Below are positions 1 to 64,000 of a DNA stretch of 64,000 nt, piece after piece; position 1 is the first letter of the stretch, and each line of letters opens with the position of its first letter. The DNA is from Halogeometricum sp. S3BR5-2 (GTDB lineage: Archaea > Halobacteriota > Halobacteria > Halobacteriales > Haloferacaceae), in contig NZ_JAMQOQ010000004.1 of assembly GCF_031624635.1 (NCBI RefSeq), forward strand, positions 248,001 to 312,000. Direction: 5' to 3'. The position numbers were made by a program, and so were the translations under genes. Under the pieces are notes generated by a model. That model had not been told where the DNA came from. It did not search any database and was given only the letters and a program-made list of their open reading frames with translations.

Positions 1-1
1 C

Positions 2-463
2 GACCGAGAGCGGGTCGTGGCGACACTCAAGCGGCACGGTGTCTCGGCCGTACTGCTCTCGGGGGTTCCGCTCGTCTTCGCGGCTATCGCGGCGCTGTAC
101 GCGCGGCGCTACCTCCTCACGCGTTCGACTGTCGCGCTCGTGCTGGGTGTCCTCACCACCTACGCCGCGGCGTACGCGGCCTTGGTACTGATTCCAACCT
201 TCGCGGGCCTCGTCGCCGGTGAGGACCTCGAAACGGCGCTCAGGGCCGGCGTCAGGTGGACCGGACGGAACGCGGCCAGCAGCGTCATGATCGGACTGGG
301 GACGGTTCTCCTCTTCGCCGTGACCGGCGCGCTGACCATCGCGTTCGCGGTCGTCTTCGGCGGCATGGTCGCCGCGTTCCATCTCGAAGCGCTGCTCGGC
401 CCGCCGCCGAAGTCTGAGGCGGCGGAGGACCACTGGTCGCCCTACGAGAGCGCTCGCCGGTAG
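2..463 (+). CDS. Partial multi-pass membrane protein, C-terminal part
   Basis: This reading frame is open to the left edge, so the visible part is probably the C-terminal portion of a longer protein; a GTG at 17 could also serve as a start. It holds about four hydrophobic segments (near residues 15-35, 40-65, 95-125 counted from the GTG) rich in Ala, Val and Leu, followed by a short acidic, soluble tail. I do not recognise the family. It lies upstream of, and convergent with, a sugar-type ABC ATPase, which hints at but does not prove a transport-related role. Confidence 0.6.
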   Translation, partial: DRERVVATLKRHGVSAVLLSGVPLVFAAIAALYARRYLLTRSTVALVLGVLTTYAAAYAALVLIPTFAGLVAGEDLETALRAGVRWTGRNAASSVMIGLGTVLLFAVTGALTIAFAVVFGGMVAAFHLEALLGPPPKSEAAEDHWSPYESARR

Positions 464-600
464 CCCGAACCACACTGCGGCCGACGTCGACGAAGGGTGT
501 GAGGCGGTGAGGTTAGCGCGAAGAAGAGCTCAACGGGACGAGAGGGTCGGCACCGCGGCGCCCCGACGATGACGATTCTGGGCCCGGACCTCGAAACGGC

Positions 601-1740
601 TCACGTCCGCTGTGGGGTGGGTTCGTGCGCCGTCTCGGTGGCACGACCGGTGTCGACCATCACGTTGTTACCGCTCGCACGGTCGAAGATGTGCATCTTG
701 TCCTCGTCGAACGTGACGCCGATTTCGTCGCCCTCGTCGTACCGGTAATCGCCCATCACGCGCATCGTGAACTCGACGCCGTCCGACCGGAGGTAGAAGT
801 AGTTGTCGTCGCCGACGGGTTCGTGCACGTCGAGTTCGGCCGGTATCGCGTCGGCGGACCCCCGTTCGGCGAAGTGGAAGTGTTCCGGACGGACGCCGAG
901 CACGAGGTCGTCCGAGACGGCTCGTTCGCGGATTCGGTCCCGTGTCTCGGCGGACACCTCGTAGGAGAACGCCTTGCTCTCCAGCGTGGCGCCGTGCAGT
1001 TCCACGTCGAAGAAGTTCATCGACGGCGATCCGATGAAGTCGGCGACGAACAGGTTCGCGGGTCGGTTGAACACCTCCTTGGGTGTTCCCACCTGCTGGA
1101 GGTCACCGCCGTCGAGGATCACCACGCGGTCGGACATCGTCAGCGCCTCCTCCTGGTCGTGGGTCACGTACACCGTCGTCGTATCCAGGTCGTCCTGTAT
1201 CCGCTGGAGTTCCGTCCGCATGTGCGCGCGGAGTTTGGCGTCGAGATTCGAGAGTGGTTCGTCCATCAGGAAGACCTCCGGCTCCCGAACGATTGCCCGG
1301 CCGGTCGCGACGCGCTGTTGTTGTCCGCCCGAGAGCGCGGCGGGTTTCTTGCCGAGTTGGTCTTCGATACCCATCATCTCCGCCGCCTCCTCGACGCGAT
1401 CGGCTATCTCGTCGTTCGAGAGGTCCGAGGTGAGCTTCAGCCCGTACGACATGTTCTTCCTGACCGTCATGTGGGGGTACAGCGCGTAGTTCTGGAACAC
1501 CATCGCTACGTTGCGGTCCTGCGCCGGGACGTCGTTCACCACTCGGCCACCGATGCTGATGGACCCGTCGGATATCTCTTCGAGGCCGGCGAGCATCCGC
1601 AGCAGCGTCGATTTCCCCGACCCGGAGGGACCGACGACCGTGATGAACTCCCCGTCCTCGATGTCGAGAGAGAAATCGTCGACAGCCACGATGTCTCCGT
1701 CGTACACCTTCCGAACGTCCTCGAATCGTACTTCGCTCAT
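601..1740 (-). CDS. MalK/UgpC-type ABC transporter ATP-binding protein
   Basis: A 379-residue ATPase of the carbohydrate-import (MalK/UgpC/MsmK) family, expected to power uptake of sugars or oligosaccharides at the inner face of the membrane. Visible motifs are Walker A (GPSGSGKST, residues 37-45), Q-loop, the LSGGQQQR signature, Walker B ending in MDEPLSNLD, the H-loop (VTHDQEEA) and a C-terminal TOBE/OB-like regulatory region of about 130 residues, which is normal length for the family. No permease or binding protein of the matching CUT1 type lies beside it, so it is an orphan subunit in this window and probably serves permeases encoded elsewhere. A TATA element lies about 30 bases upstream. 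Confidence 0.93.
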   Translation of the reverse strand: MSEVRFEDVRKVYDGDIVAVDDFSLDIEDGEFITVVGPSGSGKSTLLRMLAGLEEISDGSISIGGRVVNDVPAQDRNVAMVFQNYALYPHMTVRKNMSYGLKLTSDLSNDEIADRVEEAAEMMGIEDQLGKKPAALSGGQQQRVATGRAIVREPEVFLMDEPLSNLDAKLRAHMRTELQRIQDDLDTTTVYVTHDQEEALTMSDRVVILDGGDLQQVGTPKEVFNRPANLFVADFIGSPSMNFFDVELHGATLESKAFSYEVSAETRDRIRERAVSDDLVLGVRPEHFHFAERGSADAIPAELDVHEPVGDDNYFYLRSDGVEFTMRVMGDYRYDEGDEIGVTFDEDKMHIFDRASGNNVMVDTGRATETAHEPTPQRT

Positions 1741-2285
1741 AATTACCCGTTACGTACTACGCAGTGTAATTTATAATGATTGTGGTCGCCGGGACTTCGA
1801 TTCTCTACTCGCAGGAGACCGTTCGTTCGAGCCTCGGCGAAGGAAGAGGGACCGTACGGATCGTTTTCCTCGTGGTTGTTCTTGCTATCGCGGAATAGAC
1901 GCCGATCAGGGCGTGAGTGACTACCACCCTTCCCGGTGAACCAGTAGATAGCCGTCCCTCGTAGCGCTCGGTGCCAGCGTTGCGGCTGATCCGCTGGTTG
2001 CGCAGGCGGTATAACGGTAGAATCGGTGAGACTGCGGAACCGGCGGGAGCGCGGGACCGTCAACCGGAACGCGAGCGTTTGCCGCCGTCCGGCGGACGAC
2101 GGCTTCGTGCGTCCGTTCGCCGACTGACCGGCACGGTCCGGAGCACTTCCGGGGTCACTCCCTGGATCTCAAGCGGGACGTCCGGAACGCCGAGGGACGC
2201 GCGGATAGCGGAACCCGTTCGACTCCGTCGGACGAGCGCTCGCACTCGGGCGAATCTTCAAGAGGCGAACCGCCGACGGACGACC
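1741..2285. other. Intergenic region between divergent ATPase and xylanase genes
   Basis: This 545-base spacer separates divergent genes. The half next to the ATPase contains its TATA element; the rest is GC-rich and carries only reading frames that look like chance. I see no RNA gene or convincing small protein. The promoter of the GH10 gene should lie near 2240-2280, but I cannot pick out a clear TATA box there. Confidence 0.5.
1769..1778 (-). promoter_or_regulatory. TATA-box of the MalK-like ATPase gene
   Basis: Read on the minus strand this is ATTATAAATT, centred about 33 bases before the ATG at 1740. With the usual archaeal spacing of about 25 bases from TATA to transcription start, the leader would be very short or absent, as is common in haloarchaea. 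Confidence 0.55.
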
Positions 2286-3224
2286 ATGGGAACGCTCAGG
2301 GACGCGGCCGCAGACGCCGGCGTACGAGTCGGTGCGGCCGTCGACGCCGACTCGCTCAGAACCGACACCGACTACCGGCGGACGCTCTCGTCCGAGTTCG
2401 ACGCCGTCGTCGCCGAGAACGCGATGAAGTGGGGGCGGCTCAGTGATGGCGAGGGATGCTACGACTTCACAGACGCCGACGACATCGTGGCGTTCGCGAA
2501 CCGAAACGACATGTACGTCCGCGGGCACACGCTCGTTTGGCACCGGATGTACCCCGACTGGCTCCGACCGTGGTCGCGGTCCGAGGCGTCGGCCCGTCGA
2601 ACGCTCAGAACGCACGTCCAGACCGTCGCCGGTCGGTACCGCGGACGCGTCGACGCGTGGGACGTGGTGAACGAGGCCGTCGCGGACGACGGCGGCCTCC
2701 GGGAGACGCAGTGGCTCGCGTCGCTCGGTCCGGAGTACCTCGACCGCGCGTTCGAGTGGGCCGACGACGTGTCCGACGCCGACCTGTTCTACAACGACTA
2801 CGGCGCGGACGGCCTCTCGGCGAAGTCCGACGCGGTGTATGACCTCGTCTCGGAGATGGTCGCCCGCGACGTGCCGATAGACGGCGTCGGTCTGCAGTTA
2901 CACGTCTTCGACGAAACGGTCCCGCCGGCCGACGTCGCCGCCAACGTCGAACGCCTCACCGAACTCGGTCTGACCGTGCACGTCACCGAACTCGACGTGG
3001 GCATCGGCGAGGCCGTCGTCGACGCGGACGAACAGGCCGACTACTACCGCGACGTCGTCTCGGCCGCCGTCGACGCCGGCGCCGAGGCCGTCGTCACGTG
3101 GGGCGTCGACGACGGACAGTCGTGGCTGCCGGCGCGGGGGTGGGGGGAGGCTCCGCTCCTGTTCGACGAGCGGTTCCGGCGAAAACCCGCTTACCACGGC
3201 GTCGCGGACGCGCTCTCGAAGTAG
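2286..3224 (+). CDS. Intracellular endo-1,4-beta-xylanase, GH10
   Basis: A compact 312-residue GH10 catalytic domain with no signal peptide, so it should act in the cytoplasm on imported xylo-oligosaccharides. The catalytic acid/base Glu130 lies in WDVVNEA and the nucleophile Glu235 in VHVTELD; the GHTLVWH substrate-binding motif is at residues 80-86 and a conserved late Trp is in VVTWGVDD. The reading frame extends further upstream, but the ATG at 2286 places the conserved N-terminus (GVRVGAAVD) correctly, and the upstream part looks non-coding. It ends 30 bases from the convergent epimerase gene. This copy keeps both catalytic residues, unlike the secreted GH10 protein at 25616-27730. Confidence 0.93.
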   Translation: MGTLRDAAADAGVRVGAAVDADSLRTDTDYRRTLSSEFDAVVAENAMKWGRLSDGEGCYDFTDADDIVAFANRNDMYVRGHTLVWHRMYPDWLRPWSRSEASARRTLRTHVQTVAGRYRGRVDAWDVVNEAVADDGGLRETQWLASLGPEYLDRAFEWADDVSDADLFYNDYGADGLSAKSDAVYDLVSEMVARDVPIDGVGLQLHVFDETVPPADVAANVERLTELGLTVHVTELDVGIGEAVVDADEQADYYRDVVSAAVDAGAEAVVTWGVDDGQSWLPARGWGEAPLLFDERFRRKPAYHGVADALSK

Positions 3225-3254
3225 CGCTCCGAGCGGCTCGAACTGTTCGCGCCG

Positions 3255-4184
3255 TCAGAACCCGGGGCCGTCGACGTTCTCGTCCGCCGCCTCCCGCCAG
3301 TCGTGCTCCGGCGCCCACCCCAACTCGCGTTCGGCCTTCGCCGTGGTGAACGCGCAGGCGTCGCCCTCCACGTCGCAGGGCGGCGCGTCGTCGCCGAAGA
3401 GGGCGTCGAGGAGGTCGGCGGTATCCAGACCGAGGTAGTTCTCCGCGGCGTGGCAGAGGTACGCCTCGTGACCCTCGATATCGGCCGTCAGGGCGGACGA
3501 GAACATCGACGCGAGGTCGCGCACGTCGATGTACGACCAGAAGTTGCCGGCGCCGCCGTGCTGCGAGACGCCCGACGGGAGGTCCCGGAGCGCCTCGATG
3601 TCGAACCCCTCCCGGTTCCCCGTCGCCTCATATCGACCCGGGTACTGCACCCACGAGGGTCGAATCGAGGCGACGGGAACGCCGTAGCGCCGGGCGGTCC
3701 GCGCGGCGACGGCCTCGCCCGCCTCCTTCGAGACGCCGTAGGAGTCCTGCGGTCTCAACGGATGCTCCTCGTCGATGGGGACGTAGTCGGGGGCGGGGCG
3801 ACGCTCGGCGAACGGGAAGCCGTACGCCGACTCGCTGGAGGCCCACGCGACCCGCGCGCCCGTCCGCCCGGCGGCGTCGAGGACGTTGTAGGCGCTCAGG
3901 ACGTTGTTCGAGAACACCCGCACGCCGGCGTGGTTCGTCGGGTCCGGGATGGCCGCTAAGTGTGCGACGGCGTCGGGGTCGACGTCGGCGAATAGCTCCG
4001 CTGTCTCGCCACGGTCGGTCAGGTCGACCTCGAAGAAGTTCGCGCCCTCCGGGGCGTCCCCGGACGGGAGTCGCTGGTCGAGTCCCACTACCTCGTAGCC
4101 GTCGTCGAGCAGTCGCCGCACGACCCACCGTCCTGCGCCGCCGAGCGCGCCGGTGACGACGACGCTCCGCGTGTCGGTTGTCAT
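3255..4184 (-). CDS. NAD-dependent epimerase/dehydratase (extended SDR)
   Basis: A 309-residue extended short-chain dehydrogenase. It has the NAD-binding glycine motif (TGALGGAG, Gly12, Gly15, Gly18), an Asp at the end of beta-2 (GLDQR) favouring NAD over NADP, and the catalytic YGVSK (Tyr149, Lys153) after a Ser-rich segment. Such proteins act on nucleotide sugars or free sugars; a uronate or aldose dehydrogenase would suit the surrounding xylan and uronate genes, but the sequence alone does not decide. It follows the SGNH hydrolase gene by 70 bases on the same strand and is probably the last gene of a binding-protein/esterase/epimerase operon. Confidence 0.9.
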   Translation of the reverse strand: MTTDTRSVVVTGALGGAGRWVVRRLLDDGYEVVGLDQRLPSGDAPEGANFFEVDLTDRGETAELFADVDPDAVAHLAAIPDPTNHAGVRVFSNNVLSAYNVLDAAGRTGARVAWASSESAYGFPFAERRPAPDYVPIDEEHPLRPQDSYGVSKEAGEAVAARTARRYGVPVASIRPSWVQYPGRYEATGNREGFDIEALRDLPSGVSQHGGAGNFWSYIDVRDLASMFSSALTADIEGHEAYLCHAAENYLGLDTADLLDALFGDDAPPCDVEGDACAFTTAKAERELGWAPEHDWREAADENVDGPGF

Positions 4185-4254
4185 TACCTCGTAGACGCCC
4201 GACCGCGACTTGAATCCCGGGGACGCGGCGGGTTCGACCCCTTCGCACGACCCC

Positions 4255-5271
4255 TCAGGCGGTCACCCTTCGGAGGTGCCGCGACAGTCCCTCGCCGATA
4301 GCCCGCATCCCCTCGTCTCCCGGATGGAGGAGGTCCGCGGACAGTCCCGAGAGGGGGAGCAGGTCGGGGCCTTCGACCAGCGAGAGGTTCCCGTGCGGCG
4401 AATCCGTCACGACGGTCCGCAACGTCTCCCGGTACGCCGCGGCGTGTTCGGCGTCCCCCGATGCCGTCACGTCGTCGAAGTAGGGAAAGAGCGTGACGCA
4501 CGCGACGGGTTTGTCGGGGTGCGCCGCCGCGACGGTGTTCACGAACGGTTCGACGCGCGCCTCGAACTCCTCGACGGGGAACCCGCCGGTGTTCGCCATG
4601 TTCACCGACAGCGACAGCGTCGCCACGTCCCAGTCGTCGCGGGCGGCGATGTGCTCGGCCATCGCGGGTTCGCAGTACGCCGACCCGGAACAGCCGAGGT
4701 TCAGCGCGTCGTACCCGCGGTTCCGGGCGACGTGCGAGACGTAGTTCGCGTGGCCCGCGGACGACGCGGCTCCCTCGGTGATCGAGGTGCCGTACGCGAG
4801 GTATCGCTCCTCGGGCAGTTCGTCGTCGGCCGGCGGGCGGCACGCCCCCGAGACGTCGTGCACGGCGACGGCGTCGAACCGCTCGAATCGTATCCGGCAG
4901 ACGCGCGGGTCGAACCGCCCCGTCACCTCCGTCGTCAACTCGCCGACCCGCGCCGGGACGGAGAGGGCGAGCGTCGTCGGTTCCGGACCGATTTCGGTCG
5001 GGTTCCACGGCTGGAACGGCCCCCAGAACACCCGGACCCGAGACCGCTCGGCCGCCGATAGGGTGAGTTCGATTTCCGCCTCGTCGCCCTCGGGAACGAA
5101 CCTGAGTTCGCTGCCGGTCGGATGGCGGACGCGCTCTCGCGCCGTCTCGTTCAACCCCGCTCCCACCTCCGCGGGGACGCGACACAGTCGGTCGCCGCCG
5201 TCGGTCCACTCCGCGGGCACCGTCTCGGCGACGTTGTGGAGCGAGACGGACGGGTACGCTTCTAACTGCAT
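4255..5271 (-). CDS. SGNH/GDSL-family hydrolase, probable carbohydrate esterase
   Basis: A 338-residue protein with an N-terminal beta-rich region (about residues 1-150) and a C-terminal SGNH hydrolase domain. The nucleophile is Ser163 in YGTSITEG, Gly193 lies in NLGCSGS, the block III Asn is Asn224 in SVNMANT, and the C-terminal catalytic Asp313 and His316 are in DLLHPGDEG. There is no signal peptide, so it would act inside the cell. In a xylan locus, removal of acetyl groups from imported oligosaccharides is the natural inference. I chose the ATG at 5271 rather than the one at 5298 because the extra nine residues look unrelated to the conserved start. It sits between a substrate-binding protein and an epimerase on the same strand. 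Confidence 0.85.
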   Translation of the reverse strand: MQLEAYPSVSLHNVAETVPAEWTDGGDRLCRVPAEVGAGLNETARERVRHPTGSELRFVPEGDEAEIELTLSAAERSRVRVFWGPFQPWNPTEIGPEPTTLALSVPARVGELTTEVTGRFDPRVCRIRFERFDAVAVHDVSGACRPPADDELPEERYLAYGTSITEGAASSAGHANYVSHVARNRGYDALNLGCSGSAYCEPAMAEHIAARDDWDVATLSLSVNMANTGGFPVEEFEARVEPFVNTVAAAHPDKPVACVTLFPYFDDVTASGDAEHAAAYRETLRTVVTDSPHGNLSLVEGPDLLPLSGLSADLLHPGDEGMRAIGEGLSRHLRRVTA

Positions 5272-5367
5272 ACCGTCACGCTCGCACACCGGGCACATGA
5301 CTCTGCTGGACGCCCGCCCTCGCCGCTTCGACCCCCCGTCGCTCCCGCCGCTCGGCGATTCCGAGTC

Positions 5368-7185
5368 TCAGTTGGGGTCGTACTGCAGGTCGCCCTCGTG
5401 GACCCACCAGAACTGGGGCCACTTGACCCGTCGATTCACGCTGTCCGACGCGGGTTCGGTCCACTCGTCGTTCGTGGTCCAGGACTGCTCGAACTTCGAG
5501 ACGAGTCCGAGGAACGGCAGTTCGATGTGGCTGTGCCACGCCGACTGCTGGACGTACTGTCTCGCCTCCTCGTCGCTGGGCTGTCGGGCGATCTGCCTCG
5601 TCACTTCGAGCGGATTGATCGTCATCTCGCCGCCGCCGCGGGCCGGAATCGTCTGCTCGGTGTCTGCTTTCTCGCGGTAGCCGTGACCGCCGCCGATATC
5701 GGACGCCCACAGCTGATAGTACAGCGGGAAGTAGGGGAACGCCGAGCGCGACCCGCCTGGTAGCCAGTAGAAGCTTCCCATCTTGAAGTTGCCGCCGGAG
5801 TACTGACTGAACCAGTCGTTCGTCGGCCGAGTGCTGACGGAGAGGTCGAAGCCGAACTCGTTGAGTTGGCTGGTGACCGTCTGCGTCATCGTCGTCCAGT
5901 CGCTCCATCCCGCCGGCGAGTAGTATTCGCCCGCGAGCGTTCGTCCGTCCTTCGCCCAGACGCCGTTCTGCTTGGAGTAGCCGGCCTCTTCCATGAGCTG
6001 CGTCGCCTTCTCGGTGTTCGAGGACTCTTCGCCGTACGTCTCGAAGTCGCCGTACCAGTCGCCGAGCCAGTACTCCTGGTCCTTCGGTGCGATACCGCAA
6101 GGAATGGGCGCGGTGAACTTCGTCCGCGGTCCCGCGTTGTCGACGATGTCCTTCCGGTTGATGACGTGCGCGATGGCCTGCCGAACCTTCCGATTCCCGA
6201 AGTCCGGGTCCTGGTGGTTGAAGACGATGCCGTAGCCCCACTTGGCCGGGATGTTCACCTCCACGACGTGGTCCGGATACTGCTCGGCTATCTCGGGCGG
6301 CGTGAACGCGCTCGTCGCCGCATCGACCTCTGTCCCCGACATGAGCGCCTGATGCTGAGCCGATCCCCCGCCGGTGTTCTCGATGAGGTAGGTACCGAAA
6401 TTGACGTTGTCGGACTTGTAGAACTCTGGGTTCGGCTCGAACTCGAACGCCTGGCGGTCTTTGTTCACGAGCGAGAACATGGCGCTGGAGACCGGATCCT
6501 CCCACGCCCACTGCAGGAGTGCCGAGGCCTCCTGGTCCAGCCACTGCTCGTGGACCTCCTTCTTCGTGTCGGCGAAGAAGTTAGTTAGCTCGAAGCGGAT
6601 GATACGGGGGTTCGTCGGTCCCGAGAGATGCAGTTTCCCCGTCCGTTCGTCCACCATCTCGTAGTCGTCGACGTAGCCGAACAGCGAACTGCCCGTCTTC
6701 TCGGCGAGTTGGAGTTGTACCTCCAGGTCCTCGGTGGTCCAGTCGTCGCCGTTGTCCCACATGAGGTCCTCGCGGAAGGTCATCGTGACCTCCTGCTCTT
6801 CGATCTGCAGGTCCGAGAGCGCCCCGTAGAGGAATTCGTCCTCGTTGAAGGAGTATTTCAGGAACGGCGCGAACACCATCCGTCCGGCGGGCCAACTGTA
6901 GTTCTGGCTGGCGAACGAATTGAAGTGCAGGTCGACCGGGTTGCCGTCGTAGGCGTTCCGGAACGTCACGTCGTAGATCTGTCCTTCGCTACTCGTCCCG
7001 GGTGTGTTGTCCTCGCCCGTTCCTCCGCCGTTAGACCCGCCCTCGCTTCCCCCGCCTCCGCCGCCGCCGTCGCCGCCCCCGGAGCAACCGGCGAGCGCCG
7101 CCACGCCCGACGTCCCGGCAACGGCCAACATCCTCCGACGGCTGATCCGTCGGCTACAGTCGTCTCTCTCGCTCTCGTCTGTCAT
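5368..7185 (-). CDS. Extracytoplasmic binding protein of Dpp/Opp-type ABC transporter (paralogue 1)
   Basis: A 605-residue SBP_bac_5-type solute-binding lipoprotein. The N-terminus has a twin-arginine motif (ISRRRML) and a lipobox ending in LAGC, with Cys34 the expected lipidated residue, followed by a Gly/Ser-rich linker. Although the family is named for peptides, many archaeal members bind oligosaccharides, which fits this locus. It is strikingly similar along its whole length to the binding protein at 21433-23247, but no permease or ATPase of its own follows; the next genes are an esterase and an epimerase. It may share the DppB/DppC/ATPase proteins encoded near 17-21 kb. The ATG at 7185 is preferred over the GTG just before it. 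Confidence 0.92.
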   Translation of the reverse strand: MTDESERDDCSRRISRRRMLAVAGTSGVAALAGCSGGGDGGGGGGGSEGGSNGGGTGEDNTPGTSSEGQIYDVTFRNAYDGNPVDLHFNSFASQNYSWPAGRMVFAPFLKYSFNEDEFLYGALSDLQIEEQEVTMTFREDLMWDNGDDWTTEDLEVQLQLAEKTGSSLFGYVDDYEMVDERTGKLHLSGPTNPRIIRFELTNFFADTKKEVHEQWLDQEASALLQWAWEDPVSSAMFSLVNKDRQAFEFEPNPEFYKSDNVNFGTYLIENTGGGSAQHQALMSGTEVDAATSAFTPPEIAEQYPDHVVEVNIPAKWGYGIVFNHQDPDFGNRKVRQAIAHVINRKDIVDNAGPRTKFTAPIPCGIAPKDQEYWLGDWYGDFETYGEESSNTEKATQLMEEAGYSKQNGVWAKDGRTLAGEYYSPAGWSDWTTMTQTVTSQLNEFGFDLSVSTRPTNDWFSQYSGGNFKMGSFYWLPGGSRSAFPYFPLYYQLWASDIGGGHGYREKADTEQTIPARGGGEMTINPLEVTRQIARQPSDEEARQYVQQSAWHSHIELPFLGLVSKFEQSWTTNDEWTEPASDSVNRRVKWPQFWWVHEGDLQYDPN

Positions 7186-7210
7186 CACGTCTCGTATGTA
7201 AAATCAGCAA

Positions 7211-7230
7211 TGATTAAGGGTTTCGAAACC
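7211..7230 (-). promoter_or_regulatory. Promoter of paralogue-1 binding protein with adjacent 12-base palindrome
   Basis: Read on the minus strand, CTTAATCA (7211-7218) lies 26-33 bases before the ATG at 7185 and is a plausible TATA element. Directly upstream, at 7219-7230, is the perfect palindrome GGTTTCGAAACC, in the place where TFB or a regulator would bind. The site is a candidate operator for the nearby IclR protein, by inference only. Confidence 0.4.
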
Positions 7231-7297
7231 GGAACCGTCGGCCTTCCGGCTTACACGCTCGTTCCCGGTCTTCCCGTATCCGCTCTCCACCGCCGGA

Positions 7298-8779
7298 TCA
7301 GTACGCGTCCGCTTCCGCCAGCGTTTCGGACGCTTCGAGGTCCCACCCGTCGAGGTACGCTTCCTCGGCGGCGACGAGTTCGGCGAACAGGTCCCGCGCC
7401 GCCTCCGTCTGGAGGGTTCTGACCTGCGGGTCGAGGAGAAATCCCCGGAACGCGTGGTCGACGTCTCCAGTCCGCGAGGCCTCGACGACGGTTTCGATGG
7501 TGTCGACGTGCCCCTGCACCAACGAACGCACGGGACGGGGGAACCCGCCCGCGCTCAGCGGTCGGATTTCACCGGCGCGGACGAGGGCGTTCGCCTCCAC
7601 CACGGTATCGCGCTCGATACCGTCTACCTGCCCCCGATTGGGCAGGTTGAGGTTCGTGACGACGTCGTCGCCGCCCGCGAGGGCGTCGAGGACGTCGAGG
7701 AGCACCTCGCCGGAGGCTTCGAGTTCGAACTCCCGGTCGCCCGAGAGCCACGCCTCCACGTCCGTCGTCTGCTCGGACTCGGCGGGGGTCCAGTGCTTCG
7801 CGCGGAAGTCGCTGCCCGTCCGCTTGACGCCCCAGCGGTTCAGCCCCTCCGCGCCGCCCTGCAGAAACCACGTCGCGTACTCGACGATGTGGCGGTCCCC
7901 GGAGAACGGGAGCAGGCCGAACCGGCGGTACAGTTCCCACGACACCTGCCACGGGTCGGCGAACGGGCTCTCGTCTTCGAGGTCCTCGGACGCGAACCGT
8001 CGAGCGCCCTCCTCGCCGCGCGCCAACTCGTCGAGCAGGGGCCACAGGTCGACGCCGTCGCAGTACGCCTCGTCGACCCACGTGAAGTGGTTGATTCCCT
8101 TCACGTTCACCGAGATATCGCTCCGGTCGGCGTCCATCCCGAGGTGTTCGCCGGCCAACTCCGCCAATCGGTCGCAGCCGTGGAGCACTTCGTGGCACAT
8201 CCCGACGGCGTTGATGTCGGGGTACTCGTCGTACAGGGCGCGCGTGACGAAGTGAACTGGGTTAGTGAAGTTGAACACCCACGCGTCCGGGCAACGCTCG
8301 CGGATGGCGGCCGCGAACTCCCGGTACGTCGGGACGGTGCGCATCGCGCGGAGGATGCCCCCCGGCCCGATGGTCGCCGCTACCGCCCCGTAGATGCCGT
8401 ACTTCTTCGGCAGGTCGAGGTCGTGGACGAACGTCTCCGTGGGGTCGTACTGCGTCGAGAGGAGGACGACGTCCGCACCGGTCAGCGCCTCGTCCAGGTC
8501 GTCCGTCGCCGCGTACTCCCACTCCGCGGTGGCCGCCGCTCGTTCCCCGACCCAGTTACCGAACTCGGCGTTCCGTTCGGCGCTCTCGACGTCCACGTCG
8601 TACAGGCGAACGGTCCCGTCGAAGGGCGAGAGAGCGAGGTCCTGCACGAGGTTCGGTACCCACTGGCGACTGCCGCCGCCGACGTAGGCGACGGTGAGGT
8701 CGTCCGCGTCGAGACGCGTCCCGGCGGTCGTCCGCGATTCCGACGGCTCCCGACCGCGGTCTCCGATAGCTGACTCCAT
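7298..8779 (-). CDS. GH4 glycosidase with CHEV motif, probable alpha-uronidase
   Basis: A 493-residue family 4 glycoside hydrolase, an unusual NAD- and Mn-dependent enzyme class that works by transient oxidation at C3. The N-terminal Rossmann motif is VAYVGGGS (residues 30-37); the metal-binding block is GMCHEV (Cys195, His196, Glu197), and NHFTW follows. In this family the residues after the Cys track the substrate; I recall CHEV being reported for alpha-galacturonidases (LplD type), against CHSV in alpha-galactosidases. Here an alpha-glucuronidase or alpha-galacturonidase role is likely. There is no signal peptide. The frame extends to 9100, but that part overlaps the start of the divergent IclR gene and is not GH4-like, so I take the ATG at 8779. 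Confidence 0.88.
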   Translation of the reverse strand: MESAIGDRGREPSESRTTAGTRLDADDLTVAYVGGGSRQWVPNLVQDLALSPFDGTVRLYDVDVESAERNAEFGNWVGERAAATAEWEYAATDDLDEALTGADVVLLSTQYDPTETFVHDLDLPKKYGIYGAVAATIGPGGILRAMRTVPTYREFAAAIRERCPDAWVFNFTNPVHFVTRALYDEYPDINAVGMCHEVLHGCDRLAELAGEHLGMDADRSDISVNVKGINHFTWVDEAYCDGVDLWPLLDELARGEEGARRFASEDLEDESPFADPWQVSWELYRRFGLLPFSGDRHIVEYATWFLQGGAEGLNRWGVKRTGSDFRAKHWTPAESEQTTDVEAWLSGDREFELEASGEVLLDVLDALAGGDDVVTNLNLPNRGQVDGIERDTVVEANALVRAGEIRPLSAGGFPRPVRSLVQGHVDTIETVVEASRTGDVDHAFRGFLLDPQVRTLQTEAARDLFAELVAAEEAYLDGWDLEASETLAEADAY

Positions 8780-8911
8780 GTGGTCGGACGGGCCCGCCGT
8801 CACAAAGTCGTACCGGAGGGCAGGTCTGCCAGTCACTTTACCTCGCCGCTCTCGCAGACAGGTGTTCTCTAAACCAGAACGCTTATGGTGGAATGATGAT
8901 GATGGTCGACC
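8780..8911. promoter_or_regulatory. Divergent promoter region between GH4 and IclR genes
   Basis: This 132-base spacer must hold both promoters. An inverted repeat GTTCT (8864-8868) and AGAAC (8876-8880), with a seven-base gap, lies about 32 bases before the IclR start and could be an autoregulatory operator. A run of GATGATGATG-like triplets precedes the IclR ATG. Confidence 0.35.
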
Positions 8912-9667
8912 ATGAGCGCCAAACACCCGGTGCGGACGACCGAAAAGACGCTCGCCCTCATCGACGAGTTGCGAGTGCGAGGTTGCTGCGGCGTGACCGA
9001 GTTGGCGAACAACCTCGAGATGGGGAAGAGCGCCGTGCACAACCACCTGACGACGTTGCAGGAGCACGGGTACGTGTTGAAACGGGACGAGGAGTACCAA
9101 CTCGGATTGAAGTTCCTCGAAGTCGGCGGCTACGTCCGGAAGTCGATGGAGTTCTATCAGGTCGCCGAACCGGAGATAAAGGCGCTCGCGGACGAGACCG
9201 GTGAACTGGCGAACTTAGTGGTCGAAGAGCAGGGGATGGCCGTCTACTTGATGCGGTCGAAAGGGGAGGACGCCGTCGACCTAGACACGTACGCGGGCAT
9301 GCGCGCGTACCTACACACGACGGCGCTCGGAAAGGCCATCCTCGCTCACCTCCCCGAGTCGCGCGTCGACGAAATCGTCGACCGCCGCGGACTCGAACGG
9401 GAGACGCCGAAGAGCATCGGCACCCGCGAGGAACTGTTCGACGCCCTCGACGACGTCCGCGAACGCGGGTACGCCATCGACGACGGCGAGCGACTGGCGG
9501 GGCTTCGCTGTCTCGCCGCCCCGGTGAAAGCTTCGTCGGGCGAAGTCCTCGGGGCCATCAGCGTCTCGGCCCCGGCGAGTCGCGTCAGCGACGACGACCT
9601 CCACGGGGAACTCCCCGAACGGGTCCTCAGCGCGGCGAACGTGGTCGAACTCAACATCAACTACTGA
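8912..9667 (+). CDS. IclR-family transcriptional regulator
   Basis: A 251-residue regulator with an N-terminal winged helix-turn-helix (about residues 8-65; the recognition helix falls in [13 protein letters not shown]) and a C-terminal IclR ligand-binding domain that starts near residue 75 and includes the conserved [14 protein letters not shown] and [11 protein letters not shown] blocks. In Haloferax volcanii an IclR-type protein (XacR) controls pentose oxidation, so this one is a good candidate for controlling the xylan/uronate genes here. It is divergent from the GH4 gene, the usual layout for a local regulator. The likely effector is a sugar acid or a keto-deoxy sugar acid, by inference. 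Confidence 0.92.
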
Positions 9668-10040
9668 CCGCCGTTCCCCGCCTCGGAACGCGGGGGTTTC
9701 CGAGCGCTCACCTCTCTTTCGTCCCATACGACCGGCTCGTTCTCTCCTCCCTATACGTTACGAAACTAATCTTGTAACGACGCTGTGGCCGACGCCGGAA
9801 AGCTGTTCTGTGATAGGGAACGACGGAACTCGGGGCTGGCAACGGCGAAGCCTCCCGCCGGCCGCAGACGCGTCGCTCGTACGTGTGAGAGAGGCGCCAC
9901 CGAGGCGAGTGGCGCCGGGACAGCGCGTTCGGAGCTACGTTGCCAGAGCCGTCGACGGCACTCTCCGGGAGCGCGTGACGGCGATTCGTACGTTCTCGAT
10001 GGAGGTACTCAGTCGTTTCGGTCGGCGCGGCACCGCCCGC
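9668..10040. other. Intergenic region with a 6-base inverted repeat
   Basis: This 373-base spacer lies between two genes whose 3' ends face each other. I see no protein-coding gene. The only structure noted is CGTTAC (9756-9761) and GTAACG (9774-9779) with a 12-base AT-rich spacer. It could be an operator, a weak terminator hairpin or chance. Confidence 0.35.
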
Positions 10041-10820
10041 TTACTGACCGCCCGCCCCCCATCCGTACGCCTGCCACCCGCCGTCGGCGTGCAGCACCTC
10101 TCCGGTGACGAAGTTGTCCCGGCCGACGAGGAACGTCGCGCACTCGGCCATCTCCTCGATGGTGCCGAACCGGTTCAGCGGCGTCCGGTCGCGGATGTCG
10201 TCGTCGGTGTAGTCGGCGGACCCCTGCGTCTGTCCGGTTATCTCGGTCCAGATGAACCCGGGAGCCAGCGCGTTGACGTGGATGTCGTGCTCCGCCCACT
10301 CCACGGCGAGCGTCTGTGTGAGGTTGTTCACGCCGGCTTTCGCGGCGCAGTACGGCGAGCGCATCTGGAGACCGCGGCCCCCCATCAGCGAGGAGATGTT
10401 GAGGATGGCTCCTCCTTCACCCTGGTCTATCATCCGTCGACCGACCGCGCGACTCGCGATGAACGTGCCCACGAGGTCCACGTTGATGACCTTGCGCCAC
10501 TCCGCGACGTCGAACTCGGTCGCCCTGTCGATGACCGTGAGACCGGCGTTGTTCACGAGGATGTCGACGCTCCCGAACCGCTCCGCGGTCGTCTGCACGA
10601 GGGCTTCTATCGCGTCCTCGTCGGTCACGTCGGCTTCGACGCCGATGGCCGTGCCGCCGTCCGCCTCGATGGCCGCCGCCGCCTCCTCGGCCCGTTCCTG
10701 CGACCGCGAGTTGACGACGACGTTCGCGCCCTCGGCCGCGAACCGCTCGGCGATTCCTTTTCCGATTCCCTGACTCGATCCGGTGACTATCGCTGTCTCA
10801 CCGCTGAGTTTACCCGTCAT
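10041..10820 (-). CDS. SDR oxidoreductase, candidate fructuronate reductase
   Basis: A 259-residue classical short-chain dehydrogenase with the cofactor motif TGSSQGIG (residues 13-20), NNAG, the catalytic Ser region (NISSLMGG) and the SPYCAAKAG Tyr/Lys pair. It is the last gene of the run ALDH, Usp, uxuA, uxaC, SDR on the minus strand. UxaC makes D-fructuronate and UxuA consumes D-mannonate, so the missing step is the reduction of fructuronate to mannonate. Bacillus has an SDR-type mannonate oxidoreductase in the same kind of operon, and no polyol-dehydrogenase-type UxuB is present in this window. The role is inferred from context; a 2-keto-3-deoxy sugar or other polyol substrate is possible. 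Confidence 0.85.
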   Translation of the reverse strand: MTGKLSGETAIVTGSSQGIGKGIAERFAAEGANVVVNSRSQERAEEAAAAIEADGGTAIGVEADVTDEDAIEALVQTTAERFGSVDILVNNAGLTVIDRATEFDVAEWRKVINVDLVGTFIASRAVGRRMIDQGEGGAILNISSLMGGRGLQMRSPYCAAKAGVNNLTQTLAVEWAEHDIHVNALAPGFIWTEITGQTQGSADYTDDDIRDRTPLNRFGTIEEMAECATFLVGRDNFVTGEVLHADGGWQAYGWGAGGQ

Positions 10821-10935
10821 CTCTGCTCGTTATCTCCGACGTGCGAACCTTTACTGTGTCGGTGTGCCGGGGGCGTCCGGCCGTCAGGTCGGTACTCACC
10901 GCGAGCGAGGGCCTCCGTCCGCGTCGGTCGCGGCC

Positions 10936-12303
10936 TCAGAGACCGTACAGTTCCTTCGGTCGGTCGTACGCCACGCGTTCGACGAGTCGTCTCGCGTTGT
11001 CGTGCGGCACGCGTCCGCGCTCGACCATCCGGCCGATGACGTTCGCGAGTGACCGCCGGAACATCTCGAAGCGCGACCCGTACGAGACGAGTTTCCGCGA
11101 GTCGCTGACCATGCCGGCGTAGTTCGCGAGCAGGTCCACCGCGGCGACTCGCTCCAGTTGGTTCTCGATGCCGAACGGGCTGTCGTTGAACCACCACGCC
11201 GGCCCGACGCTCACGTTCGGGTACGTCCGGGCGAGCACCGTCGCACTCGGGTAGTGCGTCGGGTCCAGCGTGTAGAGGACGACTTCCATCTCCCCGTCGA
11301 ACTCGTCGAGGAAGTGGTCGAGGTCGCCGACGAGGTCGACGTCCTGCGTCGAGACGTCGCCGCCGGCGTTCGCCCCGAGCGACTCGTACAGCGACTCGCG
11401 GTAGTCTCGGACCGCCCCGACGTGCAACTGCGTCACCCATCCGGCGTCGGCGTTCAGGCGGCCGACGAACCCGAGGAGGTACGCCTTGAAGTCGCGCACC
11501 GCCGCCTCGTCGATACCGTCGCCGCGGCGCGCTTTCTCGTACACCCCGGCGGCGCGCTCGCGGTCGACGGGCTTCGACACCGGCGTCGTTCCCGTGCCGA
11601 CGTCGCAGGCGACGCAGCCGCGTTCGGCGAAGTACTCGTGCGTCTCCGCGAGGGCGGCGAGAAAGCCCCCGAACGTCTCGACGCCGCTCTCGGTCGCCTC
11701 GTCCAGTTCGGCGACGAACGTCGACCACTCCGGGTTCTCTATCTTCAGCGCGCGGTCCGGTCGCCACGTGGGACGTATCTCGACGCCCTCCACCTCCGTC
11801 TCCGCGCGTTCGTGGTACTCGAGGCTCGACGTCGGGTCGTCGCTGCTGCAGAGCACCTCGACGCCCATCTCTCGGAGGACCGCCTGCGGTCGCTTCTCGG
11901 GGTCGGCCAGTTGCCGCTTCGTCTCCTCCCATATCTCGTCGGCCGTCTCCGCGTTCAGGGGTTTCTCGATGCCGAACCGGCGCTTCAGGTCGAGGTGGAC
12001 CCACTCGTACGTCGGGTTGCCGGCGAAGTCGGGGAACACCTCGGCGAGGGCGGTCCACTTCTCGCGGTTGCTCGCGTCGCCGGTCACCTTCTCCTCGGGG
12101 ACGCCGCGCTTGCGCATCAGTTGCCAGACGTAGTGGTCGGTCGCCCCCTCGACCGCCCAGATGTCGCTCCACGGCTCGTTTTCGACGACCTCGACCACGT
12201 CGATGTGGTTGTGCGGGTCGACTATCGGGAGGTCCTCGATTGCGTCGTAGAGCGCCGCCGCCGCGTCCGTCTCCAGCAGGTAGTCCTCGTCGATAAATCC
12301 CAT
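10936..12303 (-). CDS. uxaC: Uronate (glucuronate) isomerase
   Basis: A 455-residue UxaC-family protein of the amidohydrolase superfamily that interconverts D-glucuronate and D-fructuronate, and D-galacturonate and D-tagaturonate. The metal-binding DPHNH motif is at residues 29-33, and the family hallmarks WWFND and SDSRKLVSYGSRFEMFRR are visible near the C-terminus. The length is normal. It lies between uxuA (58 bases upstream) and the SDR gene (115 bases downstream) on the same strand, which fits the glucuronate to 2-keto-3-deoxygluconate route. Its substrate would be glucuronate freed by the GH67 or GH4 enzymes of this window. Confidence 0.94.
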   Translation of the reverse strand: MGFIDEDYLLETDAAAALYDAIEDLPIVDPHNHIDVVEVVENEPWSDIWAVEGATDHYVWQLMRKRGVPEEKVTGDASNREKWTALAEVFPDFAGNPTYEWVHLDLKRRFGIEKPLNAETADEIWEETKRQLADPEKRPQAVLREMGVEVLCSSDDPTSSLEYHERAETEVEGVEIRPTWRPDRALKIENPEWSTFVAELDEATESGVETFGGFLAALAETHEYFAERGCVACDVGTGTTPVSKPVDRERAAGVYEKARRGDGIDEAAVRDFKAYLLGFVGRLNADAGWVTQLHVGAVRDYRESLYESLGANAGGDVSTQDVDLVGDLDHFLDEFDGEMEVVLYTLDPTHYPSATVLARTYPNVSVGPAWWFNDSPFGIENQLERVAAVDLLANYAGMVSDSRKLVSYGSRFEMFRRSLANVIGRMVERGRVPHDNARRLVERVAYDRPKELYGL

Positions 12304-12361
12304 ATCTGGCTCTCTGCACCGGGCGACAAAAAAGTTCGCGAGGCCTCCGGAACGGACCCGA

Positions 12362-13327
12362 CTACCCCTTCTCGGAGCGCTCCGCTCGCTCCGTCAGCCC
12401 CTTCATGTAGCCGACGGCGAACAGTCGACCCATGTCGGTGTAGCCGGACATCGCTCCCGCTCGGTCCTCCTCACCGAGCATCTTCGGGACGTGGTCGGGG
12501 CGGATGGGCCCGTCGAAGCCGACGTCCCGGTAGGCGTCCATCGCCGCCGGCATGTCCGTCTGTCCCTCGTCGTGCCACGTCTCGACGAACGACTCCGCCC
12601 CGCCCTCCACGTCCCGGAAGTGGACGAAGTGGATGCGGTCGCCGAACTCCCGAATCGTCGCGGGCACGTCGGCGCCCATCGCCGAGAAGTTGCCCTGACA
12701 GAACGTGAGCCCGTGGTTCGGGCTGTCGAAGAGGTCGAGGATGCGCCGGACGTTCTCGACGGAGTTCACGAGGCGCGGGACTCCTCGGGCCGATTCGACC
12801 GGCGGGTCGTCGGGGTGGAGGGCGAGTTTCACGCCCGCCTCCTCGGCGACGGGGACGACTTCGTCGAGGAAGTACTCCAGGTTCTCCCACAGTTCCGCTT
12901 CGGAGATGTCGATCGGGTGGTCCGGTCCGCGTTCGGACTGCTCGTGGTCGTACGCCGTCGTCCGCGAGTCGCCGCGCAGGCGGACGGAATCGGAGGTCCG
13001 AATCACGCCGACCGGGTTCTCCGTCCACACCCACGAGTAGACGCCGATTCCGGCCCGTCCCATGTTCCGGAGCAACTCCTTGACCGTCGCTATCTCCTCG
13101 TCTCGACCGTCCTCGCCGAGCACCGTCTTCGTCATCGGCGGCCGGTCCTCGACGACGTCCAAGGAGAGACCGTGGTCGGCGAAGCGGTTTCTCGTCTTCA
13201 ACAACGAGTCGTACGTCCACCACTCCTCTTCCCCCCAGAACCGGACGACCGCGGTCGAGAGCCCCAGCTGCCGGGCGAGCGTCCACCGCCGGTCCGGACG
13301 CGGCGGGAGCATCAGCGTCGTGTCCAT
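12362..13327 (-). CDS. uxuA: Mannonate dehydratase
   Basis: A 321-residue UxuA-type TIM-barrel dehydratase that converts D-mannonate to 2-keto-3-deoxy-D-gluconate. Family features include the N-terminal LGLSTAVVRFWG region, VKLALHPDDPP, LTFCQGNFSAMG and IHFVHFRDVEG, which carry the expected metal-binding His, Asp and Cys residues. The ATG at 13327 shares its first base with the stop codon of the upstream universal stress protein gene (TGATG), so the two are translationally coupled; a GTG one codon earlier is the alternative start. It is part of the ALDH-Usp-uxuA-uxaC-SDR run. Confidence 0.94.
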   Translation of the reverse strand: MDTTLMLPPRPDRRWTLARQLGLSTAVVRFWGEEEWWTYDSLLKTRNRFADHGLSLDVVEDRPPMTKTVLGEDGRDEEIATVKELLRNMGRAGIGVYSWVWTENPVGVIRTSDSVRLRGDSRTTAYDHEQSERGPDHPIDISEAELWENLEYFLDEVVPVAEEAGVKLALHPDDPPVESARGVPRLVNSVENVRRILDLFDSPNHGLTFCQGNFSAMGADVPATIREFGDRIHFVHFRDVEGGAESFVETWHDEGQTDMPAAMDAYRDVGFDGPIRPDHVPKMLGEEDRAGAMSGYTDMGRLFAVGYMKGLTERAERSEKG

Positions 13328-13779
13328 CACTCCACCTTCACCGTCACGTACCCCTCGAAGTTCAGGATGAGCCGCTGGGTCTCGTCGCCGAAGACGGCCT
13401 TCCCCGTCGGCGACCGACGGCGACCGAGGGTGAACACGTGGTCGCAGTCACGACTCTCCGCGGCCTCGATGACGTGACGCGCCTCCAGTTCCTCGTTCAC
13501 ATCGGCGACGACGGACCACGCCACGTCGCCGTCGAGCGTCTCCGTCGCCATCCGCTCGGCGAACTGCCGCGCGACGCCGAGGGCCTCCTCGTCGCTGTAG
13601 TCGCGGTTCTCGATGCGTCCGATTTCGTCCAGCGTCTCGATAGCTTCCTCGTACTCCTCGCCGGTCAGCGGCGAGTACAGGACGAGTTCGGTCCCCGCGC
13701 CGGCGGCGTACGCCGCGGCCTCGCGGAGCAACGCCGCACATCCCTCTCGATCCTCCATCACTACGAGTGCGTCTCTCAT
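13327..13779 (-). CDS. Universal stress protein (UspA family)
   Basis: A 150-residue single UspA domain starting MRDALVVMED, with an alpha/beta nucleotide-binding-like fold and the late glycine-rich segment LGRRRSPTGKAVFGDETQRL that matches the ATP-binding G2xG9xGS/T-type loop of Usp proteins. The reading frame opens 50 codons earlier, but that part is not conserved in style and crosses the upstream AT-rich promoter region, so I use the ATG at 13779. It is translationally coupled to uxuA. A Usp inside a uronate catabolic operon may sense ATP or tune enzyme activity, but no function can be stated. Confidence 0.85.
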   Translation of the reverse strand: MRDALVVMEDREGCAALLREAAAYAAGAGTELVLYSPLTGEEYEEAIETLDEIGRIENRDYSDEEALGVARQFAERMATETLDGDVAWSVVADVNEELEARHVIEAAESRDCDHVFTLGRRRSPTGKAVFGDETQRLILNFEGYVTVKVE

Positions 13780-13859
13780 ACACCGCGAGTTCGAGACCGA
13801 CCTATTTAATGATTCATGTGAAGAAATACGCGACGCCTCGAAGACCCGCGTCGGGGGCC

Positions 13860-15305
13860 TCAGTAGCTGTCGTAGACGGTCTTCTCGATGGTGTAGAAGT
13901 CGAGTCCGGCGTCGCCCTGTTCGCGCCACGTCTCCGAGGAGGAGCGCTTGACGCCGCCGAAGGGAACGTGCAGTTCCAGACCGGTCGTCTTGTCGTTGAC
14001 TTTCACGACGCCCGCTTCCGCCTCCTCGACGAAGCGGTTCGCCTCCGTGTGGTCGTCGGTGACGACGCTCGCCGAGAGGCCGTACTCCACGTCGTTGGCG
14101 ACATCCAGCCCTTCGTCGAAGTCGGACACCTTGATGACGGCGACGACGGGGCCGAACACCTCTTCTTGGGCGATGCGCATGTCGTTCTCCACGTCGGTGA
14201 AGACGGTGGGCTCGACGAAGTGGCCCTCTTCCACCTCGTCACCCTCGGGGACGTCTCCGCCCGCCGCGAGCGTCGCGCCCTCGTTCTGCGCGATGTCGAT
14301 GTACTCCAGTGTGGAGTTCAGTTCGTCCTCGCTGACCTGCGGGCCCATTTCGTGCTCGTTGCCGGGGCCGATGTCGATGGACTCGGCGCGGTCGACGAGT
14401 TCGTCGACGAACTCGTCGTAGACGTCCTCGTGGACGACGGCGCGAGAGCAGGCGGTGCAGGACTGACCGGTCGTCCCGAACCCGCCGTTCGCGACGATAT
14501 CCGCGGCTTCCGCGGGGTCGGCGGAGTCCATCACGACCGTCGGGTTCTTCCCGCCGAGTTCGGTCTGGACGCGCTTGCCGGCGTCGGTCGCCTGTTCGTA
14601 CACCATCTCGCCCACCTGGCTGCTGCCGGTGAAGGAGACGGCGTCGGTGCCCTCGTTCTCGATGAACTCGTTACCGACCGTGCTGCCGGGGCCGGTGACG
14701 ACGTTGAGGACGCCGTCGGGCAGACCCGCCTCGTCCAGCGCGCGGGCGATTTCGACGACGACGCCGGGCGCAACCGAGGCGGGCTTGAGCACGACGGCGT
14801 TGCCCGCCGCCAGCGCGGGGGCGAGTTTCCACGCCGGGATGGCGATGGGGTAGTTCCACGGCGTGACGAGGGCGGCGACGCCGACGGGCATCTCGCGCGT
14901 GTAGAGGTTCGTGTCCGGTCCGCTCGCACCCTTCACGGTGCCGCCGAGGTCGGAAGCCTTCGCCGAGAAGTAGTGGAAGATGTCTATCGCGCGCTGGACC
15001 TCGCCGGCCGCCTCGCCGCGCGCCTTCCCCTCTTCTGCGACCAGTTTGTCGGTCAGTTCCTCCTTGCGCTGACCGAGGAGCGTCCCGGCCTCGCGGAGGA
15101 TGCGCCCGCGTTCGGGGCCGGGCGTCTTCGCCCACTCGTCTTTCGCCGCGACGGCGGCGTCGACGGCCTCCTTCGCGTCCGACTCGTCGGACTGCTGGTA
15201 CGTCGCGACGGTCTCGCTCGGGTTCGCCGGGTTCTGCACGTCGACGGTGTCGCCGGTCGATGAGTCTACCCACTCTCCGTTCACGTAGTTTTTCTCTGTC
15301 GTCAT
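13860..15305 (-). CDS. Aldehyde dehydrogenase, probable 2-oxoglutarate semialdehyde dehydrogenase (XacF-like)
   Basis: A 481-residue NAD(P)-dependent aldehyde dehydrogenase. PWNYP, the base Glu249 in ELGGKNP, and the nucleophile Cys283 in GQSCTACSR are all present. In haloarchaea the last step of oxidative pentose degradation, 2-oxoglutarate semialdehyde to 2-oxoglutarate, is carried out by such an enzyme (XacF), and XacA-, XacD- and XacE-like genes are all in this window, so this is the best assignment. A generic aldehyde dehydrogenase role cannot be excluded. The ATG at 15305 is preferred over the preceding GTG. It is divergent from the XacA-like gene and leads the Usp/uxuA/uxaC/SDR run after an 80-base gap. 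Confidence 0.9.
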   Translation of the reverse strand: MTTEKNYVNGEWVDSSTGDTVDVQNPANPSETVATYQQSDESDAKEAVDAAVAAKDEWAKTPGPERGRILREAGTLLGQRKEELTDKLVAEEGKARGEAAGEVQRAIDIFHYFSAKASDLGGTVKGASGPDTNLYTREMPVGVAALVTPWNYPIAIPAWKLAPALAAGNAVVLKPASVAPGVVVEIARALDEAGLPDGVLNVVTGPGSTVGNEFIENEGTDAVSFTGSSQVGEMVYEQATDAGKRVQTELGGKNPTVVMDSADPAEAADIVANGGFGTTGQSCTACSRAVVHEDVYDEFVDELVDRAESIDIGPGNEHEMGPQVSEDELNSTLEYIDIAQNEGATLAAGGDVPEGDEVEEGHFVEPTVFTDVENDMRIAQEEVFGPVVAVIKVSDFDEGLDVANDVEYGLSASVVTDDHTEANRFVEEAEAGVVKVNDKTTGLELHVPFGGVKRSSSETWREQGDAGLDFYTIEKTVYDSY

Positions 15306-15473
15306 CACCTATCCGTTCATCGTTCTCTCATACTATTCTTACGGTTCTGTCACCGCGTGTCACGGCGCGTCTCTCGCCGTCCCCGATTCCCGGCCGCCGT
15401 CCGTCTCCGACCGTTCGGACGGCCGCGCCGTCGGTCCACTACACTTTTGCCGGTCGGCCCGAACCTCGGTACC

Positions 15474-16565
15474 ATGTCAGTCGATGATTACCTACACGAC
15501 CTCCGGGACCGCGACTGGGAGGAGTTGGAGGACGGGACGCTCCGCCTCGCCATGGTCGGTCTCGGATGGTGGACGCGCGAGCAGACGATTCCCGCCGCGG
15601 AGGACTCGAAGTTCTGTGAGACGACGGTGCTCGTCAGCAGCAGTCGCGAGAAGGGCCGGGACGTCGCCGACGGCGTCGACACCGTCGAGGCGACGCTCAC
15701 CTACGAGGAGTTCGTCGACGGCGAGGCCGTCGAGGCGTACGACGCCGTCTACGTCTGCACGCCGAACGCGAAGCACCTCCCGTACGCGCGGGCGGCGGCC
15801 GAGCACGGGAAGCCCATCCTCTGTGAGAAACCGATGGAGGCGACGAGCGAACGCGCCGAGGAACTCGTCGCGGCCACCGAGGACGTGCCGCTGATGGTCG
15901 CCTACCGGATGCAGACGGACCCACAGGTGCGCCGGATGCGCGAACTCGTTCGGAACGGCGCCGTCGGCGACCCGGTTCTCGTCCACGGCCACATGGGCCA
16001 GCAGATGCTGGAGTTCGTCTCCGGCAGCCCCGACCAGTGGCGTCTCGACCCCGAACTCGCCGGCTACGGCGCGTCGGTGATGGACCTCGGCGTCTACCCG
16101 TTGAACACCGCGCGGTTCGTCCTCGACGCCGACCCGGTGAGCGTGACGTCGCAGATGCGTTCGGAGGACGAGGCGTTCGAGAAGGTGCCCGACCAGTATG
16201 CGACCTTTACTATCGAGTTCGACGACGGCACCTACGCCGCCTGCACCGCCAGCCAGCACGCCTCGCTCTCCGGACACCTCCGAATCGTCGGCACCGAGGG
16301 CGAACTCTCCTTGGAGCACTCCTACCTCGGCATGTCCGACCAGCACCTCCGCTACCGCACGGCAGAGGGACGCGAAATCGAGATAGACGACGAGCGCAGC
16401 GACGTTTTCGGCGACGAGATGACCGAGGAGTTGGACTACTTCGCCGACCGGGTGCTCAGAGAAAGGCCGTTCGCGGCCGACGCGGAACACGGCCTCCTCG
16501 ACATGCGGGCGCTGGCGGCCATCTACGAGGCGGCCGAGACGGGCGAGACGGTGTCGGTGAACTGA
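15474..16565 (+). CDS. Gfo/Idh/MocA-type D-xylose 1-dehydrogenase (XacA-like)
   Basis: A 363-residue protein with an N-terminal Rossmann domain (MVGLGWWTREQTIPA), the CEKPMEA motif carrying the catalytic Lys119, and a C-terminal alpha/beta domain in which the SVMDLGVYPLNTARF block is conserved. The N-terminal segment and GWWTREQ strongly recall the haloarchaeal Gfo6/XacA xylose dehydrogenases, which use NADP to oxidise D-xylose to xylonolactone. I recognise the family from memory; an alignment would settle it. The ATG at 15474 is chosen because upstream codons look non-coding. It is divergent from the XacF-like gene and shares a 168-base promoter region with it. Confidence 0.88.
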   Translation: MSVDDYLHDLRDRDWEELEDGTLRLAMVGLGWWTREQTIPAAEDSKFCETTVLVSSSREKGRDVADGVDTVEATLTYEEFVDGEAVEAYDAVYVCTPNAKHLPYARAAAEHGKPILCEKPMEATSERAEELVAATEDVPLMVAYRMQTDPQVRRMRELVRNGAVGDPVLVHGHMGQQMLEFVSGSPDQWRLDPELAGYGASVMDLGVYPLNTARFVLDADPVSVTSQMRSEDEAFEKVPDQYATFTIEFDDGTYAACTASQHASLSGHLRIVGTEGELSLEHSYLGMSDQHLRYRTAEGREIEIDDERSDVFGDEMTEELDYFADRVLRERPFAADAEHGLLDMRALAAIYEAAETGETVSVN

Positions 16566-16597
16566 ACCGACCTAAACTGAAGCGAAGCTGAACCCTC

Positions 16598-16948
16598 CTA
16601 CTCCTCCTCTCGGCCCTGCCGTTCGAGGATGTCGACCAAGCGATTCGCGAACTCGACCGTTCGAGCGGGCAGGCCGTACTTCTCCGTACTCATGTCGTAC
16701 TCGCGGAGGTCCGACACCGTCTCGGGCGTGTGGTTCAGCGACGTCGCCGTCTCGCGCACGTCGACTTCGAGGACGCCGTCGTCGGCGTCTAACCACGGCT
16801 GCGTCCGTTGTCGCTCGTCGTACTCGATGACGTACGTCTCCCCGCCGACGGCGTCCACCACGTCGTCGACGGTGCCGACCTCCAGTCGGTCCTCGTCCGC
16901 GACGAGGAAGAGGTCGCCGTCGACGCACTCCGGTTCGTAGCGTTGCAT
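16598..16948 (-). CDS. Small conserved-looking hypothetical protein
   Basis: A 116-residue acidic, soluble protein beginning MQRYEPECVDGDLFLV. The ATG at 16948 is preferred over one 14 codons earlier, which would add a hydrophobic leader unlike a Sec signal. The C-terminal third is predicted helical (TVEFANRLVDILERQGR). No known domain is recognised. It lies 130 bases downstream of the ABC double ATPase gene on the same strand and ends 32 bases from the convergent XacA-like gene. Confidence 0.65.
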   Translation of the reverse strand: MQRYEPECVDGDLFLVADEDRLEVGTVDDVVDAVGGETYVIEYDERQRTQPWLDADDGVLEVDVRETATSLNHTPETVSDLREYDMSTEKYGLPARTVEFANRLVDILERQGREEE

Positions 16949-17078
16949 ACCCGCGGTGTATCTCGCCCCGAGTAATAATAGCGTCGTCACCCTCTACGGT
17001 CGTCCGCCGGAAGGAAGAGAACGGCGCGCGGGCGCCTTGACTCGACTCCGGCCGCGGCGGTGGGTTCGGGTGACCCGT

Positions 17079-19382
17079 TCAGTCCGAGTTCGCCGTCTCG
17101 GAGTTCGAGTCGCTTGTCTCCGCGGCCGCGTTGGCGAAGAACTCCTCTCTGCTCTCGGCAGCCCCCTCGAGCGGTTCGCTGTCCCAGTAGCGGTGGTTCG
17201 GGTCCTCGCGGAAGCAGGCCGCCTTCCCGTCGCCGCCGTCGACGTCCTCGAGCGTCGGGTGCTCCTCGCGGCACGCCTCGCGCGCGACCGGACACCGCGT
17301 GTGGAAGCGACACCCGGACGGCGGGTTCACCGGGTCCGGAACGTCTATCTGCCGTATCGGCGGCTCCTCGGCCTCCATCGCGTCCAAGTCGAGGTTCGGC
17401 GTCGCCCACCGCAGCACCTCCGTGTAGGGGTGTCGCGGGTCGTGGATGAGACGCTCCGCGGTGCCTATCTCGACGATTTCGCCGAGGTACATCACCGCGA
17501 TGCGCCCGTCGCCGTGTTCGGCGAAGTACCGCGCGTTCGAGAGGTCGTGACTGATGAACAGGAACGAGGTGTCGAACTCCTCCTGCAGTTCGAGCATCAG
17601 GTCCATTATCTCGATGCGCAGCGATACGTCGACGGCGCTGATGGCCTCGTCGGCGAGAATGGCGTTCGGATTCATCAACAGCGCCCGCGCGAGGACGACG
17701 CGTTGCTTCTCGCCACCCGACAGTTGGTGCGGGTAGCGTTCGAGGAAGTCGCCCGCCGGCGTCATCCCGACGCGCTCCAACAGCGAGTGCATCCGCTCGC
17801 GTCGTTCGGCCTGGCTGATGTTCGGATGCGTGTGCCGCAGCGGTTCCGAGAGGATGTTTACGATGCGGCGGTTGGGGTTGAGCGCGCTTCCGGGGTCCTG
17901 GTGGATGATCTGGAGGGCGCGGCGAATCTCCTCGTGGGTGATTTCGACGTCACCCTCGCCGTCCTTCGCCTCCCAGATGTCCTGTCCCCGGTACCGTATC
18001 GACCCGCCGGTCGGACGCTGCAGACCGATCATCGTCTTCCCGAGCGTCGTCTTCCCGCATCCGGACTCGCCGAGCAGACAGACGAGGTCCTGCTCTTCGA
18101 TGTCCAGCGAGATGCCGTCGACGGCGCGGACGACGCTCGCGTCGCTCCGGAACCGGTCGAGCAATCCCTGCTCCTTCTCGAAGTGGACCTCCACGTCGTC
18201 CAGCGAGAGTAGGGGGGTCTCTCCCGGGCGGGTCGCTCCGCCGCCCGTGGCCCCCGGCCCGGACCCGGATCCGGATTCGCCCCCGGGAACCTGTCCGTCC
18301 TCGATGGTCGCGGCGTCCTCACCGAAGTTGAGCGGAATCTCTTCTTGTGCCTCCTGCCAGTGGTGGCAGGCGGTGCGGTGGGTGCCGCCGTCGCCGACGG
18401 CCGCCAGCGGCGGGTCGACCTCCCGGCACTCGTCGGTGGCGAGCGGACACCGCGGGTGGTACCGGCAGCCCTGCGGCACGTTCACCGGCGCCGGCCCCTC
18501 GCCCTCGATGGGTTGCATCTCCTCCAGCGGCGCGTCGAGGTTCGGCGTCGCGTTCAGCAGCGCCCTCGTGTACGGGTGGGCGGAGTCGCCGATGATCTCG
18601 TCTCGCGGACCGATCTCGGCGAACTGGAACGCGTAGATGATGGCCATCCGGTCGGCCAGGGAGGCGATGAGCGGCAGGTCGTGCGTGATGAAGATGATGG
18701 TGAGGTCGTACTGGCTCTGCAGGTCGTCGAGCAGTTGTAGAATCGACCGCTGCATCAGCAGGTCCAGCGCCGCGGTCGGTTCGTCCATCACCAGCACTTC
18801 CGGGTCGAGCACCATGCTCAGGGCGATGAGCGCCCGTTGTTGCATGCCGCCCGATAGCTCGTGCGGGTAGGAGTCGAGCACCCGGTTCGGTTCGAGGTAG
18901 AGGTTCTCCAGGAGTTCCCGCGCGAAGTCGAGTCCCTCGGAGACGTTCTTGTCGTGCGCCTTCAGCGTCTCCTCGAAGTGGGCGCTGATCTTCATCGTCG
19001 GGTTGAACGAACTCATCGCCCCCTGGAACACCATCGACACCTCCTCCCAGCGGAACTTGCGGAGTTCCTCGTCGGAGAGTTCGAGCACGTCGACCGAACT
19101 CCCGTCTTCGCGGTTGTAGGTTATCTGTCCCGTCAGGAGGCCCGGGTCCGGCACGGCGTCCATGAGCGCCGACGCGAACATGGACTTGCCCGACCCCGAC
19201 TCGCCGACGATGCCGAGCACCTCGTGGCGGTCGATGTCGACGTTCACGTCCTCCATGACGTACGTGTCGCCGCCGCTGTAGGTGACGTGCGCGTCCCGTA
19301 CCTCCAAGATGGGGTCGTTGACGACCCCTTGCGATGCCGCGTCGTCGGTCGCTGACGTGTTCGTGTCTGTGTTGGTTGCCAT
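17079..19382 (-). CDS. Fused double ABC ATPase of Dpp/Opp-type transporter
   Basis: A 767-residue protein that joins the two ATPases usually made separately (DppD and DppF). Domain 1 has Walker A at residues 60-67 (GESGSGKS), signature LSGGMQQR at 176-183 and MDEPTAALD. A Gly-rich linker spans about 362-388. Domain 2 has Walker A at 438-445 (GESGCGKT), signature LSGGEKQR at 554-561 and ADEAISAVD. Each half ends in an oligopeptide-type C-terminal region with a Cys cluster (GCRYHPRCP and GCRFHTRCP). It powers the permease pair encoded immediately upstream, six bases away. In this setting the cargo is probably xylo-oligosaccharide or aldouronate rather than peptide. Confidence 0.94.
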   Translation of the reverse strand: MATNTDTNTSATDDAASQGVVNDPILEVRDAHVTYSGGDTYVMEDVNVDIDRHEVLGIVGESGSGKSMFASALMDAVPDPGLLTGQITYNREDGSSVDVLELSDEELRKFRWEEVSMVFQGAMSSFNPTMKISAHFEETLKAHDKNVSEGLDFARELLENLYLEPNRVLDSYPHELSGGMQQRALIALSMVLDPEVLVMDEPTAALDLLMQRSILQLLDDLQSQYDLTIIFITHDLPLIASLADRMAIIYAFQFAEIGPRDEIIGDSAHPYTRALLNATPNLDAPLEEMQPIEGEGPAPVNVPQGCRYHPRCPLATDECREVDPPLAAVGDGGTHRTACHHWQEAQEEIPLNFGEDAATIEDGQVPGGESGSGSGPGATGGGATRPGETPLLSLDDVEVHFEKEQGLLDRFRSDASVVRAVDGISLDIEEQDLVCLLGESGCGKTTLGKTMIGLQRPTGGSIRYRGQDIWEAKDGEGDVEITHEEIRRALQIIHQDPGSALNPNRRIVNILSEPLRHTHPNISQAERRERMHSLLERVGMTPAGDFLERYPHQLSGGEKQRVVLARALLMNPNAILADEAISAVDVSLRIEIMDLMLELQEEFDTSFLFISHDLSNARYFAEHGDGRIAVMYLGEIVEIGTAERLIHDPRHPYTEVLRWATPNLDLDAMEAEEPPIRQIDVPDPVNPPSGCRFHTRCPVAREACREEHPTLEDVDGGDGKAACFREDPNHRYWDSEPLEGAAESREEFFANAAAETSDSNSETANSD

Positions 19383-19388
19383 GTTATA

Positions 19389-20414
19389 TCATACCCACGT
19401 GGACGTGGATTCGTTCTCGCCCTCTTCGTCGACGGACTCGGACTCGCCGGTCAACCGGGTGCGCACCCGGGGGTTGAAGATGCGGTCCATCCCCTGACTC
19501 ACGAGGATGAGACCGAAGGCGAGTCCGACGATGGCGACGATGGGGACGAGCAGCCAGTGGAGCGCCTGCATCGTGAACAGGCCGCCCTGGTTGTACGCGT
19601 TGTTCAGCGTGACGCCCCAGTTCTGACCCGTGTACGGCAGCACGCCGATGAAGTACAGGCCGACCGAGGCGAAGATGGTGTACCGCGCGGCGAGCACGAA
19701 GTTGACCATCACGTACGGCATGATGTTGGGCAGGACGTCTTTGAGGATGATCCTGGACGTCCCCGTACCCATCGTGCGTGCGGCCTCGACGTAGCTCGCC
19801 TCCCGAATCGACAGCACTTGCGAGCGGATGGAGCGCCCCAGCCCCGCCCAGTAGTTGATGGTGAGTATCATCCCGAGGAAGATGGGGTTCTCCGGGCTGA
19901 ACGTGATGGCGAGGATGATGACGAGCGGGAGCCCCGGAATCGCCATGAAGAAGTCCGAGACGGACGTGATGACGGTGTCGATGGCGCCGCCTTTGTACCC
20001 GGAGACGGTACCGACGAGGACGGCGATGCCGGTGGCCCAGACGCCGCCGGCGAGCACCATCAGCAGGATGAACGGCGTCGAGTCGATGATGAGTGCGAGC
20101 AGGTCGACGCCCGACTGGGTCGTCCCGAGCGGGTACGCCCAGTTCTGGAACGGCGGGAGGAGTCGCTCGGCCTGACTGGGTGAGGGGTCGCGCCACAGAC
20201 CGAGAATCTCGACGAGCGCCATGAGCAGGTAGACGCTGAGGATGACGATGCCGATGCGGGTGCGCCGGTCGGACCACGCGACGGCCGCGGGTTCGTACAC
20301 CGAGTGACGGTAGAACTCTTCGAGCCGGTCGCGGCGGCTCATCTCGACCGACGACGACTCGGAGCGCCAGTCGATATCGTCCGAGGAGGACGAGGAGTCC
20401 GCCTCAGTAGCCAT
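19389..20414 (-). CDS. ABC transporter permease, DppC type
   Basis: A 341-residue permease with a hydrophilic Ser/Asp-rich N-terminal segment, one isolated N-terminal membrane helix (IGIVILSVYLLMALVEI), then a binding-protein-dependent transport domain of about five helices. The EAA-like cytoplasmic loop is at REASYVEAARTMGTGTSRII. The ATG at 20414 overlaps the upstream DppB-like gene by 11 bases; a GTG at 20423 is the alternative. It pairs with the DppB-type protein and the fused ATPase to make a complete importer with the binding protein at 21433-23247. Confidence 0.93.
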   Translation of the reverse strand: MATEADSSSSSDDIDWRSESSSVEMSRRDRLEEFYRHSVYEPAAVAWSDRRTRIGIVILSVYLLMALVEILGLWRDPSPSQAERLLPPFQNWAYPLGTTQSGVDLLALIIDSTPFILLMVLAGGVWATGIAVLVGTVSGYKGGAIDTVITSVSDFFMAIPGLPLVIILAITFSPENPIFLGMILTINYWAGLGRSIRSQVLSIREASYVEAARTMGTGTSRIILKDVLPNIMPYVMVNFVLAARYTIFASVGLYFIGVLPYTGQNWGVTLNNAYNQGGLFTMQALHWLLVPIVAIVGLAFGLILVSQGMDRIFNPRVRTRLTGESESVDEEGENESTSTWV

Positions 20415-21402
20415 CCGAATCACCTGCGCTGATGCGCGGGTCGATGAGACCGTACGTCAGGTCGGCCACGTAGACGGCGACCACGAGCGTGACCGTGATG
20501 ATGAGGAAACAGCCCATCATCAGCGGGTAGTCGTTGGCCTGGACCGCCGAGATGAGGTAGTAGCCGAGACCGGGGTAGGAGAATATCTGTTCGAGGACGA
20601 CGGTGCCCCCGAGACGGAAGCCGATGAGCAGCAAGAGTCCGGTGTACATGGGGAGAATAGCGTTCTTCGCGACGTACCGAGTGGCGATGCGGCTGTCCGA
20701 GAGCCCGCGGAGGCGCGCGACCTCGACGTACTCCTCGCCGAGCACTTGAATTCCGTTCCCGCGCATGTTGAGCGCGGTGGAGCCGATACCGCCGATGGTG
20801 AACGAGAGGATGGGAAGCGCCGCGTGGTGGAGCACGCTCGCTACGTACTCCACGCTGAGAGACGCCTCGACCCCCCTGTCGACCGCGTTCCCCGTCGGAA
20901 ACATGTTCAGCTGGAAGGCGAGGAAGAACAGGAAGACGACCGCGAAGATGTAGTAGGGAACCGCCATCAGGAAGATAGAGCTTCCCGAGGCCATCTGGTC
21001 GAAGGTGGAGCCTTCCCAGTACGCCTGCACGGCGCCGATCAGAACCCCGATGACGAACATCAACACGGTGGACGTCACGACGAGGAAGATGGTCCACGGG
21101 ATAGCGCGGGCGAGAACCTCCATCACAGGTTGGTTGAGCGAGATAGATCGCCCCAGATCCAACTGAGCGACGCCGACGAGATAGTCGAGGTACTGCTGCC
21201 AGAGCGGAGCGTCCGGCCGGATGTTCTGCAGGGCCTCGATGCGTGCGTTGACCTGCTCGACCGGAACCCCCTGCCGGATGAGCTGGATTCTGAGCTGGGT
21301 GAACGGCCCGCCCGGGAGCAGTCGGATGAGCCCGAAGGTAAGCGTCGCGACGGCGAGAACGGTCAGCGGAATCCTGAGCGTGCGTCGGAGATAGTAGTTC
21401 AT
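20404..21402 (-). CDS. ABC transporter permease, DppB type
   Basis: A 332-residue permease starting MNYYLRRTLRIPLTVLAV, with an N-terminal membrane helix, a periplasmic segment and a BPD_transp_1 core of about five helices. The EAA-type loop is visible as GEEYVEVARLRGLSDSRIA, and the family hallmark ENIFSYPG-like segment appears as EQIFSYPGLGYYL. Its 3' end overlaps the DppC-like gene and its start is 30 bases after the binding protein gene, so all four transporter genes are one transcription unit. Confidence 0.94.
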   Translation of the reverse strand: MNYYLRRTLRIPLTVLAVATLTFGLIRLLPGGPFTQLRIQLIRQGVPVEQVNARIEALQNIRPDAPLWQQYLDYLVGVAQLDLGRSISLNQPVMEVLARAIPWTIFLVVTSTVLMFVIGVLIGAVQAYWEGSTFDQMASGSSIFLMAVPYYIFAVVFLFFLAFQLNMFPTGNAVDRGVEASLSVEYVASVLHHAALPILSFTIGGIGSTALNMRGNGIQVLGEEYVEVARLRGLSDSRIATRYVAKNAILPMYTGLLLLIGFRLGGTVVLEQIFSYPGLGYYLISAVQANDYPLMMGCFLIITVTLVVAVYVADLTYGLIDPRISAGDSDGY

Positions 21403-21432
21403 ATTGGTGGATAGTGTCGGGTGGTCACGCGG

Positions 21433-23247
21433 CTATTGCTTGTACTGCAGTTCGCCCTCGTGGACCCACCAGAACGGCGGCCACTTGACGCGTCGGTTGG
21501 TGCTTCCCTCGGCGGCGACCGTCCAGTCGTCGTTCGTGACCCACGACTGCTCGAACTTCGAGACGATTCCGAGGAACGGCAGTTCGATGTGGTTGTGCCA
21601 CGCCGACTGCTGGACGTACTGTCTCGCCTCCTCGTCGTTGGGCTGCCGGGCGATCTGTTTCGTCACTTCGAGCGGGTTGATCGTCATCTCGCCGCCGCCG
21701 CGGGCGGGAATCGTCTGCTCGGACTCGGCCTTCTCGCGGTAGCCGTGACCGCCGCCGATGTCGGTCGCCCACAGCTGGTAGTACAGCGGGAAGTAGGGGA
21801 ACGCCGAGCGCGACCCGCCCGGCAGCCAGTAGAGGCTTCCCATCGTGAAGTTGCTGTTCGAGTACTGGCTGAACCAGTCGTTCGTCGGCCGGGTGCTGAT
21901 GGAGAAGTCGAAGCCGAACTCGTTGAGTTGGCTGACGACCGTCTGCGTCATCGTCGTCCAGTCGGTCCAGCCAGCCGGCGAGTAGTACTCCCCGCCGATC
22001 GTTCCGCCGTCCTCGCTCTGCCACTTTCCGCCCTGCTTGGAGTAGCCGGCCTCCTCCATGAGCTGCGTCGCCTGCTCGGTGTTCGTGGACTCGGGACCGT
22101 ACGTCTCGAAGTCGTCGAACCAGTCGCCCAGCCACGACTCCTGGTCGCGCGGCGCGATGCCGCAGGGCGTCGGCGTGACGAACTTCGTGCGCGGTCCGGC
22201 GTTTTCGACGACGGCCTGCCGGTCGACGACGTGCGCGACGGCCTGCCGAACCGCTCGGTTCCCGAAGTCGGGGTCGTTGTGGTTGAAGACGATACCGTAA
22301 CCCCACTTGGCCGGAATGTTGACCTCCACGACGTTGTCCGGGAAGCGGTCCGCTATCTCCGGGGGCGTGAACAGGCTCGTCGCCGCGTCGACTTCGCTCC
22401 CGGAGATGAGCGCCTGGTGCTGGGCGGTGTTCCCGCCGTAGCTCTCGATGAGGTAGGTGCCGAAGTTGACGTTGTCGGACTTGTAGAACTGCGGGTTGCG
22501 TTCGAACTCGAACGCCTGCTGGTCTTTGTTCACGAACGAGAACATCCCGCTCGCCACGGGGTCTTCCCACGCCCACTGCAGGAACGCCGAGGCCTCCTGG
22601 TCCAGCCACTGCTCGTGCGTCTCCGCCTTCGTGTCGATGAAGAAATTCGTCAGCTCGAACTTGACGATCTGCGGGTTCGTCGGCCCCGAGAGCATCAGCT
22701 TGGCCGTGTGGTCGTCGACAATTTCGTAGTCGTCCACGTAGCCCCAGAGGGAGCTTCCCGTCTTCTGGGCCAGTTGGATCTGGACCTCGAAGTCCTCGGT
22801 CGTCCACTCGTCGCCGTTGTCCCACATGAGGTCGTCCCGGAAGGTCAGCGTGACCTCTTGATCCTGTATCTGGAGGTCGGAGAGCGCGCCCATCAGGAAC
22901 TCCTGCTCGTTGAACGAGTACTTCAGATACGGTGCGAACACCGCTCGGCCGGCGGGCCAACTGAAGTTCTGCGTCGCAGAGGAGTTGAAGTGCAGGTCGA
23001 CCGGGTTCCCCGTGTAGGCGTTGACGAACGTCGCGTCCGCCACGGAACCGCCCGAAGAACCGTCCGTCCCGGCGTCGGTACCCCCGGAGCCGCCGGAGCC
23101 GCCGGTTCCGGCTTCGCCCTCTCCCTCGCCACCGTCGCCGCCCGAACAGCCGGCGAGCGCGGCCAGGCCCGACGCGCCCGCCGCCGCCAGCATCCGCCGC
23201 CGGCTGATTGTTCTGTCGTACTCGCCACGCCCGCTCCTGGATGACAT
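21433..23247 (-). CDS. Extracytoplasmic binding protein of Dpp/Opp-type ABC transporter (paralogue 2)
   Basis: A 604-residue SBP_bac_5 lipoprotein with a twin-arginine motif (ISRRRML) and a lipobox ending LAGC (Cys34), then a Gly/Ser/Thr-rich linker. It is the first gene of a complete transporter operon (binding protein, DppB, DppC, fused ATPase) and is divergent from the GH67 alpha-glucuronidase gene. It closely matches the binding protein at 5368-7185 over its entire length, with the N-terminal linker the most different part. The tight link to GH67 suggests the ligand is a glucuronic-acid-decorated xylo-oligosaccharide, by inference. Confidence 0.93.
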   Translation of the reverse strand: MSSRSGRGEYDRTISRRRMLAAAGASGLAALAGCSGGDGGEGEGEAGTGGSGGSGGTDAGTDGSSGGSVADATFVNAYTGNPVDLHFNSSATQNFSWPAGRAVFAPYLKYSFNEQEFLMGALSDLQIQDQEVTLTFRDDLMWDNGDEWTTEDFEVQIQLAQKTGSSLWGYVDDYEIVDDHTAKLMLSGPTNPQIVKFELTNFFIDTKAETHEQWLDQEASAFLQWAWEDPVASGMFSFVNKDQQAFEFERNPQFYKSDNVNFGTYLIESYGGNTAQHQALISGSEVDAATSLFTPPEIADRFPDNVVEVNIPAKWGYGIVFNHNDPDFGNRAVRQAVAHVVDRQAVVENAGPRTKFVTPTPCGIAPRDQESWLGDWFDDFETYGPESTNTEQATQLMEEAGYSKQGGKWQSEDGGTIGGEYYSPAGWTDWTTMTQTVVSQLNEFGFDFSISTRPTNDWFSQYSNSNFTMGSLYWLPGGSRSAFPYFPLYYQLWATDIGGGHGYREKAESEQTIPARGGGEMTINPLEVTKQIARQPNDEEARQYVQQSAWHNHIELPFLGIVSKFEQSWVTNDDWTVAAEGSTNRRVKWPPFWWVHEGELQYKQ

Positions 23248-23316
23248 AACATGTCATTCTTGTCCATAATGGTTCATAAGTATTGTGGATCATCGTTAAA
23301 GCGGTTCCCTGAACCG
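23241..23316. promoter_or_regulatory. Divergent promoter/operator region, binding protein and GH67 genes
   Basis: On the minus strand AATACTTATG (23275-23284) lies 28-37 bases before the binding-protein ATG and is a plausible TATA element. A perfect 7-base inverted repeat with a 3-base gap (23241-23247 and 23251-23257, ATGACAT/ATGTCAT) covers the start codon. A second one, CGGTTC (23302-23307) and GAACCG (23311-23316), lies upstream of the TATA element. The second resembles the GGTTTC/GAAACC palindrome upstream of the paralogous gene at 7219-7230. Confidence 0.45.
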
Positions 23317-23437
23317 GAGTGGCGGCCCTCTCTCGCCCTCCAGCCTTCTCGACCGCTTTCCGTTCGCCCGTCCCCGTCGACGATTCTGACCATCACCATG
23401 GTTTTATTCGACGCCGACGAGTCGACGGTCGCACCCG

Positions 23438-25504
23438 ATGAACGACTACGACGACTGCTGGCTCCGGTACGACCGCGCGGACGCGGACCGCCTCGACTCG
23501 TACCGCCGACTGTGTCGACACGCGTACGTCGCCGAGAAGTCCCCCGAACTGAGCGCGGTTCGCGACGAACTCCGGCGGGCGATTCCGGGCCTCCTCGGTG
23601 AGGACCCGCACCTCTGGCAGCACCCGCCGTCGACGGCCGGGGGGTTCCTCGCTATCGGTACGCCCGACGATATGCGGATGGTCGCCGACTCGGTGCCGGT
23701 CGACGAGGTCGAGCGTCTGACCGACGGCGGGTTCCTCCTCCGGACCGTCGAGTGGGAGGGTCAGCGCTGCGTCGTCGTCACCGCTCCGACGGACCGAGGG
23801 CTGGTGTACGGCACCTTCCACCTCCTCCGACTGATGAGCGTCGGCGACCCCGTCGACGACCTCGACGTCCGCGAGGAACCGACGTACGCCAACCGACTCC
23901 TGAACCAGTGGGACACGCCGTTCCACCGGTCGGTCGAGCGGGGGTACGGCGGCGAGTCCATCTTCGACTGGGAGCGGCTTCCCGACCTGCGGGAGCGATA
24001 CGAGGACTACGCCCGGTTGCTCGCCTCGGTGGGAATCAACGGCGTCGTGCTCAACAACGTCAACACGGAGAAGCCGCCGCGACCGAGCGCCGGCGAGGCG
24101 TTCGACGCGTTCGAGGGCTGGCAGTTGCTGGAGTCGGGACGGCTGGAGGCGATGACCGGACTCGTCTCTGTCTTCCGGCGGTACGGCATCCGGACGTACC
24201 TCTCGGTGAACTTCGCCTCGCCGATGCTCGTCGGCGGCCTCGACACCGCCGACCCCCTCGACGACGAGGTCCGCGAGTGGTGGCGAGAGAAGGCCGACGA
24301 GGTGTACGACCTGATACCCGACTTCGGCGGCTTCCTCGTCAAGGCCGACTCCGAGGGGCAACCCGGTCCGTACGACTACGACCGCGACCACGTCGACGGG
24401 GCGAACGCCATCGCGGCGGCGTTGGACCCGCACAACGGACGCCTCTGGTGGCGCGCGTTCGTCTACGGTTCCCACGAGGACCGCGCGGTGCAGGCGTACG
24501 ACACCTTCGAACCGCTTGACGGCGAGTTCGCGGACAACGTCACCGTGCAGGTGAAGAACGGCCCCATCGACTTCCAGCCCAGAGAGCCGGTGTCGACGCT
24601 GTTCGGCGCGATGCCGGAGACGGACCTCGGACTGGAGTTCCAGATAACCGGCGAGTACACCGGACAGGGCGTCCACGCGACGTACCACCTCCCCATGTGG
24701 GAGGAGGTCTTCGAGTTCGACACGCACGCCGACGGTCAGGGAACGCCGGTGAAGTCACTGTTCCGCGGCGACGGCGAGGGCGTCGTCGGCGTCGGCAGCG
24801 TCGGCGAGGACGACACGTGGACCGGTCACTACCTGATGCAGTCGAACCTGTACGCGTTCGGGCGCACCGTCTGGGACCCCGACCGCTCCGTGGAGGAGAT
24901 AACGGACGAGTGGGTCAGACAGACGTTCGGCGCCGACGAAGCCGTCGTCGACGCCGTCTCCGAGATTCTCCGCGACTCCTGGGAGGCGTGCATCGACTAC
25001 GAGACGGGTGGCCTCGGACTGATGCACATGATGTACAACGGCGAGGCCTTGCTCGAAAACCACTACGACCCGTCGCCGGGGGAGTGGCCCGGCTACCACG
25101 GCGTCACCGAGGACGGCGTCGGCGTCGACCGGACGAGCGGGGGGAGCGGGTACGCCCCGCAGTACCGCGACCCGGTCGCGGAGCGCTACGAGTCCGTCGA
25201 GACCTGTCCCGAGGAACTCCTCCTGTTCTTCCATCACCTCCCCTGGGAGCACGAACTCTCCGACGGGACGACCGTCGTCCAGCGACTCTACGACAACCTG
25301 TTCGCGGGCGTCGAAGAAGTCGAGCGACTGCGCGACCTGTGGCGCACGTTGGAGGGCCGGGTGGACGAAAAGCGGTATCGTCACGTCTCCGAGCGGTTCG
25401 ACGAGCAGGTGGCGCAGGCGAAGCGCTGGCGGGACACGCTCGCCCACTACTTCTACGACCACGCCGGCATCCCCGACGAAGCGGGTCGAGTTCCGAACCG
25501 GTAG
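23438..25504 (+). CDS. Alpha-glucuronidase, GH67
   Basis: A 688-residue family 67 alpha-glucuronidase, which removes (4-O-methyl)glucuronic acid from the non-reducing-end xylose of short xylo-oligosaccharides. The general acid is Glu306 in VKADSEGQPGP; the base pair is Asp378 in KNGPIDFQPREP and Glu406 in FQITGEYTGQ, matching the Geobacillus and Cellvibrio enzymes. The N-terminal domain, TIM barrel (LNQWDTPFHRSVERGYGG) and C-terminal helical domain are all present at normal length. There is no signal peptide, so the substrate must be imported, which fits the divergent ABC operon next door. The ATG at 23438 gives the expected N-terminus. Confidence 0.95.
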   Translation: MNDYDDCWLRYDRADADRLDSYRRLCRHAYVAEKSPELSAVRDELRRAIPGLLGEDPHLWQHPPSTAGGFLAIGTPDDMRMVADSVPVDEVERLTDGGFLLRTVEWEGQRCVVVTAPTDRGLVYGTFHLLRLMSVGDPVDDLDVREEPTYANRLLNQWDTPFHRSVERGYGGESIFDWERLPDLRERYEDYARLLASVGINGVVLNNVNTEKPPRPSAGEAFDAFEGWQLLESGRLEAMTGLVSVFRRYGIRTYLSVNFASPMLVGGLDTADPLDDEVREWWREKADEVYDLIPDFGGFLVKADSEGQPGPYDYDRDHVDGANAIAAALDPHNGRLWWRAFVYGSHEDRAVQAYDTFEPLDGEFADNVTVQVKNGPIDFQPREPVSTLFGAMPETDLGLEFQITGEYTGQGVHATYHLPMWEEVFEFDTHADGQGTPVKSLFRGDGEGVVGVGSVGEDDTWTGHYLMQSNLYAFGRTVWDPDRSVEEITDEWVRQTFGADEAVVDAVSEILRDSWEACIDYETGGLGLMHMMYNGEALLENHYDPSPGEWPGYHGVTEDGVGVDRTSGGSGYAPQYRDPVAERYESVETCPEELLLFFHHLPWEHELSDGTTVVQRLYDNLFAGVEEVERLRDLWRTLEGRVDEKRYRHVSERFDEQVAQAKRWRDTLAHYFYDHAGIPDEAGRVPNR

Positions 25505-25511
25505 GCCGCAG

Positions 25512-25528
25512 GCGGCGACGCCGCGCCC
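25512..25528 (+). terminator. Weak hairpin after the GH67 gene
   Basis: GCGGC (25512-25516) and GCCGC (25520-25524) flank GAC, followed by a C/T-rich run. It begins eight bases after the GH67 stop codon and could be a terminator, but haloarchaeal terminators are mainly T-runs, so this is tentative. Confidence 0.25.
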
Positions 25529-25571
25529 CTTTCATCTAGACCGTCTGTTATCTCAGATACTCGACTAGTTC

Positions 25572-25598
25572 CTCACAATTATATAACACGGTTGTGAG
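25572..25598 (+). promoter_or_regulatory. TATA box flanked by a 7-base inverted repeat, secreted GH10 gene
   Basis: The sequence TTATATAA (25579-25586) lies about 33 bases before the ATG at 25616. It is bracketed by a perfect inverted repeat, CTCACAA at 25572-25578 and TTGTGAG at 25592-25598, with 13 bases between the arms. A dimeric repressor bound there would cover the TATA box, so this is a good operator candidate. The direct repeat TCTCAGA also occurs on both sides (near 25551 and 25599). Confidence 0.6.
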
Positions 25599-25615
25599 TC
25601 TCAGAAGCGCAGCTA

Positions 25616-27730
25616 ATGTCAGACGATAATGCAAATCTTCGAAGCGGACGGCGACCGTTCCTGAAATCCATCGGCGTCCTGGGCGCCTCCGCGGTGTTCG
25701 GGTCGGCCGCAGCGAGCGCGCAGTCGGACGACTCGCTCGGCGCGTACCACCGGACGCTGCGCGAGGAACTGACGGCGTCGAGCAGACAACAGAAACAGCT
25801 CCCGGCGGGGGAGTACGTCTACGGAACGACCGAGGAGGATGCCATCGAGGCGTTCTCGCTGGTCGGCGGCGGCGACGAGTCGACCATCTCCGTCGACTCC
25901 GACGCCGTCCCCATCACGACGGGCGAACGGCTCGAACTGCCCGGCGACGGCGGAAGCCCGTCGGACTACGCGTATCGCGGGGAGATATCGGACCGCTCGT
26001 TCGAGGAGGGCGACCTGTTGTTGGCCGTCGCGTACGTCCGAAGCGACACGTCGGACGCCGAGGTGACGGCGAACTTCGCCTACCACTACACCGACGAGGA
26101 CGGTGCCGACGCGACGAGCGAGAACTTCGTCCAGCGGGGGGCGCACTTCGAACCGTGGGACCAGTGGATGCGCTACTTCTTCCCGATAGAAGTGGGCGCG
26201 ACGCCGACGGAGGACGCCGTGCCGGCACTGGAGTTCTGGACCTGCTACGGCGAACAGACCGTCGACTTCGGCGGCGTCGCCCTGTTCGACTACGGCGACG
26301 CGGAGGTGACGCTCGACACCCTCCCGCCGTACGACTACGAGGGGCGCTCTCTCGACGCGGCGTGGCGCGAGGAGGCGGCCGACCGCATCGAGGAGACGCG
26401 CAAGCGGGATTTCGAGGTGCGCGTCCTCGGTCCCGGCGGCGAACCGATGACCGACGCGACGGTGGACGTCGAGATGACCGAACACGCGTTCGACTTCGGC
26501 AGCGCCGTCTCGGTGGAGCATATCACGGGCGACGACCCCGACGACCAGACGTACCGGAGCACCTTCCTGGAGGATTTCAACAAGGCCACCGTCGAGAACG
26601 GTCTGAAGTACCCCGCGTGGGAGAGCGAGGAGGGCTGGGACATCGACAACGAGCGGACGCTGGATACGCTGGCGTGGTTGAATAACCGCGACTACCCGGT
26701 GCGCGGCCACTACCTCCTCTGGGAGGAGTTCACCACCGACGGCGGCGGCGGGATGGCGATAGAGAACGGTGAGTCCCTCTCGCCGGCGGAGGTGCGCGAG
26801 ACGGTCTCCGAGAAGATTCGGAACCACGCCCACGAGTTCGAGGAGGAGGTGGCCGAGTGGGACATGCACAACCACCCCATCTGGCAGAGCAACTTCCGCG
26901 ACATGGAGGAACTCGGCTGGGACGCCGTCGCGGAGTGGTGGTCCGTGGCGGACGAGGCGACGGACCACGCCCTGTACACCAACGAGATGGGCGCCATCGG
27001 CGGGCAGTGGCAGCGAAGCCAGTACCTCGACTACATCGAGCACCTCGTCGAGAACGACTACCCGCTCGACGGTATCGGCTTCATGGGCCACCACCAACAG
27101 TGGTACAACCAGATGCTCGACGTGACGAACATCATCGACGGCTTCGAGGCGTTCTCGGAGTTCGGCGTCCCCCTCTTGGTCACCGAGTTCGACATCCAGA
27201 TATTCAGCCGCCGGAACGCCCAGGACGTCGAGGTGCAGACGGACTACCTGCGCGACTTCCTGACGGTGGCGTTCAGCCAACCCGCCGTCGAGGGCGTCGT
27301 CTCGTGGGGCTTCTGGGAGGAAGACCACTGGCGGCCGACCGGCGCGTACTACGACACCGACTGGAGCATCCGCCCGCACGGCGAGATGTACCGCACGCTC
27401 GTCTTCGAGGAGTGGTGGACCGAAGAGCGCGGCGAGACGGACGAGGAGGGCGTCTTCGCGGCGAACGGCTTCAAGGGAAGCTACGAAGTGACCGCTCGCA
27501 AGGGCGCGCTGTCGGGAGCGACGGTCGCGACGGTGGACGACGAGCACGGCGCGGTGACGGTCGAACTCGAACCGCCGTCCGAGGGGGACGAATCCGAGGG
27601 GCACGGCGACGACGAGAACGGGGAGAAGCGGGGACACGACGAGGAGAAAGAGGAGGAAAAAGGAGACGAGAAGAGCGACGAGAAGGAAGGCGACGACCAC
27701 GACGAGGAGACGGAAACGGCGCACGACTGA
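25616..27730 (+). CDS. Tat-secreted GH10-like protein with the acid/base Glu replaced by His
   Basis: A 704-residue exported protein. It has a Tat signal (GRRPFLKS, cleavage near ASAQS, residue 37), an N-terminal beta-rich carbohydrate-binding-like region (about 60-235), a GH10 domain (about 255-600) of the plant-like subtype that begins with a short beta-domain and DFGSAVS, and a highly charged Glu/Asp/Lys/His tail. The nucleophile Glu524 is present in LVTEFDIQ, but the site that is normally WDVVNE reads WDMHNHP, with His420 where the acid/base Glu belongs. The protein may be a binding protein, an altered-mechanism enzyme, or use another acid. It follows GH67 by 111 bases and has its own promoter. 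Confidence 0.88.
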   Translation: MSDDNANLRSGRRPFLKSIGVLGASAVFGSAAASAQSDDSLGAYHRTLREELTASSRQQKQLPAGEYVYGTTEEDAIEAFSLVGGGDESTISVDSDAVPITTGERLELPGDGGSPSDYAYRGEISDRSFEEGDLLLAVAYVRSDTSDAEVTANFAYHYTDEDGADATSENFVQRGAHFEPWDQWMRYFFPIEVGATPTEDAVPALEFWTCYGEQTVDFGGVALFDYGDAEVTLDTLPPYDYEGRSLDAAWREEAADRIEETRKRDFEVRVLGPGGEPMTDATVDVEMTEHAFDFGSAVSVEHITGDDPDDQTYRSTFLEDFNKATVENGLKYPAWESEEGWDIDNERTLDTLAWLNNRDYPVRGHYLLWEEFTTDGGGGMAIENGESLSPAEVRETVSEKIRNHAHEFEEEVAEWDMHNHPIWQSNFRDMEELGWDAVAEWWSVADEATDHALYTNEMGAIGGQWQRSQYLDYIEHLVENDYPLDGIGFMGHHQQWYNQMLDVTNIIDGFEAFSEFGVPLLVTEFDIQIFSRRNAQDVEVQTDYLRDFLTVAFSQPAVEGVVSWGFWEEDHWRPTGAYYDTDWSIRPHGEMYRTLVFEEWWTEERGETDEEGVFAANGFKGSYEVTARKGALSGATVATVDDEHGAVTVELEPPSEGDESEGHGDDENGEKRGHDEEKEEEKGDEKSDEKEGDDHDEETETAHD

Positions 27731-27899
27731 TCAGTTGACGCCGCCCTCGACACGACCCGAGTCGCCCGCCCACCGGTGAGCGCCGTTCTGAGCCGACACG
27801 AACCCGCCGCACGTGCGGAACGACCTGTTCGCCGGAAAGCGCGGCTCCGTCGACCGAACGACCGCCGGATTTTTTATGCGAGTCCGCCGACCAGCAGTC

Positions 27900-28133
27900 A
27901 TGTCCAAAACGTCGGCGCTGCTCGACCTCGTCTGCGCCCAGCGCCAGCAGATGAAGGTCGTTCTGGCGCTCCTCATCGCGTCGGGCTTTCTCCTCGGACT
28001 CTCACTGCTGTTCGTCGAACCCGGCGACCGGTCGTACCCGCTCCTCGTCATCGACGTAGTCCTCGTAGTCGTCGGACTCGTCTTCTTTAGTACGACCTAC
28101 TGGTACTGCACGAAGCGCGCCATGAACGAGTAA
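27900..28133 (+). CDS. Small two-helix membrane protein
   Basis: A 77-residue protein starting MSKTSALLDLVCAQRQQ, with two strong membrane segments (about residues 20-37 and 45-63) and a short cytoplasmic or external tail. The ATG at 27900 is chosen over upstream starts because the preceding codons are Arg-rich and look non-coding. An AT-rich TTTTTTATG-like run about 20 bases upstream may be promoter DNA. I do not recognise the family. Its 3' end faces the HEAT-repeat gene. Confidence 0.65.
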   Translation: MSKTSALLDLVCAQRQQMKVVLALLIASGFLLGLSLLFVEPGDRSYPLLVIDVVLVVVGLVFFSTTYWYCTKRAMNE

Positions 28134-28156
28134 AGGAGGGTCGCTTCGGCCGCCCG

Positions 28157-29062
28157 CTAGGATTCTTCTGCCAAGAACGCGGCCGTCTCGGCCGCTATCT
28201 CGCGCACGTCCTCGTCGTCGTCCGTCTCGGCGAGGGTCCGAAGTTCCGGGACGGCTCCCTCGTCGCCGAGACGTCCGAGCGCTCGGACGGTGCGTGCACG
28301 AACGAACGTCTGCGGATGGTCGAGACGGGCCCGCAGTTCCTCCCTCGCGGGGGCGACGGCCGCGGGGTCGGTCACGGCCAGTTCGCCGAGGGCGTCGACG
28401 GCGCCGCCGACGATGGAGGGATCCACGTCGTCCAAGAGGCCGACCAGCCCCTCGACCGTGCCGAGCGCCGACTCCGGTTCCTCCTCGCACACCGCGACGA
28501 CCACGTTGACGAGCGTCCGTCGGCCGGAGGTCCGCCGCTGACGCTCGGACTCCTCGTGCTCTTCGAGCGTTCGCCGGGTCACCGGGTCCTCGACGGCGCT
28601 GAAGTCGCCCGGCGTCGGGTCGGGTTCGGTGGCGCGAATCGCCGCGACGAGTTCGCCGACGAACGGGGCGACGAGGTCCGGGCGCTTCACGACGAGCACC
28701 CCGAGCGCGGTGGCCGCGGTCAACTGGACGTCGACGATTTCGCTGTCCGCCGCGTCCGCGAGGCCCGCCGTCGCTCCGTCGAGCGCGTCGGGGTCGCTCC
28801 GGGCGACGGTGTCGAGGACCGAGATGGCCCGCAGGGCGACGGCGGCGTTGTCGTCGCCCGCCAGCGGAGCGACGTCGTCGAGGAGTGATCGGACAGCCTC
28901 GACGCCCGTCGCGGCGAACGATTCGCAGACCTCCACTCCGCGCTGTCGCACCGAGGGAGTGTCGGACGCGAGGGCGGCCCGGACCTCCTCGTCGTCGATG
29001 TCCTCGGGGGTCACGGATTCGGGTTCGATGCCGTCGAGCGGTCTCGACGCGTTCGCGGTCAT
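28157..29062 (-). CDS. HEAT-repeat protein
   Basis: A 301-residue, very acidic, all-helical protein with about six to seven HEAT-like repeats. Typical repeat units are visible as VDALGELAVTDPAAVAPAR, VRARTVRALGRLGDEGAVP and TAATALGVLVVKRPDLVAP. Such proteins are scaffolds for protein contacts. The start at 29062 (MTANASRPLDG) is preferred because the 55 upstream codons run back into the promoter and coding region of the divergent DyP-like gene. Partners are unknown. Confidence 0.8.
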   Translation of the reverse strand: MTANASRPLDGIEPESVTPEDIDDEEVRAALASDTPSVRQRGVEVCESFAATGVEAVRSLLDDVAPLAGDDNAAVALRAISVLDTVARSDPDALDGATAGLADAADSEIVDVQLTAATALGVLVVKRPDLVAPFVGELVAAIRATEPDPTPGDFSAVEDPVTRRTLEEHEESERQRRTSGRRTLVNVVVAVCEEEPESALGTVEGLVGLLDDVDPSIVGGAVDALGELAVTDPAAVAPAREELRARLDHPQTFVRARTVRALGRLGDEGAVPELRTLAETDDDEDVREIAAETAAFLAEES

Positions 29063-29166
29063 GGCGGTACGATACGCGCCGGCGTGTAAATACGTGAGGG
29101 TCGGTTCGGTCCGCGCCGTCGGAACCGACGAAAATGATTTATCGTCTACGTCTAACTCTTCAGTAG

Positions 29167-30471
29167 ATGACTGGAGACGATTCGCGGGGGCTCTCCCGCC
29201 GGACCATGGTGAAGGCGGCGCTCGCAATCGGCGGATCGAGCGCGCTCGCGGCCTGTCAGGAGGCGGAGCGCTCCCCCGACGAGGAGACGACCGAGGGGCC
29301 GGAGTACCCGCGCGGGACCGAGGACCGGTCCGCGCTGCCGGCGCGCCAGCACGCGTGGGACGACTATCTGGTGAACAGCGTCCACGGTACCGTGACGCAG
29401 AGCCAACACCAGTTGCTGCTCGGTCTCTCCTACGAGGGGTCGGTCCCGCCGACCGACGAAGAACGGGAGCGGGTCGAGAACGCGCTTCGGACGCTCGAAC
29501 GCGCCTTCCAGTGGGGAAGCGGCCTCGACGCGAGCGGAAGCATCAACGACGGCCTGCTGTTCATGCTCGGGTACGCGCCGCGGTATCTGGAGCGGGTGGG
29601 CATCGAACTGGACGAACTCCAGCGGCCCGAGACCGTCCTCGCGGAACTCGGCGAGGACGAGTCGCTGGCCGCCGACTTCGACGCCCTGCTCCTCCTCGAC
29701 AGCGACTACGCGTCTATTCTCTTGGCCGCCGAGCAGGCGCTGTTCGCGGAGAAGGAGCGGCTCAACGGCGTCGAGGTGGAGCACCGACTATCCGATATCT
29801 TCACCGTGACCGAACGGCGGACCGGCGTCCTCGGGAAGGGGCGGCCGGCCCAAGAGATAGACAATGAGGACATCCCAGAGGACGCGCCGCTGTCGATGGG
29901 GTTCCGGGCGGGGTTCAGTAACAGCCTTCCCGCCGAGGACGCCGCGACGTTCTCCGCGGGGCCGTTCGCCGGCGGGACGACGCTGGCCGTCTCACGGGTG
30001 CGGACGGACCTCGACCGCTGGTACGACCAACCGCACGAACAGCGGACCAAGGAGATGTACTGCCCGGCGCACGACTACGAGGACGTGGGCGACGTGGGCG
30101 ACGCCCTCGGCGACCACAGCGAGATAACGGAAGAGAACGTCGGGAACCTGGAGGAACTCGCGGCCGAACACGGCATCGTCGGGCACGCGCAGAAAGTGGC
30201 CTCGGCCCGCGACGAGGAGTTCCAGACGCAGATTCTCCGGCGTTCGGAGGGCGTCGCCACCGACGACGTGCACGGCTCCGCGTTCAACTTCTCGTCGGTC
30301 CAGACGGACACGAGAAAGTTCGTCGAAGTCCGGCGGGCGATGAACGTCGAGGAGTACGACGTGGACGTCCCCGACGACAGGCACGGCATCGTCGACTACC
30401 TCGGCACGCTCTCGCGGAGCACGTTCCTCGTGCCGCCGCGGGCGGACCGCGCGCTCCCGAGCGACAGATGA
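29167..30471 (+). CDS. Tat-exported DyP-peroxidase-like protein with altered distal motif
   Basis: A 434-residue protein with a Tat motif (LSRRTMVKA) and a lipobox-like LAAC at residue 30. Its C-terminal half resembles dye-decolourising peroxidases: GGTTLAVSRVRTDLDRWY matches the DyP segment usually seen as G(S/T)YxVxRRIRMxxxxW, and His340, before an ILRR segment, is at the place of the proximal haem ligand. However, the distal GFxDG motif reads GFRAG (245-249), so the catalytic Asp is replaced by Ala. It may bind haem without normal peroxidase activity. The next gene starts within its stop codon (ATGA), so the two products probably work together outside the cell. The assignment rests on motif reading only. 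Confidence 0.7.
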   Translation: MTGDDSRGLSRRTMVKAALAIGGSSALAACQEAERSPDEETTEGPEYPRGTEDRSALPARQHAWDDYLVNSVHGTVTQSQHQLLLGLSYEGSVPPTDEERERVENALRTLERAFQWGSGLDASGSINDGLLFMLGYAPRYLERVGIELDELQRPETVLAELGEDESLAADFDALLLLDSDYASILLAAEQALFAEKERLNGVEVEHRLSDIFTVTERRTGVLGKGRPAQEIDNEDIPEDAPLSMGFRAGFSNSLPAEDAATFSAGPFAGGTTLAVSRVRTDLDRWYDQPHEQRTKEMYCPAHDYEDVGDVGDALGDHSEITEENVGNLEELAAEHGIVGHAQKVASARDEEFQTQILRRSEGVATDDVHGSAFNFSSVQTDTRKFVEVRRAMNVEEYDVDVPDDRHGIVDYLGTLSRSTFLVPPRADRALPSDR

Positions 30472-32156
30472 GTCCGCCGCGCACCGGGGCGACCGGGGTT
30501 CGACCCCGAACTCGAACGCGCCTCGCCGCGCTATCGCTCGCGCTCTTACTCCTCTCGTCGGGCTGTCTCGGCGGCGTCGCCGACAGCCTCTCGGGCGGCC
30601 CGGAGACGACCATCGACTTCCGCGAGCGGACGGACGCCTCGGGCCTGACCTATCAGACCGACGGCGGCGGCGCCGGCAACGGCGACGACGGCGTCTACGT
30701 CGCCGACTACGACCGCGACGGCTGGCAGGACGTGCTGGCCGTCGGCGGCGAGCGCCCCGCTCTGTTCCGAAACGACAACGGCACGTTCGAACGCGACGCC
30801 GCGTTTCCGACGTTCGACGGGGCGGTCAAGGGGGCGTTGTTCTTCGACTACGACGGCGACGGTTGGGACGACCTGCTGGTGCTCCGCTCCCACGCCGAAC
30901 CCGTCCTCCTCCACAACGACGGGGGGACGTTCGAGCGCTCCGGGGAGGAGTTGGGTAATCTGACGTATCCGATGGGCGCGACGGCCGCCGACTACGACGG
31001 CGACGGCGACTCGGACCTCCTCGTCTACCAGTCGGGCGATTGGAAGCACGGGAAACCGGAGGGCTACTTCGGACTCCACAAGTACGTCCGCGAGGACAAC
31101 GGCAACCCGAACGTCCTCTACGAGAACACCGACGACGGCTTCGAACGCGTCGCGGACTCGGGGCTGAGCGACGCCGCGCGGTGGAGCCTCGCGGCGAGTT
31201 TCGTCGACCTGAACGGCGACGGTCGGCAGGACGTCCACGTCGCGAACGACTACAACACCGACGCGGTGTACCTGAACCGGGGGAACGGGACCTTCGAGGC
31301 GCGCCCGATCCGCGGCAACACCTCCCGCAACGGGATGTCCTCCGAAATCGCGGACGTGAACGGCGACGGCGCGCAGGACGTGTTCACGACGAACATCTAC
31401 CTTCCCCTCGACGAAGTCGAGGACAAAGAGCGCTACGAGCGGCTCAGACTCCTGTTCGGCTACGTCATCAAGTCCGGACGGACGAAGGGGAACACGATGA
31501 TGGTGAACGACGGGTCGGGCAATCTCACCGACCGCGCGGTCGCGTACGGCGTCCGGCAGGGCGGGTGGGGGTGGGCGGCGAGCCTGACCGACCTCGACAA
31601 CGACGGCGACCGAGACCTGATACACGCGACGCAGAACGTCGTCAGAATCGACCGCGACGACCCGCACTACACCCTCCCGATGCTGTTCGAACGCGACGGC
31701 GACAGCTTCGAGAACCTCGACGCCTCCGAACGAAACCTGACCGAACACGACGGGCGCGGACTCGTCTCGTTCGACTACGACCGCGACGGCGACATGGACG
31801 TAGTCATCGCCCCCTACGACGGCGAGGTGACGGTCTACGAGAACGTCGGGGTCGGCGCCGACGCCGACAGCCTCGCCTTCCGCGTCGCCGACGCGAACGG
31901 TTCGACCGTCTACGGCGCCGAAGTGACCGTCTCGGGTGGTCCCGACGGGTCGACGGCGGTCCAGCAGACCGTCGGGTCCGATTTCCTCTCGCAGGAGGGG
32001 CGCGTCTCCCACGTCGGCGTGGGCGGCGCCGAGACGGTCGACCTCGCCGTCCGCTGGCCCGACGGCACCGAGCGCACGTTCGAGGACGTGGCGACCAATC
32101 GCCGGGTGCTGATCACGAAGGGCGGCGTCGAGACGGTCGTCGAGTACGACGACTGA
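30468..32156 (+). CDS. FG-GAP/VCBS repeat lipoprotein with C-terminal ASPIC/UnbV domain (CRTAC1 type)
   Basis: A 562-residue exported lipoprotein with a hydrophobic leader ending in LSSGC (Cys33). The body consists of FG-GAP/VCBS-type beta-propeller repeats with calcium-binding D-x-D-x-DG loops such as ADYDRDGWQD, FDYDGDGWDD, ADYDGDGDSD, VDLNGDGRQD and ADVNGDGAQD. The C-terminus, ending AVRWPDGTERTF and a further 25 residues, is the ASPIC/UnbV domain. Such proteins are thought to bind carbohydrate or protein partners on the cell surface. It overlaps the DyP-like gene by four bases and is therefore translationally coupled to it. Confidence 0.88.
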   Translation: MSPPRTGATGVRPRTRTRLAALSLALLLLSSGCLGGVADSLSGGPETTIDFRERTDASGLTYQTDGGGAGNGDDGVYVADYDRDGWQDVLAVGGERPALFRNDNGTFERDAAFPTFDGAVKGALFFDYDGDGWDDLLVLRSHAEPVLLHNDGGTFERSGEELGNLTYPMGATAADYDGDGDSDLLVYQSGDWKHGKPEGYFGLHKYVREDNGNPNVLYENTDDGFERVADSGLSDAARWSLAASFVDLNGDGRQDVHVANDYNTDAVYLNRGNGTFEARPIRGNTSRNGMSSEIADVNGDGAQDVFTTNIYLPLDEVEDKERYERLRLLFGYVIKSGRTKGNTMMVNDGSGNLTDRAVAYGVRQGGWGWAASLTDLDNDGDRDLIHATQNVVRIDRDDPHYTLPMLFERDGDSFENLDASERNLTEHDGRGLVSFDYDRDGDMDVVIAPYDGEVTVYENVGVGADADSLAFRVADANGSTVYGAEVTVSGGPDGSTAVQQTVGSDFLSQEGRVSHVGVGGAETVDLAVRWPDGTERTFEDVATNRRVLITKGGVETVVEYDD

Positions 32157-32240
32157 GGACCGCCCCCGCTCTCGGTCCCCTCCCCGTCCCGGAATCGGAC
32201 CCGCAAGCTTTACTATCGGGTTTCGGGATATACGCACGTA

Positions 32241-33479
32241 ATGGTCGACTACGCGAAGCTACGCGATCCGAACGCGGAGTACACGATGCGGGACCTCTCG
32301 GCGGAGACGATGGGCATCACCAACGAGCGCGGCGGCGTCCGCGACGCGGAGATTACGGACGTACAGACGACGATGGTCGACGGCAACTACCCGTGGATTC
32401 TCGTCCGCGTCTACACCGACGCCGGCGTCGTGGGGACGGGCGAGTCCTACTGGGGCGGCGGCGACGACGCCATCATCGAGCGGATGAAGCCGTTCCTCGT
32501 GGGCGAGAACCCCCTCGACATCGACCGCCTGTACGAGCACCTCGTCCAGAAGATGTCCGGCGAGGGCTCCGTCTCCGGGAAGGTCATCTCCGCCATCTCG
32601 GGCATCGAAATCGCCCTGCACGACGTCGCCGGGAAACTCCTCGACGTGCCGGCCTACCAACTCGTCGGCGGGAAGTACCGCGACGAGGTGCGCATCTACT
32701 GCGACCTCCACACCGAGAACGAGGCGGACCCCGAAGCGTGCGCCGAGGAGGGCGTCCGCGTCGTCGAGGACCTCGGGTACGACGCCATCAAGTTCGACCT
32801 CGACGTGCCCTCGGGTCACGAGAAGGACCGCGCGAACCGCCACCTGCGCAACCCCGAAATCGACCACAAGGTCGAAATCGTCGAGGCGGTCACCGAGGCC
32901 GTCGGCGACCGCGCGGACGTCGCCTTCGACTGCCACTGGTCGTTCACCGGCGGCAGCGCCAAGCGCCTCGCGCGCGAACTCGAAGACTACGACGTCTGGT
33001 GGCTCGAAGACCCCGTCCCGCCGGAGAACCACGAGGTCCAGAAGAAGGTGACCGACTCGACGACGACGCCCATCGCCGTCGGGGAGAACGTCTACCGGAA
33101 GTTCGGCCAACTCTCCCTGCTGCAACCGCAGGCGGTCGACATCATCGCGCCGGACCTCCCGCGCGTCGGCGGCATGCGCGAGACGCGGAAGATAGCCGAC
33201 CTCGCGGACATGTACTACATCCCCGTGGCGATGCACAACGTCTCCTCGCCCATCGGGACGATGGCCTCGGCGCAGGTCGGCGCCGCCATCCCGAACTCGC
33301 TGGCCGTCGAGTACCACTCCTACGAACTCGGCTGGTGGGAGGACCTCGTCGAGGAGGACAACCTCATCGAGGACGGTCGCATGGAGATTCCCGAGAAGCC
33401 CGGTCTCGGCCTGACGCTCGACCTCGACGCCGTCGGAGAGCACATGGTCGAGGGCGAGACGCTGTTCGACGAAGCGTAG
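32241..33479 (+). CDS. Enolase-superfamily sugar acid dehydratase, probable xylonate dehydratase (XacD-like)
   Basis: A 412-residue mandelate-racemase/enolase-superfamily enzyme. Metal ligands are Asp230 (FDCHWS), Glu256 (WLEDPVPPE) and Glu282 (VGENVYRK), with the catalytic Lys184 in IKFDLD and His332 in VAMHNVSSPIG. Length and N-terminus (MVDYAKLRDPNAEY) match what I recall of the Haloferax volcanii xylonate dehydratase XacD, which makes 2-keto-3-deoxyxylonate. With XacA-, XacE- and XacF-like genes in the same window, that role is likely. It may also act on arabinonate or gluconate. It starts about 84 bases after the FG-GAP gene, behind a TATA-like GATATACG run. Confidence 0.88.
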   Translation: MVDYAKLRDPNAEYTMRDLSAETMGITNERGGVRDAEITDVQTTMVDGNYPWILVRVYTDAGVVGTGESYWGGGDDAIIERMKPFLVGENPLDIDRLYEHLVQKMSGEGSVSGKVISAISGIEIALHDVAGKLLDVPAYQLVGGKYRDEVRIYCDLHTENEADPEACAEEGVRVVEDLGYDAIKFDLDVPSGHEKDRANRHLRNPEIDHKVEIVEAVTEAVGDRADVAFDCHWSFTGGSAKRLARELEDYDVWWLEDPVPPENHEVQKKVTDSTTTPIAVGENVYRKFGQLSLLQPQAVDIIAPDLPRVGGMRETRKIADLADMYYIPVAMHNVSSPIGTMASAQVGAAIPNSLAVEYHSYELGWWEDLVEEDNLIEDGRMEIPEKPGLGLTLDLDAVGEHMVEGETLFDEA

Positions 33480-33640
33480 CTTCGTCGAGCCAGCGAGTCG
33501 CAGCGCGAACGAAGTGAGCGACCGTCTCGCGCGGTTCGACGAGGCCTGAAAGGCCTCGTCGGATTCGCAGGGTTCGCTCCGTGGCGATCGACGAAGCGTA
33601 CCCTCACCGAGCCAGCGAATCTCTGTTTCACACCGTTCAT
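33467..33640. repeat. Hairpin-forming intergenic repeat cluster
   Basis: Two strong hairpins lie between convergent genes. The first has 9-base arms (33467-33475 and 33479-33487) around the xacD-like stop codon. The second has perfect 11-base arms (33537-33547 and 33551-33561) around GAA. In addition, the stretch at 33466-33500 (GACGAAGCGTA ... GAGCCAGCGA) recurs imperfectly at 33590-33620. The GCGAACGAAGTGAGCG core between them resembles a short sequence common in haloarchaeal spacers. It may stop transcription from both sides. Confidence 0.7.
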
Positions 33641-33690
33641 CGAAAATAAACGCGATTCGACGATTGCGACCGTTCTCGGCGTCCCGCCGC

Positions 33691-34470
33691 TCAGAACGCG
33701 CTACTGCCGAACCCGCCGTCGACGGTGGCGACTTCGCCGGTGACGTAGGAGGCGGCGTCGCTGGCGAGGTAGACGGCCGCGCCGACGATCTCCTCGCGGT
33801 CGGCGACCCGTCCGAGGGGAGTGCGCTCGTCGATGCGCGTCCGCTTTTCGGTCCCTTCGGCGTACGTGTCCTCGTTTTGCGGCGTGATGACGAAGCCCGG
33901 TGCAATGGCGTTCACGCGCACTTCGGGGGAGAGTTCCTTCGCGGACGCGCGGGTGAACGCCTCGACGCCGCCCTTCGCGGCGGAGTAAGCGGGGAGGTTC
34001 GACATCGAGAGCGTGGCCGCGAGCGAGGAGATGTTGACGATGGCGCCCGACTCGCTCTGTTCGAGCGCCGGTGCGAACGCCTGCGTGACCCGACGAACGC
34101 CGTCGAGGGCGACGTCGGTCACGAAGTCCCAGTCCTCCTCGGAGATGTCCCGAACCGACTCTCGGGAGATGGCGCCCTGCGAGGCGACGACGACGTCCAC
34201 GCCGCCGAGTTCCTCGACCGCTCGGTCGCGGACGCGTTCGAGCGACTCGGCGTCCGTCACGTCGCAGGTCACGCTCACCGTGTCGACGCCGCGCTCTCGA
34301 ATCTCTTCTGCGGTCGACTCGACTTTCTCCTCGCTCCGACTCGTCGCCACCACGTCGGCGCCCTCGCTCGCGAACCCGAGCGCGATGGCCTCACCGATGC
34401 CGCTGGTCCCGCCGACGACGACGGCGCGCTTGTCCTCGACGGTGACCGGCGTGTGCTCGTACGAATCCAT
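33691..34470 (-). CDS. SDR oxidoreductase in sugar acid locus
   Basis: A 259-residue classical short-chain dehydrogenase starting MDSYEHTPVTVEDKRAVV. It has GGTSGIG at residues 20-26, an Arg-containing beta-2 end (TSRSEEK) that suits NADP, the catalytic Ser in NISSLA and the AYSAAKGG Tyr/Lys pair. Likely substrates are sugars or sugar acids (for example aldose 1-dehydrogenation or keto-sugar-acid reduction); the haloarchaeal L-arabinose dehydrogenase is also an SDR, so arabinose from arabinoxylan is one candidate. The upstream 45 codons of the open frame run into the divergent MDR promoter and are excluded. Confidence 0.87.
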   Translation of the reverse strand: MDSYEHTPVTVEDKRAVVVGGTSGIGEAIALGFASEGADVVATSRSEEKVESTAEEIRERGVDTVSVTCDVTDAESLERVRDRAVEELGGVDVVVASQGAISRESVRDISEEDWDFVTDVALDGVRRVTQAFAPALEQSESGAIVNISSLAATLSMSNLPAYSAAKGGVEAFTRASAKELSPEVRVNAIAPGFVITPQNEDTYAEGTEKRTRIDERTPLGRVADREEIVGAAVYLASDAASYVTGEVATVDGGFGSSAF

Positions 34471-34588
34471 ACCCCGGCCGACGACCGCATCGCTCTTTAT
34501 CCCTGCGGTCGCCCGACGATTCCGCCCGAGGCGGGCGAAATCCCCGCCGACCGACACGCTGATAACGTTCCCGACGGGAGTCGGATAC

Positions 34589-35632
34589 ATGCGAGGACTC
34601 ACCAAGACCAGCCGCGGTCACGGCTCGATGGAACTCGTCGACATCGACCGACCGACCCCCGCGGCGGACGAGGCGCTGATCGAAGTCGACTACGCCGGTC
34701 TCTGCGGGAGCGACGCCGGCATCTACGAGTTCGAGTCGGCGTTCGAGCGGATGAACCTCCCGACGGTCATCGGCCACGAGTACACCGGTCGCGTCGTCGA
34801 AACCGGCGACGCCGTCACGAAGTTCGCGGTCGGCGACCGCGTCGTCGAGCGGCCGATTCGGGGCTGCGGCGACTGCTATCAGTGCGAAATCGGCGAGGAG
34901 AACGTCTGTCAGAACGCCGTGATAACGGGCGTCGACCACGACGGCGCGTACGCGGGCTACGTCACGGCGCCGGAGACGGCGCTCCACCCCGTCCCCGACG
35001 GCGTCGACCCGAAGCACGCGGCGCTGGTCGAACCGACGAGCATCGGCGCGCGCGCCGTCATACAGAACTCGCGCGTCGGCGCCGGAGACAGAGTGCTGGT
35101 CGCCGGGCCGGGCCCCATCGGTCAACTGACCGCTCAGATAGCAGACGCGCAGGGCGGCGAGGTGGTCGTCGCGGGCGTCGGGCAGGACACCGAGTACCGC
35201 CTCCCGCTCGCGGAGGAACTCGGGTTCCCGACGCTCAACGTCGAAGCGGACGACATGGCGGCCCGCCGCGAGGAACTGACGGACGGCATCGGCTACGACG
35301 TTGTGTTCGACACGACCGGTCACCCGTCGGGACTGACGATGGCCGTCGAGCAGGTCCGGAAGGGCGGACAGATCGTCCTCATCGGACAGACCGGCGAGAC
35401 GACGATGCCGTACTCGCCGCTCGTCCGCTCGGAGATCGACCTCCAGTGCTCCTACGCGTCGATGTACGAGGACTTCGAGAACTCCTTCCGGCTCATCGAG
35501 TCGGGCGATGTGGACCACGCGACGTTCCTCGACGACCGGTTCAGCCTGCTCGACGCCGACGAGGCGTTCGAGACGTTCCTCTCGGGCGGCACCTGCAAAC
35601 CCGTCTTCGACGTGTCCGTCCTCCGGGAGTAA
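34589..35632 (+). CDS. Zinc-dependent medium-chain alcohol/polyol dehydrogenase
   Basis: A 347-residue MDR enzyme. The catalytic zinc site is Cys in LCGSDAG and the His/Glu pair of IGHEYTG. The structural zinc cluster is four Cys in GCGDCYQCEIGEENVC. The Rossmann segment VLVAGPGPIGQLTAQIADAQ follows. It resembles sorbitol, threonine or sugar dehydrogenases. The ATG at 34589 gives the family N-terminus; the frame's upstream part lies inside the divergent SDR gene. It precedes the GntP permease gene, suggesting a role in oxidising a sugar acid or polyol. Confidence 0.9.
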   Translation: MRGLTKTSRGHGSMELVDIDRPTPAADEALIEVDYAGLCGSDAGIYEFESAFERMNLPTVIGHEYTGRVVETGDAVTKFAVGDRVVERPIRGCGDCYQCEIGEENVCQNAVITGVDHDGAYAGYVTAPETALHPVPDGVDPKHAALVEPTSIGARAVIQNSRVGAGDRVLVAGPGPIGQLTAQIADAQGGEVVVAGVGQDTEYRLPLAEELGFPTLNVEADDMAARREELTDGIGYDVVFDTTGHPSGLTMAVEQVRKGGQIVLIGQTGETTMPYSPLVRSEIDLQCSYASMYEDFENSFRLIESGDVDHATFLDDRFSLLDADEAFETFLSGGTCKPVFDVSVLRE

Positions 35633-35820
35633 CGCGGCCGTCTGACCGGCGATACCTTCGACGCGCTCTCTCCTCTCGATACCGGCTCGCTTTCCTCCGG
35701 CGCGGCGGCCGTCCTGACCGACCGGGCGAGGGTCGTTTCGCTGTCGTACGACCCGGACGGATACGATACTGGTAAACGAAAACGGTTTTGCAGGGGGGTC
35801 GAGAAACGACGGTCCGTGCT

Positions 35821-37215
35821 ATGGTAGTTCAATTCGCACACAGCCCGCTGCTCACGTTCGCAGTCGGTTTGGTGCTCGTGGTACTGTTCTTGGTCGTCTG
35901 GGACCTCCCGGCGTTCGTCGGACTGACGCTCGCGGCGTTCTCGGTCGGTCTCGTCAACTCGGCGTTCGTCGCCGACTTCTCGCTGGCGGACGCGGCTACG
36001 AGGACGGCGACAGCGTTCGGGAACGGGATGGCCGGCATCGGCATCCCCATCCTGATGGCCGCCATCATCGGCAAGGCGATGCTGGAGGCGGGGTCCGCTC
36101 AGCGCATCGTGCGCGGCTTTCAGTCCCTCCTCGGCGAAGACCGCAGCGAGTACGCTCTGTGGGGCAGCAGTACCGTGCTCGCCATCCCCGTCTTCTTCGA
36201 CAGCGTCCTCTTCCTCCTGGCGCCGCTGGCCCGTTCGATGCGGGCGCGTCGCGGGAAGAACTACGCGCTGTACCTCGTCGCCGTCGGCGCCGGCGGTTCC
36301 GCGGCGCACGTGTTCATCCCGCCGACGCCGGGTCCGCTGGCCGTCGCCAGCGAAATCGGCGTCGACCTCGGGATGACCATGCTCGTCGGCGTCGCCGTCG
36401 CCCTCCCCTCCGCGACCGTCTCCGGACTCGTCTTCGGTCGCTGGATAAACAACCGGATGGAGATTCCGCTCCGCGACGCGATGGGGACGTCGACCGAGGA
36501 GCTGATGGAGCGCGCGAACCGCTCCTCCGAGAACATCCCCGGGACGCTGGAGGCGGCGCTCCCCATCGTCCTCGCCGTCGTCCTCGTCAGTTCGAAGACG
36601 GTCGTCGACACGCTCGTCGCCCTGTACCCCGGTCTCGGCTCCGTCCAACCGGTCGTGGCGTTCATCGGCGACAAGAACGTGGCGCTGACCATCGCGGCCA
36701 TCGCGGCGGCGCTGACGTACCTCCGCTGGTCCGAACTGACGCGCTCGCAGTGGGAGGACGAACTCACCGAGGCGCTGAAGAGCGGCGGAAACATCGCAGC
36801 TATCACGGCGATGGGCGGTGCCTTCGGCGCGCTATTGGCCGCTTCGGGTATCGGTTCGTACATCGCCGGCAGTCTACAGGGCATCGGTATCGGCCTTCTC
36901 GTGACCGCGTGGCTCATCGCCGCCATCGTTCGCGTCGCACAGGGCTCAGCGACGGCCGCGATGCTCACCACCGCGGGCATCATGGCTCCGCTCGCTAACC
37001 AACTCGCCGTCCACCCCGCGTATCTGGTGATGGCCATCGGCTCGGGCGGCATCATCTGCTCGTGGTACAACGACTCGGGCTTCTGGCTGATGAAGGAGGT
37101 CGGCGGCCTCACGCAGGTGGAGACACTGAAGACGTGGACCGCGCTGACGACGGTGCTCTCCATTACCGGCATCGCCTCCGTCCTCGTCTTCTCGACGGTC
37201 CTCCCCCTCTCCTGA
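35821..37215 (+). CDS. GntP-family sugar acid permease
   Basis: A 464-residue membrane protein with about twelve hydrophobic segments of the GntP (gluconate:H+ symporter) family. Conserved-looking blocks are IPVFFDSVLFLLAPLA, VFIPPTPGPLAVA and the late SGGIICSWYNDSGFW segment. GntP proteins import gluconate and related sugar acids; here xylonate, mannonate or a uronate could be carried. It is followed after 56 bases by the XacE-like gene. The ATG at 35821 is used; an upstream in-frame ATG lies in the promoter area. Confidence 0.92.
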   Translation: MVVQFAHSPLLTFAVGLVLVVLFLVVWDLPAFVGLTLAAFSVGLVNSAFVADFSLADAATRTATAFGNGMAGIGIPILMAAIIGKAMLEAGSAQRIVRGFQSLLGEDRSEYALWGSSTVLAIPVFFDSVLFLLAPLARSMRARRGKNYALYLVAVGAGGSAAHVFIPPTPGPLAVASEIGVDLGMTMLVGVAVALPSATVSGLVFGRWINNRMEIPLRDAMGTSTEELMERANRSSENIPGTLEAALPIVLAVVLVSSKTVVDTLVALYPGLGSVQPVVAFIGDKNVALTIAAIAAALTYLRWSELTRSQWEDELTEALKSGGNIAAITAMGGAFGALLAASGIGSYIAGSLQGIGIGLLVTAWLIAAIVRVAQGSATAAMLTTAGIMAPLANQLAVHPAYLVMAIGSGGIICSWYNDSGFWLMKEVGGLTQVETLKTWTALTTVLSITGIASVLVFSTVLPLS

Positions 37216-37271
37216 CGGCGCGGCGTCTCCCTCCCCGATACTCTTTTAACGGCATCTATACATCACTGTGT

Positions 37272-38156
37272 ATGCGATACTACCGACTCCCCGGTGGAGA
37301 GTCGCGGTCAGACTCCGATTCGCTCGTCGTCGTCGACGACGAGGGGGACGCATACGACCTGTCGACGGCGTCGGACGACCTCGGATCGTTCACCGCACTG
37401 GCCCGCGCGGCGAACGCCAGCGACCGGTCTGTCGACGACATCGCTCGCGACCGAATCCCGGACGCGGTCCGGCGCGACTTGAACGACGTCGAGAAGAACG
37501 CGCTCCTGCCGGTCGCCCCGGACGAAGTGTGGGCCGCGGGGGTAACTTACAGTATCAGCGAGAAGGCCCGCAAGGCCGAAAGCGGTAAGCCCGAGGTGTA
37601 CATCGACGTCTACGACAGCGAGCGACCGGAACTGTTCCTGAAGGCGACGCCGTCGCGGACGGTCGGTCCGCACGACGCCATCGGGGTCCGCGGCGACTCC
37701 GAGTGGGACGTCCCCGAACCGGAACTCGGCGTCGTCCTCCACCGGGAGGAGGTCGTCGGGTACACCGTCGGCAACGACGTCTCCAGTCGTTCCATCGAGG
37801 GGGAGAATCCGCTCTACCTCCCGCAGGCGAAGGTGTACGACCGCTGCTGTTCGCTCGGTCCCTGCGTCGCCACCGAGTCGGTCGTCGAGGACCCCCACGA
37901 CCTCGAGATGTCGCTGACCATCGAACGCGACGAGGAAGTCGTCTACGAGGACTCCACGTCGACCAGCGAGATGGCGACCACCTGCGAGAAGTTGGTCGAG
38001 TATCTCAAACGGCACAACAACCTCCCCGAGACGCTGGTGCTGCTGACGGGCACGGCGCTCGTCCCCCCGGAGTCGTTCACGCTCCAAGAGGGCGACTGCG
38101 TCTCCATCGACATCGACCACATCGGCCGTCTCGTCAACGACACCGTCGTCGTCTGA
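37272..38156 (+). CDS. FAH-family 2-keto-3-deoxyxylonate dehydratase (XacE-like)
   Basis: A 294-residue fumarylacetoacetase-hydrolase-superfamily protein starting MRYYRLPGG. Metal ligands are Glu149 and Glu151 in PEPELGVV and Asp169 in GNDVSSRSIE. In haloarchaeal pentose oxidation, XacE removes water from 2-keto-3-deoxyxylonate (or arabinonate) to give 2-oxoglutarate semialdehyde; the length and N-terminus agree with that group as I recall it. The longer open frame starting at 37062 lies inside the GntP gene and is ignored. A weak inverted repeat ATACA/TGTAT precedes the start codon. Confidence 0.9.
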   Translation: MRYYRLPGGESRSDSDSLVVVDDEGDAYDLSTASDDLGSFTALARAANASDRSVDDIARDRIPDAVRRDLNDVEKNALLPVAPDEVWAAGVTYSISEKARKAESGKPEVYIDVYDSERPELFLKATPSRTVGPHDAIGVRGDSEWDVPEPELGVVLHREEVVGYTVGNDVSSRSIEGENPLYLPQAKVYDRCCSLGPCVATESVVEDPHDLEMSLTIERDEEVVYEDSTSTSEMATTCEKLVEYLKRHNNLPETLVLLTGTALVPPESFTLQEGDCVSIDIDHIGRLVNDTVVV

Positions 38157-38224
38157 GTCCCGATTCGGGTGCGGACAGCGGCGGACGCGAGAAGAAGAGC
38201 GGCGACGAACGGAGAACCGACGAC

Positions 38225-40555
38225 CTACTCGGCGTCCGAGACGGTCGTCTCGGCGAAGTACGTCCGGCCGTTCTGCGGCACTTCCTTTGTTCCGGTCACC
38301 TCGAACGACGCCGCGGAGACGACGTCGTCCGCGGAGCGACCGATGCGGAACTCGTAGGGACCCTCCTCGACCGCGAGGTCGAAGTCCCGGTCGTGGTACG
38401 CTAGCTGCGTCGCGTCGATATCGAAGGCGACGCGCGCGGACTCCCCCGCGTCGAGCGAGACGCGCTCGAAGCCGACCAGTTCCTGCACCGGACGGGCCTG
38501 GTCGGGGTTCTCCGCGCGGGCGTACAACTGAACCACTTCGTACCCGGAGCGGTCGCCCGTGTTCTCCACGGTGACTTCGGCCGCGACGGTACCCGCGGGA
38601 GCGAGTTCGTCGCTCGACAGCGAGAGGTCGCCGTACTCGAACTCCGTGTAACTCAGCCCGTGGCCGAACGGGTAGAGCGGGGCGCTCTCGGTGTAGACGT
38701 ACTCCTCGTTCGCGGTGTTCGGCTTCCTGCTGTAGTGGACCGGTAGCTGCCCGACCGTCCGCGGAATCGAGACGGGGAGGCGGCCGCCGGGGTTGTGCTC
38801 GCCGAACAGGACGGCGGCGATTCCCTCACCGCCGCGTTCGCCGGGGAGCCACGCCTGCAACACGGCGGGCACCTCCTCGGCTATCCACTCGATGGCGTGG
38901 GGCTTCCCGCTGGCGACGACGACGACGAGGGGCGTGCCCGTCTCGTGGAGTCGTTCGACGAGTCCCTGCTGGACGCCGGGGAGGCCGAGGTCGACCACGT
39001 CGCAGCCCTCGCCGCTGGTGGCGACGCTGGGCATGTTCACGCGCTCTCGGTCCGAGTCGGAGAAATCGACCGCCGACCGCGCGCCGACGAACGCGAGGGC
39101 AACGTCGGCCGACTCGGCGGCGTCGGCGGCCGCGTCGAAGCCGTCCGTCTCGGGCCCGGTCGTCGTGCATCCCTGTTCGTGCAGCACGTCGAACCCGTGC
39201 TCGTCGCCGCGCGCTCGGAGCGCGTCGAGGGGGGTCGTCGCGTCGAGTTCGACCTCCTCTTCGGGGTAGTGAGCGGGGTAGGCGTAGTCGCCCATGAGTT
39301 CCTGCGCGTCGTCCGCCTTCGGACCGACGACGGCCACCGAACCCGTCTCCCCGCCGGAGAGGGGGAGCAGGTCGTCCTCGTTCTTCAGGAGCGTCATCGA
39401 CTCGCGGGCGGCGCGCGTCGTCAGTTCCTCGGCCTCCTCGGTGCCGAAGGCGTCGGCCGCGGCCTCGGCGTCGACCGTCGAGTCGTCGAGGAGTCCGTGT
39501 TCGACTTTCGCGCGGAGGACTCGTCGGACGGCCGCGTCGAGCGTCGCCTCGGAGAGTTCGCCGTCTTCGACGGCCTCGGCGAGGTGCTCGCCGTAACAGT
39601 CCGTGTACGGGAGTTCGACGTCGATACCGGCCTCGACGGCCATCACGCCCGCCTCGCGTTCGTCGGCGGCGACGCCGTGTTCGCTCCGGAGGAACTCGAC
39701 GCTGTAGTAGTCGGAGACGACCGTTCCGTCGAAGCCCCACTCGCCCCGAAGTACGTCGGTCAGCAGCCACTCGTCGCTCGCGCACGGGACGCCGTCGATG
39801 TCGTGGTAGGCGTTCATCACCGACTTCGCGCCGGCCGTCCGAATCGCCGCCTCGAAGGGGAACAGATGCGTCTCGCGTAGTTCGCGCCGACCCACGTTGA
39901 CCGAACTGCGGTTCTTCCCGCCCTCGCCGGCCCCGTGACCGGCGAAGTGCTTCAGCGTGGCCGTGATGCCGTCACCGTCTCCCTGCAGGCCGTTCACGTA
40001 CCCGCACGCCATCGCCGCGACGAGGTACGGGTCCTCGCCGAACGTCTCCTCGACCCGGCCCCAGCGGTGGTCGCGTGCGATGTCGAGCACCGGCGACAGC
40101 GCGTGCTTCGTCCCGATGGCTTCCAACTGGGTCCGAATCGTCCCCGTGACCTCTTCGAGGAGGTCCGGCGACCACGTGCTCGCCATCCCGAGCATCTGCG
40201 GGAACGTCGTCGCCTCGGGCCCCATGTACCCGCTCAGACACTCCTCGTGTGGTATCGCCGGGATTCCCAGCCGCGTCTCCTCGCGGAGGTACTGCTGGAG
40301 TTCGTTCGTTCGCTCGGCCGCGTCGGCGGGCGAGAGGCTCCCCTCGCCGCCGAGTCGCGTGAGGTGTCCGATCCCCTCGGAGAGGTGCTCGTCGACGGCT
40401 TCTCGGTCGAGGGTTCCGTCGTCGTCGAGGATGGCTTCGGCGTTCACCGACCCCAACTGCGCCGCCTTCTCCGCGAGCGTCATCCGGTCGAGCAGTTCCT
40501 CCACCCGCGATTTAGTGGACGCGTCTCCGCCGCCGCTAGTCGAACCTGTTTGCAT
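38225..40555 (-). CDS. GH3 glycosidase, probable beta-xylosidase
   Basis: A 776-residue family 3 glycoside hydrolase with the N-terminal TIM barrel, the alpha/beta C-domain and a fibronectin-III-like end (QLYARAENPDQARPVQELVGF). Visible motifs are KHFAGHG, the nucleophile Asp in VVSDYYS (residue 282 in this numbering), and SYTEFEYG. With no signal peptide it is cytoplasmic. In a xylan locus it should release xylose from short oligosaccharides, although beta-glucosidase activity cannot be excluded. An ATG five codons earlier (40570) is an alternative start. It is convergent with the XacE-like gene. Confidence 0.92.
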   Translation of the reverse strand: MQTGSTSGGGDASTKSRVEELLDRMTLAEKAAQLGSVNAEAILDDDGTLDREAVDEHLSEGIGHLTRLGGEGSLSPADAAERTNELQQYLREETRLGIPAIPHEECLSGYMGPEATTFPQMLGMASTWSPDLLEEVTGTIRTQLEAIGTKHALSPVLDIARDHRWGRVEETFGEDPYLVAAMACGYVNGLQGDGDGITATLKHFAGHGAGEGGKNRSSVNVGRRELRETHLFPFEAAIRTAGAKSVMNAYHDIDGVPCASDEWLLTDVLRGEWGFDGTVVSDYYSVEFLRSEHGVAADEREAGVMAVEAGIDVELPYTDCYGEHLAEAVEDGELSEATLDAAVRRVLRAKVEHGLLDDSTVDAEAAADAFGTEEAEELTTRAARESMTLLKNEDDLLPLSGGETGSVAVVGPKADDAQELMGDYAYPAHYPEEEVELDATTPLDALRARGDEHGFDVLHEQGCTTTGPETDGFDAAADAAESADVALAFVGARSAVDFSDSDRERVNMPSVATSGEGCDVVDLGLPGVQQGLVERLHETGTPLVVVVASGKPHAIEWIAEEVPAVLQAWLPGERGGEGIAAVLFGEHNPGGRLPVSIPRTVGQLPVHYSRKPNTANEEYVYTESAPLYPFGHGLSYTEFEYGDLSLSSDELAPAGTVAAEVTVENTGDRSGYEVVQLYARAENPDQARPVQELVGFERVSLDAGESARVAFDIDATQLAYHDRDFDLAVEEGPYEFRIGRSADDVVSAASFEVTGTKEVPQNGRTYFAETTVSDAE

Positions 40556-40570
40556 CACTCTTCCCGTCAC

Positions 40571-41412
40571 GACGGCGTACCTTAACGATTCGGACGCGAA
40601 CCTGCTCGAAGTCCTCCCGTCTACCGTTCTCTATACCGGAACAAGTTCGGAGTATCGACATGGTGCATACAACGATTCAGGGGGAGTGATAGCAACCTCT
40701 CATATCGAGATACACGCTCAAAGGTTCTTATACGCTCTTTTCTACTCAAATTTTCCATTCCGGATATCAGAACAAACCTCGATTGTCGCTCGACGGGCCG
40801 TAGCTCGATAGGTAATATTACGAAGATAGGATTGTAATGAACGTAGCAAAATTGGCCCGGGGATATCTCTCTCCGAACTCTCCGACCCGTTGTTCACCTG
40901 CTTCTTTCGCTCGGCGTACGAGGTGGGCCGACCCCCACAACACCAGTTCTCTATCGTAGAACGACGCATGTTCCCCGGTACACGATTCGAAGATTGAACA
41001 GAAATAATCGTAATTGGCTCCGGTAACGATAGAGGAACCGGCTCTAATCTGATATAGGCGTTTAACCGACGATACTTTCGTTTTAATCATCTCACGGCTT
41101 TCAATATCTATTATCACGGAAGAAATCCGATAGAGATTTCACTTATCTATCTTCCTTTTCCCTTAGCTGACCGTTCGGTTTCGGATCCTCGCTGAAGACG
41201 TTCTCTCCTCGAAATCATCTTTCTTTTCTCGTAACGAAATCCCTATTCTTGTTTCGATCCGCAAAATAGATCTCGAACAATACCGAAAAGGCCGAATCCA
41301 TCTCCCACTAGATATCTCGGATAAAATCCAACTAGTTACGTCAACTAAGTCCCTCGTATCTATTTCTCGGCTCCCCGCAAAGAGATACGACCGAGAAGAA
41401 CGACCGGGAGGT
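40571..41412. other. AT-rich, gene-poor spacer
   Basis: This stretch of about 840 bases has far lower GC than its surroundings (some lines near 40%). Two short minus-strand reading frames (40742-40969 and 40818-41117) exist, but neither has a recognisable domain or codon bias and I do not call them genes. At 40795-40812 the sequence GGGCCGTAGCTCGATAGG looks like the first 18 bases of a tRNA, but no anticodon arm or 3' half follows. The promoter of the HtrA-like gene should lie at its right end. Confidence 0.6.
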
Positions 41413-42540
41413 ATGAGGAGGGTATCACGTCGGCGACTACTCCGCCTGTCGGGCGCGGCGGTCGCGGTCGGTCTGGCCGGGTGCAACCGAGGGTCGGATC
41501 GCCCCGCGCCGCGGACCGCGACGGCGACGGCAGCGGCGACCGAAACCGAGACCGGGATGCGGACGACAGAGCGGAGGGAGGCGACGGCCACGCCGACGAC
41601 CGAGACGCCGACCGCGGAGGGCGCGTACACCGAGGCGTACCGTCGGACCGTCGACTCCGTCACGCTGGTGAGTTCGACCGTCGGCGAGGGGTCGGGGTTC
41701 GTCTACGACGCGAGGCACGTTCTGACGAACGCCCACGTCGTCGCGGACGACGAATCGGTCGACCTCCGTTTCCGTCGGGGAGAGTGGTCGGAGGGGTCGG
41801 TCGTCGGAACCGACCGCTACAGCGACCTGGCGGTGATTCGGGTTCCGGCGGTCCCGTCGTACGCGACCCCGATTCCCCTCCTCGACGGCCAGGCGACGGT
41901 CGGACGGGAGGTCATCGTCATCGGTAACCCGTACGGGTTGGACGGCACCGCCACCGCCGGCATCGTCAGCGGCGTCAACCGCTCTATCGACGCCGGGACG
42001 GGCTACACCATCCCGGACTGCGTTCAGACCGACGCGGCGGTCAACCCGGGGAACAGCGGCGGTCCCATCGTCTCCCTGAACGGCGAGGTGGTCGCCGTCG
42101 TCAACGCCGCCGGGGGAGACAACCTCGCGTTCGGCGTCTCGGCCGCACTGGCGCGGCGCGTCGTCCCCGCTCTCCTCGCGACGGGCCGCTACGCACACCC
42201 CTACCTCGGCGTCTCGCTGGCCGACATGACGCCGGCGCTCGCGTCGGCGAACGGCATCGAGTCGCCGGCGGGCGTCTACGTTGCGGCGGTGGTCGCGGGG
42301 GGTCCCGCGGACGGCGTTCTGCGGGGCGGGGGCGAGACGGCCGGCGCCGAGGGCGTCCGCGTCTCCGTCGGCGGCGACGTGATCCGCGCGGCGGACGGCG
42401 AGGCGGTGCTCACCGTCGACGACTTCGGGAGCTACCTCGCCTTGCGGAAGCGACCCGGCGACTCCCTCTCGCTGACGATTCTCCGCGACGCGACCCGACG
42501 GACGGTCGAGGTGGCGGTCGGGTCGCGTGCGGCGCCCTGA
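41413..42540 (+). CDS. HtrA/DegP-like serine protease, Tat-exported lipoprotein
   Basis: A 375-residue exported protease. The N-terminus has a Tat-like SRRRLLRLSG motif and a lipobox ending in LAGC (Cys24), then a Thr/Ala/Glu-rich linker (about 30-70). The S1C trypsin-like domain carries the full triad: His108 (TNAHVV), Asp138 (YSDLAVI) and Ser215 (NPGNSGGP). A single C-terminal PDZ domain (about 265-370, LGVSLADM) follows. Its job is probably quality control of proteins outside the membrane. It has no close partners; the next genes belong to the molybdenum operon after a 406-base gap. Confidence 0.92.
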   Translation: MRRVSRRRLLRLSGAAVAVGLAGCNRGSDRPAPRTATATAAATETETGMRTTERREATATPTTETPTAEGAYTEAYRRTVDSVTLVSSTVGEGSGFVYDARHVLTNAHVVADDESVDLRFRRGEWSEGSVVGTDRYSDLAVIRVPAVPSYATPIPLLDGQATVGREVIVIGNPYGLDGTATAGIVSGVNRSIDAGTGYTIPDCVQTDAAVNPGNSGGPIVSLNGEVVAVVNAAGGDNLAFGVSAALARRVVPALLATGRYAHPYLGVSLADMTPALASANGIESPAGVYVAAVVAGGPADGVLRGGGETAGAEGVRVSVGGDVIRAADGEAVLTVDDFGSYLALRKRPGDSLSLTILRDATRRTVEVAVGSRAAP

Positions 42541-42946
42541 CGCTCCTGGAGGGATTTCGTCCGTCGCAGCGGTCCCCCGGACGTTCGACCGCACCGCCGT
42601 CCTTTGGACACGAGAGTACGCGACGATTCCCGTCGATACCGACCGCGAGACTCTCACGAGAACTCGGGAGTTTCCTTCGTAGCGGCCCAAATTTTTTTGC
42701 GCTGATAGACGAGAATATTAGGCAATGGCGTGGCGCGTCCCTCGACCGGCGGTCGGATGCCGCCCGCCGGACCACGAGGCGAACGCCGAGGCGGAGTCTT
42801 TCGCGCCGGACCGGGGCCGGCGTCGGGGTGGACGACCCGACGCCCGCGCGTCCCGGTCGGACGGGCGCGCTGACTCGCGCGCGAACCGCGTCTGAGGAAC
42901 ACAGGCGTGGGCGGCGAACCGAAATCACGGAACCCCGACACAGAAC
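42541..42946. other. Intergenic region before the formate dehydrogenase operon
   Basis: A 406-base spacer. A short AT-rich segment near 42688-42722 could be promoter DNA for what follows. A 56-codon Arg-rich open frame starts at 42725, but it has no domain and a composition typical of chance frames, so I do not call it. If transcription starts near 42720, the operon would have an unusually long leader of over 200 bases for a haloarchaeon. Confidence 0.4.
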
Positions 42947-43912
42947 ATGAGTACGGAGCAATCCGCGAGCCAGACAAGCAGTACCGAGACCGAACCACTC
43001 CCGTCCGTGCCGAACGTCGCGGACCCGCGGCCGGGCACCCCCGTGTCCGACGACTTCGAGACCGGAACGGCGAACGACCCCGTGGTGGGGACCCGAGGGA
43101 CCGAGGAGACGCGAATCACCGTCGACGGCGAGACGGTCACGCTGCCCGAGGGCGCGACCATCTACGACGCTATCGACGAGATAGAGCCCGACAGCTCCGT
43201 CCCCGCCCTCTGTAACTACGACGAGGACAACGAGGACGCCGACCGCATCGGTCCGCGCAGCGAGTGTCGGACCTGCATGGTCGACACGGACGAACACGGA
43301 ATGGTGCCCTCGTGCAGTTTCCCGGCCGAGGACGGACTCACCGTCCACACGAGCACCGAGGAGGCCGAGGAGGCGCGCAGCGTGAACCTCGACCTCATCC
43401 TCGGCGACCACAACCTGCGCTGTACGACCTGCGGGCAGAACGGTCGCTGCGAACTGCAGGACGCGTCCATCGAGGAGAACGTCGAGGAACCGCGGTACGG
43501 CGTCTTCGACGACCGAGACGCGTACGAACCGATAGACGACTCCTCGCCGTTCATCCAGATAGACCGCAACAAGTGCATCCTCTGTAACCGCTGCGTCGAG
43601 GCCTGTAACGACGTGCAGGTGGAGGGCGTCCTCCGCATCGAGGGGAGCGGTCCGGACACGCGCATCGCGTTCCAGAACGGCGCGGACACCATGATGGACT
43701 CGACGTGCGTCTCCTGCGGTCACTGCGCGACGGTGTGCCCGACGGGTGCGCTCGTCGAGCAGGGTCTGACCGACATGGCGACCATCCCGCTTCCGGGCTT
43801 CAACCAGAAGAACAGCATCGGGAAGGTCATCGGCGAGGACTACGAGCACCAGCCCCGCCAGATGACCCCCATGAAGAAGGACGAGCGACCGAACATGAGT
43901 GAGAACGAATGA
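42947..43912 (+). CDS. NuoG-like iron-sulfur subunit of formate dehydrogenase
   Basis: A 321-residue electron-transfer protein equal to the N-terminal third of complex I subunit NuoG or of NAD-linked formate dehydrogenase. A [2Fe-2S] ferredoxin-like domain uses Cys89, Cys107, Cys110 and Cys123. A His-Cys motif uses His155, Cys159, Cys162 and Cys168. Two [4Fe-4S] clusters use Cys210/213/216/220 and Cys254/257/260/264. It should carry electrons between the molybdenum subunit and an unseen NAD or quinone partner. There is no signal peptide, so the complex is cytoplasmic. Its stop overlaps the start of the alpha subunit (ATGA). Confidence 0.92.
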   Translation: MSTEQSASQTSSTETEPLPSVPNVADPRPGTPVSDDFETGTANDPVVGTRGTEETRITVDGETVTLPEGATIYDAIDEIEPDSSVPALCNYDEDNEDADRIGPRSECRTCMVDTDEHGMVPSCSFPAEDGLTVHTSTEEAEEARSVNLDLILGDHNLRCTTCGQNGRCELQDASIEENVEEPRYGVFDDRDAYEPIDDSSPFIQIDRNKCILCNRCVEACNDVQVEGVLRIEGSGPDTRIAFQNGADTMMDSTCVSCGHCATVCPTGALVEQGLTDMATIPLPGFNQKNSIGKVIGEDYEHQPRQMTPMKKDERPNMSENE

Positions 43913-46284
43913 GCGACCAGCAACCCGACGACACTGGCGAAGAGAAATCCGGCGTCGCAGGCTTCATGTCCCGGGCGAAGGAGATGGCGGAGTCCGCACA
44001 GGAACGCGGCGAGACGACGACGAGCCACGGGTCCGACGAGGGGCACGGCGGCCCGTTCGCCCCGGCCGAGCACCTCGCGGAGTCGTTCGCGGCGAACACG
44101 ATGTCGGAGGGTCGCCTCTTCGACATGGCCGGCGCCATCAGCGACTACCGACTCAACGACGTCGACGTCACCGACACCACCTGCGGCTACTGCGCGGTGG
44201 GCTGTCGGTTCGACGTCCTCTCGAAGGACGACGAGGTGCTGGGCGTCCGGCCGAACGCCGAGAAGGCCCCCATCAACGGCATTTCGACCTGCGTGAAGGG
44301 CAAGTTCGGCTACGGCTACGCGAACGACGAGGACCGCCTCACGACGCCGCTCATCAAGGAGGACGGCGAGTTCCGCGAGGCGTCGTGGGAGGAGGCGTTG
44401 GACCGCGTCGCCGAGGAACTCCAGGAGACGAGAGACGAGTACGGCCCCGACGCGTTGGGGCTCGTCTCCTCCTCGAAGACGTCGAACGAGGCGAACTACC
44501 TGATGCAGAAGCTGGCGCGTCAGGTCCTCAAGACCAACAACATCGACAACTGCAACCGGCTCTGTCACTCGCCGACCGTCGCGGGCCTCTCGCAGACGGT
44601 CGGCTACGGCGCCGGTTCCGTCGGCACTGAGGCGCTCGGCAACACCGACTGCTACCTCATCACGGGGTCGAACACCACGGAGGCTCACCCCGTCCTCGCA
44701 ACCGACATCAAGCAGAACCTCAAGGAGGGCGCCGAGGCGTACGTCTTCGACCCCCGAAAGGTGCAGATAGCCGAGTACGCGACGCAGTACGCCCGCGTCC
44801 AACCCGGGTACGACACCGTCTGGATCAACGGGCTGACGCGGCACATCCTCGAAGAGGACCTGCAGGACGACGAGTTCATCGAGAACCGCACGGTCGGCTT
44901 CGACGAAGTGAAAGAGGGCGTCGAGAAGTTCACGCCCGAGTACGTCGAAGAGCACACGGGCATCCCCCCGGAAAAGCTGAAGAACGCGGCCGAGGCCATC
45001 GCCACGGCCGACAGCTGTACGTTCTGCTGGACGCTCGGGCTGACCGAGCACAGCCACGGGACGGAGAACATCATCTCGATGGCGAACCTCGCGCTGATAA
45101 CGGGCCACGTCGGCACCGAGAAGTCGGGGCTGGCGCCGTTCCGCGGCCAGAACAACGTGCAGGGCGGCGGCGGCGACATGGGTCCCGTCCCGGGCAACTT
45201 CCCCGGCTACCAGAAAGTGACCGACGACGACGTCCGCGAGAAGTTCGAGGAGTACTACGGCGTCGACGACCTGCCGGACGAGGTGGGTCTCACCATCACC
45301 GAGCAGTTCCTCGCCGCCGACCGCGACAACATCAAGTCGATGTTCGTCGAGGGGGAGAATCCGGTCATCTCCGAACCGAACGTTCAGCACGCCGACGAGG
45401 TCCTCGAAGGCCTCGACTTCCTCGCCGTGCAGGACATCTTCCTCACGGAGACGGCGGAGTACGCCGACGTGGTGCTGCCGGCGACGGGCCACGTCGAGAC
45501 GAACGGGACGTACACGAGTTCGACCCGTCACGTCCAACTCGTCAAGCGGGCCGTCGACCCGCCGGGCGAAGCCAAGCCGGACTGGGTCATCACGCAGGAA
45601 CTGGCGAACCGCTTCGGATTCGAGTGGGACTACGACTCGCCCAGCGACATCATGGACGAGATAAACGACCTCACGCCCATCTACGGCGGCGTCACCCACG
45701 AGCGTCTCGAGAACGGCGAGGAGCTCCAGTGGCCCGTCTGGGACGAGGACCACCCCGGAACGCCGCACCTCTACGAGGAGCAGTTCAACACGGCCGACGG
45801 GAAGGCCCACATGTTCCCGACGGATATCTCGGGTCCCGCCGAACGGGAGATGGACGACGGCGACTACCCCATCAAGCTGACGACGGGGCGCGTCCTGTAC
45901 CAGTACCACACGGGGACGATGACCAACCGCGAGGAGGGCATCCGCTCGTACACGGACGAGTTGTTCGTCGAGATAAACCCGGAGACGGCCGAGTCGCTCG
46001 GCATCGCGGACGAGGACCCGGTCCGCATCACCTCGCGCAAGGGCGAGATAGAGGCGATGGCGCAGGTGACCGACCGCATCGGCCCCGATACCATATTCGT
46101 GCCGATGCACGTCCTCGGCGACGGCACCGACGTAGTGAACGAACTGACCGACGAGGAGCACCTCGACGAACAGGCGCACGTGCCGGAGTTCAAAGTGACC
46201 GACGTGAAGGTGGTCCCGCGGGACCGTCCCACGGCCGTCGACGACGACGCGAGCACGTCTAGCCCCGAGAGCGCCGACGACTGA
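43909..46284 (+). CDS. Formate dehydrogenase alpha subunit (molybdopterin oxidoreductase)
   Basis: A 791-residue member of the DMSO-reductase family. An N-terminal [4Fe-4S] cluster is formed by Cys92, Cys95, Cys99 and Cys128. The catalytic residue is Cys219 in RLCHSPTVAGL, with the neighbouring His220 that marks formate dehydrogenases; it is Cys rather than selenocysteine. The AFRGQNNVQGGGGDMG-like block and the C-terminal MoCo-dinucleotide-binding domain (KLTTGRVLYQYHTGTMT) are present. An unusual Glu/Gln-rich N-terminal extension of about 85 residues precedes the cluster. The enzyme should oxidise formate, or reduce CO2, in the cytoplasm together with the NuoG-like protein. Confidence 0.92.
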   Translation: MSDQQPDDTGEEKSGVAGFMSRAKEMAESAQERGETTTSHGSDEGHGGPFAPAEHLAESFAANTMSEGRLFDMAGAISDYRLNDVDVTDTTCGYCAVGCRFDVLSKDDEVLGVRPNAEKAPINGISTCVKGKFGYGYANDEDRLTTPLIKEDGEFREASWEEALDRVAEELQETRDEYGPDALGLVSSSKTSNEANYLMQKLARQVLKTNNIDNCNRLCHSPTVAGLSQTVGYGAGSVGTEALGNTDCYLITGSNTTEAHPVLATDIKQNLKEGAEAYVFDPRKVQIAEYATQYARVQPGYDTVWINGLTRHILEEDLQDDEFIENRTVGFDEVKEGVEKFTPEYVEEHTGIPPEKLKNAAEAIATADSCTFCWTLGLTEHSHGTENIISMANLALITGHVGTEKSGLAPFRGQNNVQGGGGDMGPVPGNFPGYQKVTDDDVREKFEEYYGVDDLPDEVGLTITEQFLAADRDNIKSMFVEGENPVISEPNVQHADEVLEGLDFLAVQDIFLTETAEYADVVLPATGHVETNGTYTSSTRHVQLVKRAVDPPGEAKPDWVITQELANRFGFEWDYDSPSDIMDEINDLTPIYGGVTHERLENGEELQWPVWDEDHPGTPHLYEEQFNTADGKAHMFPTDISGPAEREMDDGDYPIKLTTGRVLYQYHTGTMTNREEGIRSYTDELFVEINPETAESLGIADEDPVRITSRKGEIEAMAQVTDRIGPDTIFVPMHVLGDGTDVVNELTDEEHLDEQAHVPEFKVTDVKVVPRDRPTAVDDDASTSSPESADD

Positions 46285-46303
46285 ACCAGAGACCCAACAC
46301 AAC

Positions 46304-46474
46304 ATGACAGACGAATACAACGAAAAGGAGACGCCCGAACAGGACCCGGACAACCCCACCGCGCAGGACCACGAGTGTCAGTTCTGCCACGAGTCGTTCG
46401 GCTCGGAGGAGGAGATGCGCGAACACGTCGAGGCGGAGCACTCGAGCGTCGAGAAATCTTCGGATGGAGACTGA
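46304..46474 (+). CDS. Small C2H2 zinc-finger protein
   Basis: A 56-residue acidic peptide starting MTDEYNEKETPEQ. It contains one classical-looking zinc finger, Cys25-x2-Cys28-x12-His41-x4-His46 (ECQFCHESF ... EEMREHVEAEH). The start codon lies 19 bases after the alpha-subunit stop and the stop is 9 bases before the next start, so it is embedded in the operon. It is too short for default gene callers. It could act as a regulator, as a chaperone for metal cofactor insertion, or as a subunit contact. Confidence 0.75.
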   Translation: MTDEYNEKETPEQDPDNPTAQDHECQFCHESFGSEEEMREHVEAEHSSVEKSSDGD

Positions 46475-46483
46475 ATCAGAGAG

Positions 46484-46768
46484 ATGGACGCCACCTACCA
46501 GCTCAAGAAACTGTTCGGACTCGCGAACGGCCCCGTCGGTATCGAGAGCGACGACGAGCACGACGTTCACGACTGCACCGTCTGCGACACGCGGTTCGAC
46601 GCGGGGGACGCGCAGTGTCCCTCCTGCGGGAGCCGCATCTACCGGACGAAGACCGTCGTCCCGAACGCGGCGCTGAACCTGCTCGTCGTCTTCGTCGCCG
46701 CCAGCCTGAGCGTCGTCTACAACGTCCTCACCGGGGACATCCCGAAAGAGTCGCCGAAGGAGGAGTGA
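46484..46768 (+). CDS. Zinc-ribbon protein with one membrane helix
   Basis: A 94-residue protein. An N-terminal helix (YQLKKLFGLANG) is followed by a zinc ribbon with Cys pairs in CTVCDTRF and CPSCGSRIY, then a single membrane segment (NLLVVFVAASLSVVYNVL) and a short charged tail. It may anchor or tether the oxidoreductase to the membrane, or sense metal. It sits between the zinc-finger peptide and the second molybdopterin enzyme with gaps of about ten bases. Confidence 0.8.
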   Translation: MDATYQLKKLFGLANGPVGIESDDEHDVHDCTVCDTRFDAGDAQCPSCGSRIYRTKTVVPNAALNLLVVFVAASLSVVYNVLTGDIPKESPKEE

Positions 46769-46778
46769 CGCGATTCGA

Positions 46779-48920
46779 ATGAGCCGACAGCGCGCACCGG
46801 AATCCGAACGCGGGTCCGACGCCGACGTTCCGCAGGGCACGGACGGCGACGCGACCGCGGACGAATCCCGGCGGTACGACCCCGTCGACACCGTCTGTCC
46901 GTCCTGTTCGGTCGGGTGCGGCCTCCGCTACAGCGACCGGACCGGCGGCGCTGTCGGCCGCGAGGAGGCACCCGTCAACCCCGAGGGACGCCTCTGTCCC
47001 AAGGGCATCGAGGCGTTCGACGGCCTCGACGAGAATCGACTGACCGAACCCCTCGTGAGGAAAGACGGCGAACTCGTCCCGGCCTCGTGGGAGGAGGCGC
47101 TGGACCGGGTCGAACGGGAACTCGGCGGTCTCGTCGACGCCCACGGCCCGGATTCGCTGGCCTTCCTCGGCGCGCCGCGCTGTACGAACGAGGAGAACTA
47201 CCTGTTCGCCAAACTGGCGCGAACCCTAGGAACGAACAACGTCGACAACCGCGCGCGCATCTGTCACCGCTCGGCGGTGACGGCGACGACGCGCCGGTTC
47301 GGGTGCGGCGCGATGACGAACACCTTAGAAGACCTCTCGGAGGCGGACGCGTTCCTCGTCGTCGGGTCGAACCCGGCGGCCCAACAGCCCATCGCGTTCG
47401 ACGGCTACGTCCGCCCCGCCGTCAACGACGGCGCGACGCTCGTCCACGTCGACCCGCGGGCGAACCGGACGACGCGCGCGGCGGACGTTCACCTCGCGGC
47501 CCGACCCGGCACCGACGCCCTGCTGGTGAACCTCCTCGTCGCGGAACTGCTCGAACTCGGCGCCGTCGACCGCGAGTTCGTCGAAGCGCGAACGACCGGA
47601 TTCGATGCGTTCGTCGACTCCTTCGAGGGGTTCGACGTCGCCGCCGGCGCCGAGCGGACGGGCGTCGAGAGAGAAGAGATACGCCGCGTCGCCCGTACAA
47701 TCGCCGACGCGGACGGCACCGCGGTCATCGTCGGCACGGGCGCCGAAGCCGACGACCACCGCGGCACCGCGACGGTTGATGCCCTGTTGAACCTCCTGCT
47801 CCTCACCGGGAACGTCGGCCGCCGCGGCGCCGGGATGAACGTCCTCCGCGGCCTCAACAACGAACAGGGCGCGAACGACGTGGGCGCCCGACCGACGACG
47901 CTCCCCGGATTCGACCCCGTCGACGACTCCGAGGCGCGCGAACGCGTCGCCACCGAGTGGGGGGTCGACCCCTCGGACCTCCCGACCGAACCCGGTCTGT
48001 CGGAACTCGAAGCGGTCCGCGCCTTCGGCGACGAGGTCCGCGGCGCGTACGTCCTCGGGGAGAACCCCGCGGTGACGCGGATGGAGACGCAGTTCGTCGC
48101 GCGCAAGTTCGAGTCGCTCGACTTCCTCCTCGTGCAGGACATCGCGCCGAGCGAGACCGTCGAACACGCCGACGTGGTGTTGCCGGGGAGCGCGTGGGCC
48201 GAGAAGGGCGGCACGGTGACCAACCTCGACAGACAGGTCCAGCGGATGCGCGCGGCGGCCTCGCCTCCCGACTCGGCCCGTCGCGACATCGACGTCGTGC
48301 GCGAACTCGGGCGACGGCTGACCGGGACCGCGTTCGCGGCCGAGACGCCCGAAGGGGTCTTCGAGGAGTTGACGCGCGTGAACCCGCTGTACGCCGGCAT
48401 GTCCTACGCCGGACTCGAATCCGGCAGCCAGCGCTGGCCGTTCCCCGAGGGGGCGACCGAAGGCGTCGGCGTCCTCCATCGGGACCGCTTCGCGAACGGC
48501 GAGAAACGCGCACCATTACTCCCGGTCGACGCGGGCGACGGCGACGGGACCGACGGAAAAGACGCCGCCGCCGGCGGCGACTCGCTCGCCGGTCTCGTCG
48601 TGCTCACGCGAACGCGACTCAACGAGGGCGGTTCCGGTGCGGACGACGGCGACGCGCCCGAACTCCTCGTCCACCCCGACGACGCCGCGGCGCGCGGCGT
48701 CCGCGACGGGACGCGGGTCGTCCTCGACGGCGCCGAGGCGGTCGAAGCCGTCGCGTCGCTCTCCGGGGACGTGCGCGAGGGCGCGGTCTTCCTCGACGCC
48801 GAGTGGGCCGACCGACTCCTCGCCGGCCGGGAGTCGAGGTCCGTCGAAGTGCGGACGGCGGACTCGGAGTCGGACTCCGGTTCGGACTCGGGGACGGACC
48901 CGACGCCCGCATCTAACTGA
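46779..48920 (+). CDS. Second molybdopterin oxidoreductase, formate-dehydrogenase-like
   Basis: A 713-residue DMSO-reductase-family protein with an N-terminal [4Fe-4S] cluster (Cys40, Cys43, Cys47, Cys73), a putative molybdenum ligand Cys162 in ARICHRSAV, and the conserved LRGLNNEQGANDVG and VLPGSAWAEKGGT blocks. The C-terminal region is interrupted by a low-complexity Gly/Asp-rich linker (about 590-625) and ends in an acidic Ser/Asp repeat. Unlike the upstream alpha subunit it lacks the long N-terminal extension. It is cytoplasmic. It may be another formate dehydrogenase, an assimilatory-nitrate-reductase-like enzyme, or a maturation partner of the first one; the sequence does not decide. 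Confidence 0.88.
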   Translation: MSRQRAPESERGSDADVPQGTDGDATADESRRYDPVDTVCPSCSVGCGLRYSDRTGGAVGREEAPVNPEGRLCPKGIEAFDGLDENRLTEPLVRKDGELVPASWEEALDRVERELGGLVDAHGPDSLAFLGAPRCTNEENYLFAKLARTLGTNNVDNRARICHRSAVTATTRRFGCGAMTNTLEDLSEADAFLVVGSNPAAQQPIAFDGYVRPAVNDGATLVHVDPRANRTTRAADVHLAARPGTDALLVNLLVAELLELGAVDREFVEARTTGFDAFVDSFEGFDVAAGAERTGVEREEIRRVARTIADADGTAVIVGTGAEADDHRGTATVDALLNLLLLTGNVGRRGAGMNVLRGLNNEQGANDVGARPTTLPGFDPVDDSEARERVATEWGVDPSDLPTEPGLSELEAVRAFGDEVRGAYVLGENPAVTRMETQFVARKFESLDFLLVQDIAPSETVEHADVVLPGSAWAEKGGTVTNLDRQVQRMRAAASPPDSARRDIDVVRELGRRLTGTAFAAETPEGVFEELTRVNPLYAGMSYAGLESGSQRWPFPEGATEGVGVLHRDRFANGEKRAPLLPVDAGDGDGTDGKDAAAGGDSLAGLVVLTRTRLNEGGSGADDGDAPELLVHPDDAAARGVRDGTRVVLDGAEAVEAVASLSGDVREGAVFLDAEWADRLLAGRESRSVEVRTADSESDSGSDSGTDPTPASN

Positions 48921-49403
48921 CCGGTCGCTCTTTTGCCGCATCTCGCTTCCCCGGAGCCGCTTGGTTCGTAGTGCGCGCTTCGGGCCGGTGGAACACTCCT
49001 ACGTCGGTCGCGCGGTGATTCCTCGGAAGTGGGTCAGAATCGCTGCACCGGTCGGACCTCGGACCGCCCCGCTCCTTCGCTGACCGGTGAAACAGTACAA
49101 AAATATACCACTTAACGCTCTCACGGACGATAACATCTACGTAAAACGAACAATCACCGGCGCATCTCACCCGAAAGCAGTGAGTGACGTTGTCTCCCCC
49201 GCTCTCGTCTCGCCCTCATCCGGGCGGATTCGGTCCCGCTCTCCGAAATACGGAGAACGACTCACCGCGGCGCGATTCGGTGCGTCGGTCGCGGTCCCCG
49301 CGAGTCCGGAACCGCGGACGCCGAACGGAAGCACCCGACGGCGGCGGCGGGCGCTCCGGTAAGTCGCCTGTAACTATCCGCCGGGGTCGCCTGCCGGCTA
49401 GCG
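48921..49403. other. Intergenic region before the glycan cluster
   Basis: A 483-base spacer. Bases about 49085-49160 are AT-rich (runs such as AAAAATATACC and TTACGTAAAACG around 49100 and 49140), unlike both sides, and could hold a promoter or mark a junction. The remainder up to the aminotransferase start is GC-rich and Arg-coding in most frames, and I see no gene in it. Confidence 0.45.
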
Positions 49404-50591
49404 ATGAGAGGAGCGAGACGAGCGTCGCCCTCCGCTCGGCGTCGCGCCCGCAGCGTTCACGAGTTCGTGCGCGCACAACCCAGAACGGCGAGCTACCACG
49501 CCTCCGGAAAGGAGGCGCTGTACGTCGGCCTGTCGCTGCTCGACCGGTCGGACGGCGACGAGGTGCTCGTGCCGAGTTACGCGCCGGCCGGCGTCGCCGC
49601 CGCCGTGCGCGCGGCGGGGGCGTCACCGCGCTTCTACCGCGTCGAGTCGCCGCACGAACCGGACCTGACGTCCGTCGAGGACGCCGTCTCCGAGTCGACG
49701 ACGGCGCTCGTCGCCGTCCAGTACTTCGGTTTCCCGCAGACCCGGATGGACGACCTGCGGCGGGTCGCGAGCGACCACGGCGTCGCCCTCGTCGACGACG
49801 CCTCACACGGACCGCTCGGCTCCGCCGACGGCCGGGCGCTCGGCGCCCGCGGCGACGTGGGATTCGCAAGCTTCCACAAACCGCTACGCGTGCCCGACGG
49901 CGCCGTCCTCTACGTCGACGGCGCCTCGCCGCTCGTCGGCCGCAGGCCCGCCGACGAGCGGACCCGACGCGTCGGAACGCCCGGTCTCCGACCCGGACGC
50001 GGCGACCTTCGGTACTACGCCGTCTCGGCGAGCGCGGCACTCCGCGAACGCGTCCCGGCGCTGCGTAGACCGTTCCGCGCGGTCGTCGCGGCCGCCGGCG
50101 GTGCGGTCCGCGGTGACGGCGCCGCCGACTCGGAACTCGGTTCGGACGCCGACGCCGCCGGTTCGCGGCGCTCCGCCGGCCGGCGCCCGACGGACGGGGC
50201 CGAGTGGCACGGCGGGATGTCGTGGGCGACCCGGCGGGAACTGCGGCGGACGGACCCCGAGGCGGTGCGGCGCGAACGCCGGGACGCGTACCGAATCTGG
50301 GCGGCGGCCGCGGCCGACTGCGAGGGCGTCGCGCCCGTCTTCGCGGACCTCCCCCCGGGCGCCTGCCCGTGGGTTTTCCCGGTCGCGGTCGACGCCGACG
50401 AGGGCCGGGCCGAGCGGCTCGAATCCCGCGTCGACGACGCGTTCCGGTGGCCCAGACTCCCCGACGCGGTGGCCGGCGACGCGGCCTTCGCGACCGCGAA
50501 CCGCCTCTCGCGGTCGGTCGTCTGCCTGCCGCTCCGCCGACCCACCGACGAGGCGCACGCCCGGCGACTCATCGGGACGGCGGACGACTGA
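49404..50591 (+). CDS. DegT/DnrJ/EryC1-type PLP-dependent aminotransferase-like protein
   Basis: A 395-residue PLP enzyme of the sugar aminotransferase fold. The cofactor-binding segments are visible as YHASGKEAL (30-38), Asp131/Asp132 in LVDDASH, and the Schiff-base candidate Lys159 in FASFHKPLRVPDGAVL. An Ala/Gly/Asp-rich insertion (about 230-265) is unusual. Related proteins make amino sugars for surface glycans, but variants also exist in polysaccharide export clusters without known substrates. It ends six bases before the flippase gene and is probably the first gene of the surface-glycan operon. Confidence 0.8.
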   Translation: MRGARRASPSARRRARSVHEFVRAQPRTASYHASGKEALYVGLSLLDRSDGDEVLVPSYAPAGVAAAVRAAGASPRFYRVESPHEPDLTSVEDAVSESTTALVAVQYFGFPQTRMDDLRRVASDHGVALVDDASHGPLGSADGRALGARGDVGFASFHKPLRVPDGAVLYVDGASPLVGRRPADERTRRVGTPGLRPGRGDLRYYAVSASAALRERVPALRRPFRAVVAAAGGAVRGDGAADSELGSDADAAGSRRSAGRRPTDGAEWHGGMSWATRRELRRTDPEAVRRERRDAYRIWAAAAADCEGVAPVFADLPPGACPWVFPVAVDADEGRAERLESRVDDAFRWPRLPDAVAGDAAFATANRLSRSVVCLPLRRPTDEAHARRLIGTADD

Positions 50592-50596
50592 GTTCC

Positions 50597-52015
50597 ATGG
50601 ACGTCTCGCGCTCCAGCACCCTCGTCTTCCTCGCCTCGGTCGGAACCACCGTCGCGGGGTTCGTCGGTCACGTCTACTTCGCCCGCGTCCTCGGTCCCGA
50701 ACTGCTCGGCGCCTTCTTCCTGTTCCAGGCGCTTCTCACCGTCTGCATCGTCGGCACCGACCTCGGCGTCGGCACCGGGGTCGAGAAGCAACTGAGCGGC
50801 GCCTCCGACCGCGAGGAGACGTTCTCGACCGCGGTGGTCTTCTACGCGGTCACCGTCGGCGTCGTCGTCTGCGGCATCCTCCTGTTCTCCGATACGATCG
50901 ACCGCTACGTCGGGATAGAGGTCGCGGCCCTGCTCGCGGTGGCCGTCTGCGCCAAGCAGTGCAAGCGCCTCCTCAACACCACGCTCAAAGGCGAACTCCG
51001 GGTCGGCGAGATATCCGGACCGATGCTGGCCGACCGGGTGGGGTGGGTCGCGGTCGGAGCGGCGCTCCTCGCCCTCGGATTCGGCGTCGAGAGCCTCGTG
51101 TACGGCACCATATTCGGGTCCGTCGTCGGCCTCGTCTGGATCGCCGCGAAGATAGACACCTCGTTCACCCGGCCGTCCTTCGACCGCCTGCGGTCGCTGC
51201 TCGGGTTCGCGAAGTACAACTTCGTCCCCTCGCTGGGGTTGCAGGTCCACAACTGGATGGACGTGCTGGTCATCGGCTACTTCCTCTCGCAGTCCGCCGT
51301 CGGCGCCTACGAGACGGCCTGGAAGGTGTCGACCATCACCACCGTCCTCGCCACGTCGGTCAGCACGACGGTCCTCCCGCAGACGAGCGCGTGGGATTCG
51401 GGGGAGAAACTCGACCGCATCGAAGACCTGCTCTCTTCGGCCATCACGCCCAGCATCCTCCTCGTCGTGCCGGCGTTCTTCGGCGTCGTCGCCCTCGCGC
51501 CTAACATCCTCGGACTGCTGTTCGGCCCGGAGTTCACCGTCGCGTCGCTGGCGCTGGTCGTCCTCGTCGCCGGGAAGGTGCCCGAGGCCATCCAACTGCT
51601 CGTCGGGCGGTGTCTGCTCGGGATGGACAGACCGAACCTCGTCGCGCGGGCGACCGTCTGGACCATCGGGCTCAATCTCCTGTTGAACGTCGTCTTGGTC
51701 GTCCAGTTCGGTCTCGTGGGCGCCGCCGTCGCCACGACGGCCTCGTTCACCGTCGGGCTAATCCTCCGTGCGAAGTATCTCTCGGCGCTCATGGACCTCC
51801 GAATCCCGTACCGCGAGGTGGGGTGGTGCGTCGTCGCCTCGGTCGGGATGTACGCCGCCGTCGTCGGCGTCACCTCCGCCTTCCCCGCCGACACCCTCCC
51901 GCGGCTCTTCGGGGTGGTGCTCCTCGCGGCGGTTGTCTACGGTGCCATCCTCCTCCTGTTCGGCCGACTCCGAACCCGCGCGATGGGGTTAGCGCGACGT
52001 TTCTCGCCTCTCTGA
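50597..52015 (+). CDS. Polysaccharide flippase (Wzx/MATE-like)
   Basis: A 472-residue membrane protein with 12 to 14 predicted helices, of the oligosaccharide/polysaccharide flippase superfamily. Typical features are the N-terminal TTVAGFVGHVYFARVLGPELLGAFFLFQA block and the repeated gly-rich helices. It should move a lipid-linked saccharide across the membrane. The ATG at 50597 is used; the longer open frame overlaps the PLP gene. It follows that gene by five bases. Confidence 0.9.
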   Translation: MDVSRSSTLVFLASVGTTVAGFVGHVYFARVLGPELLGAFFLFQALLTVCIVGTDLGVGTGVEKQLSGASDREETFSTAVVFYAVTVGVVVCGILLFSDTIDRYVGIEVAALLAVAVCAKQCKRLLNTTLKGELRVGEISGPMLADRVGWVAVGAALLALGFGVESLVYGTIFGSVVGLVWIAAKIDTSFTRPSFDRLRSLLGFAKYNFVPSLGLQVHNWMDVLVIGYFLSQSAVGAYETAWKVSTITTVLATSVSTTVLPQTSAWDSGEKLDRIEDLLSSAITPSILLVVPAFFGVVALAPNILGLLFGPEFTVASLALVVLVAGKVPEAIQLLVGRCLLGMDRPNLVARATVWTIGLNLLLNVVLVVQFGLVGAAVATTASFTVGLILRAKYLSALMDLRIPYREVGWCVVASVGMYAAVVGVTSAFPADTLPRLFGVVLLAAVVYGAILLLFGRLRTRAMGLARRFSPL

Positions 52016-52172
52016 CGCCGAGGCGACTGTTCAGAGCCAAATCAACTCTCGACAAAATATTCACGTAATGGAATAGAAAATCTAAGTGGTAGTTCAGTAG
52101 ACACTGTCTTTCAGTTAATGTTATTATATTATCAGCTTCTTAGTTTTCCATGCGCCCCGTGAGGGCGATAGC
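52016..52172. promoter_or_regulatory. AT-rich promoter region of the asparagine-synthetase-like gene
   Basis: This 157-base spacer contains an AT-rich run (TTATTATATTATC, near 52118-52130) about 45-55 bases before the start codon, a good TATA candidate. It splits the glycan cluster into two transcription units: PLP protein/flippase and the following three genes. Confidence 0.45.
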
Positions 52173-54116
52173 ATGGTCGGAATCCAAGGACGGCTTGGTG
52201 ACGCCGAGCATCCCTCTCCGCATCCCTCCTTGTCTCTCACTGGCGAAGAACGGTGCGACAGGTACGCGGCGGACGGTCTCGGGGTCACGGTCCTCGCCCA
52301 CGGACGGAGCCGAAACCGGACTCCCGGTTCGGCGGCCAACGGAACGACTCGCTGGTGGGTCGACGGTCGGATACACAGCGTCGAGACGCCTTCGGGGGGG
52401 CGGAGCGACGTCAGCGACGGCGGGCGCGCCTGCGCCGACCTGTTCGAGTCGGCCGGTCCGGCGGCCGCCGACCGCCTGAACGGGACGTTCGTCGCCGTGG
52501 GGTACGACGGCCGGGAGAACGAGGCGTACGTCGTGACCGATCGACTGGGCACGCGCCCCCTCTACTACGCCCGGACCGACGGCGGCCTCGTGTTCTCCAC
52601 ACACGTCCAGTCGCTCCCCGCCCACCCGGAGGTCGACGCCGACGTCGACCCCGACCTGCTGGCCGAATACTGCTCGCTCGAACGGACCGCGGGAGTGACC
52701 ACTCCCCTTACCGGCGTGGAGTCGTTTCCCCCGTCGTCGGTGACGACGATAGACCTCGACACGCTCGAAACCCGGAGCGAGCGGTACTGGTCGCCGCACC
52801 ACGACCCCGAGGACGCCTCGTTCGAGACGTTCGCGCGGCGGTACGCGGAGACGCTGGAGACGGTCATGCGGGAGCGACTCGTCCCCGGCCGGCGGTACGG
52901 CTTCCTCGTCAGCGGCGGCAGCGACTCCCGACTCCTCCTCGACATCGCCACGGACGTCCTCCCCCGCGAGGACATCGTCGTCTACCACCTCTCCGACTGG
53001 ATGAGCGACGAGGCCCGCGCCGCCGAACGCGCCGCGCTGACCGAGGGCGTCGAGTTCCGCTGGCTTCGCCGCGGGGAGGGGCATCAGGAGCGGTTGCTGT
53101 CGGCGGCCGCCGAGACCATGAACTTTCAGGGGCGGGCCGAACAGGCCCACGCGCTCTCGCACGTCGACCGCCTGCGCGAGGAGGTCGACTGCCTCGTCAC
53201 GGGCCTGTACGCGGACACGTTCTTCGAGGCGATGAACGTCGACCGACACGCGGTCGGTCTCGGACCGTTGGGGACGTTTCACTCGCTGACGGCGGTCCCC
53301 ACCCGGTCGGTCGAGGACCACGTCGAGCGATACGGCGACTCGACGCCGGCCTACGTCGACACCGACCGCTCGCTCCGGGAGATTCTCCGAGAGCGCATCG
53401 ACGTGCGCGAGGACGGCTCCGTCGTCGACCACGGCGTGTCGTTCCCCTCGCTGCGCGACCTCTCGCTGTACGGCGAGACGTACCCGCTCTGGACCGACGC
53501 CGACCAGTTCTACTGGAGCCTCGAACAGACGATGCCGCACTGGACGCCGTTCCTGGACGACCGTATGGTCGACCTCGCGGAGTCGGTCCCCGTGCGGTAT
53601 CAGCTCAGACGGAAGCTCTCGAACGCCGCGCTCCGGCACCGCGAATCGCCGCTCGCGGCGTTCCCGCTGTCGTCGACGGGCGTCTCGCCGTCCCGCGGGT
53701 TCCTCGCGCAGTTCCTCGGCGCCCGCCTCACGGCGCTCGTCCGGCGGTTCTCCGACACCGGCGAACCCCCGCAGCCCTACTTCACGCACGAACCGTGGAC
53801 GTACGTCCCGGGCGTGCTCGACCACCAGACGTTCGTCGCCGACGTGCTTCGGCGGCGGCAGTCCGACGTCAGGGACGCGCCGTTCCTCCGGTGGGACGGC
53901 GTCCTCGACTCGTTCCGGGCCCGACTCGACGGGGAGCGCGGCACTTCTGAACTGTACACACTGCTCTCGCTGCTCGAAATGCCGGTCTTCGAGGACCTCC
54001 GCTCGGAGCGCTCCGGCCCGAAGCGACCCGACGCCGCCCCGGCGGAGGACCCGACGTCGGTCCGCGGCGTCGACGGGAACGCGTGGGCGTCGAACCCGCG
54101 GCCGGGGCAGGACTGA
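52173..54116 (+). CDS. Asparagine-synthetase-like protein lacking the glutaminase cysteine
   Basis: A 647-residue protein with an N-terminal class II glutamine-amidotransferase-like domain (about 1-200) and a C-terminal ATP-pyrophosphatase synthetase domain whose P-loop reads VSGGSDSR (246-253). Normal glutamine-using enzymes begin MCGI with Cys2 as the nucleophile; here the start reads MVGIQG, so glutamine hydrolysis should not occur. It could use free ammonia, or catalyse another adenylation-driven amide or ester formation, as asparagine-synthetase homologues do in peptide and sugar modification. Its stop overlaps the start of the next gene (TGATG). Probable surface-glycan or lipid modification, by context. 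Confidence 0.85.
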   Translation: MVGIQGRLGDAEHPSPHPSLSLTGEERCDRYAADGLGVTVLAHGRSRNRTPGSAANGTTRWWVDGRIHSVETPSGGRSDVSDGGRACADLFESAGPAAADRLNGTFVAVGYDGRENEAYVVTDRLGTRPLYYARTDGGLVFSTHVQSLPAHPEVDADVDPDLLAEYCSLERTAGVTTPLTGVESFPPSSVTTIDLDTLETRSERYWSPHHDPEDASFETFARRYAETLETVMRERLVPGRRYGFLVSGGSDSRLLLDIATDVLPREDIVVYHLSDWMSDEARAAERAALTEGVEFRWLRRGEGHQERLLSAAAETMNFQGRAEQAHALSHVDRLREEVDCLVTGLYADTFFEAMNVDRHAVGLGPLGTFHSLTAVPTRSVEDHVERYGDSTPAYVDTDRSLREILRERIDVREDGSVVDHGVSFPSLRDLSLYGETYPLWTDADQFYWSLEQTMPHWTPFLDDRMVDLAESVPVRYQLRRKLSNAALRHRESPLAAFPLSSTGVSPSRGFLAQFLGARLTALVRRFSDTGEPPQPYFTHEPWTYVPGVLDHQTFVADVLRRRQSDVRDAPFLRWDGVLDSFRARLDGERGTSELYTLLSLLEMPVFEDLRSERSGPKRPDAAPAEDPTSVRGVDGNAWASNPRPGQD

Positions 54117-55768
54117 TGGCAGGGACGAACCTCGACGTGCTCCTCGTCGGTATCGACGCCGCCTGCCTCCCCGTCCTGCGTCGCTTGGAAGAGACCGAGT
54201 CGATACCGACGCTTTCCTCGCTCCTCGCGGACGGGACGAGCGGCCCGCTGGAATCGCAGCTCCCGCCGTGGACGCCCAGCGCGTGGCCCTCGCTGTACAC
54301 GGGTACGAATCCCGGCAAACACGGCGCGTTCAGCTTCCTGGAGTACGACGGCTACGACTGGGACGTCGTGGACGCCGCGTCCGTGGCCGAACCGGCGCTG
54401 TGGGAAATTCTCGACGCCGAGGGCCTGTCGAGCGTCGTCGTCAACGTCCCGGTGACGCACCCGGCGGCGGACATCGACGGCGCGGTCGTTCCGGGGTTCG
54501 TCGGCCCCGAGGACCCGCGCTGCACCCCGCCGGGACTCCTCTCGAACCTCCGCGAGGAACTCGGCGGCTACCGCGTCTACGCGGACAACGAGTTCGCGGG
54601 CGACGCCCCGCGCGACGCCCGCGTCTCGGAGTACCGCGACCTCGTCCGTTCGCGCGGCGGGGCGTTCCGCTACCTCGCCGACCGCTTCGACCCGGACTTC
54701 GGCTTCCTGCAGTTCCAGCAGACCGACACCGTCTTCCACGACATGCCCGGCGACTTCGACGCCGTCCGCTCGGTGTACGAGGCCGTCGACGAGCAGGTGG
54801 CGGAGACGCTGGCGGCGACGGACCCGACCCACGTCGTCCTCGCCAGCGACCACGGGATGGGCGAGTTCGACCGACACGAGTTCCGCGTCAACGAGTTCCT
54901 CCGCGAGCACGGCTACGTGGAGACGACGCGGGACGAGGCGGGCATGCCGTCGTGGGTGCCGCTCTGGCGCGACTCGCTCGGCGGGGGCGACGACGCGGAC
55001 GGCGGAAGCGACGGAGACGAACCCGACTCGGACGCCCCCGGCCTCGCGGAACGGGGCGTGGCCGCGCTGTCGGCTCTCGGCCTCTCGCCCGCCCGCGCCG
55101 CGGGCGCCCTCGAAGCGGTCGGCCTCCTCGGCGCGGCCCGGCGGTTCGCCCCCGAGGGCGTCGTCTCCGCGGCGGGCGTCTCCGAACGCGTCGACTTCGC
55201 CGAATCGACGGCGTACATGCGCCTCCCGGTCGAGCTCGGGATTCGGCTCAACGTCGCCGGCCGGGAACCCGAGGGCGTCGTCCCGCCCGACGAGTACGAG
55301 TCGGTCCGCGCGGACCTCGTCGACCTGCTCTCGGGGGTGACGACGCCGGACGGCGACCCGGTGTTCGAGCGCGTCGTCCCGCGCGAGGAGGTGTTCGACG
55401 GCCCGCACGTGGCGGACGCCGTCGACATCGTCACGGTTCCGGCGGGCTTCGAGAACTTCCCCGCCGCGCAACTGCGCGGCGACGTGTTCGGCGCGCCGGG
55501 GGAGCCGTGGAACCACAAACTTCACGGCGTCGTCGGCGTCAGCGGCCCCGACGTGCCGGAAAGAGAGACATCCGACGCGCACCTGCTCGACGTGGCGCCG
55601 ACGGTGCTCTCGCTTCTCGGCGTCCCCCTCAGCGACCGGATGGAGGGGTCGCCGTTGGTCGGCGACCGACCGCCGACGCGGGCGTACGACCGCCCGGACC
55701 GCGAACAGACCGACGCCCCAGGCGAGGGCGTCGAAGCGCACCTCGCGAATCTCGGATACCTCGACTGA
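54116..55768 (+). CDS. Alkaline-phosphatase-superfamily (type I phosphodiesterase-like) protein
   Basis: A 550-residue protein of the phosphodiesterase/nucleotide pyrophosphatase branch of the alkaline phosphatase superfamily. Asp14 (VGIDAA) and the nucleophile candidate Thr53 in PPWTPSAWPSLYTGTNPGKHG are at the start; further metal ligands are in QTDTVFHD and LASDHGMGEFD. There is no signal peptide and no membrane helix, so it probably acts in the cytoplasm. An acidic insertion (about 295-325) is present. It is translationally coupled to the asparagine-synthetase-like gene and is followed by the FemAB-like gene after one base, so all three act in one pathway. Confidence 0.88.
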   Translation: MAGTNLDVLLVGIDAACLPVLRRLEETESIPTLSSLLADGTSGPLESQLPPWTPSAWPSLYTGTNPGKHGAFSFLEYDGYDWDVVDAASVAEPALWEILDAEGLSSVVVNVPVTHPAADIDGAVVPGFVGPEDPRCTPPGLLSNLREELGGYRVYADNEFAGDAPRDARVSEYRDLVRSRGGAFRYLADRFDPDFGFLQFQQTDTVFHDMPGDFDAVRSVYEAVDEQVAETLAATDPTHVVLASDHGMGEFDRHEFRVNEFLREHGYVETTRDEAGMPSWVPLWRDSLGGGDDADGGSDGDEPDSDAPGLAERGVAALSALGLSPARAAGALEAVGLLGAARRFAPEGVVSAAGVSERVDFAESTAYMRLPVELGIRLNVAGREPEGVVPPDEYESVRADLVDLLSGVTTPDGDPVFERVVPREEVFDGPHVADAVDIVTVPAGFENFPAAQLRGDVFGAPGEPWNHKLHGVVGVSGPDVPERETSDAHLLDVAPTVLSLLGVPLSDRMEGSPLVGDRPPTRAYDRPDREQTDAPGEGVEAHLANLGYLD

Positions 55769-55769
55769 T

Positions 55770-56768
55770 ATGACACTCGACATCGAACCCGCGGACGAAG
55801 ACGACTGGAACGAAATCGTAGACCGCTCCGAGGAGGCCTCCGTCTTTCACGGCGCCGAGGCCCTCTCGGTGGTCGAAGACCACGCCGGCGCCGAGGTGAC
55901 GCGTCTCGTCGGCTACAACGGAAACGAACCCATCGGCGTCTTCCCCGTCTTCGAGTCGCGGACGGGGCCGTTCACGCTCGTCACCTCGCCGCCGAAGCTC
56001 CTTCACACGTTCCAACTCGGCCCCGCGATGGTCGGGATGGCGGGAATGAAGCGCCGCAAGTGCGAGCAGTATCGCCGCGAGTTCGTCACGGAGTGTCTGG
56101 CGTGGGTCGACGAGCATATCGACCCCGACTCGACGTTCGTCCGGACGACGCCGGAGTTCGGCGACATCAGACCGTTCGGCTGGAACGGCTTCGAGGCGAC
56201 GCCGTTCTACACGTACGCGGTGGACCTCACGACCGACCGCGAGGACCTGATAACAGAGTTCAGCCGCGACGCGCGGAGCAACATCCGCAACGCCGAGGAG
56301 GACGAGTACACCGTCGAGGTGGGCGGCAAGGAGACGCTCCGGGAGACGTTCCGCGCGGTGGCGGACCGACACGACGAGACGGGCGCGCCGCTGAAAGTCG
56401 ACCAGTCGTTCGTCGTCGACCTGTACGAGCGAACCCCCGAGGGTACCGTCCGACCCTACGCCTGCCGCGTCGACGGCGAGTTCGCCACCGGGATGATAAC
56501 GCTCTGTTCGGACTCGACAGTCTACCGGTGGAAGGGCGGCGGCCGGAGCGACACCGGCCTGCAGGCGACGGACCTGCTCGACTGGCACATCATGTGCGAC
56601 GCGATGGACCGCGGGCACGAGCGCTACGACCTCGTGGGCGCCAACATCCCCCGCATCTGCGATTACAAGGCCAAGTTCGCGCCCGACGTGCAGACGTACT
56701 ACACGCTCGACCGGGCGAACAGACTGTTCTCGGCGTCCGCGGCGGTGAAGGGCGCTATCAGCCGGTAG
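55770..56768 (+). CDS. FemAB/GNAT-fold acyltransferase-like protein
   Basis: A 332-residue protein with two GNAT-like halves. The C-terminal acetyltransferase-6-type segment includes FSRDARSNIRNAEED, GEFATGMITLCSDSTVYRWKGG and DLVGANIPRICDYKAKFAP, typical of FemAB and related transferases that move aminoacyl or acyl groups onto glycans or lipids. Its gene starts one base after the stop of the phosphodiesterase-like gene. It would complete an activation/transfer path with the upstream asparagine-synthetase-like protein. Confidence 0.82.
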   Translation: MTLDIEPADEDDWNEIVDRSEEASVFHGAEALSVVEDHAGAEVTRLVGYNGNEPIGVFPVFESRTGPFTLVTSPPKLLHTFQLGPAMVGMAGMKRRKCEQYRREFVTECLAWVDEHIDPDSTFVRTTPEFGDIRPFGWNGFEATPFYTYAVDLTTDREDLITEFSRDARSNIRNAEEDEYTVEVGGKETLRETFRAVADRHDETGAPLKVDQSFVVDLYERTPEGTVRPYACRVDGEFATGMITLCSDSTVYRWKGGGRSDTGLQATDLLDWHIMCDAMDRGHERYDLVGANIPRICDYKAKFAPDVQTYYTLDRANRLFSASAAVKGAISR

Positions 56769-56822
56769 CCGCCGCTCCGGCCGGACCGTACGCTTTTGAC
56801 GCGATGCGGCGATGTTCCGACT

Positions 56823-57551
56823 ATGCTCGACGACACCGTTGCTATCGTCACCGGCGGTTCGACCGGCATCGGGAAGGCCATCGCGGAGAAGTACCTGGAA
56901 CACGGCGCGGACGTCGTCGTCTCGAACCGCTCCGAGGAGACGGGGCGGGAGACGGCCGAGGAACTCGGCTGCGAGTACGTCCGATGCGACGTCTCGGAGT
57001 ACGACCAGGTGGAGGCGTTGGTCGAGGCCACCGTCGAGGAGTTCGGCCGCCTCGACACCGTCGTCAACAACGCCGGCATCGGCCACGCCGCCTCCCTCGA
57101 AGAGATGTCCGTCGAGGACTGGCAGCGGGTGCTCAGGGTCAACCTCGACGGCGTCATGTACGGGTCGAAGGCGGCGCTGCCGCACCTCAGGGAGACTGAG
57201 GGCTCCATCGTCAACGTCGCCTCCATCTACGGCCTCGTCGCCGGCCCCGGTGCGCCCGCCTACTCGGCGGCGAAGGGTGGTGTGGTGAATCTCATCCGCC
57301 AGATAGCCATCGACTACGCGTCCGCGAACGTCCGCGTCAACTGCATCTGTCCGGGGTTCGTCGAGACGCCGATGACCGACGACTACCTCGACCAGAACCA
57401 GTTCTACGAGTTCGTCCGCGGCGAGACGCCCCTCGGACGGGTGGCCCAACCAGAGGAGATTTCGGGTATCGCGGCGTTTCTCGCCTCCGACGAGGCGTCC
57501 TACATCACGGGCGCGAACATCCCCGTCGACGGCGGGTGGACGGCGCACTGA
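56823..57551 (+). CDS. SDR oxidoreductase
   Basis: A 242-residue classical short-chain dehydrogenase with TGGSTGIG (residues 10-17), NNAG, the NVASIYG Ser region and PAYSAAKGG. It resembles 3-oxoacyl-ACP reductase or sugar dehydrogenase types; the substrate is unknown. The ATG at 56823 is preferred over one nine codons earlier. It follows the FemAB-like gene by 54 bases and ends 12 bases from the convergent membrane protein gene. Confidence 0.88.
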   Translation: MLDDTVAIVTGGSTGIGKAIAEKYLEHGADVVVSNRSEETGRETAEELGCEYVRCDVSEYDQVEALVEATVEEFGRLDTVVNNAGIGHAASLEEMSVEDWQRVLRVNLDGVMYGSKAALPHLRETEGSIVNVASIYGLVAGPGAPAYSAAKGGVVNLIRQIAIDYASANVRVNCICPGFVETPMTDDYLDQNQFYEFVRGETPLGRVAQPEEISGIAAFLASDEASYITGANIPVDGGWTAH

Positions 57552-57563
57552 CGCGTCCCCACC

Positions 57564-58145
57564 TCACAGCAGCGACGACAGCGAGAAGACGATGGAGCCG
57601 ACGGAGACGACGCCCGCGACGACGGCGGCGCGGCGGAGCGTGAGGTTCCGCGCCTCGCGGATTCCGTACGCGAACAGGTAGCCGACCCAGAGGTAGCCGG
57701 CGACGTTCGCCGTCACTTGGAGCAAGACGACCCAGAGCGGCAACTGACCGTGCGTCGGGGTGATGCTCGGGAGGCCGCCGGTCAGGTAGAGGAACCATAT
57801 CGCACCGGTCGCGACCGCACTCGCGAGCAGGTTCGGAAGCTGTCCCCATCCGACGTTCGCCGCCGTCCGCGCGAGCGACCCTGACCCGCCGAGCAGGCCG
57901 CTCAGGACGTAGACGACGGCCGTGAACAGCGCCCAGATTCCGGCCGCGCCGACCGCGCCGCCGAGGAGAACGGCGACCACGACCAGTCCGGCGGACGCGT
58001 CGCTCCCGACGGCCTGTTCGAAGAGGGGAACGCCGCTCGCGACGGAGACGACGCCGATGGCGTACACGACGGCGGCCGCGCCGAGCAGCGACGGCGTCCG
58101 CTCGGCGAAGAAGCGTTCGGGGTCGAACAGCGGAGTGGAGGGCAT
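57564..58145 (-). CDS. Yip1-like integral membrane protein
   Basis: A 193-residue protein with five predicted membrane helices after a short cytoplasmic start (MPSTPLFDPERFFAERTPS). The layout, including DPERFF near the N-terminus and a GTVTGAIWFLYL-like middle, matches haloarchaeal Yip1-family proteins. The function of archaeal members is unknown. It is the second of two small membrane protein genes on the minus strand. Confidence 0.82.
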   Translation of the reverse strand: MPSTPLFDPERFFAERTPSLLGAAAVVYAIGVVSVASGVPLFEQAVGSDASAGLVVVAVLLGGAVGAAGIWALFTAVVYVLSGLLGGSGSLARTAANVGWGQLPNLLASAVATGAIWFLYLTGGLPSITPTHGQLPLWVVLLQVTANVAGYLWVGYLFAYGIREARNLTLRRAAVVAGVVSVGSIVFSLSSLL

Positions 58146-58205
58146 CGTCCGACGCGACGGTCTGCGCTCGAATAAGTTTACCTAGTGACATGAACGCGCG
58201 GCCCG

Positions 58206-58730
58206 TCAGCCGAGCCAGTCCCGCAGGACCGCGCCGAACCCGGCCGCACCGATGCCGAACGAGACGATGCCGCCGACGCCCGTCAGCGCCAGCGCACCGT
58301 TGAGACCCGCGGCGACCAACAGCGGTTTGGTCCAGCCGTTCTCGCGGCCGACGAGTCGGTCGGCGATGGCCAGGAAAGCGACGGCCGCGCCGACGGCCCA
58401 GACGACGTAGGCCACCAACCCGAGCGGGATGGCCAGGAGGACGCCGACGAGGGTGAATATCAACAGTACGGTAACGACCGCGACGGCGACGAGACAGAGC
58501 ACACCGTAGAGGAACGACTCGACGGGTTCGTCGAGCACCGACGCCATCGTCCGCTCGACGTACTCGGGGACGACGGCGACCAGAATCGCGCCGACGACCA
58601 GCGTCGTCAGGAACGCGCCGACCGCTCCCCCGACGACGCCGAAGGCGGGGCCCACGTCGACGTTCACGTCCGTGCCGACCTGCGCGACCTGTGCGAGCGT
58701 CCGGCCGACAAGCGGGGAAAATCCGTTCAT
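58206..58730 (-). CDS. Small integral membrane protein
   Basis: A 174-residue protein with about four membrane helices rich in Val, Ala and Gly and a Gly-rich C-terminal helix pair. A short amphipathic loop (VPEYVERTMASVLDEPVESF) follows the first helix. I do not recognise a named family; similar proteins are common in haloarchaea. It lies 60 bases upstream of the Yip1-like gene on the same strand. Confidence 0.75.
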   Translation of the reverse strand: MNGFSPLVGRTLAQVAQVGTDVNVDVGPAFGVVGGAVGAFLTTLVVGAILVAVVPEYVERTMASVLDEPVESFLYGVLCLVAVAVVTVLLIFTLVGVLLAIPLGLVAYVVWAVGAAVAFLAIADRLVGRENGWTKPLLVAAGLNGALALTGVGGIVSFGIGAAGFGAVLRDWLG

Positions 58731-58814
58731 CGTCCGACCGCAGGACGTCCAGCTACGTATCCCTTGCTGACGCCGCGGTCTCCGAAATCGGGTGCCGCGG
58801 GAGAGGGCTGTCGG

Positions 58815-59606
58815 CTATCGCTCGCCCTCGAAGTCGTCCAGCCACCCGCTCACCATCTCCTGCAGGGCGCCGGTCGTGCTCCCGAGGTGGAGCAGTTGGT
58901 AGCCGTTCTCGGCCTTCTCGTTCACGTCGTCCATGCCGAACCCGAGTCCGCCGAGGGGGACGCCGGCGTCGACGGCGGCCGAACGGACCGTCTCGACGGC
59001 CTCCTCCACGTCGGGGTGGTCGAGTTCGCCGGGGTGGCCGTACGAGACGGAGAGGTCGAGGGGGCCGACGAACACGAAGCCCAACTCCGGCACGTCCAGA
59101 ATCTCGTCGATGTTCTCGACGGCGGACTTCGTCTCGACGGTCGTCCCCACGAGCGTCTCGCGGTCCTCCGTGCCCACGTAGTCGTCCGCGAGTCCCCACC
59201 GGCGGGCGCGCGGCGCGGCCAGGCCCCGGTGGCCCGGTTCGCCGTCGTACTCGTACCGCGAGGACCGCACCGCCGCGCGGACCGTCTCCGCGTCCTCGAC
59301 GCGCGGGATGAACACGTTGCGGACGCCCAAATCGAGCGCCTTCCGAACCGAGGTGGGTTCGGAGTCCGACAGTCGGACGAGCAGTTCCGTATCGGTGCGC
59401 TCCGCGGCCCGGAGCAGGTCCTCGACCGCCGGTCCGTGGTCGGGCGACGGCCCGCCGTGCTCGAAGTCGATCCAGACGAAGTCCGCCCCGAGTTCGCCGT
59501 AGAACTCCACCAGCGCGGGGCTGTAGGCGTTGTCGAGGACACCGAGTGCGACGGTTCCGTTCTCGAAGCGTTCCCGCAGTCCGTTGGTCGGTTGCTCGCC
59601 GCTCAT
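58815..59606 (-). CDS. HpcH/HpaI-family aldolase
   Basis: A 263-residue class II (metal-dependent) aldolase of the HpcH/HpaI/citrate-lyase-beta family. Conserved segments are FVWIDFEHGG, the Arg in LLVRLSDSEP, VRNVFIPRVEDAE and VETKSAVENIDEI, carrying the metal-binding Glu and Asp. Family members cleave 2-keto-3-deoxy sugar acids to pyruvate and an aldehyde. It could handle keto-deoxy acids from the sugar pathways of this window, but no neighbouring gene confirms this. The length is normal. Confidence 0.9.
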   Translation of the reverse strand: MSGEQPTNGLRERFENGTVALGVLDNAYSPALVEFYGELGADFVWIDFEHGGPSPDHGPAVEDLLRAAERTDTELLVRLSDSEPTSVRKALDLGVRNVFIPRVEDAETVRAAVRSSRYEYDGEPGHRGLAAPRARRWGLADDYVGTEDRETLVGTTVETKSAVENIDEILDVPELGFVFVGPLDLSVSYGHPGELDHPDVEEAVETVRSAAVDAGVPLGGLGFGMDDVNEKAENGYQLLHLGSTTGALQEMVSGWLDDFEGER

Positions 59607-59756
59607 AGCCCTCAGTTGTCACCTCGCTAGCTTAAGGGTAGTTGCCGACGGCGTGACTGTCCCCGATTCGAGAACCATCGGCCGATTCCGAGCCGCCGAC
59701 CGACCGGACCGTTCGCGCCGCCAGACTTTTCACAAACCTGTTCGACGGAGTTCACG

Positions 59757-62700
59757 ATGTTTGATGAACTAAATAATCGTTCGTCATCGAGGCTCCGCAG
59801 GCGGGAGTTCGTCGGCGGCATCACGTCGCTGGCGGCGGCCTCCGCGTTCTCGGTGGGCGTCTCCGAGTCGGCCGCGGCGCAGGTGGAGGAGGGGGACGAC
59901 GAACCCGGCCAGACGCTCGCCTCGCCCGACGGGTCCGTCGAGGTAGCCGTGGACGTGACGGACGGCGTCCCGAGTTACTCGGTGTCGCGCGAGGGGACGA
60001 CGGCACTCGAGGAGTCGACGCTCGGGTTCGAGTTCGAGAACCAGGCGCCGTTCCGGGACGGTATCGAGGTGACCGGAACCGAGCGCTTCAGCGTCGACGA
60101 GCGCTGGACGCCCGTCTGGGACCAGTACGACGAGATTCCGGAGCGATACGAGGAACTCCGAATCGGACTCCGAGAGACCGAGGAACCGAACCGGTCGCTG
60201 ACGCTCGAACTGCGCGCGTTCGACGACGGCGTGGGCTTTCGGTACGTGTTCCCCGCCGAGAGCGGGTTCGGCGACTTCGCCATCGCCGCCGAGCGAACCG
60301 AGTTCGCCTTCGCGGACGACCACACGTCGTGGTGGATAGAGAACGACTTCAACAGCTACGAGTACGCCTACGAGGAGACGCCGCTGAGCGACATCGGCGA
60401 CCTGAGTTCGTTCGGCGGGGCGCACACGCCGCTGACGACGAAAGCGTCCGAGGACCTCTACCTCAGCGTCCACGAGGCGAACCTCGTCGATTACGCGGCG
60501 ATGGCCGTCGAACCGACGGCTGACGGCGGCGGGACGACGTTCGAGTCCGTCCTCGCGCCCCTCCCCGACGGGACGAAAGTGACCGCCTCCGTCCCCCACC
60601 GGACACCGTGGCGGACGGTGCAACTCGCCTCTCGGCCGGGCGAACTCGTGGAGTCGAACCTCGTGCTCAACCTGAACGAACCGTTCGACCCCGAACTGTT
60701 CCCGAAGGGCACCGACTGGATAGAGCCGGGGAAGTTCGTCGGCATCTGGTGGCTGATGATAACCGGCCGCGCGGACTGGGAGTATCAGGGGCCCGAAACG
60801 GGCAACCACGGCGCGCAGACCGGCCGGATGAAGCGCTACATGGACTTCGCCAGCGAGCACGGCATCCGAAGCGTCCTCGTGGAGGGATGGAACGAGGGGT
60901 GGGATAGCTACCCCGGCGAGGGGGACACGATGGACTTCGACGACCCGTACCCCGATTTCGACTGGGAGGGGGTGACCGACTACGGCCTGAACCTCGACCC
61001 GCCCGTGGAGATGACCGCGCACAACGAGACGGCGGGCAACGTCTCGAACTACGAGTCGCAACTGGAGAACTCCCCGAATCCGTTCGCCGACTACGAGGAG
61101 AAGGGGATTCGCTCCATCAAGACGGGGTACGTCGCGGACTCGGGCGTCACCATCGACGGCACGACGTACAACCACCACTGCCAACCGCTGGTGAACCACC
61201 ACCACCTCGTCTACCGCGAGGCGGCGAAACACCGGCAGATGCTGGAGGTGCACGAACCCATCAAACCGACCGGCGAGCGGCGGACGTACCCGAACGTGAT
61301 GACCCGCGAGGGGGTGCTCGGACAGGAGTACGACTCCTTCGGCTACGTCAGCCCCGACCACCACGTCACGTTCCCGTTCACGCGGATGCTCGGCGGCCCC
61401 GTCGAGTACACGCCCGGCATCTTCGACATGGACTCGGGGTCCGGCGGCATCGAGACGACGCGCGCGAAGCAACTAGCGATGTACCCGACGTATCTCAGCG
61501 GCCTGCAGATGGTCGCGGACCTGCCGAGTTCCTACCTCGCGGAGCAGGACGCCACACTCGGCGTCGGCGACGTGGCGCAGGCGGAGTTCGGCGACCGAGA
61601 CGGCCTCTCGCGCGCCGCCCGGTGGGCGAACGCGCAGGGCGGCCGGTACGTCCCGTTCGACCCGAACGCGGCCGACTCGGGTGCGAGCGTCTCGTGGACC
61701 GTCGAGGGCGTCCCGGCGGCCGGTGAGTACGACGTACATCTCCGGTACGCCAGCGACGCCGAGGAGAACGCCGTCGACGCCGATACGCCGCGGACGGCCG
61801 TCGTCGCCGTCGGGGACTCCGCGACGCAGGTGACGCTCCCGCCGACCGAGTACTGGGACGAGTGGGCGACGACGACGGCGACGCTCTCGTTCGCCGAGGG
61901 CGACAACGACCTCTCCGTGACGCTCGGAGCGGACGACACCGGCGGGTTCAACCTCGACGCCGTCGCAGTCACCGAGTCGGGCGCGTCGATGCCGACGCCC
62001 GACGAGGACCCGACGCTCGGCCCGACGGTGCCCGAGTTCGAGTTCGTCGAGGACGTGCCCGCCGCCGGGTGGGACGACACGGAGGTGTTGGACGCCGAGA
62101 TAGGCGAGTACACGCTCACGGCCCGGAAGAAGGACGAGGAGTGGTACGTCGGCGCGATGACCGGCGCGGACGGGCGCGCGCTTGACGTGCCCCTCGACTT
62201 CCTCGCGCCCGGCGAGAGCGGAAGCCGAGGCGACGGAGACGGGAACCGGAACGGGAACGGAAAGGGCGCCGGGAAGGCGCCGAGCGGACCGAAGTACGTC
62301 GCTGAGATGTACTCCGACGCGGCCGACGCCGCCTACGACTCGAACTTGGACGACGTTCGCGTCGACGAGTTCGTCGTCGACCCGAGCACGACGGTGCTGG
62401 CGTCGATGGTTGAATCGGGCGGGACCGCGCTCCGCCTCCGACCGCCGGAGGGCGGCGAGGTCGGCGACCTGCCGCGGTACGAGCGACCCGAACAGGACGT
62501 GGACGTCGCCGTCGACGCGGAGACGTTCGTCGAGTCGCCGTTCGTCACCGCCACCGGGTCGAACGCGGGCGATTACGTCGGCGGAACGACGGTCGAGGTG
62601 GTCGTCGACGGCGAGGTTCGGGCGACGGCGAACGTCCGCTTCCCGCCGAACGCCTCGGACGAGTCGCGCACGCTCTCGTTCGCCATCGACGACCCCGGGA

Positions 62701-63518
62701 CGTACGACGTAGCGGTCCGGACGCCCGAGGGCGACGTGCTCGCGCGGCGGACGGTGACGGTGAACCCGCCCGTCGAGGTGGCTTCTTTCACCGACCCCGA
62801 GGACGACGACGCCGGCCCCGGCGGGTACGTCTACCCCACGAACGAGGCGTTCGAGGACGGCGCGTTCGACCTGCGGTCGTTCGTCGTCTCGCGGACCTCC
62901 GAGGTGTACCAGTTCGCCTTCGAGGTCGGGAACCTGTACAACGCCTTCGGGAGTTCGCGCGGGTTCTCCCCGCAGATGTTCGTCGCCTGGATTCGCGACC
63001 CGAGCGCCGACGGCGGGCGGACCGACAGCCTCGACGACCTCGGCGCGAACGTGACGTTCGAGGCGCCGTGGCAGTATCGAGTAGAGATCAGCGGCTTCAC
63101 GAAGAGCGTCGTCGACGCCTCCGGAGCGTCCCTGACGACCGACGACGGGAACGCCGTGACGCTCTCGGAGAGCGTCGACACCGAGGCGGGGACGGTCACG
63201 CTCACGCTTCCGCGCGACGCCTTCGGCGGCGTCGACGCGGCCGAGTTGGAGGTCGTGGCGATGGTCCAATCCGAAGATAGAGGGTCGCTCCGGCCGGTCG
63301 CGGAGACGGCCGGGGGCTACGTCTTCGGCGGCGCGACGGCCGGCGCCGTCGAGCAGGCGCCGCGGGTGATGGACCTCGTCACCGCGACGGGCGTCGACCA
63401 GTCGGCGGCGCTGTCGTACTCCTCGGAGGAGCGAGCGACGCTGCCGTACGTCTCGCTCGGTGGAAGCGAGAGTGGCGACGAACGCGAAACGGAGACCGAA
63501 AGCGGCGGGGGCGACTGA
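59757..63518 (+). CDS. Tat-exported modular GH97 glycosidase with inserted binding domain and C-terminal DOMON-like module
   Basis: A 1,253-residue secreted enzyme. A Tat signal (SRLRRREFVGG, cleavage near SAAAQ) is followed by a GH97 N-terminal super-sandwich (about 50-320), and a TIM barrel (325-600) with IKTGYV at 454-459, Glu500 in EVHEPIKPTG and MTREGVLGQE at 515-524. The small C-terminal beta-domain resumes at GWDDTEVLDAEIGEYTLTARKK, after an inserted CBM6/35-like beta-sandwich (about 613-745). A GNRNGNGKG linker (826-840) precedes further beta-domains, and the end (about 1010-1240) resembles the glucodextranase/pullulanase C-terminal DOMON-like module. GH97 enzymes are alpha-glucosidases or alpha-galactosidases; Gly457 rather than Asp hints at the inverting type. 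The start codon is ATG at 59757. Confidence 0.88.
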   Translation: MFDELNNRSSSRLRRREFVGGITSLAAASAFSVGVSESAAAQVEEGDDEPGQTLASPDGSVEVAVDVTDGVPSYSVSREGTTALEESTLGFEFENQAPFRDGIEVTGTERFSVDERWTPVWDQYDEIPERYEELRIGLRETEEPNRSLTLELRAFDDGVGFRYVFPAESGFGDFAIAAERTEFAFADDHTSWWIENDFNSYEYAYEETPLSDIGDLSSFGGAHTPLTTKASEDLYLSVHEANLVDYAAMAVEPTADGGGTTFESVLAPLPDGTKVTASVPHRTPWRTVQLASRPGELVESNLVLNLNEPFDPELFPKGTDWIEPGKFVGIWWLMITGRADWEYQGPETGNHGAQTGRMKRYMDFASEHGIRSVLVEGWNEGWDSYPGEGDTMDFDDPYPDFDWEGVTDYGLNLDPPVEMTAHNETAGNVSNYESQLENSPNPFADYEEKGIRSIKTGYVADSGVTIDGTTYNHHCQPLVNHHHLVYREAAKHRQMLEVHEPIKPTGERRTYPNVMTREGVLGQEYDSFGYVSPDHHVTFPFTRMLGGPVEYTPGIFDMDSGSGGIETTRAKQLAMYPTYLSGLQMVADLPSSYLAEQDATLGVGDVAQAEFGDRDGLSRAARWANAQGGRYVPFDPNAADSGASVSWTVEGVPAAGEYDVHLRYASDAEENAVDADTPRTAVVAVGDSATQVTLPPTEYWDEWATTTATLSFAEGDNDLSVTLGADDTGGFNLDAVAVTESGASMPTPDEDPTLGPTVPEFEFVEDVPAAGWDDTEVLDAEIGEYTLTARKKDEEWYVGAMTGADGRALDVPLDFLAPGESGSRGDGDGNRNGNGKGAGKAPSGPKYVAEMYSDAADAAYDSNLDDVRVDEFVVDPSTTVLASMVESGGTALRLRPPEGGEVGDLPRYERPEQDVDVAVDAETFVESPFVTATGSNAGDYVGGTTVEVVVDGEVRATANVRFPPNASDESRTLSFAIDDPGTYDVAVRTPEGDVLARRTVTVNPPVEVASFTDPEDDDAGPGGYVYPTNEAFEDGAFDLRSFVVSRTSEVYQFAFEVGNLYNAFGSSRGFSPQMFVAWIRDPSADGGRTDSLDDLGANVTFEAPWQYRVEISGFTKSVVDASGASLTTDDGNAVTLSESVDTEAGTVTLTLPRDAFGGVDAAELEVVAMVQSEDRGSLRPVAETAGGYVFGGATAGAVEQAPRVMDLVTATGVDQSAALSYSSEERATLPYVSLGGSESGDERETETESGGGD

Positions 63519-63533
63519 GCGCGGGCGACGGCG

Positions 63534-64000
63534 TTACGCGTCGTTGACGAGCACGATTTTCCCGCGGAGGTCGTCCTCCTCGGCCGTCTCGTGCGCGTCG
63601 ATGACGTCGCTGAACGCGAAGCGCGCGGAGATTGCGGGCTTTATCGCTCCCTCGTCGACGAGCGAGGCTATCTGCTCCAGTTCGTCGCCGACGCGTTCTT
63701 GGTACTCTCCCAGGAGGACGGGCAGGATGACGAGGACGACGCCGAGTTCGAGGGACTTCTGGTGCATCGCCGAGAGGTCCTGCGTCGAACTCGACTCCGT
63801 GGAGAGGACGGTGCCGAACGGTCGCACCGCCTCGAAGGACGTCTGGAGGTGGTCGTCGCCGACGGGGTCGAAGACGGTGTCGAAGCCGACGCCGTCCGCG
63901 TACTCCTCGACGTACGTCTCCACGTCCGTCTTCGTGTAGTCGACGGTGGCGTCCGCGCCGAGTTCCTCGGCGAACTCGCGTTTGTCCTCGGTGGAGGCCG
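63534..64000 (-). CDS. Partial quinone-oxidoreductase-like MDR dehydrogenase
   Basis: This frame stays open to the right edge of the window, so the 5' end of the gene is missing. The visible 155 residues form the second half of a medium-chain dehydrogenase/reductase: the end of the cofactor domain (ELGADATVDYT, VFDPVGDDHL), the helical insertion, and a C-terminal FSDVIDAHE/GKIVLV block typical of zinc-independent quinone oxidoreductases. The substrate is unknown. Confidence 0.85.
   Translation of the reverse strand, partial: ASTEDKREFAEELGADATVDYTKTDVETYVEEYADGVGFDTVFDPVGDDHLQTSFEAVRPFGTVLSTESSSTQDLSAMHQKSLELGVVLVILPVLLGEYQERVGDELEQIASLVDEGAIKPAISARFAFSDVIDAHETAEEDDLRGKIVLVNDA

Follow-up and report, generated by a model that had tools for sequence, protein, structure and literature searches.

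Family GH10 and the other retaining families of clan GH-A use a glutamate as the catalytic acid/base, and removing this residue from known GH10 enzymes strongly lowers their activity on xylan. The acid/base glutamate of GH10 is treated as fixed, and endoxylanases are counted from a family match alone. A good example of the canonical arrangement is XynA of Bacillus sp. KW1, for which both the enzyme (PDB 7d88) and an inactivated entry annotated E182A/E280A (7d89) are available. In other glycosidases a histidine may serve instead: a His/Asp dyad is the general acid in GH117 and has been proposed for GH3 NagZ and GH156 (PMC11574756).

Here we describe a secreted haloarchaeal GH10 protein that has histidine at the acid/base position. 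Its gene occupies positions 25616-27730 (+) of a 64-kb stretch of DNA from Halogeometricum sp. S3BR5-2, hereafter the window, and is an open frame of coding composition encoding 704 amino acids. Residues 287-575 form a Pfam GH10 domain (PF00331, E 4.6e-31; 108.7 bits against a cut-off of 22.1), and the sequence begins with a Tat signal region, GRRPFLKSIGVLGASAVFGSAAASA, at residues 11-35 (25646-25720, +), which carries the Tat motif GRRPFLKSIG. The acid/base block reads WDMHNHP (residues 415-421; 26858-26878, +), encoded by the codons tgg gac atg cac aac cac ccc, that is W415, D, M, H418, N, H420 and P421, with HNHP spanning 26867-26878. The codon of His420 itself is CAC at 26873-26875 (+). 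At the other end of the protein, the tail encoded at 27540-27727 (+) is very rich in Asp, Glu, Lys and His, whereas the tails of homologues are Gly/Asn/Lys-rich or contain dockerin-like DxDGDG repeats.

The initial annotation had claimed that His420 replaces the acid/base glutamate and that the nucleophile Glu524 is intact, and the alignment with XynA bears out both points. His420 aligns with Glu182 of 7d88 and Glu524 with Glu280, and 7d89 has alanine at exactly these two columns. A structure model built from ten sequences (mean pLDDT 71) has the GH10 xylanases as its nearest fold, with a Z score of 32.7 to 7d88 over 352 residues and a Foldseek E-value of 1.6e-23, and the domain is thus predicted to form the GH10 TIM barrel. 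In this model residues 414-419 form strand 4, 453-458 strand 5, 486-494 strand 6 and 520-528 strand 7. His420, Glu457 (26984-26986, +), Met490 (27083-27085, +) and Glu524 (27185-27187, +) are placed on, or just past the end of, the strands that carry the GH10 active site. The strand-7 nucleophile, in the motif TEFD, is therefore in place, while strand 4 ends in histidine where GH10 enzymes have their acid/base glutamate. XynA shares the fold, the nucleophile and the subsite residues at 29% identity, and can be aligned over 352 residues that include parts before and after the barrel. It differs in its acid/base Glu182, in the Asn before it (WDVNNEM), and in having Asp and Gln where Glu457 and Met490 stand. 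All sequence and structure matches of the domain are to GH10, and the protein is a GH10 member by sequence and fold, without being a canonical GH10 catalyst.

The genes of the window make up a glucuronoxylan locus. The His gene is immediately preceded by that of a GH67 alpha-glucuronidase in which no signal was seen (23438-25504, +; PF07488, E 9e-127). The locus also encodes a UxaC glucuronate isomerase (10936-12303, -; PF02614, E 9e-141) and a UxuA mannonate dehydratase (12362-13330, -; PF03786, E 7e-75). An ABC transporter of the oligopeptide/oligosaccharide type (17079-23247, -) is recognised by its ATPase and solute-binding protein (PF00005, PF08352, PF00496), with its two likely permeases assigned by length, composition and position. 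A GH4-family glycosidase is found at 7298-8698 (-; PF02056/PF11975; longest ORF to 9100), and the window also encodes a GDSL esterase, two family-5 solute-binding proteins, an aldehyde dehydrogenase, a Gfo/Idh oxidoreductase, an enolase-superfamily enzyme and a GH3. According to the initial annotation, the locus has no other obvious secreted protein of xylanase type. This holds, with the addition that the window contains a second GH10 (about 2286-3224, +; PF00331, E 1.7e-92; longest ORF from 1971), which has the canonical WDVVNEA and TELD motifs, lacks a signal and is likely cytoplasmic. Further along, a secreted-type GH97 protein of 1253 amino acids (59757-63518, +) combines a glucodextranase C-terminal binding module with a weak match to CBM6.

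We searched 392 haloarchaeal genomes, 53 of which contain relatives of the His protein. In 96 aligned relatives the acid/base column holds Glu in 70 and His in 26, and nothing else within true GH10 domains. The HNH-type subgroup that the initial annotation had considered thus exists, as one conserved clade with correlated active-site changes. All 26 members, from many genera, have Asn-His-Pro at the acid/base site, and 25 of the 26 ORFs inspected carry a Tat-type motif. The clade comparison covers 383 columns, one truncated row having been replaced by a plasmid protein of Halocatena marina with the motif WDVINHP. Identity averages 54% and falls as low as 34%. The 45 invariant columns include H365, W369, D416, N419, H420, P421, N456, E457, H492, E524 and W564, and the invariant acidic residues are D416, E457, E524, D543, D547 and D582. 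No other glutamate fills the acid/base slot in the alignment of these 26 sequences. Residue 418 is less constant (His in 23, Gln in two, Ile in one).

Apart from His420 and Pro421, the clade differs from its Glu-type relatives at two active-site positions. Position 457 is Glu in 26 of 26 members, compared with Asp in 48 and Glu in five of the secreted Glu-type proteins and Asp in all ten leaderless canonical GH10s. Position 490, where other GH10s have the conserved Gln of a Q-x-H motif, is Met in 25 of 26; Gln stands there in 49 of 53 secreted Glu-type proteins and in all ten leaderless ones. Both E457 and M490 are also present in a far member of the clade (L097). Except for the acid/base, 457 and 490, the catalytic residues are essentially invariant: the nucleophile E524, its His partner H492 and the residues of the -1 and -2 subsites are all kept.

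In a tree computed without the distinguishing active-site columns, a single branch (SH-aLRT 99) unites 25 of the His sequences. It adjoins proteins of NEP type (WDVINEP, WDVVNEP) from a single haloarchaeon and from the bacterium Haliscomenobacter, whose plasmid-borne relative has WDVVNEP. A tree that constrains all 26 His sequences together scores higher and is not rejected (p-AU 0.62). Since the His branch lies beside these proteins and the constrained tree is acceptable, the His form would most simply have arisen once, from an Asn-Glu-Pro ancestor. Between close pairs, dN/dS is 0.13-0.33 in the His clade and 0.08-0.27 among Glu-type proteins, so the His clade is under purifying selection, perhaps a little weaker than that on its relatives. 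A sequencing error, which had been thought unlikely, is ruled out together with a single decayed gene: 26 proteins, spread over many genera and under purifying selection, share the motif. Used as a strict pattern, the back-translated motif matched no viral contig and, in 295 genomes of the phylum, nothing outside the haloarchaea. A peptide-pattern scan of 84,980 species, which detects close relatives only, returned four relatives, all haloarchaeal, of which two have the His motif.

Genes of the His clade are mostly found in (glucurono)xylan loci, and their neighbourhoods offer some guidance on the substrate. GH67, UxaC or UxuA genes lie near the His gene in 17 of the 26 loci, and recognised glucuronate genes are absent nearby in the other nine, the compared stretches being of unequal length. 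One of the other loci (L104) contains GH51- and GH127-type arabinofuranosidases and a GH97, another (L107) adjoins a GH51-type gene and a third (L090) adjoins GH5 genes. Because His loci also adjoin genes of these types, decorated xylans in general would be a fair guess for the substrate. Other haloarchaea have comparable loci in which a Tat-secreted GH10 of the Glu type is found beside GH67, UxaC and a leaderless GH10. These proteins have the same architecture as the His protein, about 30-37% identity to it and similar xylan loci, and differ in their WD(V/I)xNE motif with Glu and usually in Asp457 and Gln490. In its own loci, the His protein takes their place.

In the source genome (99.87% complete) the other two GH10s have no signal, GH11, GH30 and GH8 are absent, and two marginal GH5 matches and two GH43 matches are found. 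This is one of nine genomes (G000, G245, G343, G102, G160, which is only 87% complete, G384, G206, G151 and G080) in which the His protein is the only signal-bearing GH10 and GH11 is absent; their canonical GH10s are leaderless, broken or missing. In G151 the canonical leaderless GH10 (L091/L156) is interrupted by a TGA and split over two frames, leaving the His protein as the only whole GH10, and G080 has no GH10 besides the His protein.

We propose, with a confidence that stops just short of an even chance, that this is a catalytically competent, Tat-secreted retaining glycosidase of GH10 fold, in which His420 would replace Glu as the general acid/base. Glu524 would still form the glycosyl-enzyme, and His420 would protonate the leaving group and then activate water. 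Glu457 on the next strand would probably stabilise His420; both residues are invariant and sit on adjacent strand ends, their nearness being read only from strand order in a model of mean pLDDT 71. The pair would form a His-carboxylate dyad comparable to those of GH117 and GH3 NagZ, where a histidine general acid is supported by a carboxylate (PMC11574756), whereas for the GH10 clade the dyad is a proposal. Those enzymes belong to other families with other active sites, GH117 inverts, and the partner here would be Glu457. With a neutral or cationic histidine, one negative charge fewer would face an anionic substrate, an arrangement that would be favourable for xylan decorated with 4-O-methylglucuronic acid; a glutamate would push away any glucuronic-acid group close to the bond being broken, a possible reason for the exchange. 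Cleavage itself, the role of His420, the dyad and the substrate are all things that we infer. The fuller proposal, that a clade within GH10 (clan GH-A) has replaced the acid/base Glu by a functional His, which forms a dyad with Glu457, and cleaves extracellular glucuronoxylan at high salt, is put forward more doubtfully.

The initial annotation had left three alternatives standing: a different acid, a protein that binds xylan, or an altered mechanism. One conserved clade with correlated active-site changes argues for an altered but working site over decay, and a binding role has become less likely. The site looks re-built rather than decaying because the nucleophile, H492 and the subsites are kept, the replacement is always His and the second shell has changed with it; decay is further disfavoured because the acid/base column is never Ala, Gln, Ser or Asp. 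The 45 invariant columns, active-site residues among them, despite a mean identity of 54%, the correlated E457 and M490 changes at the rims of strands 5 and 6, the purifying selection and the nine genomes with no other secreted GH10 or GH11 all speak for an enzyme. The main competing explanation, which we regard as unlikely, is a non-hydrolytic pseudo-enzyme that lost its acid/base without replacement and whose cleft keeps polymer or oligosaccharides on the cell surface, ready to be taken up or to be used by other enzymes. GH10 enzymes usually cease to hydrolyse once the acid/base is lost, the cleft Trp and subsite residues needed to hold a ligand are kept, and two further observations count for binding and against catalysis: the otherwise conserved Gln490 is also lost, and dN/dS is somewhat above that of Glu-type relatives. 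However, all 26 members keep the nucleophile E524 and its partner H492, although binding alone would not call for a nucleophile; the replacing residue is histidine in every case, and in the nine genomes no other secreted GH10 or GH11 would supply the oligosaccharides.

It is also rather improbable that another carboxylate acts as acid/base, either Glu457 or, in a substrate-assisted manner, the carboxylate of a glucuronic acid that the substrate itself places at subsite +1; His420 would then serve only to create space or to adjust the charge. The change from Asp457 to Glu throughout the clade puts a longer side chain beside strand 4, D416 is the only other invariant acidic residue at the rim of strands 4 and 5, and the glucuronate genes of 17 loci fit such a substrate. 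But E457 is not specific to the His form, as it co-occurs with an intact acid/base Glu in five of 53 secreted Glu-type enzymes and must have another role there, a point that also weakens our proposed dyad. The loci without recognised glucuronate genes, nine of 26 and several with arabinofuranosidase-type genes instead, likewise count against both this idea and a glucuronoxylan-cleaving enzyme, and the invariance of His420 would be unneeded if it were not the acid/base. A phosphorylase or transglycosidase, in which His allows the glycosyl-enzyme to be attacked by an anionic acceptor (phosphate, uronate or other), a mechanism that has been claimed for GH3 N-acetylglucosaminidases, seems very unlikely. 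The title of Macdonald et al. 2015 (cited in PMC11574756) links a GH3 His acid/base with phosphorolysis; this protein, however, is Tat-secreted, extracellular sugar phosphates would need a dedicated importer, and no new phosphate-binding motif was seen. We give almost no credence to a catalytic or structural metal bound by H418-x-H420 and E457, which would explain why an HxH and an acidic side chain stand at the ends of adjacent strands, since residue 418 is not always His: two members have Gln and one has Ile.

Our searches of the open-licence literature turned up no GH10 protein described as having a His acid/base, and NCBIfam contains no fitting family; plasmid records name such proteins 'endo-1,4-beta-xylanase'. 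All seven GH10 proteins of strain HArc-gm2 have been counted as endoxylanases (PMC9726719), and its genome (G286) contains two GH10 genes of the His form (L004 and L039). Should the His form be functional, evolution would have given a retaining GH-A glycosidase a His acid/base, a natural change of this residue accompanied by two second-shell changes, and the sister Glu and His clades would give a ready comparison. If it is inactive, genome-based counts overstate the number of haloarchaeal xylanases, and the clade offers a GH10 fold that is secreted and binds xylan.

Some individual loci of the clade are of separate interest. One genome (G375) has tandem His-type copies (L030 and L041) with WDCQNHP and with SEFH in place of TEFD, so that the position of Asp526 is His. 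In another (G265) the His-type gene (L018) is split into two ORFs with internal stops, either a pseudogene or an assembly error. Finally, a locus of Halosimplex carlsbadense (L005) encodes at least five GH10 proteins in about 20 kb, the His-type one being followed directly by GH67.
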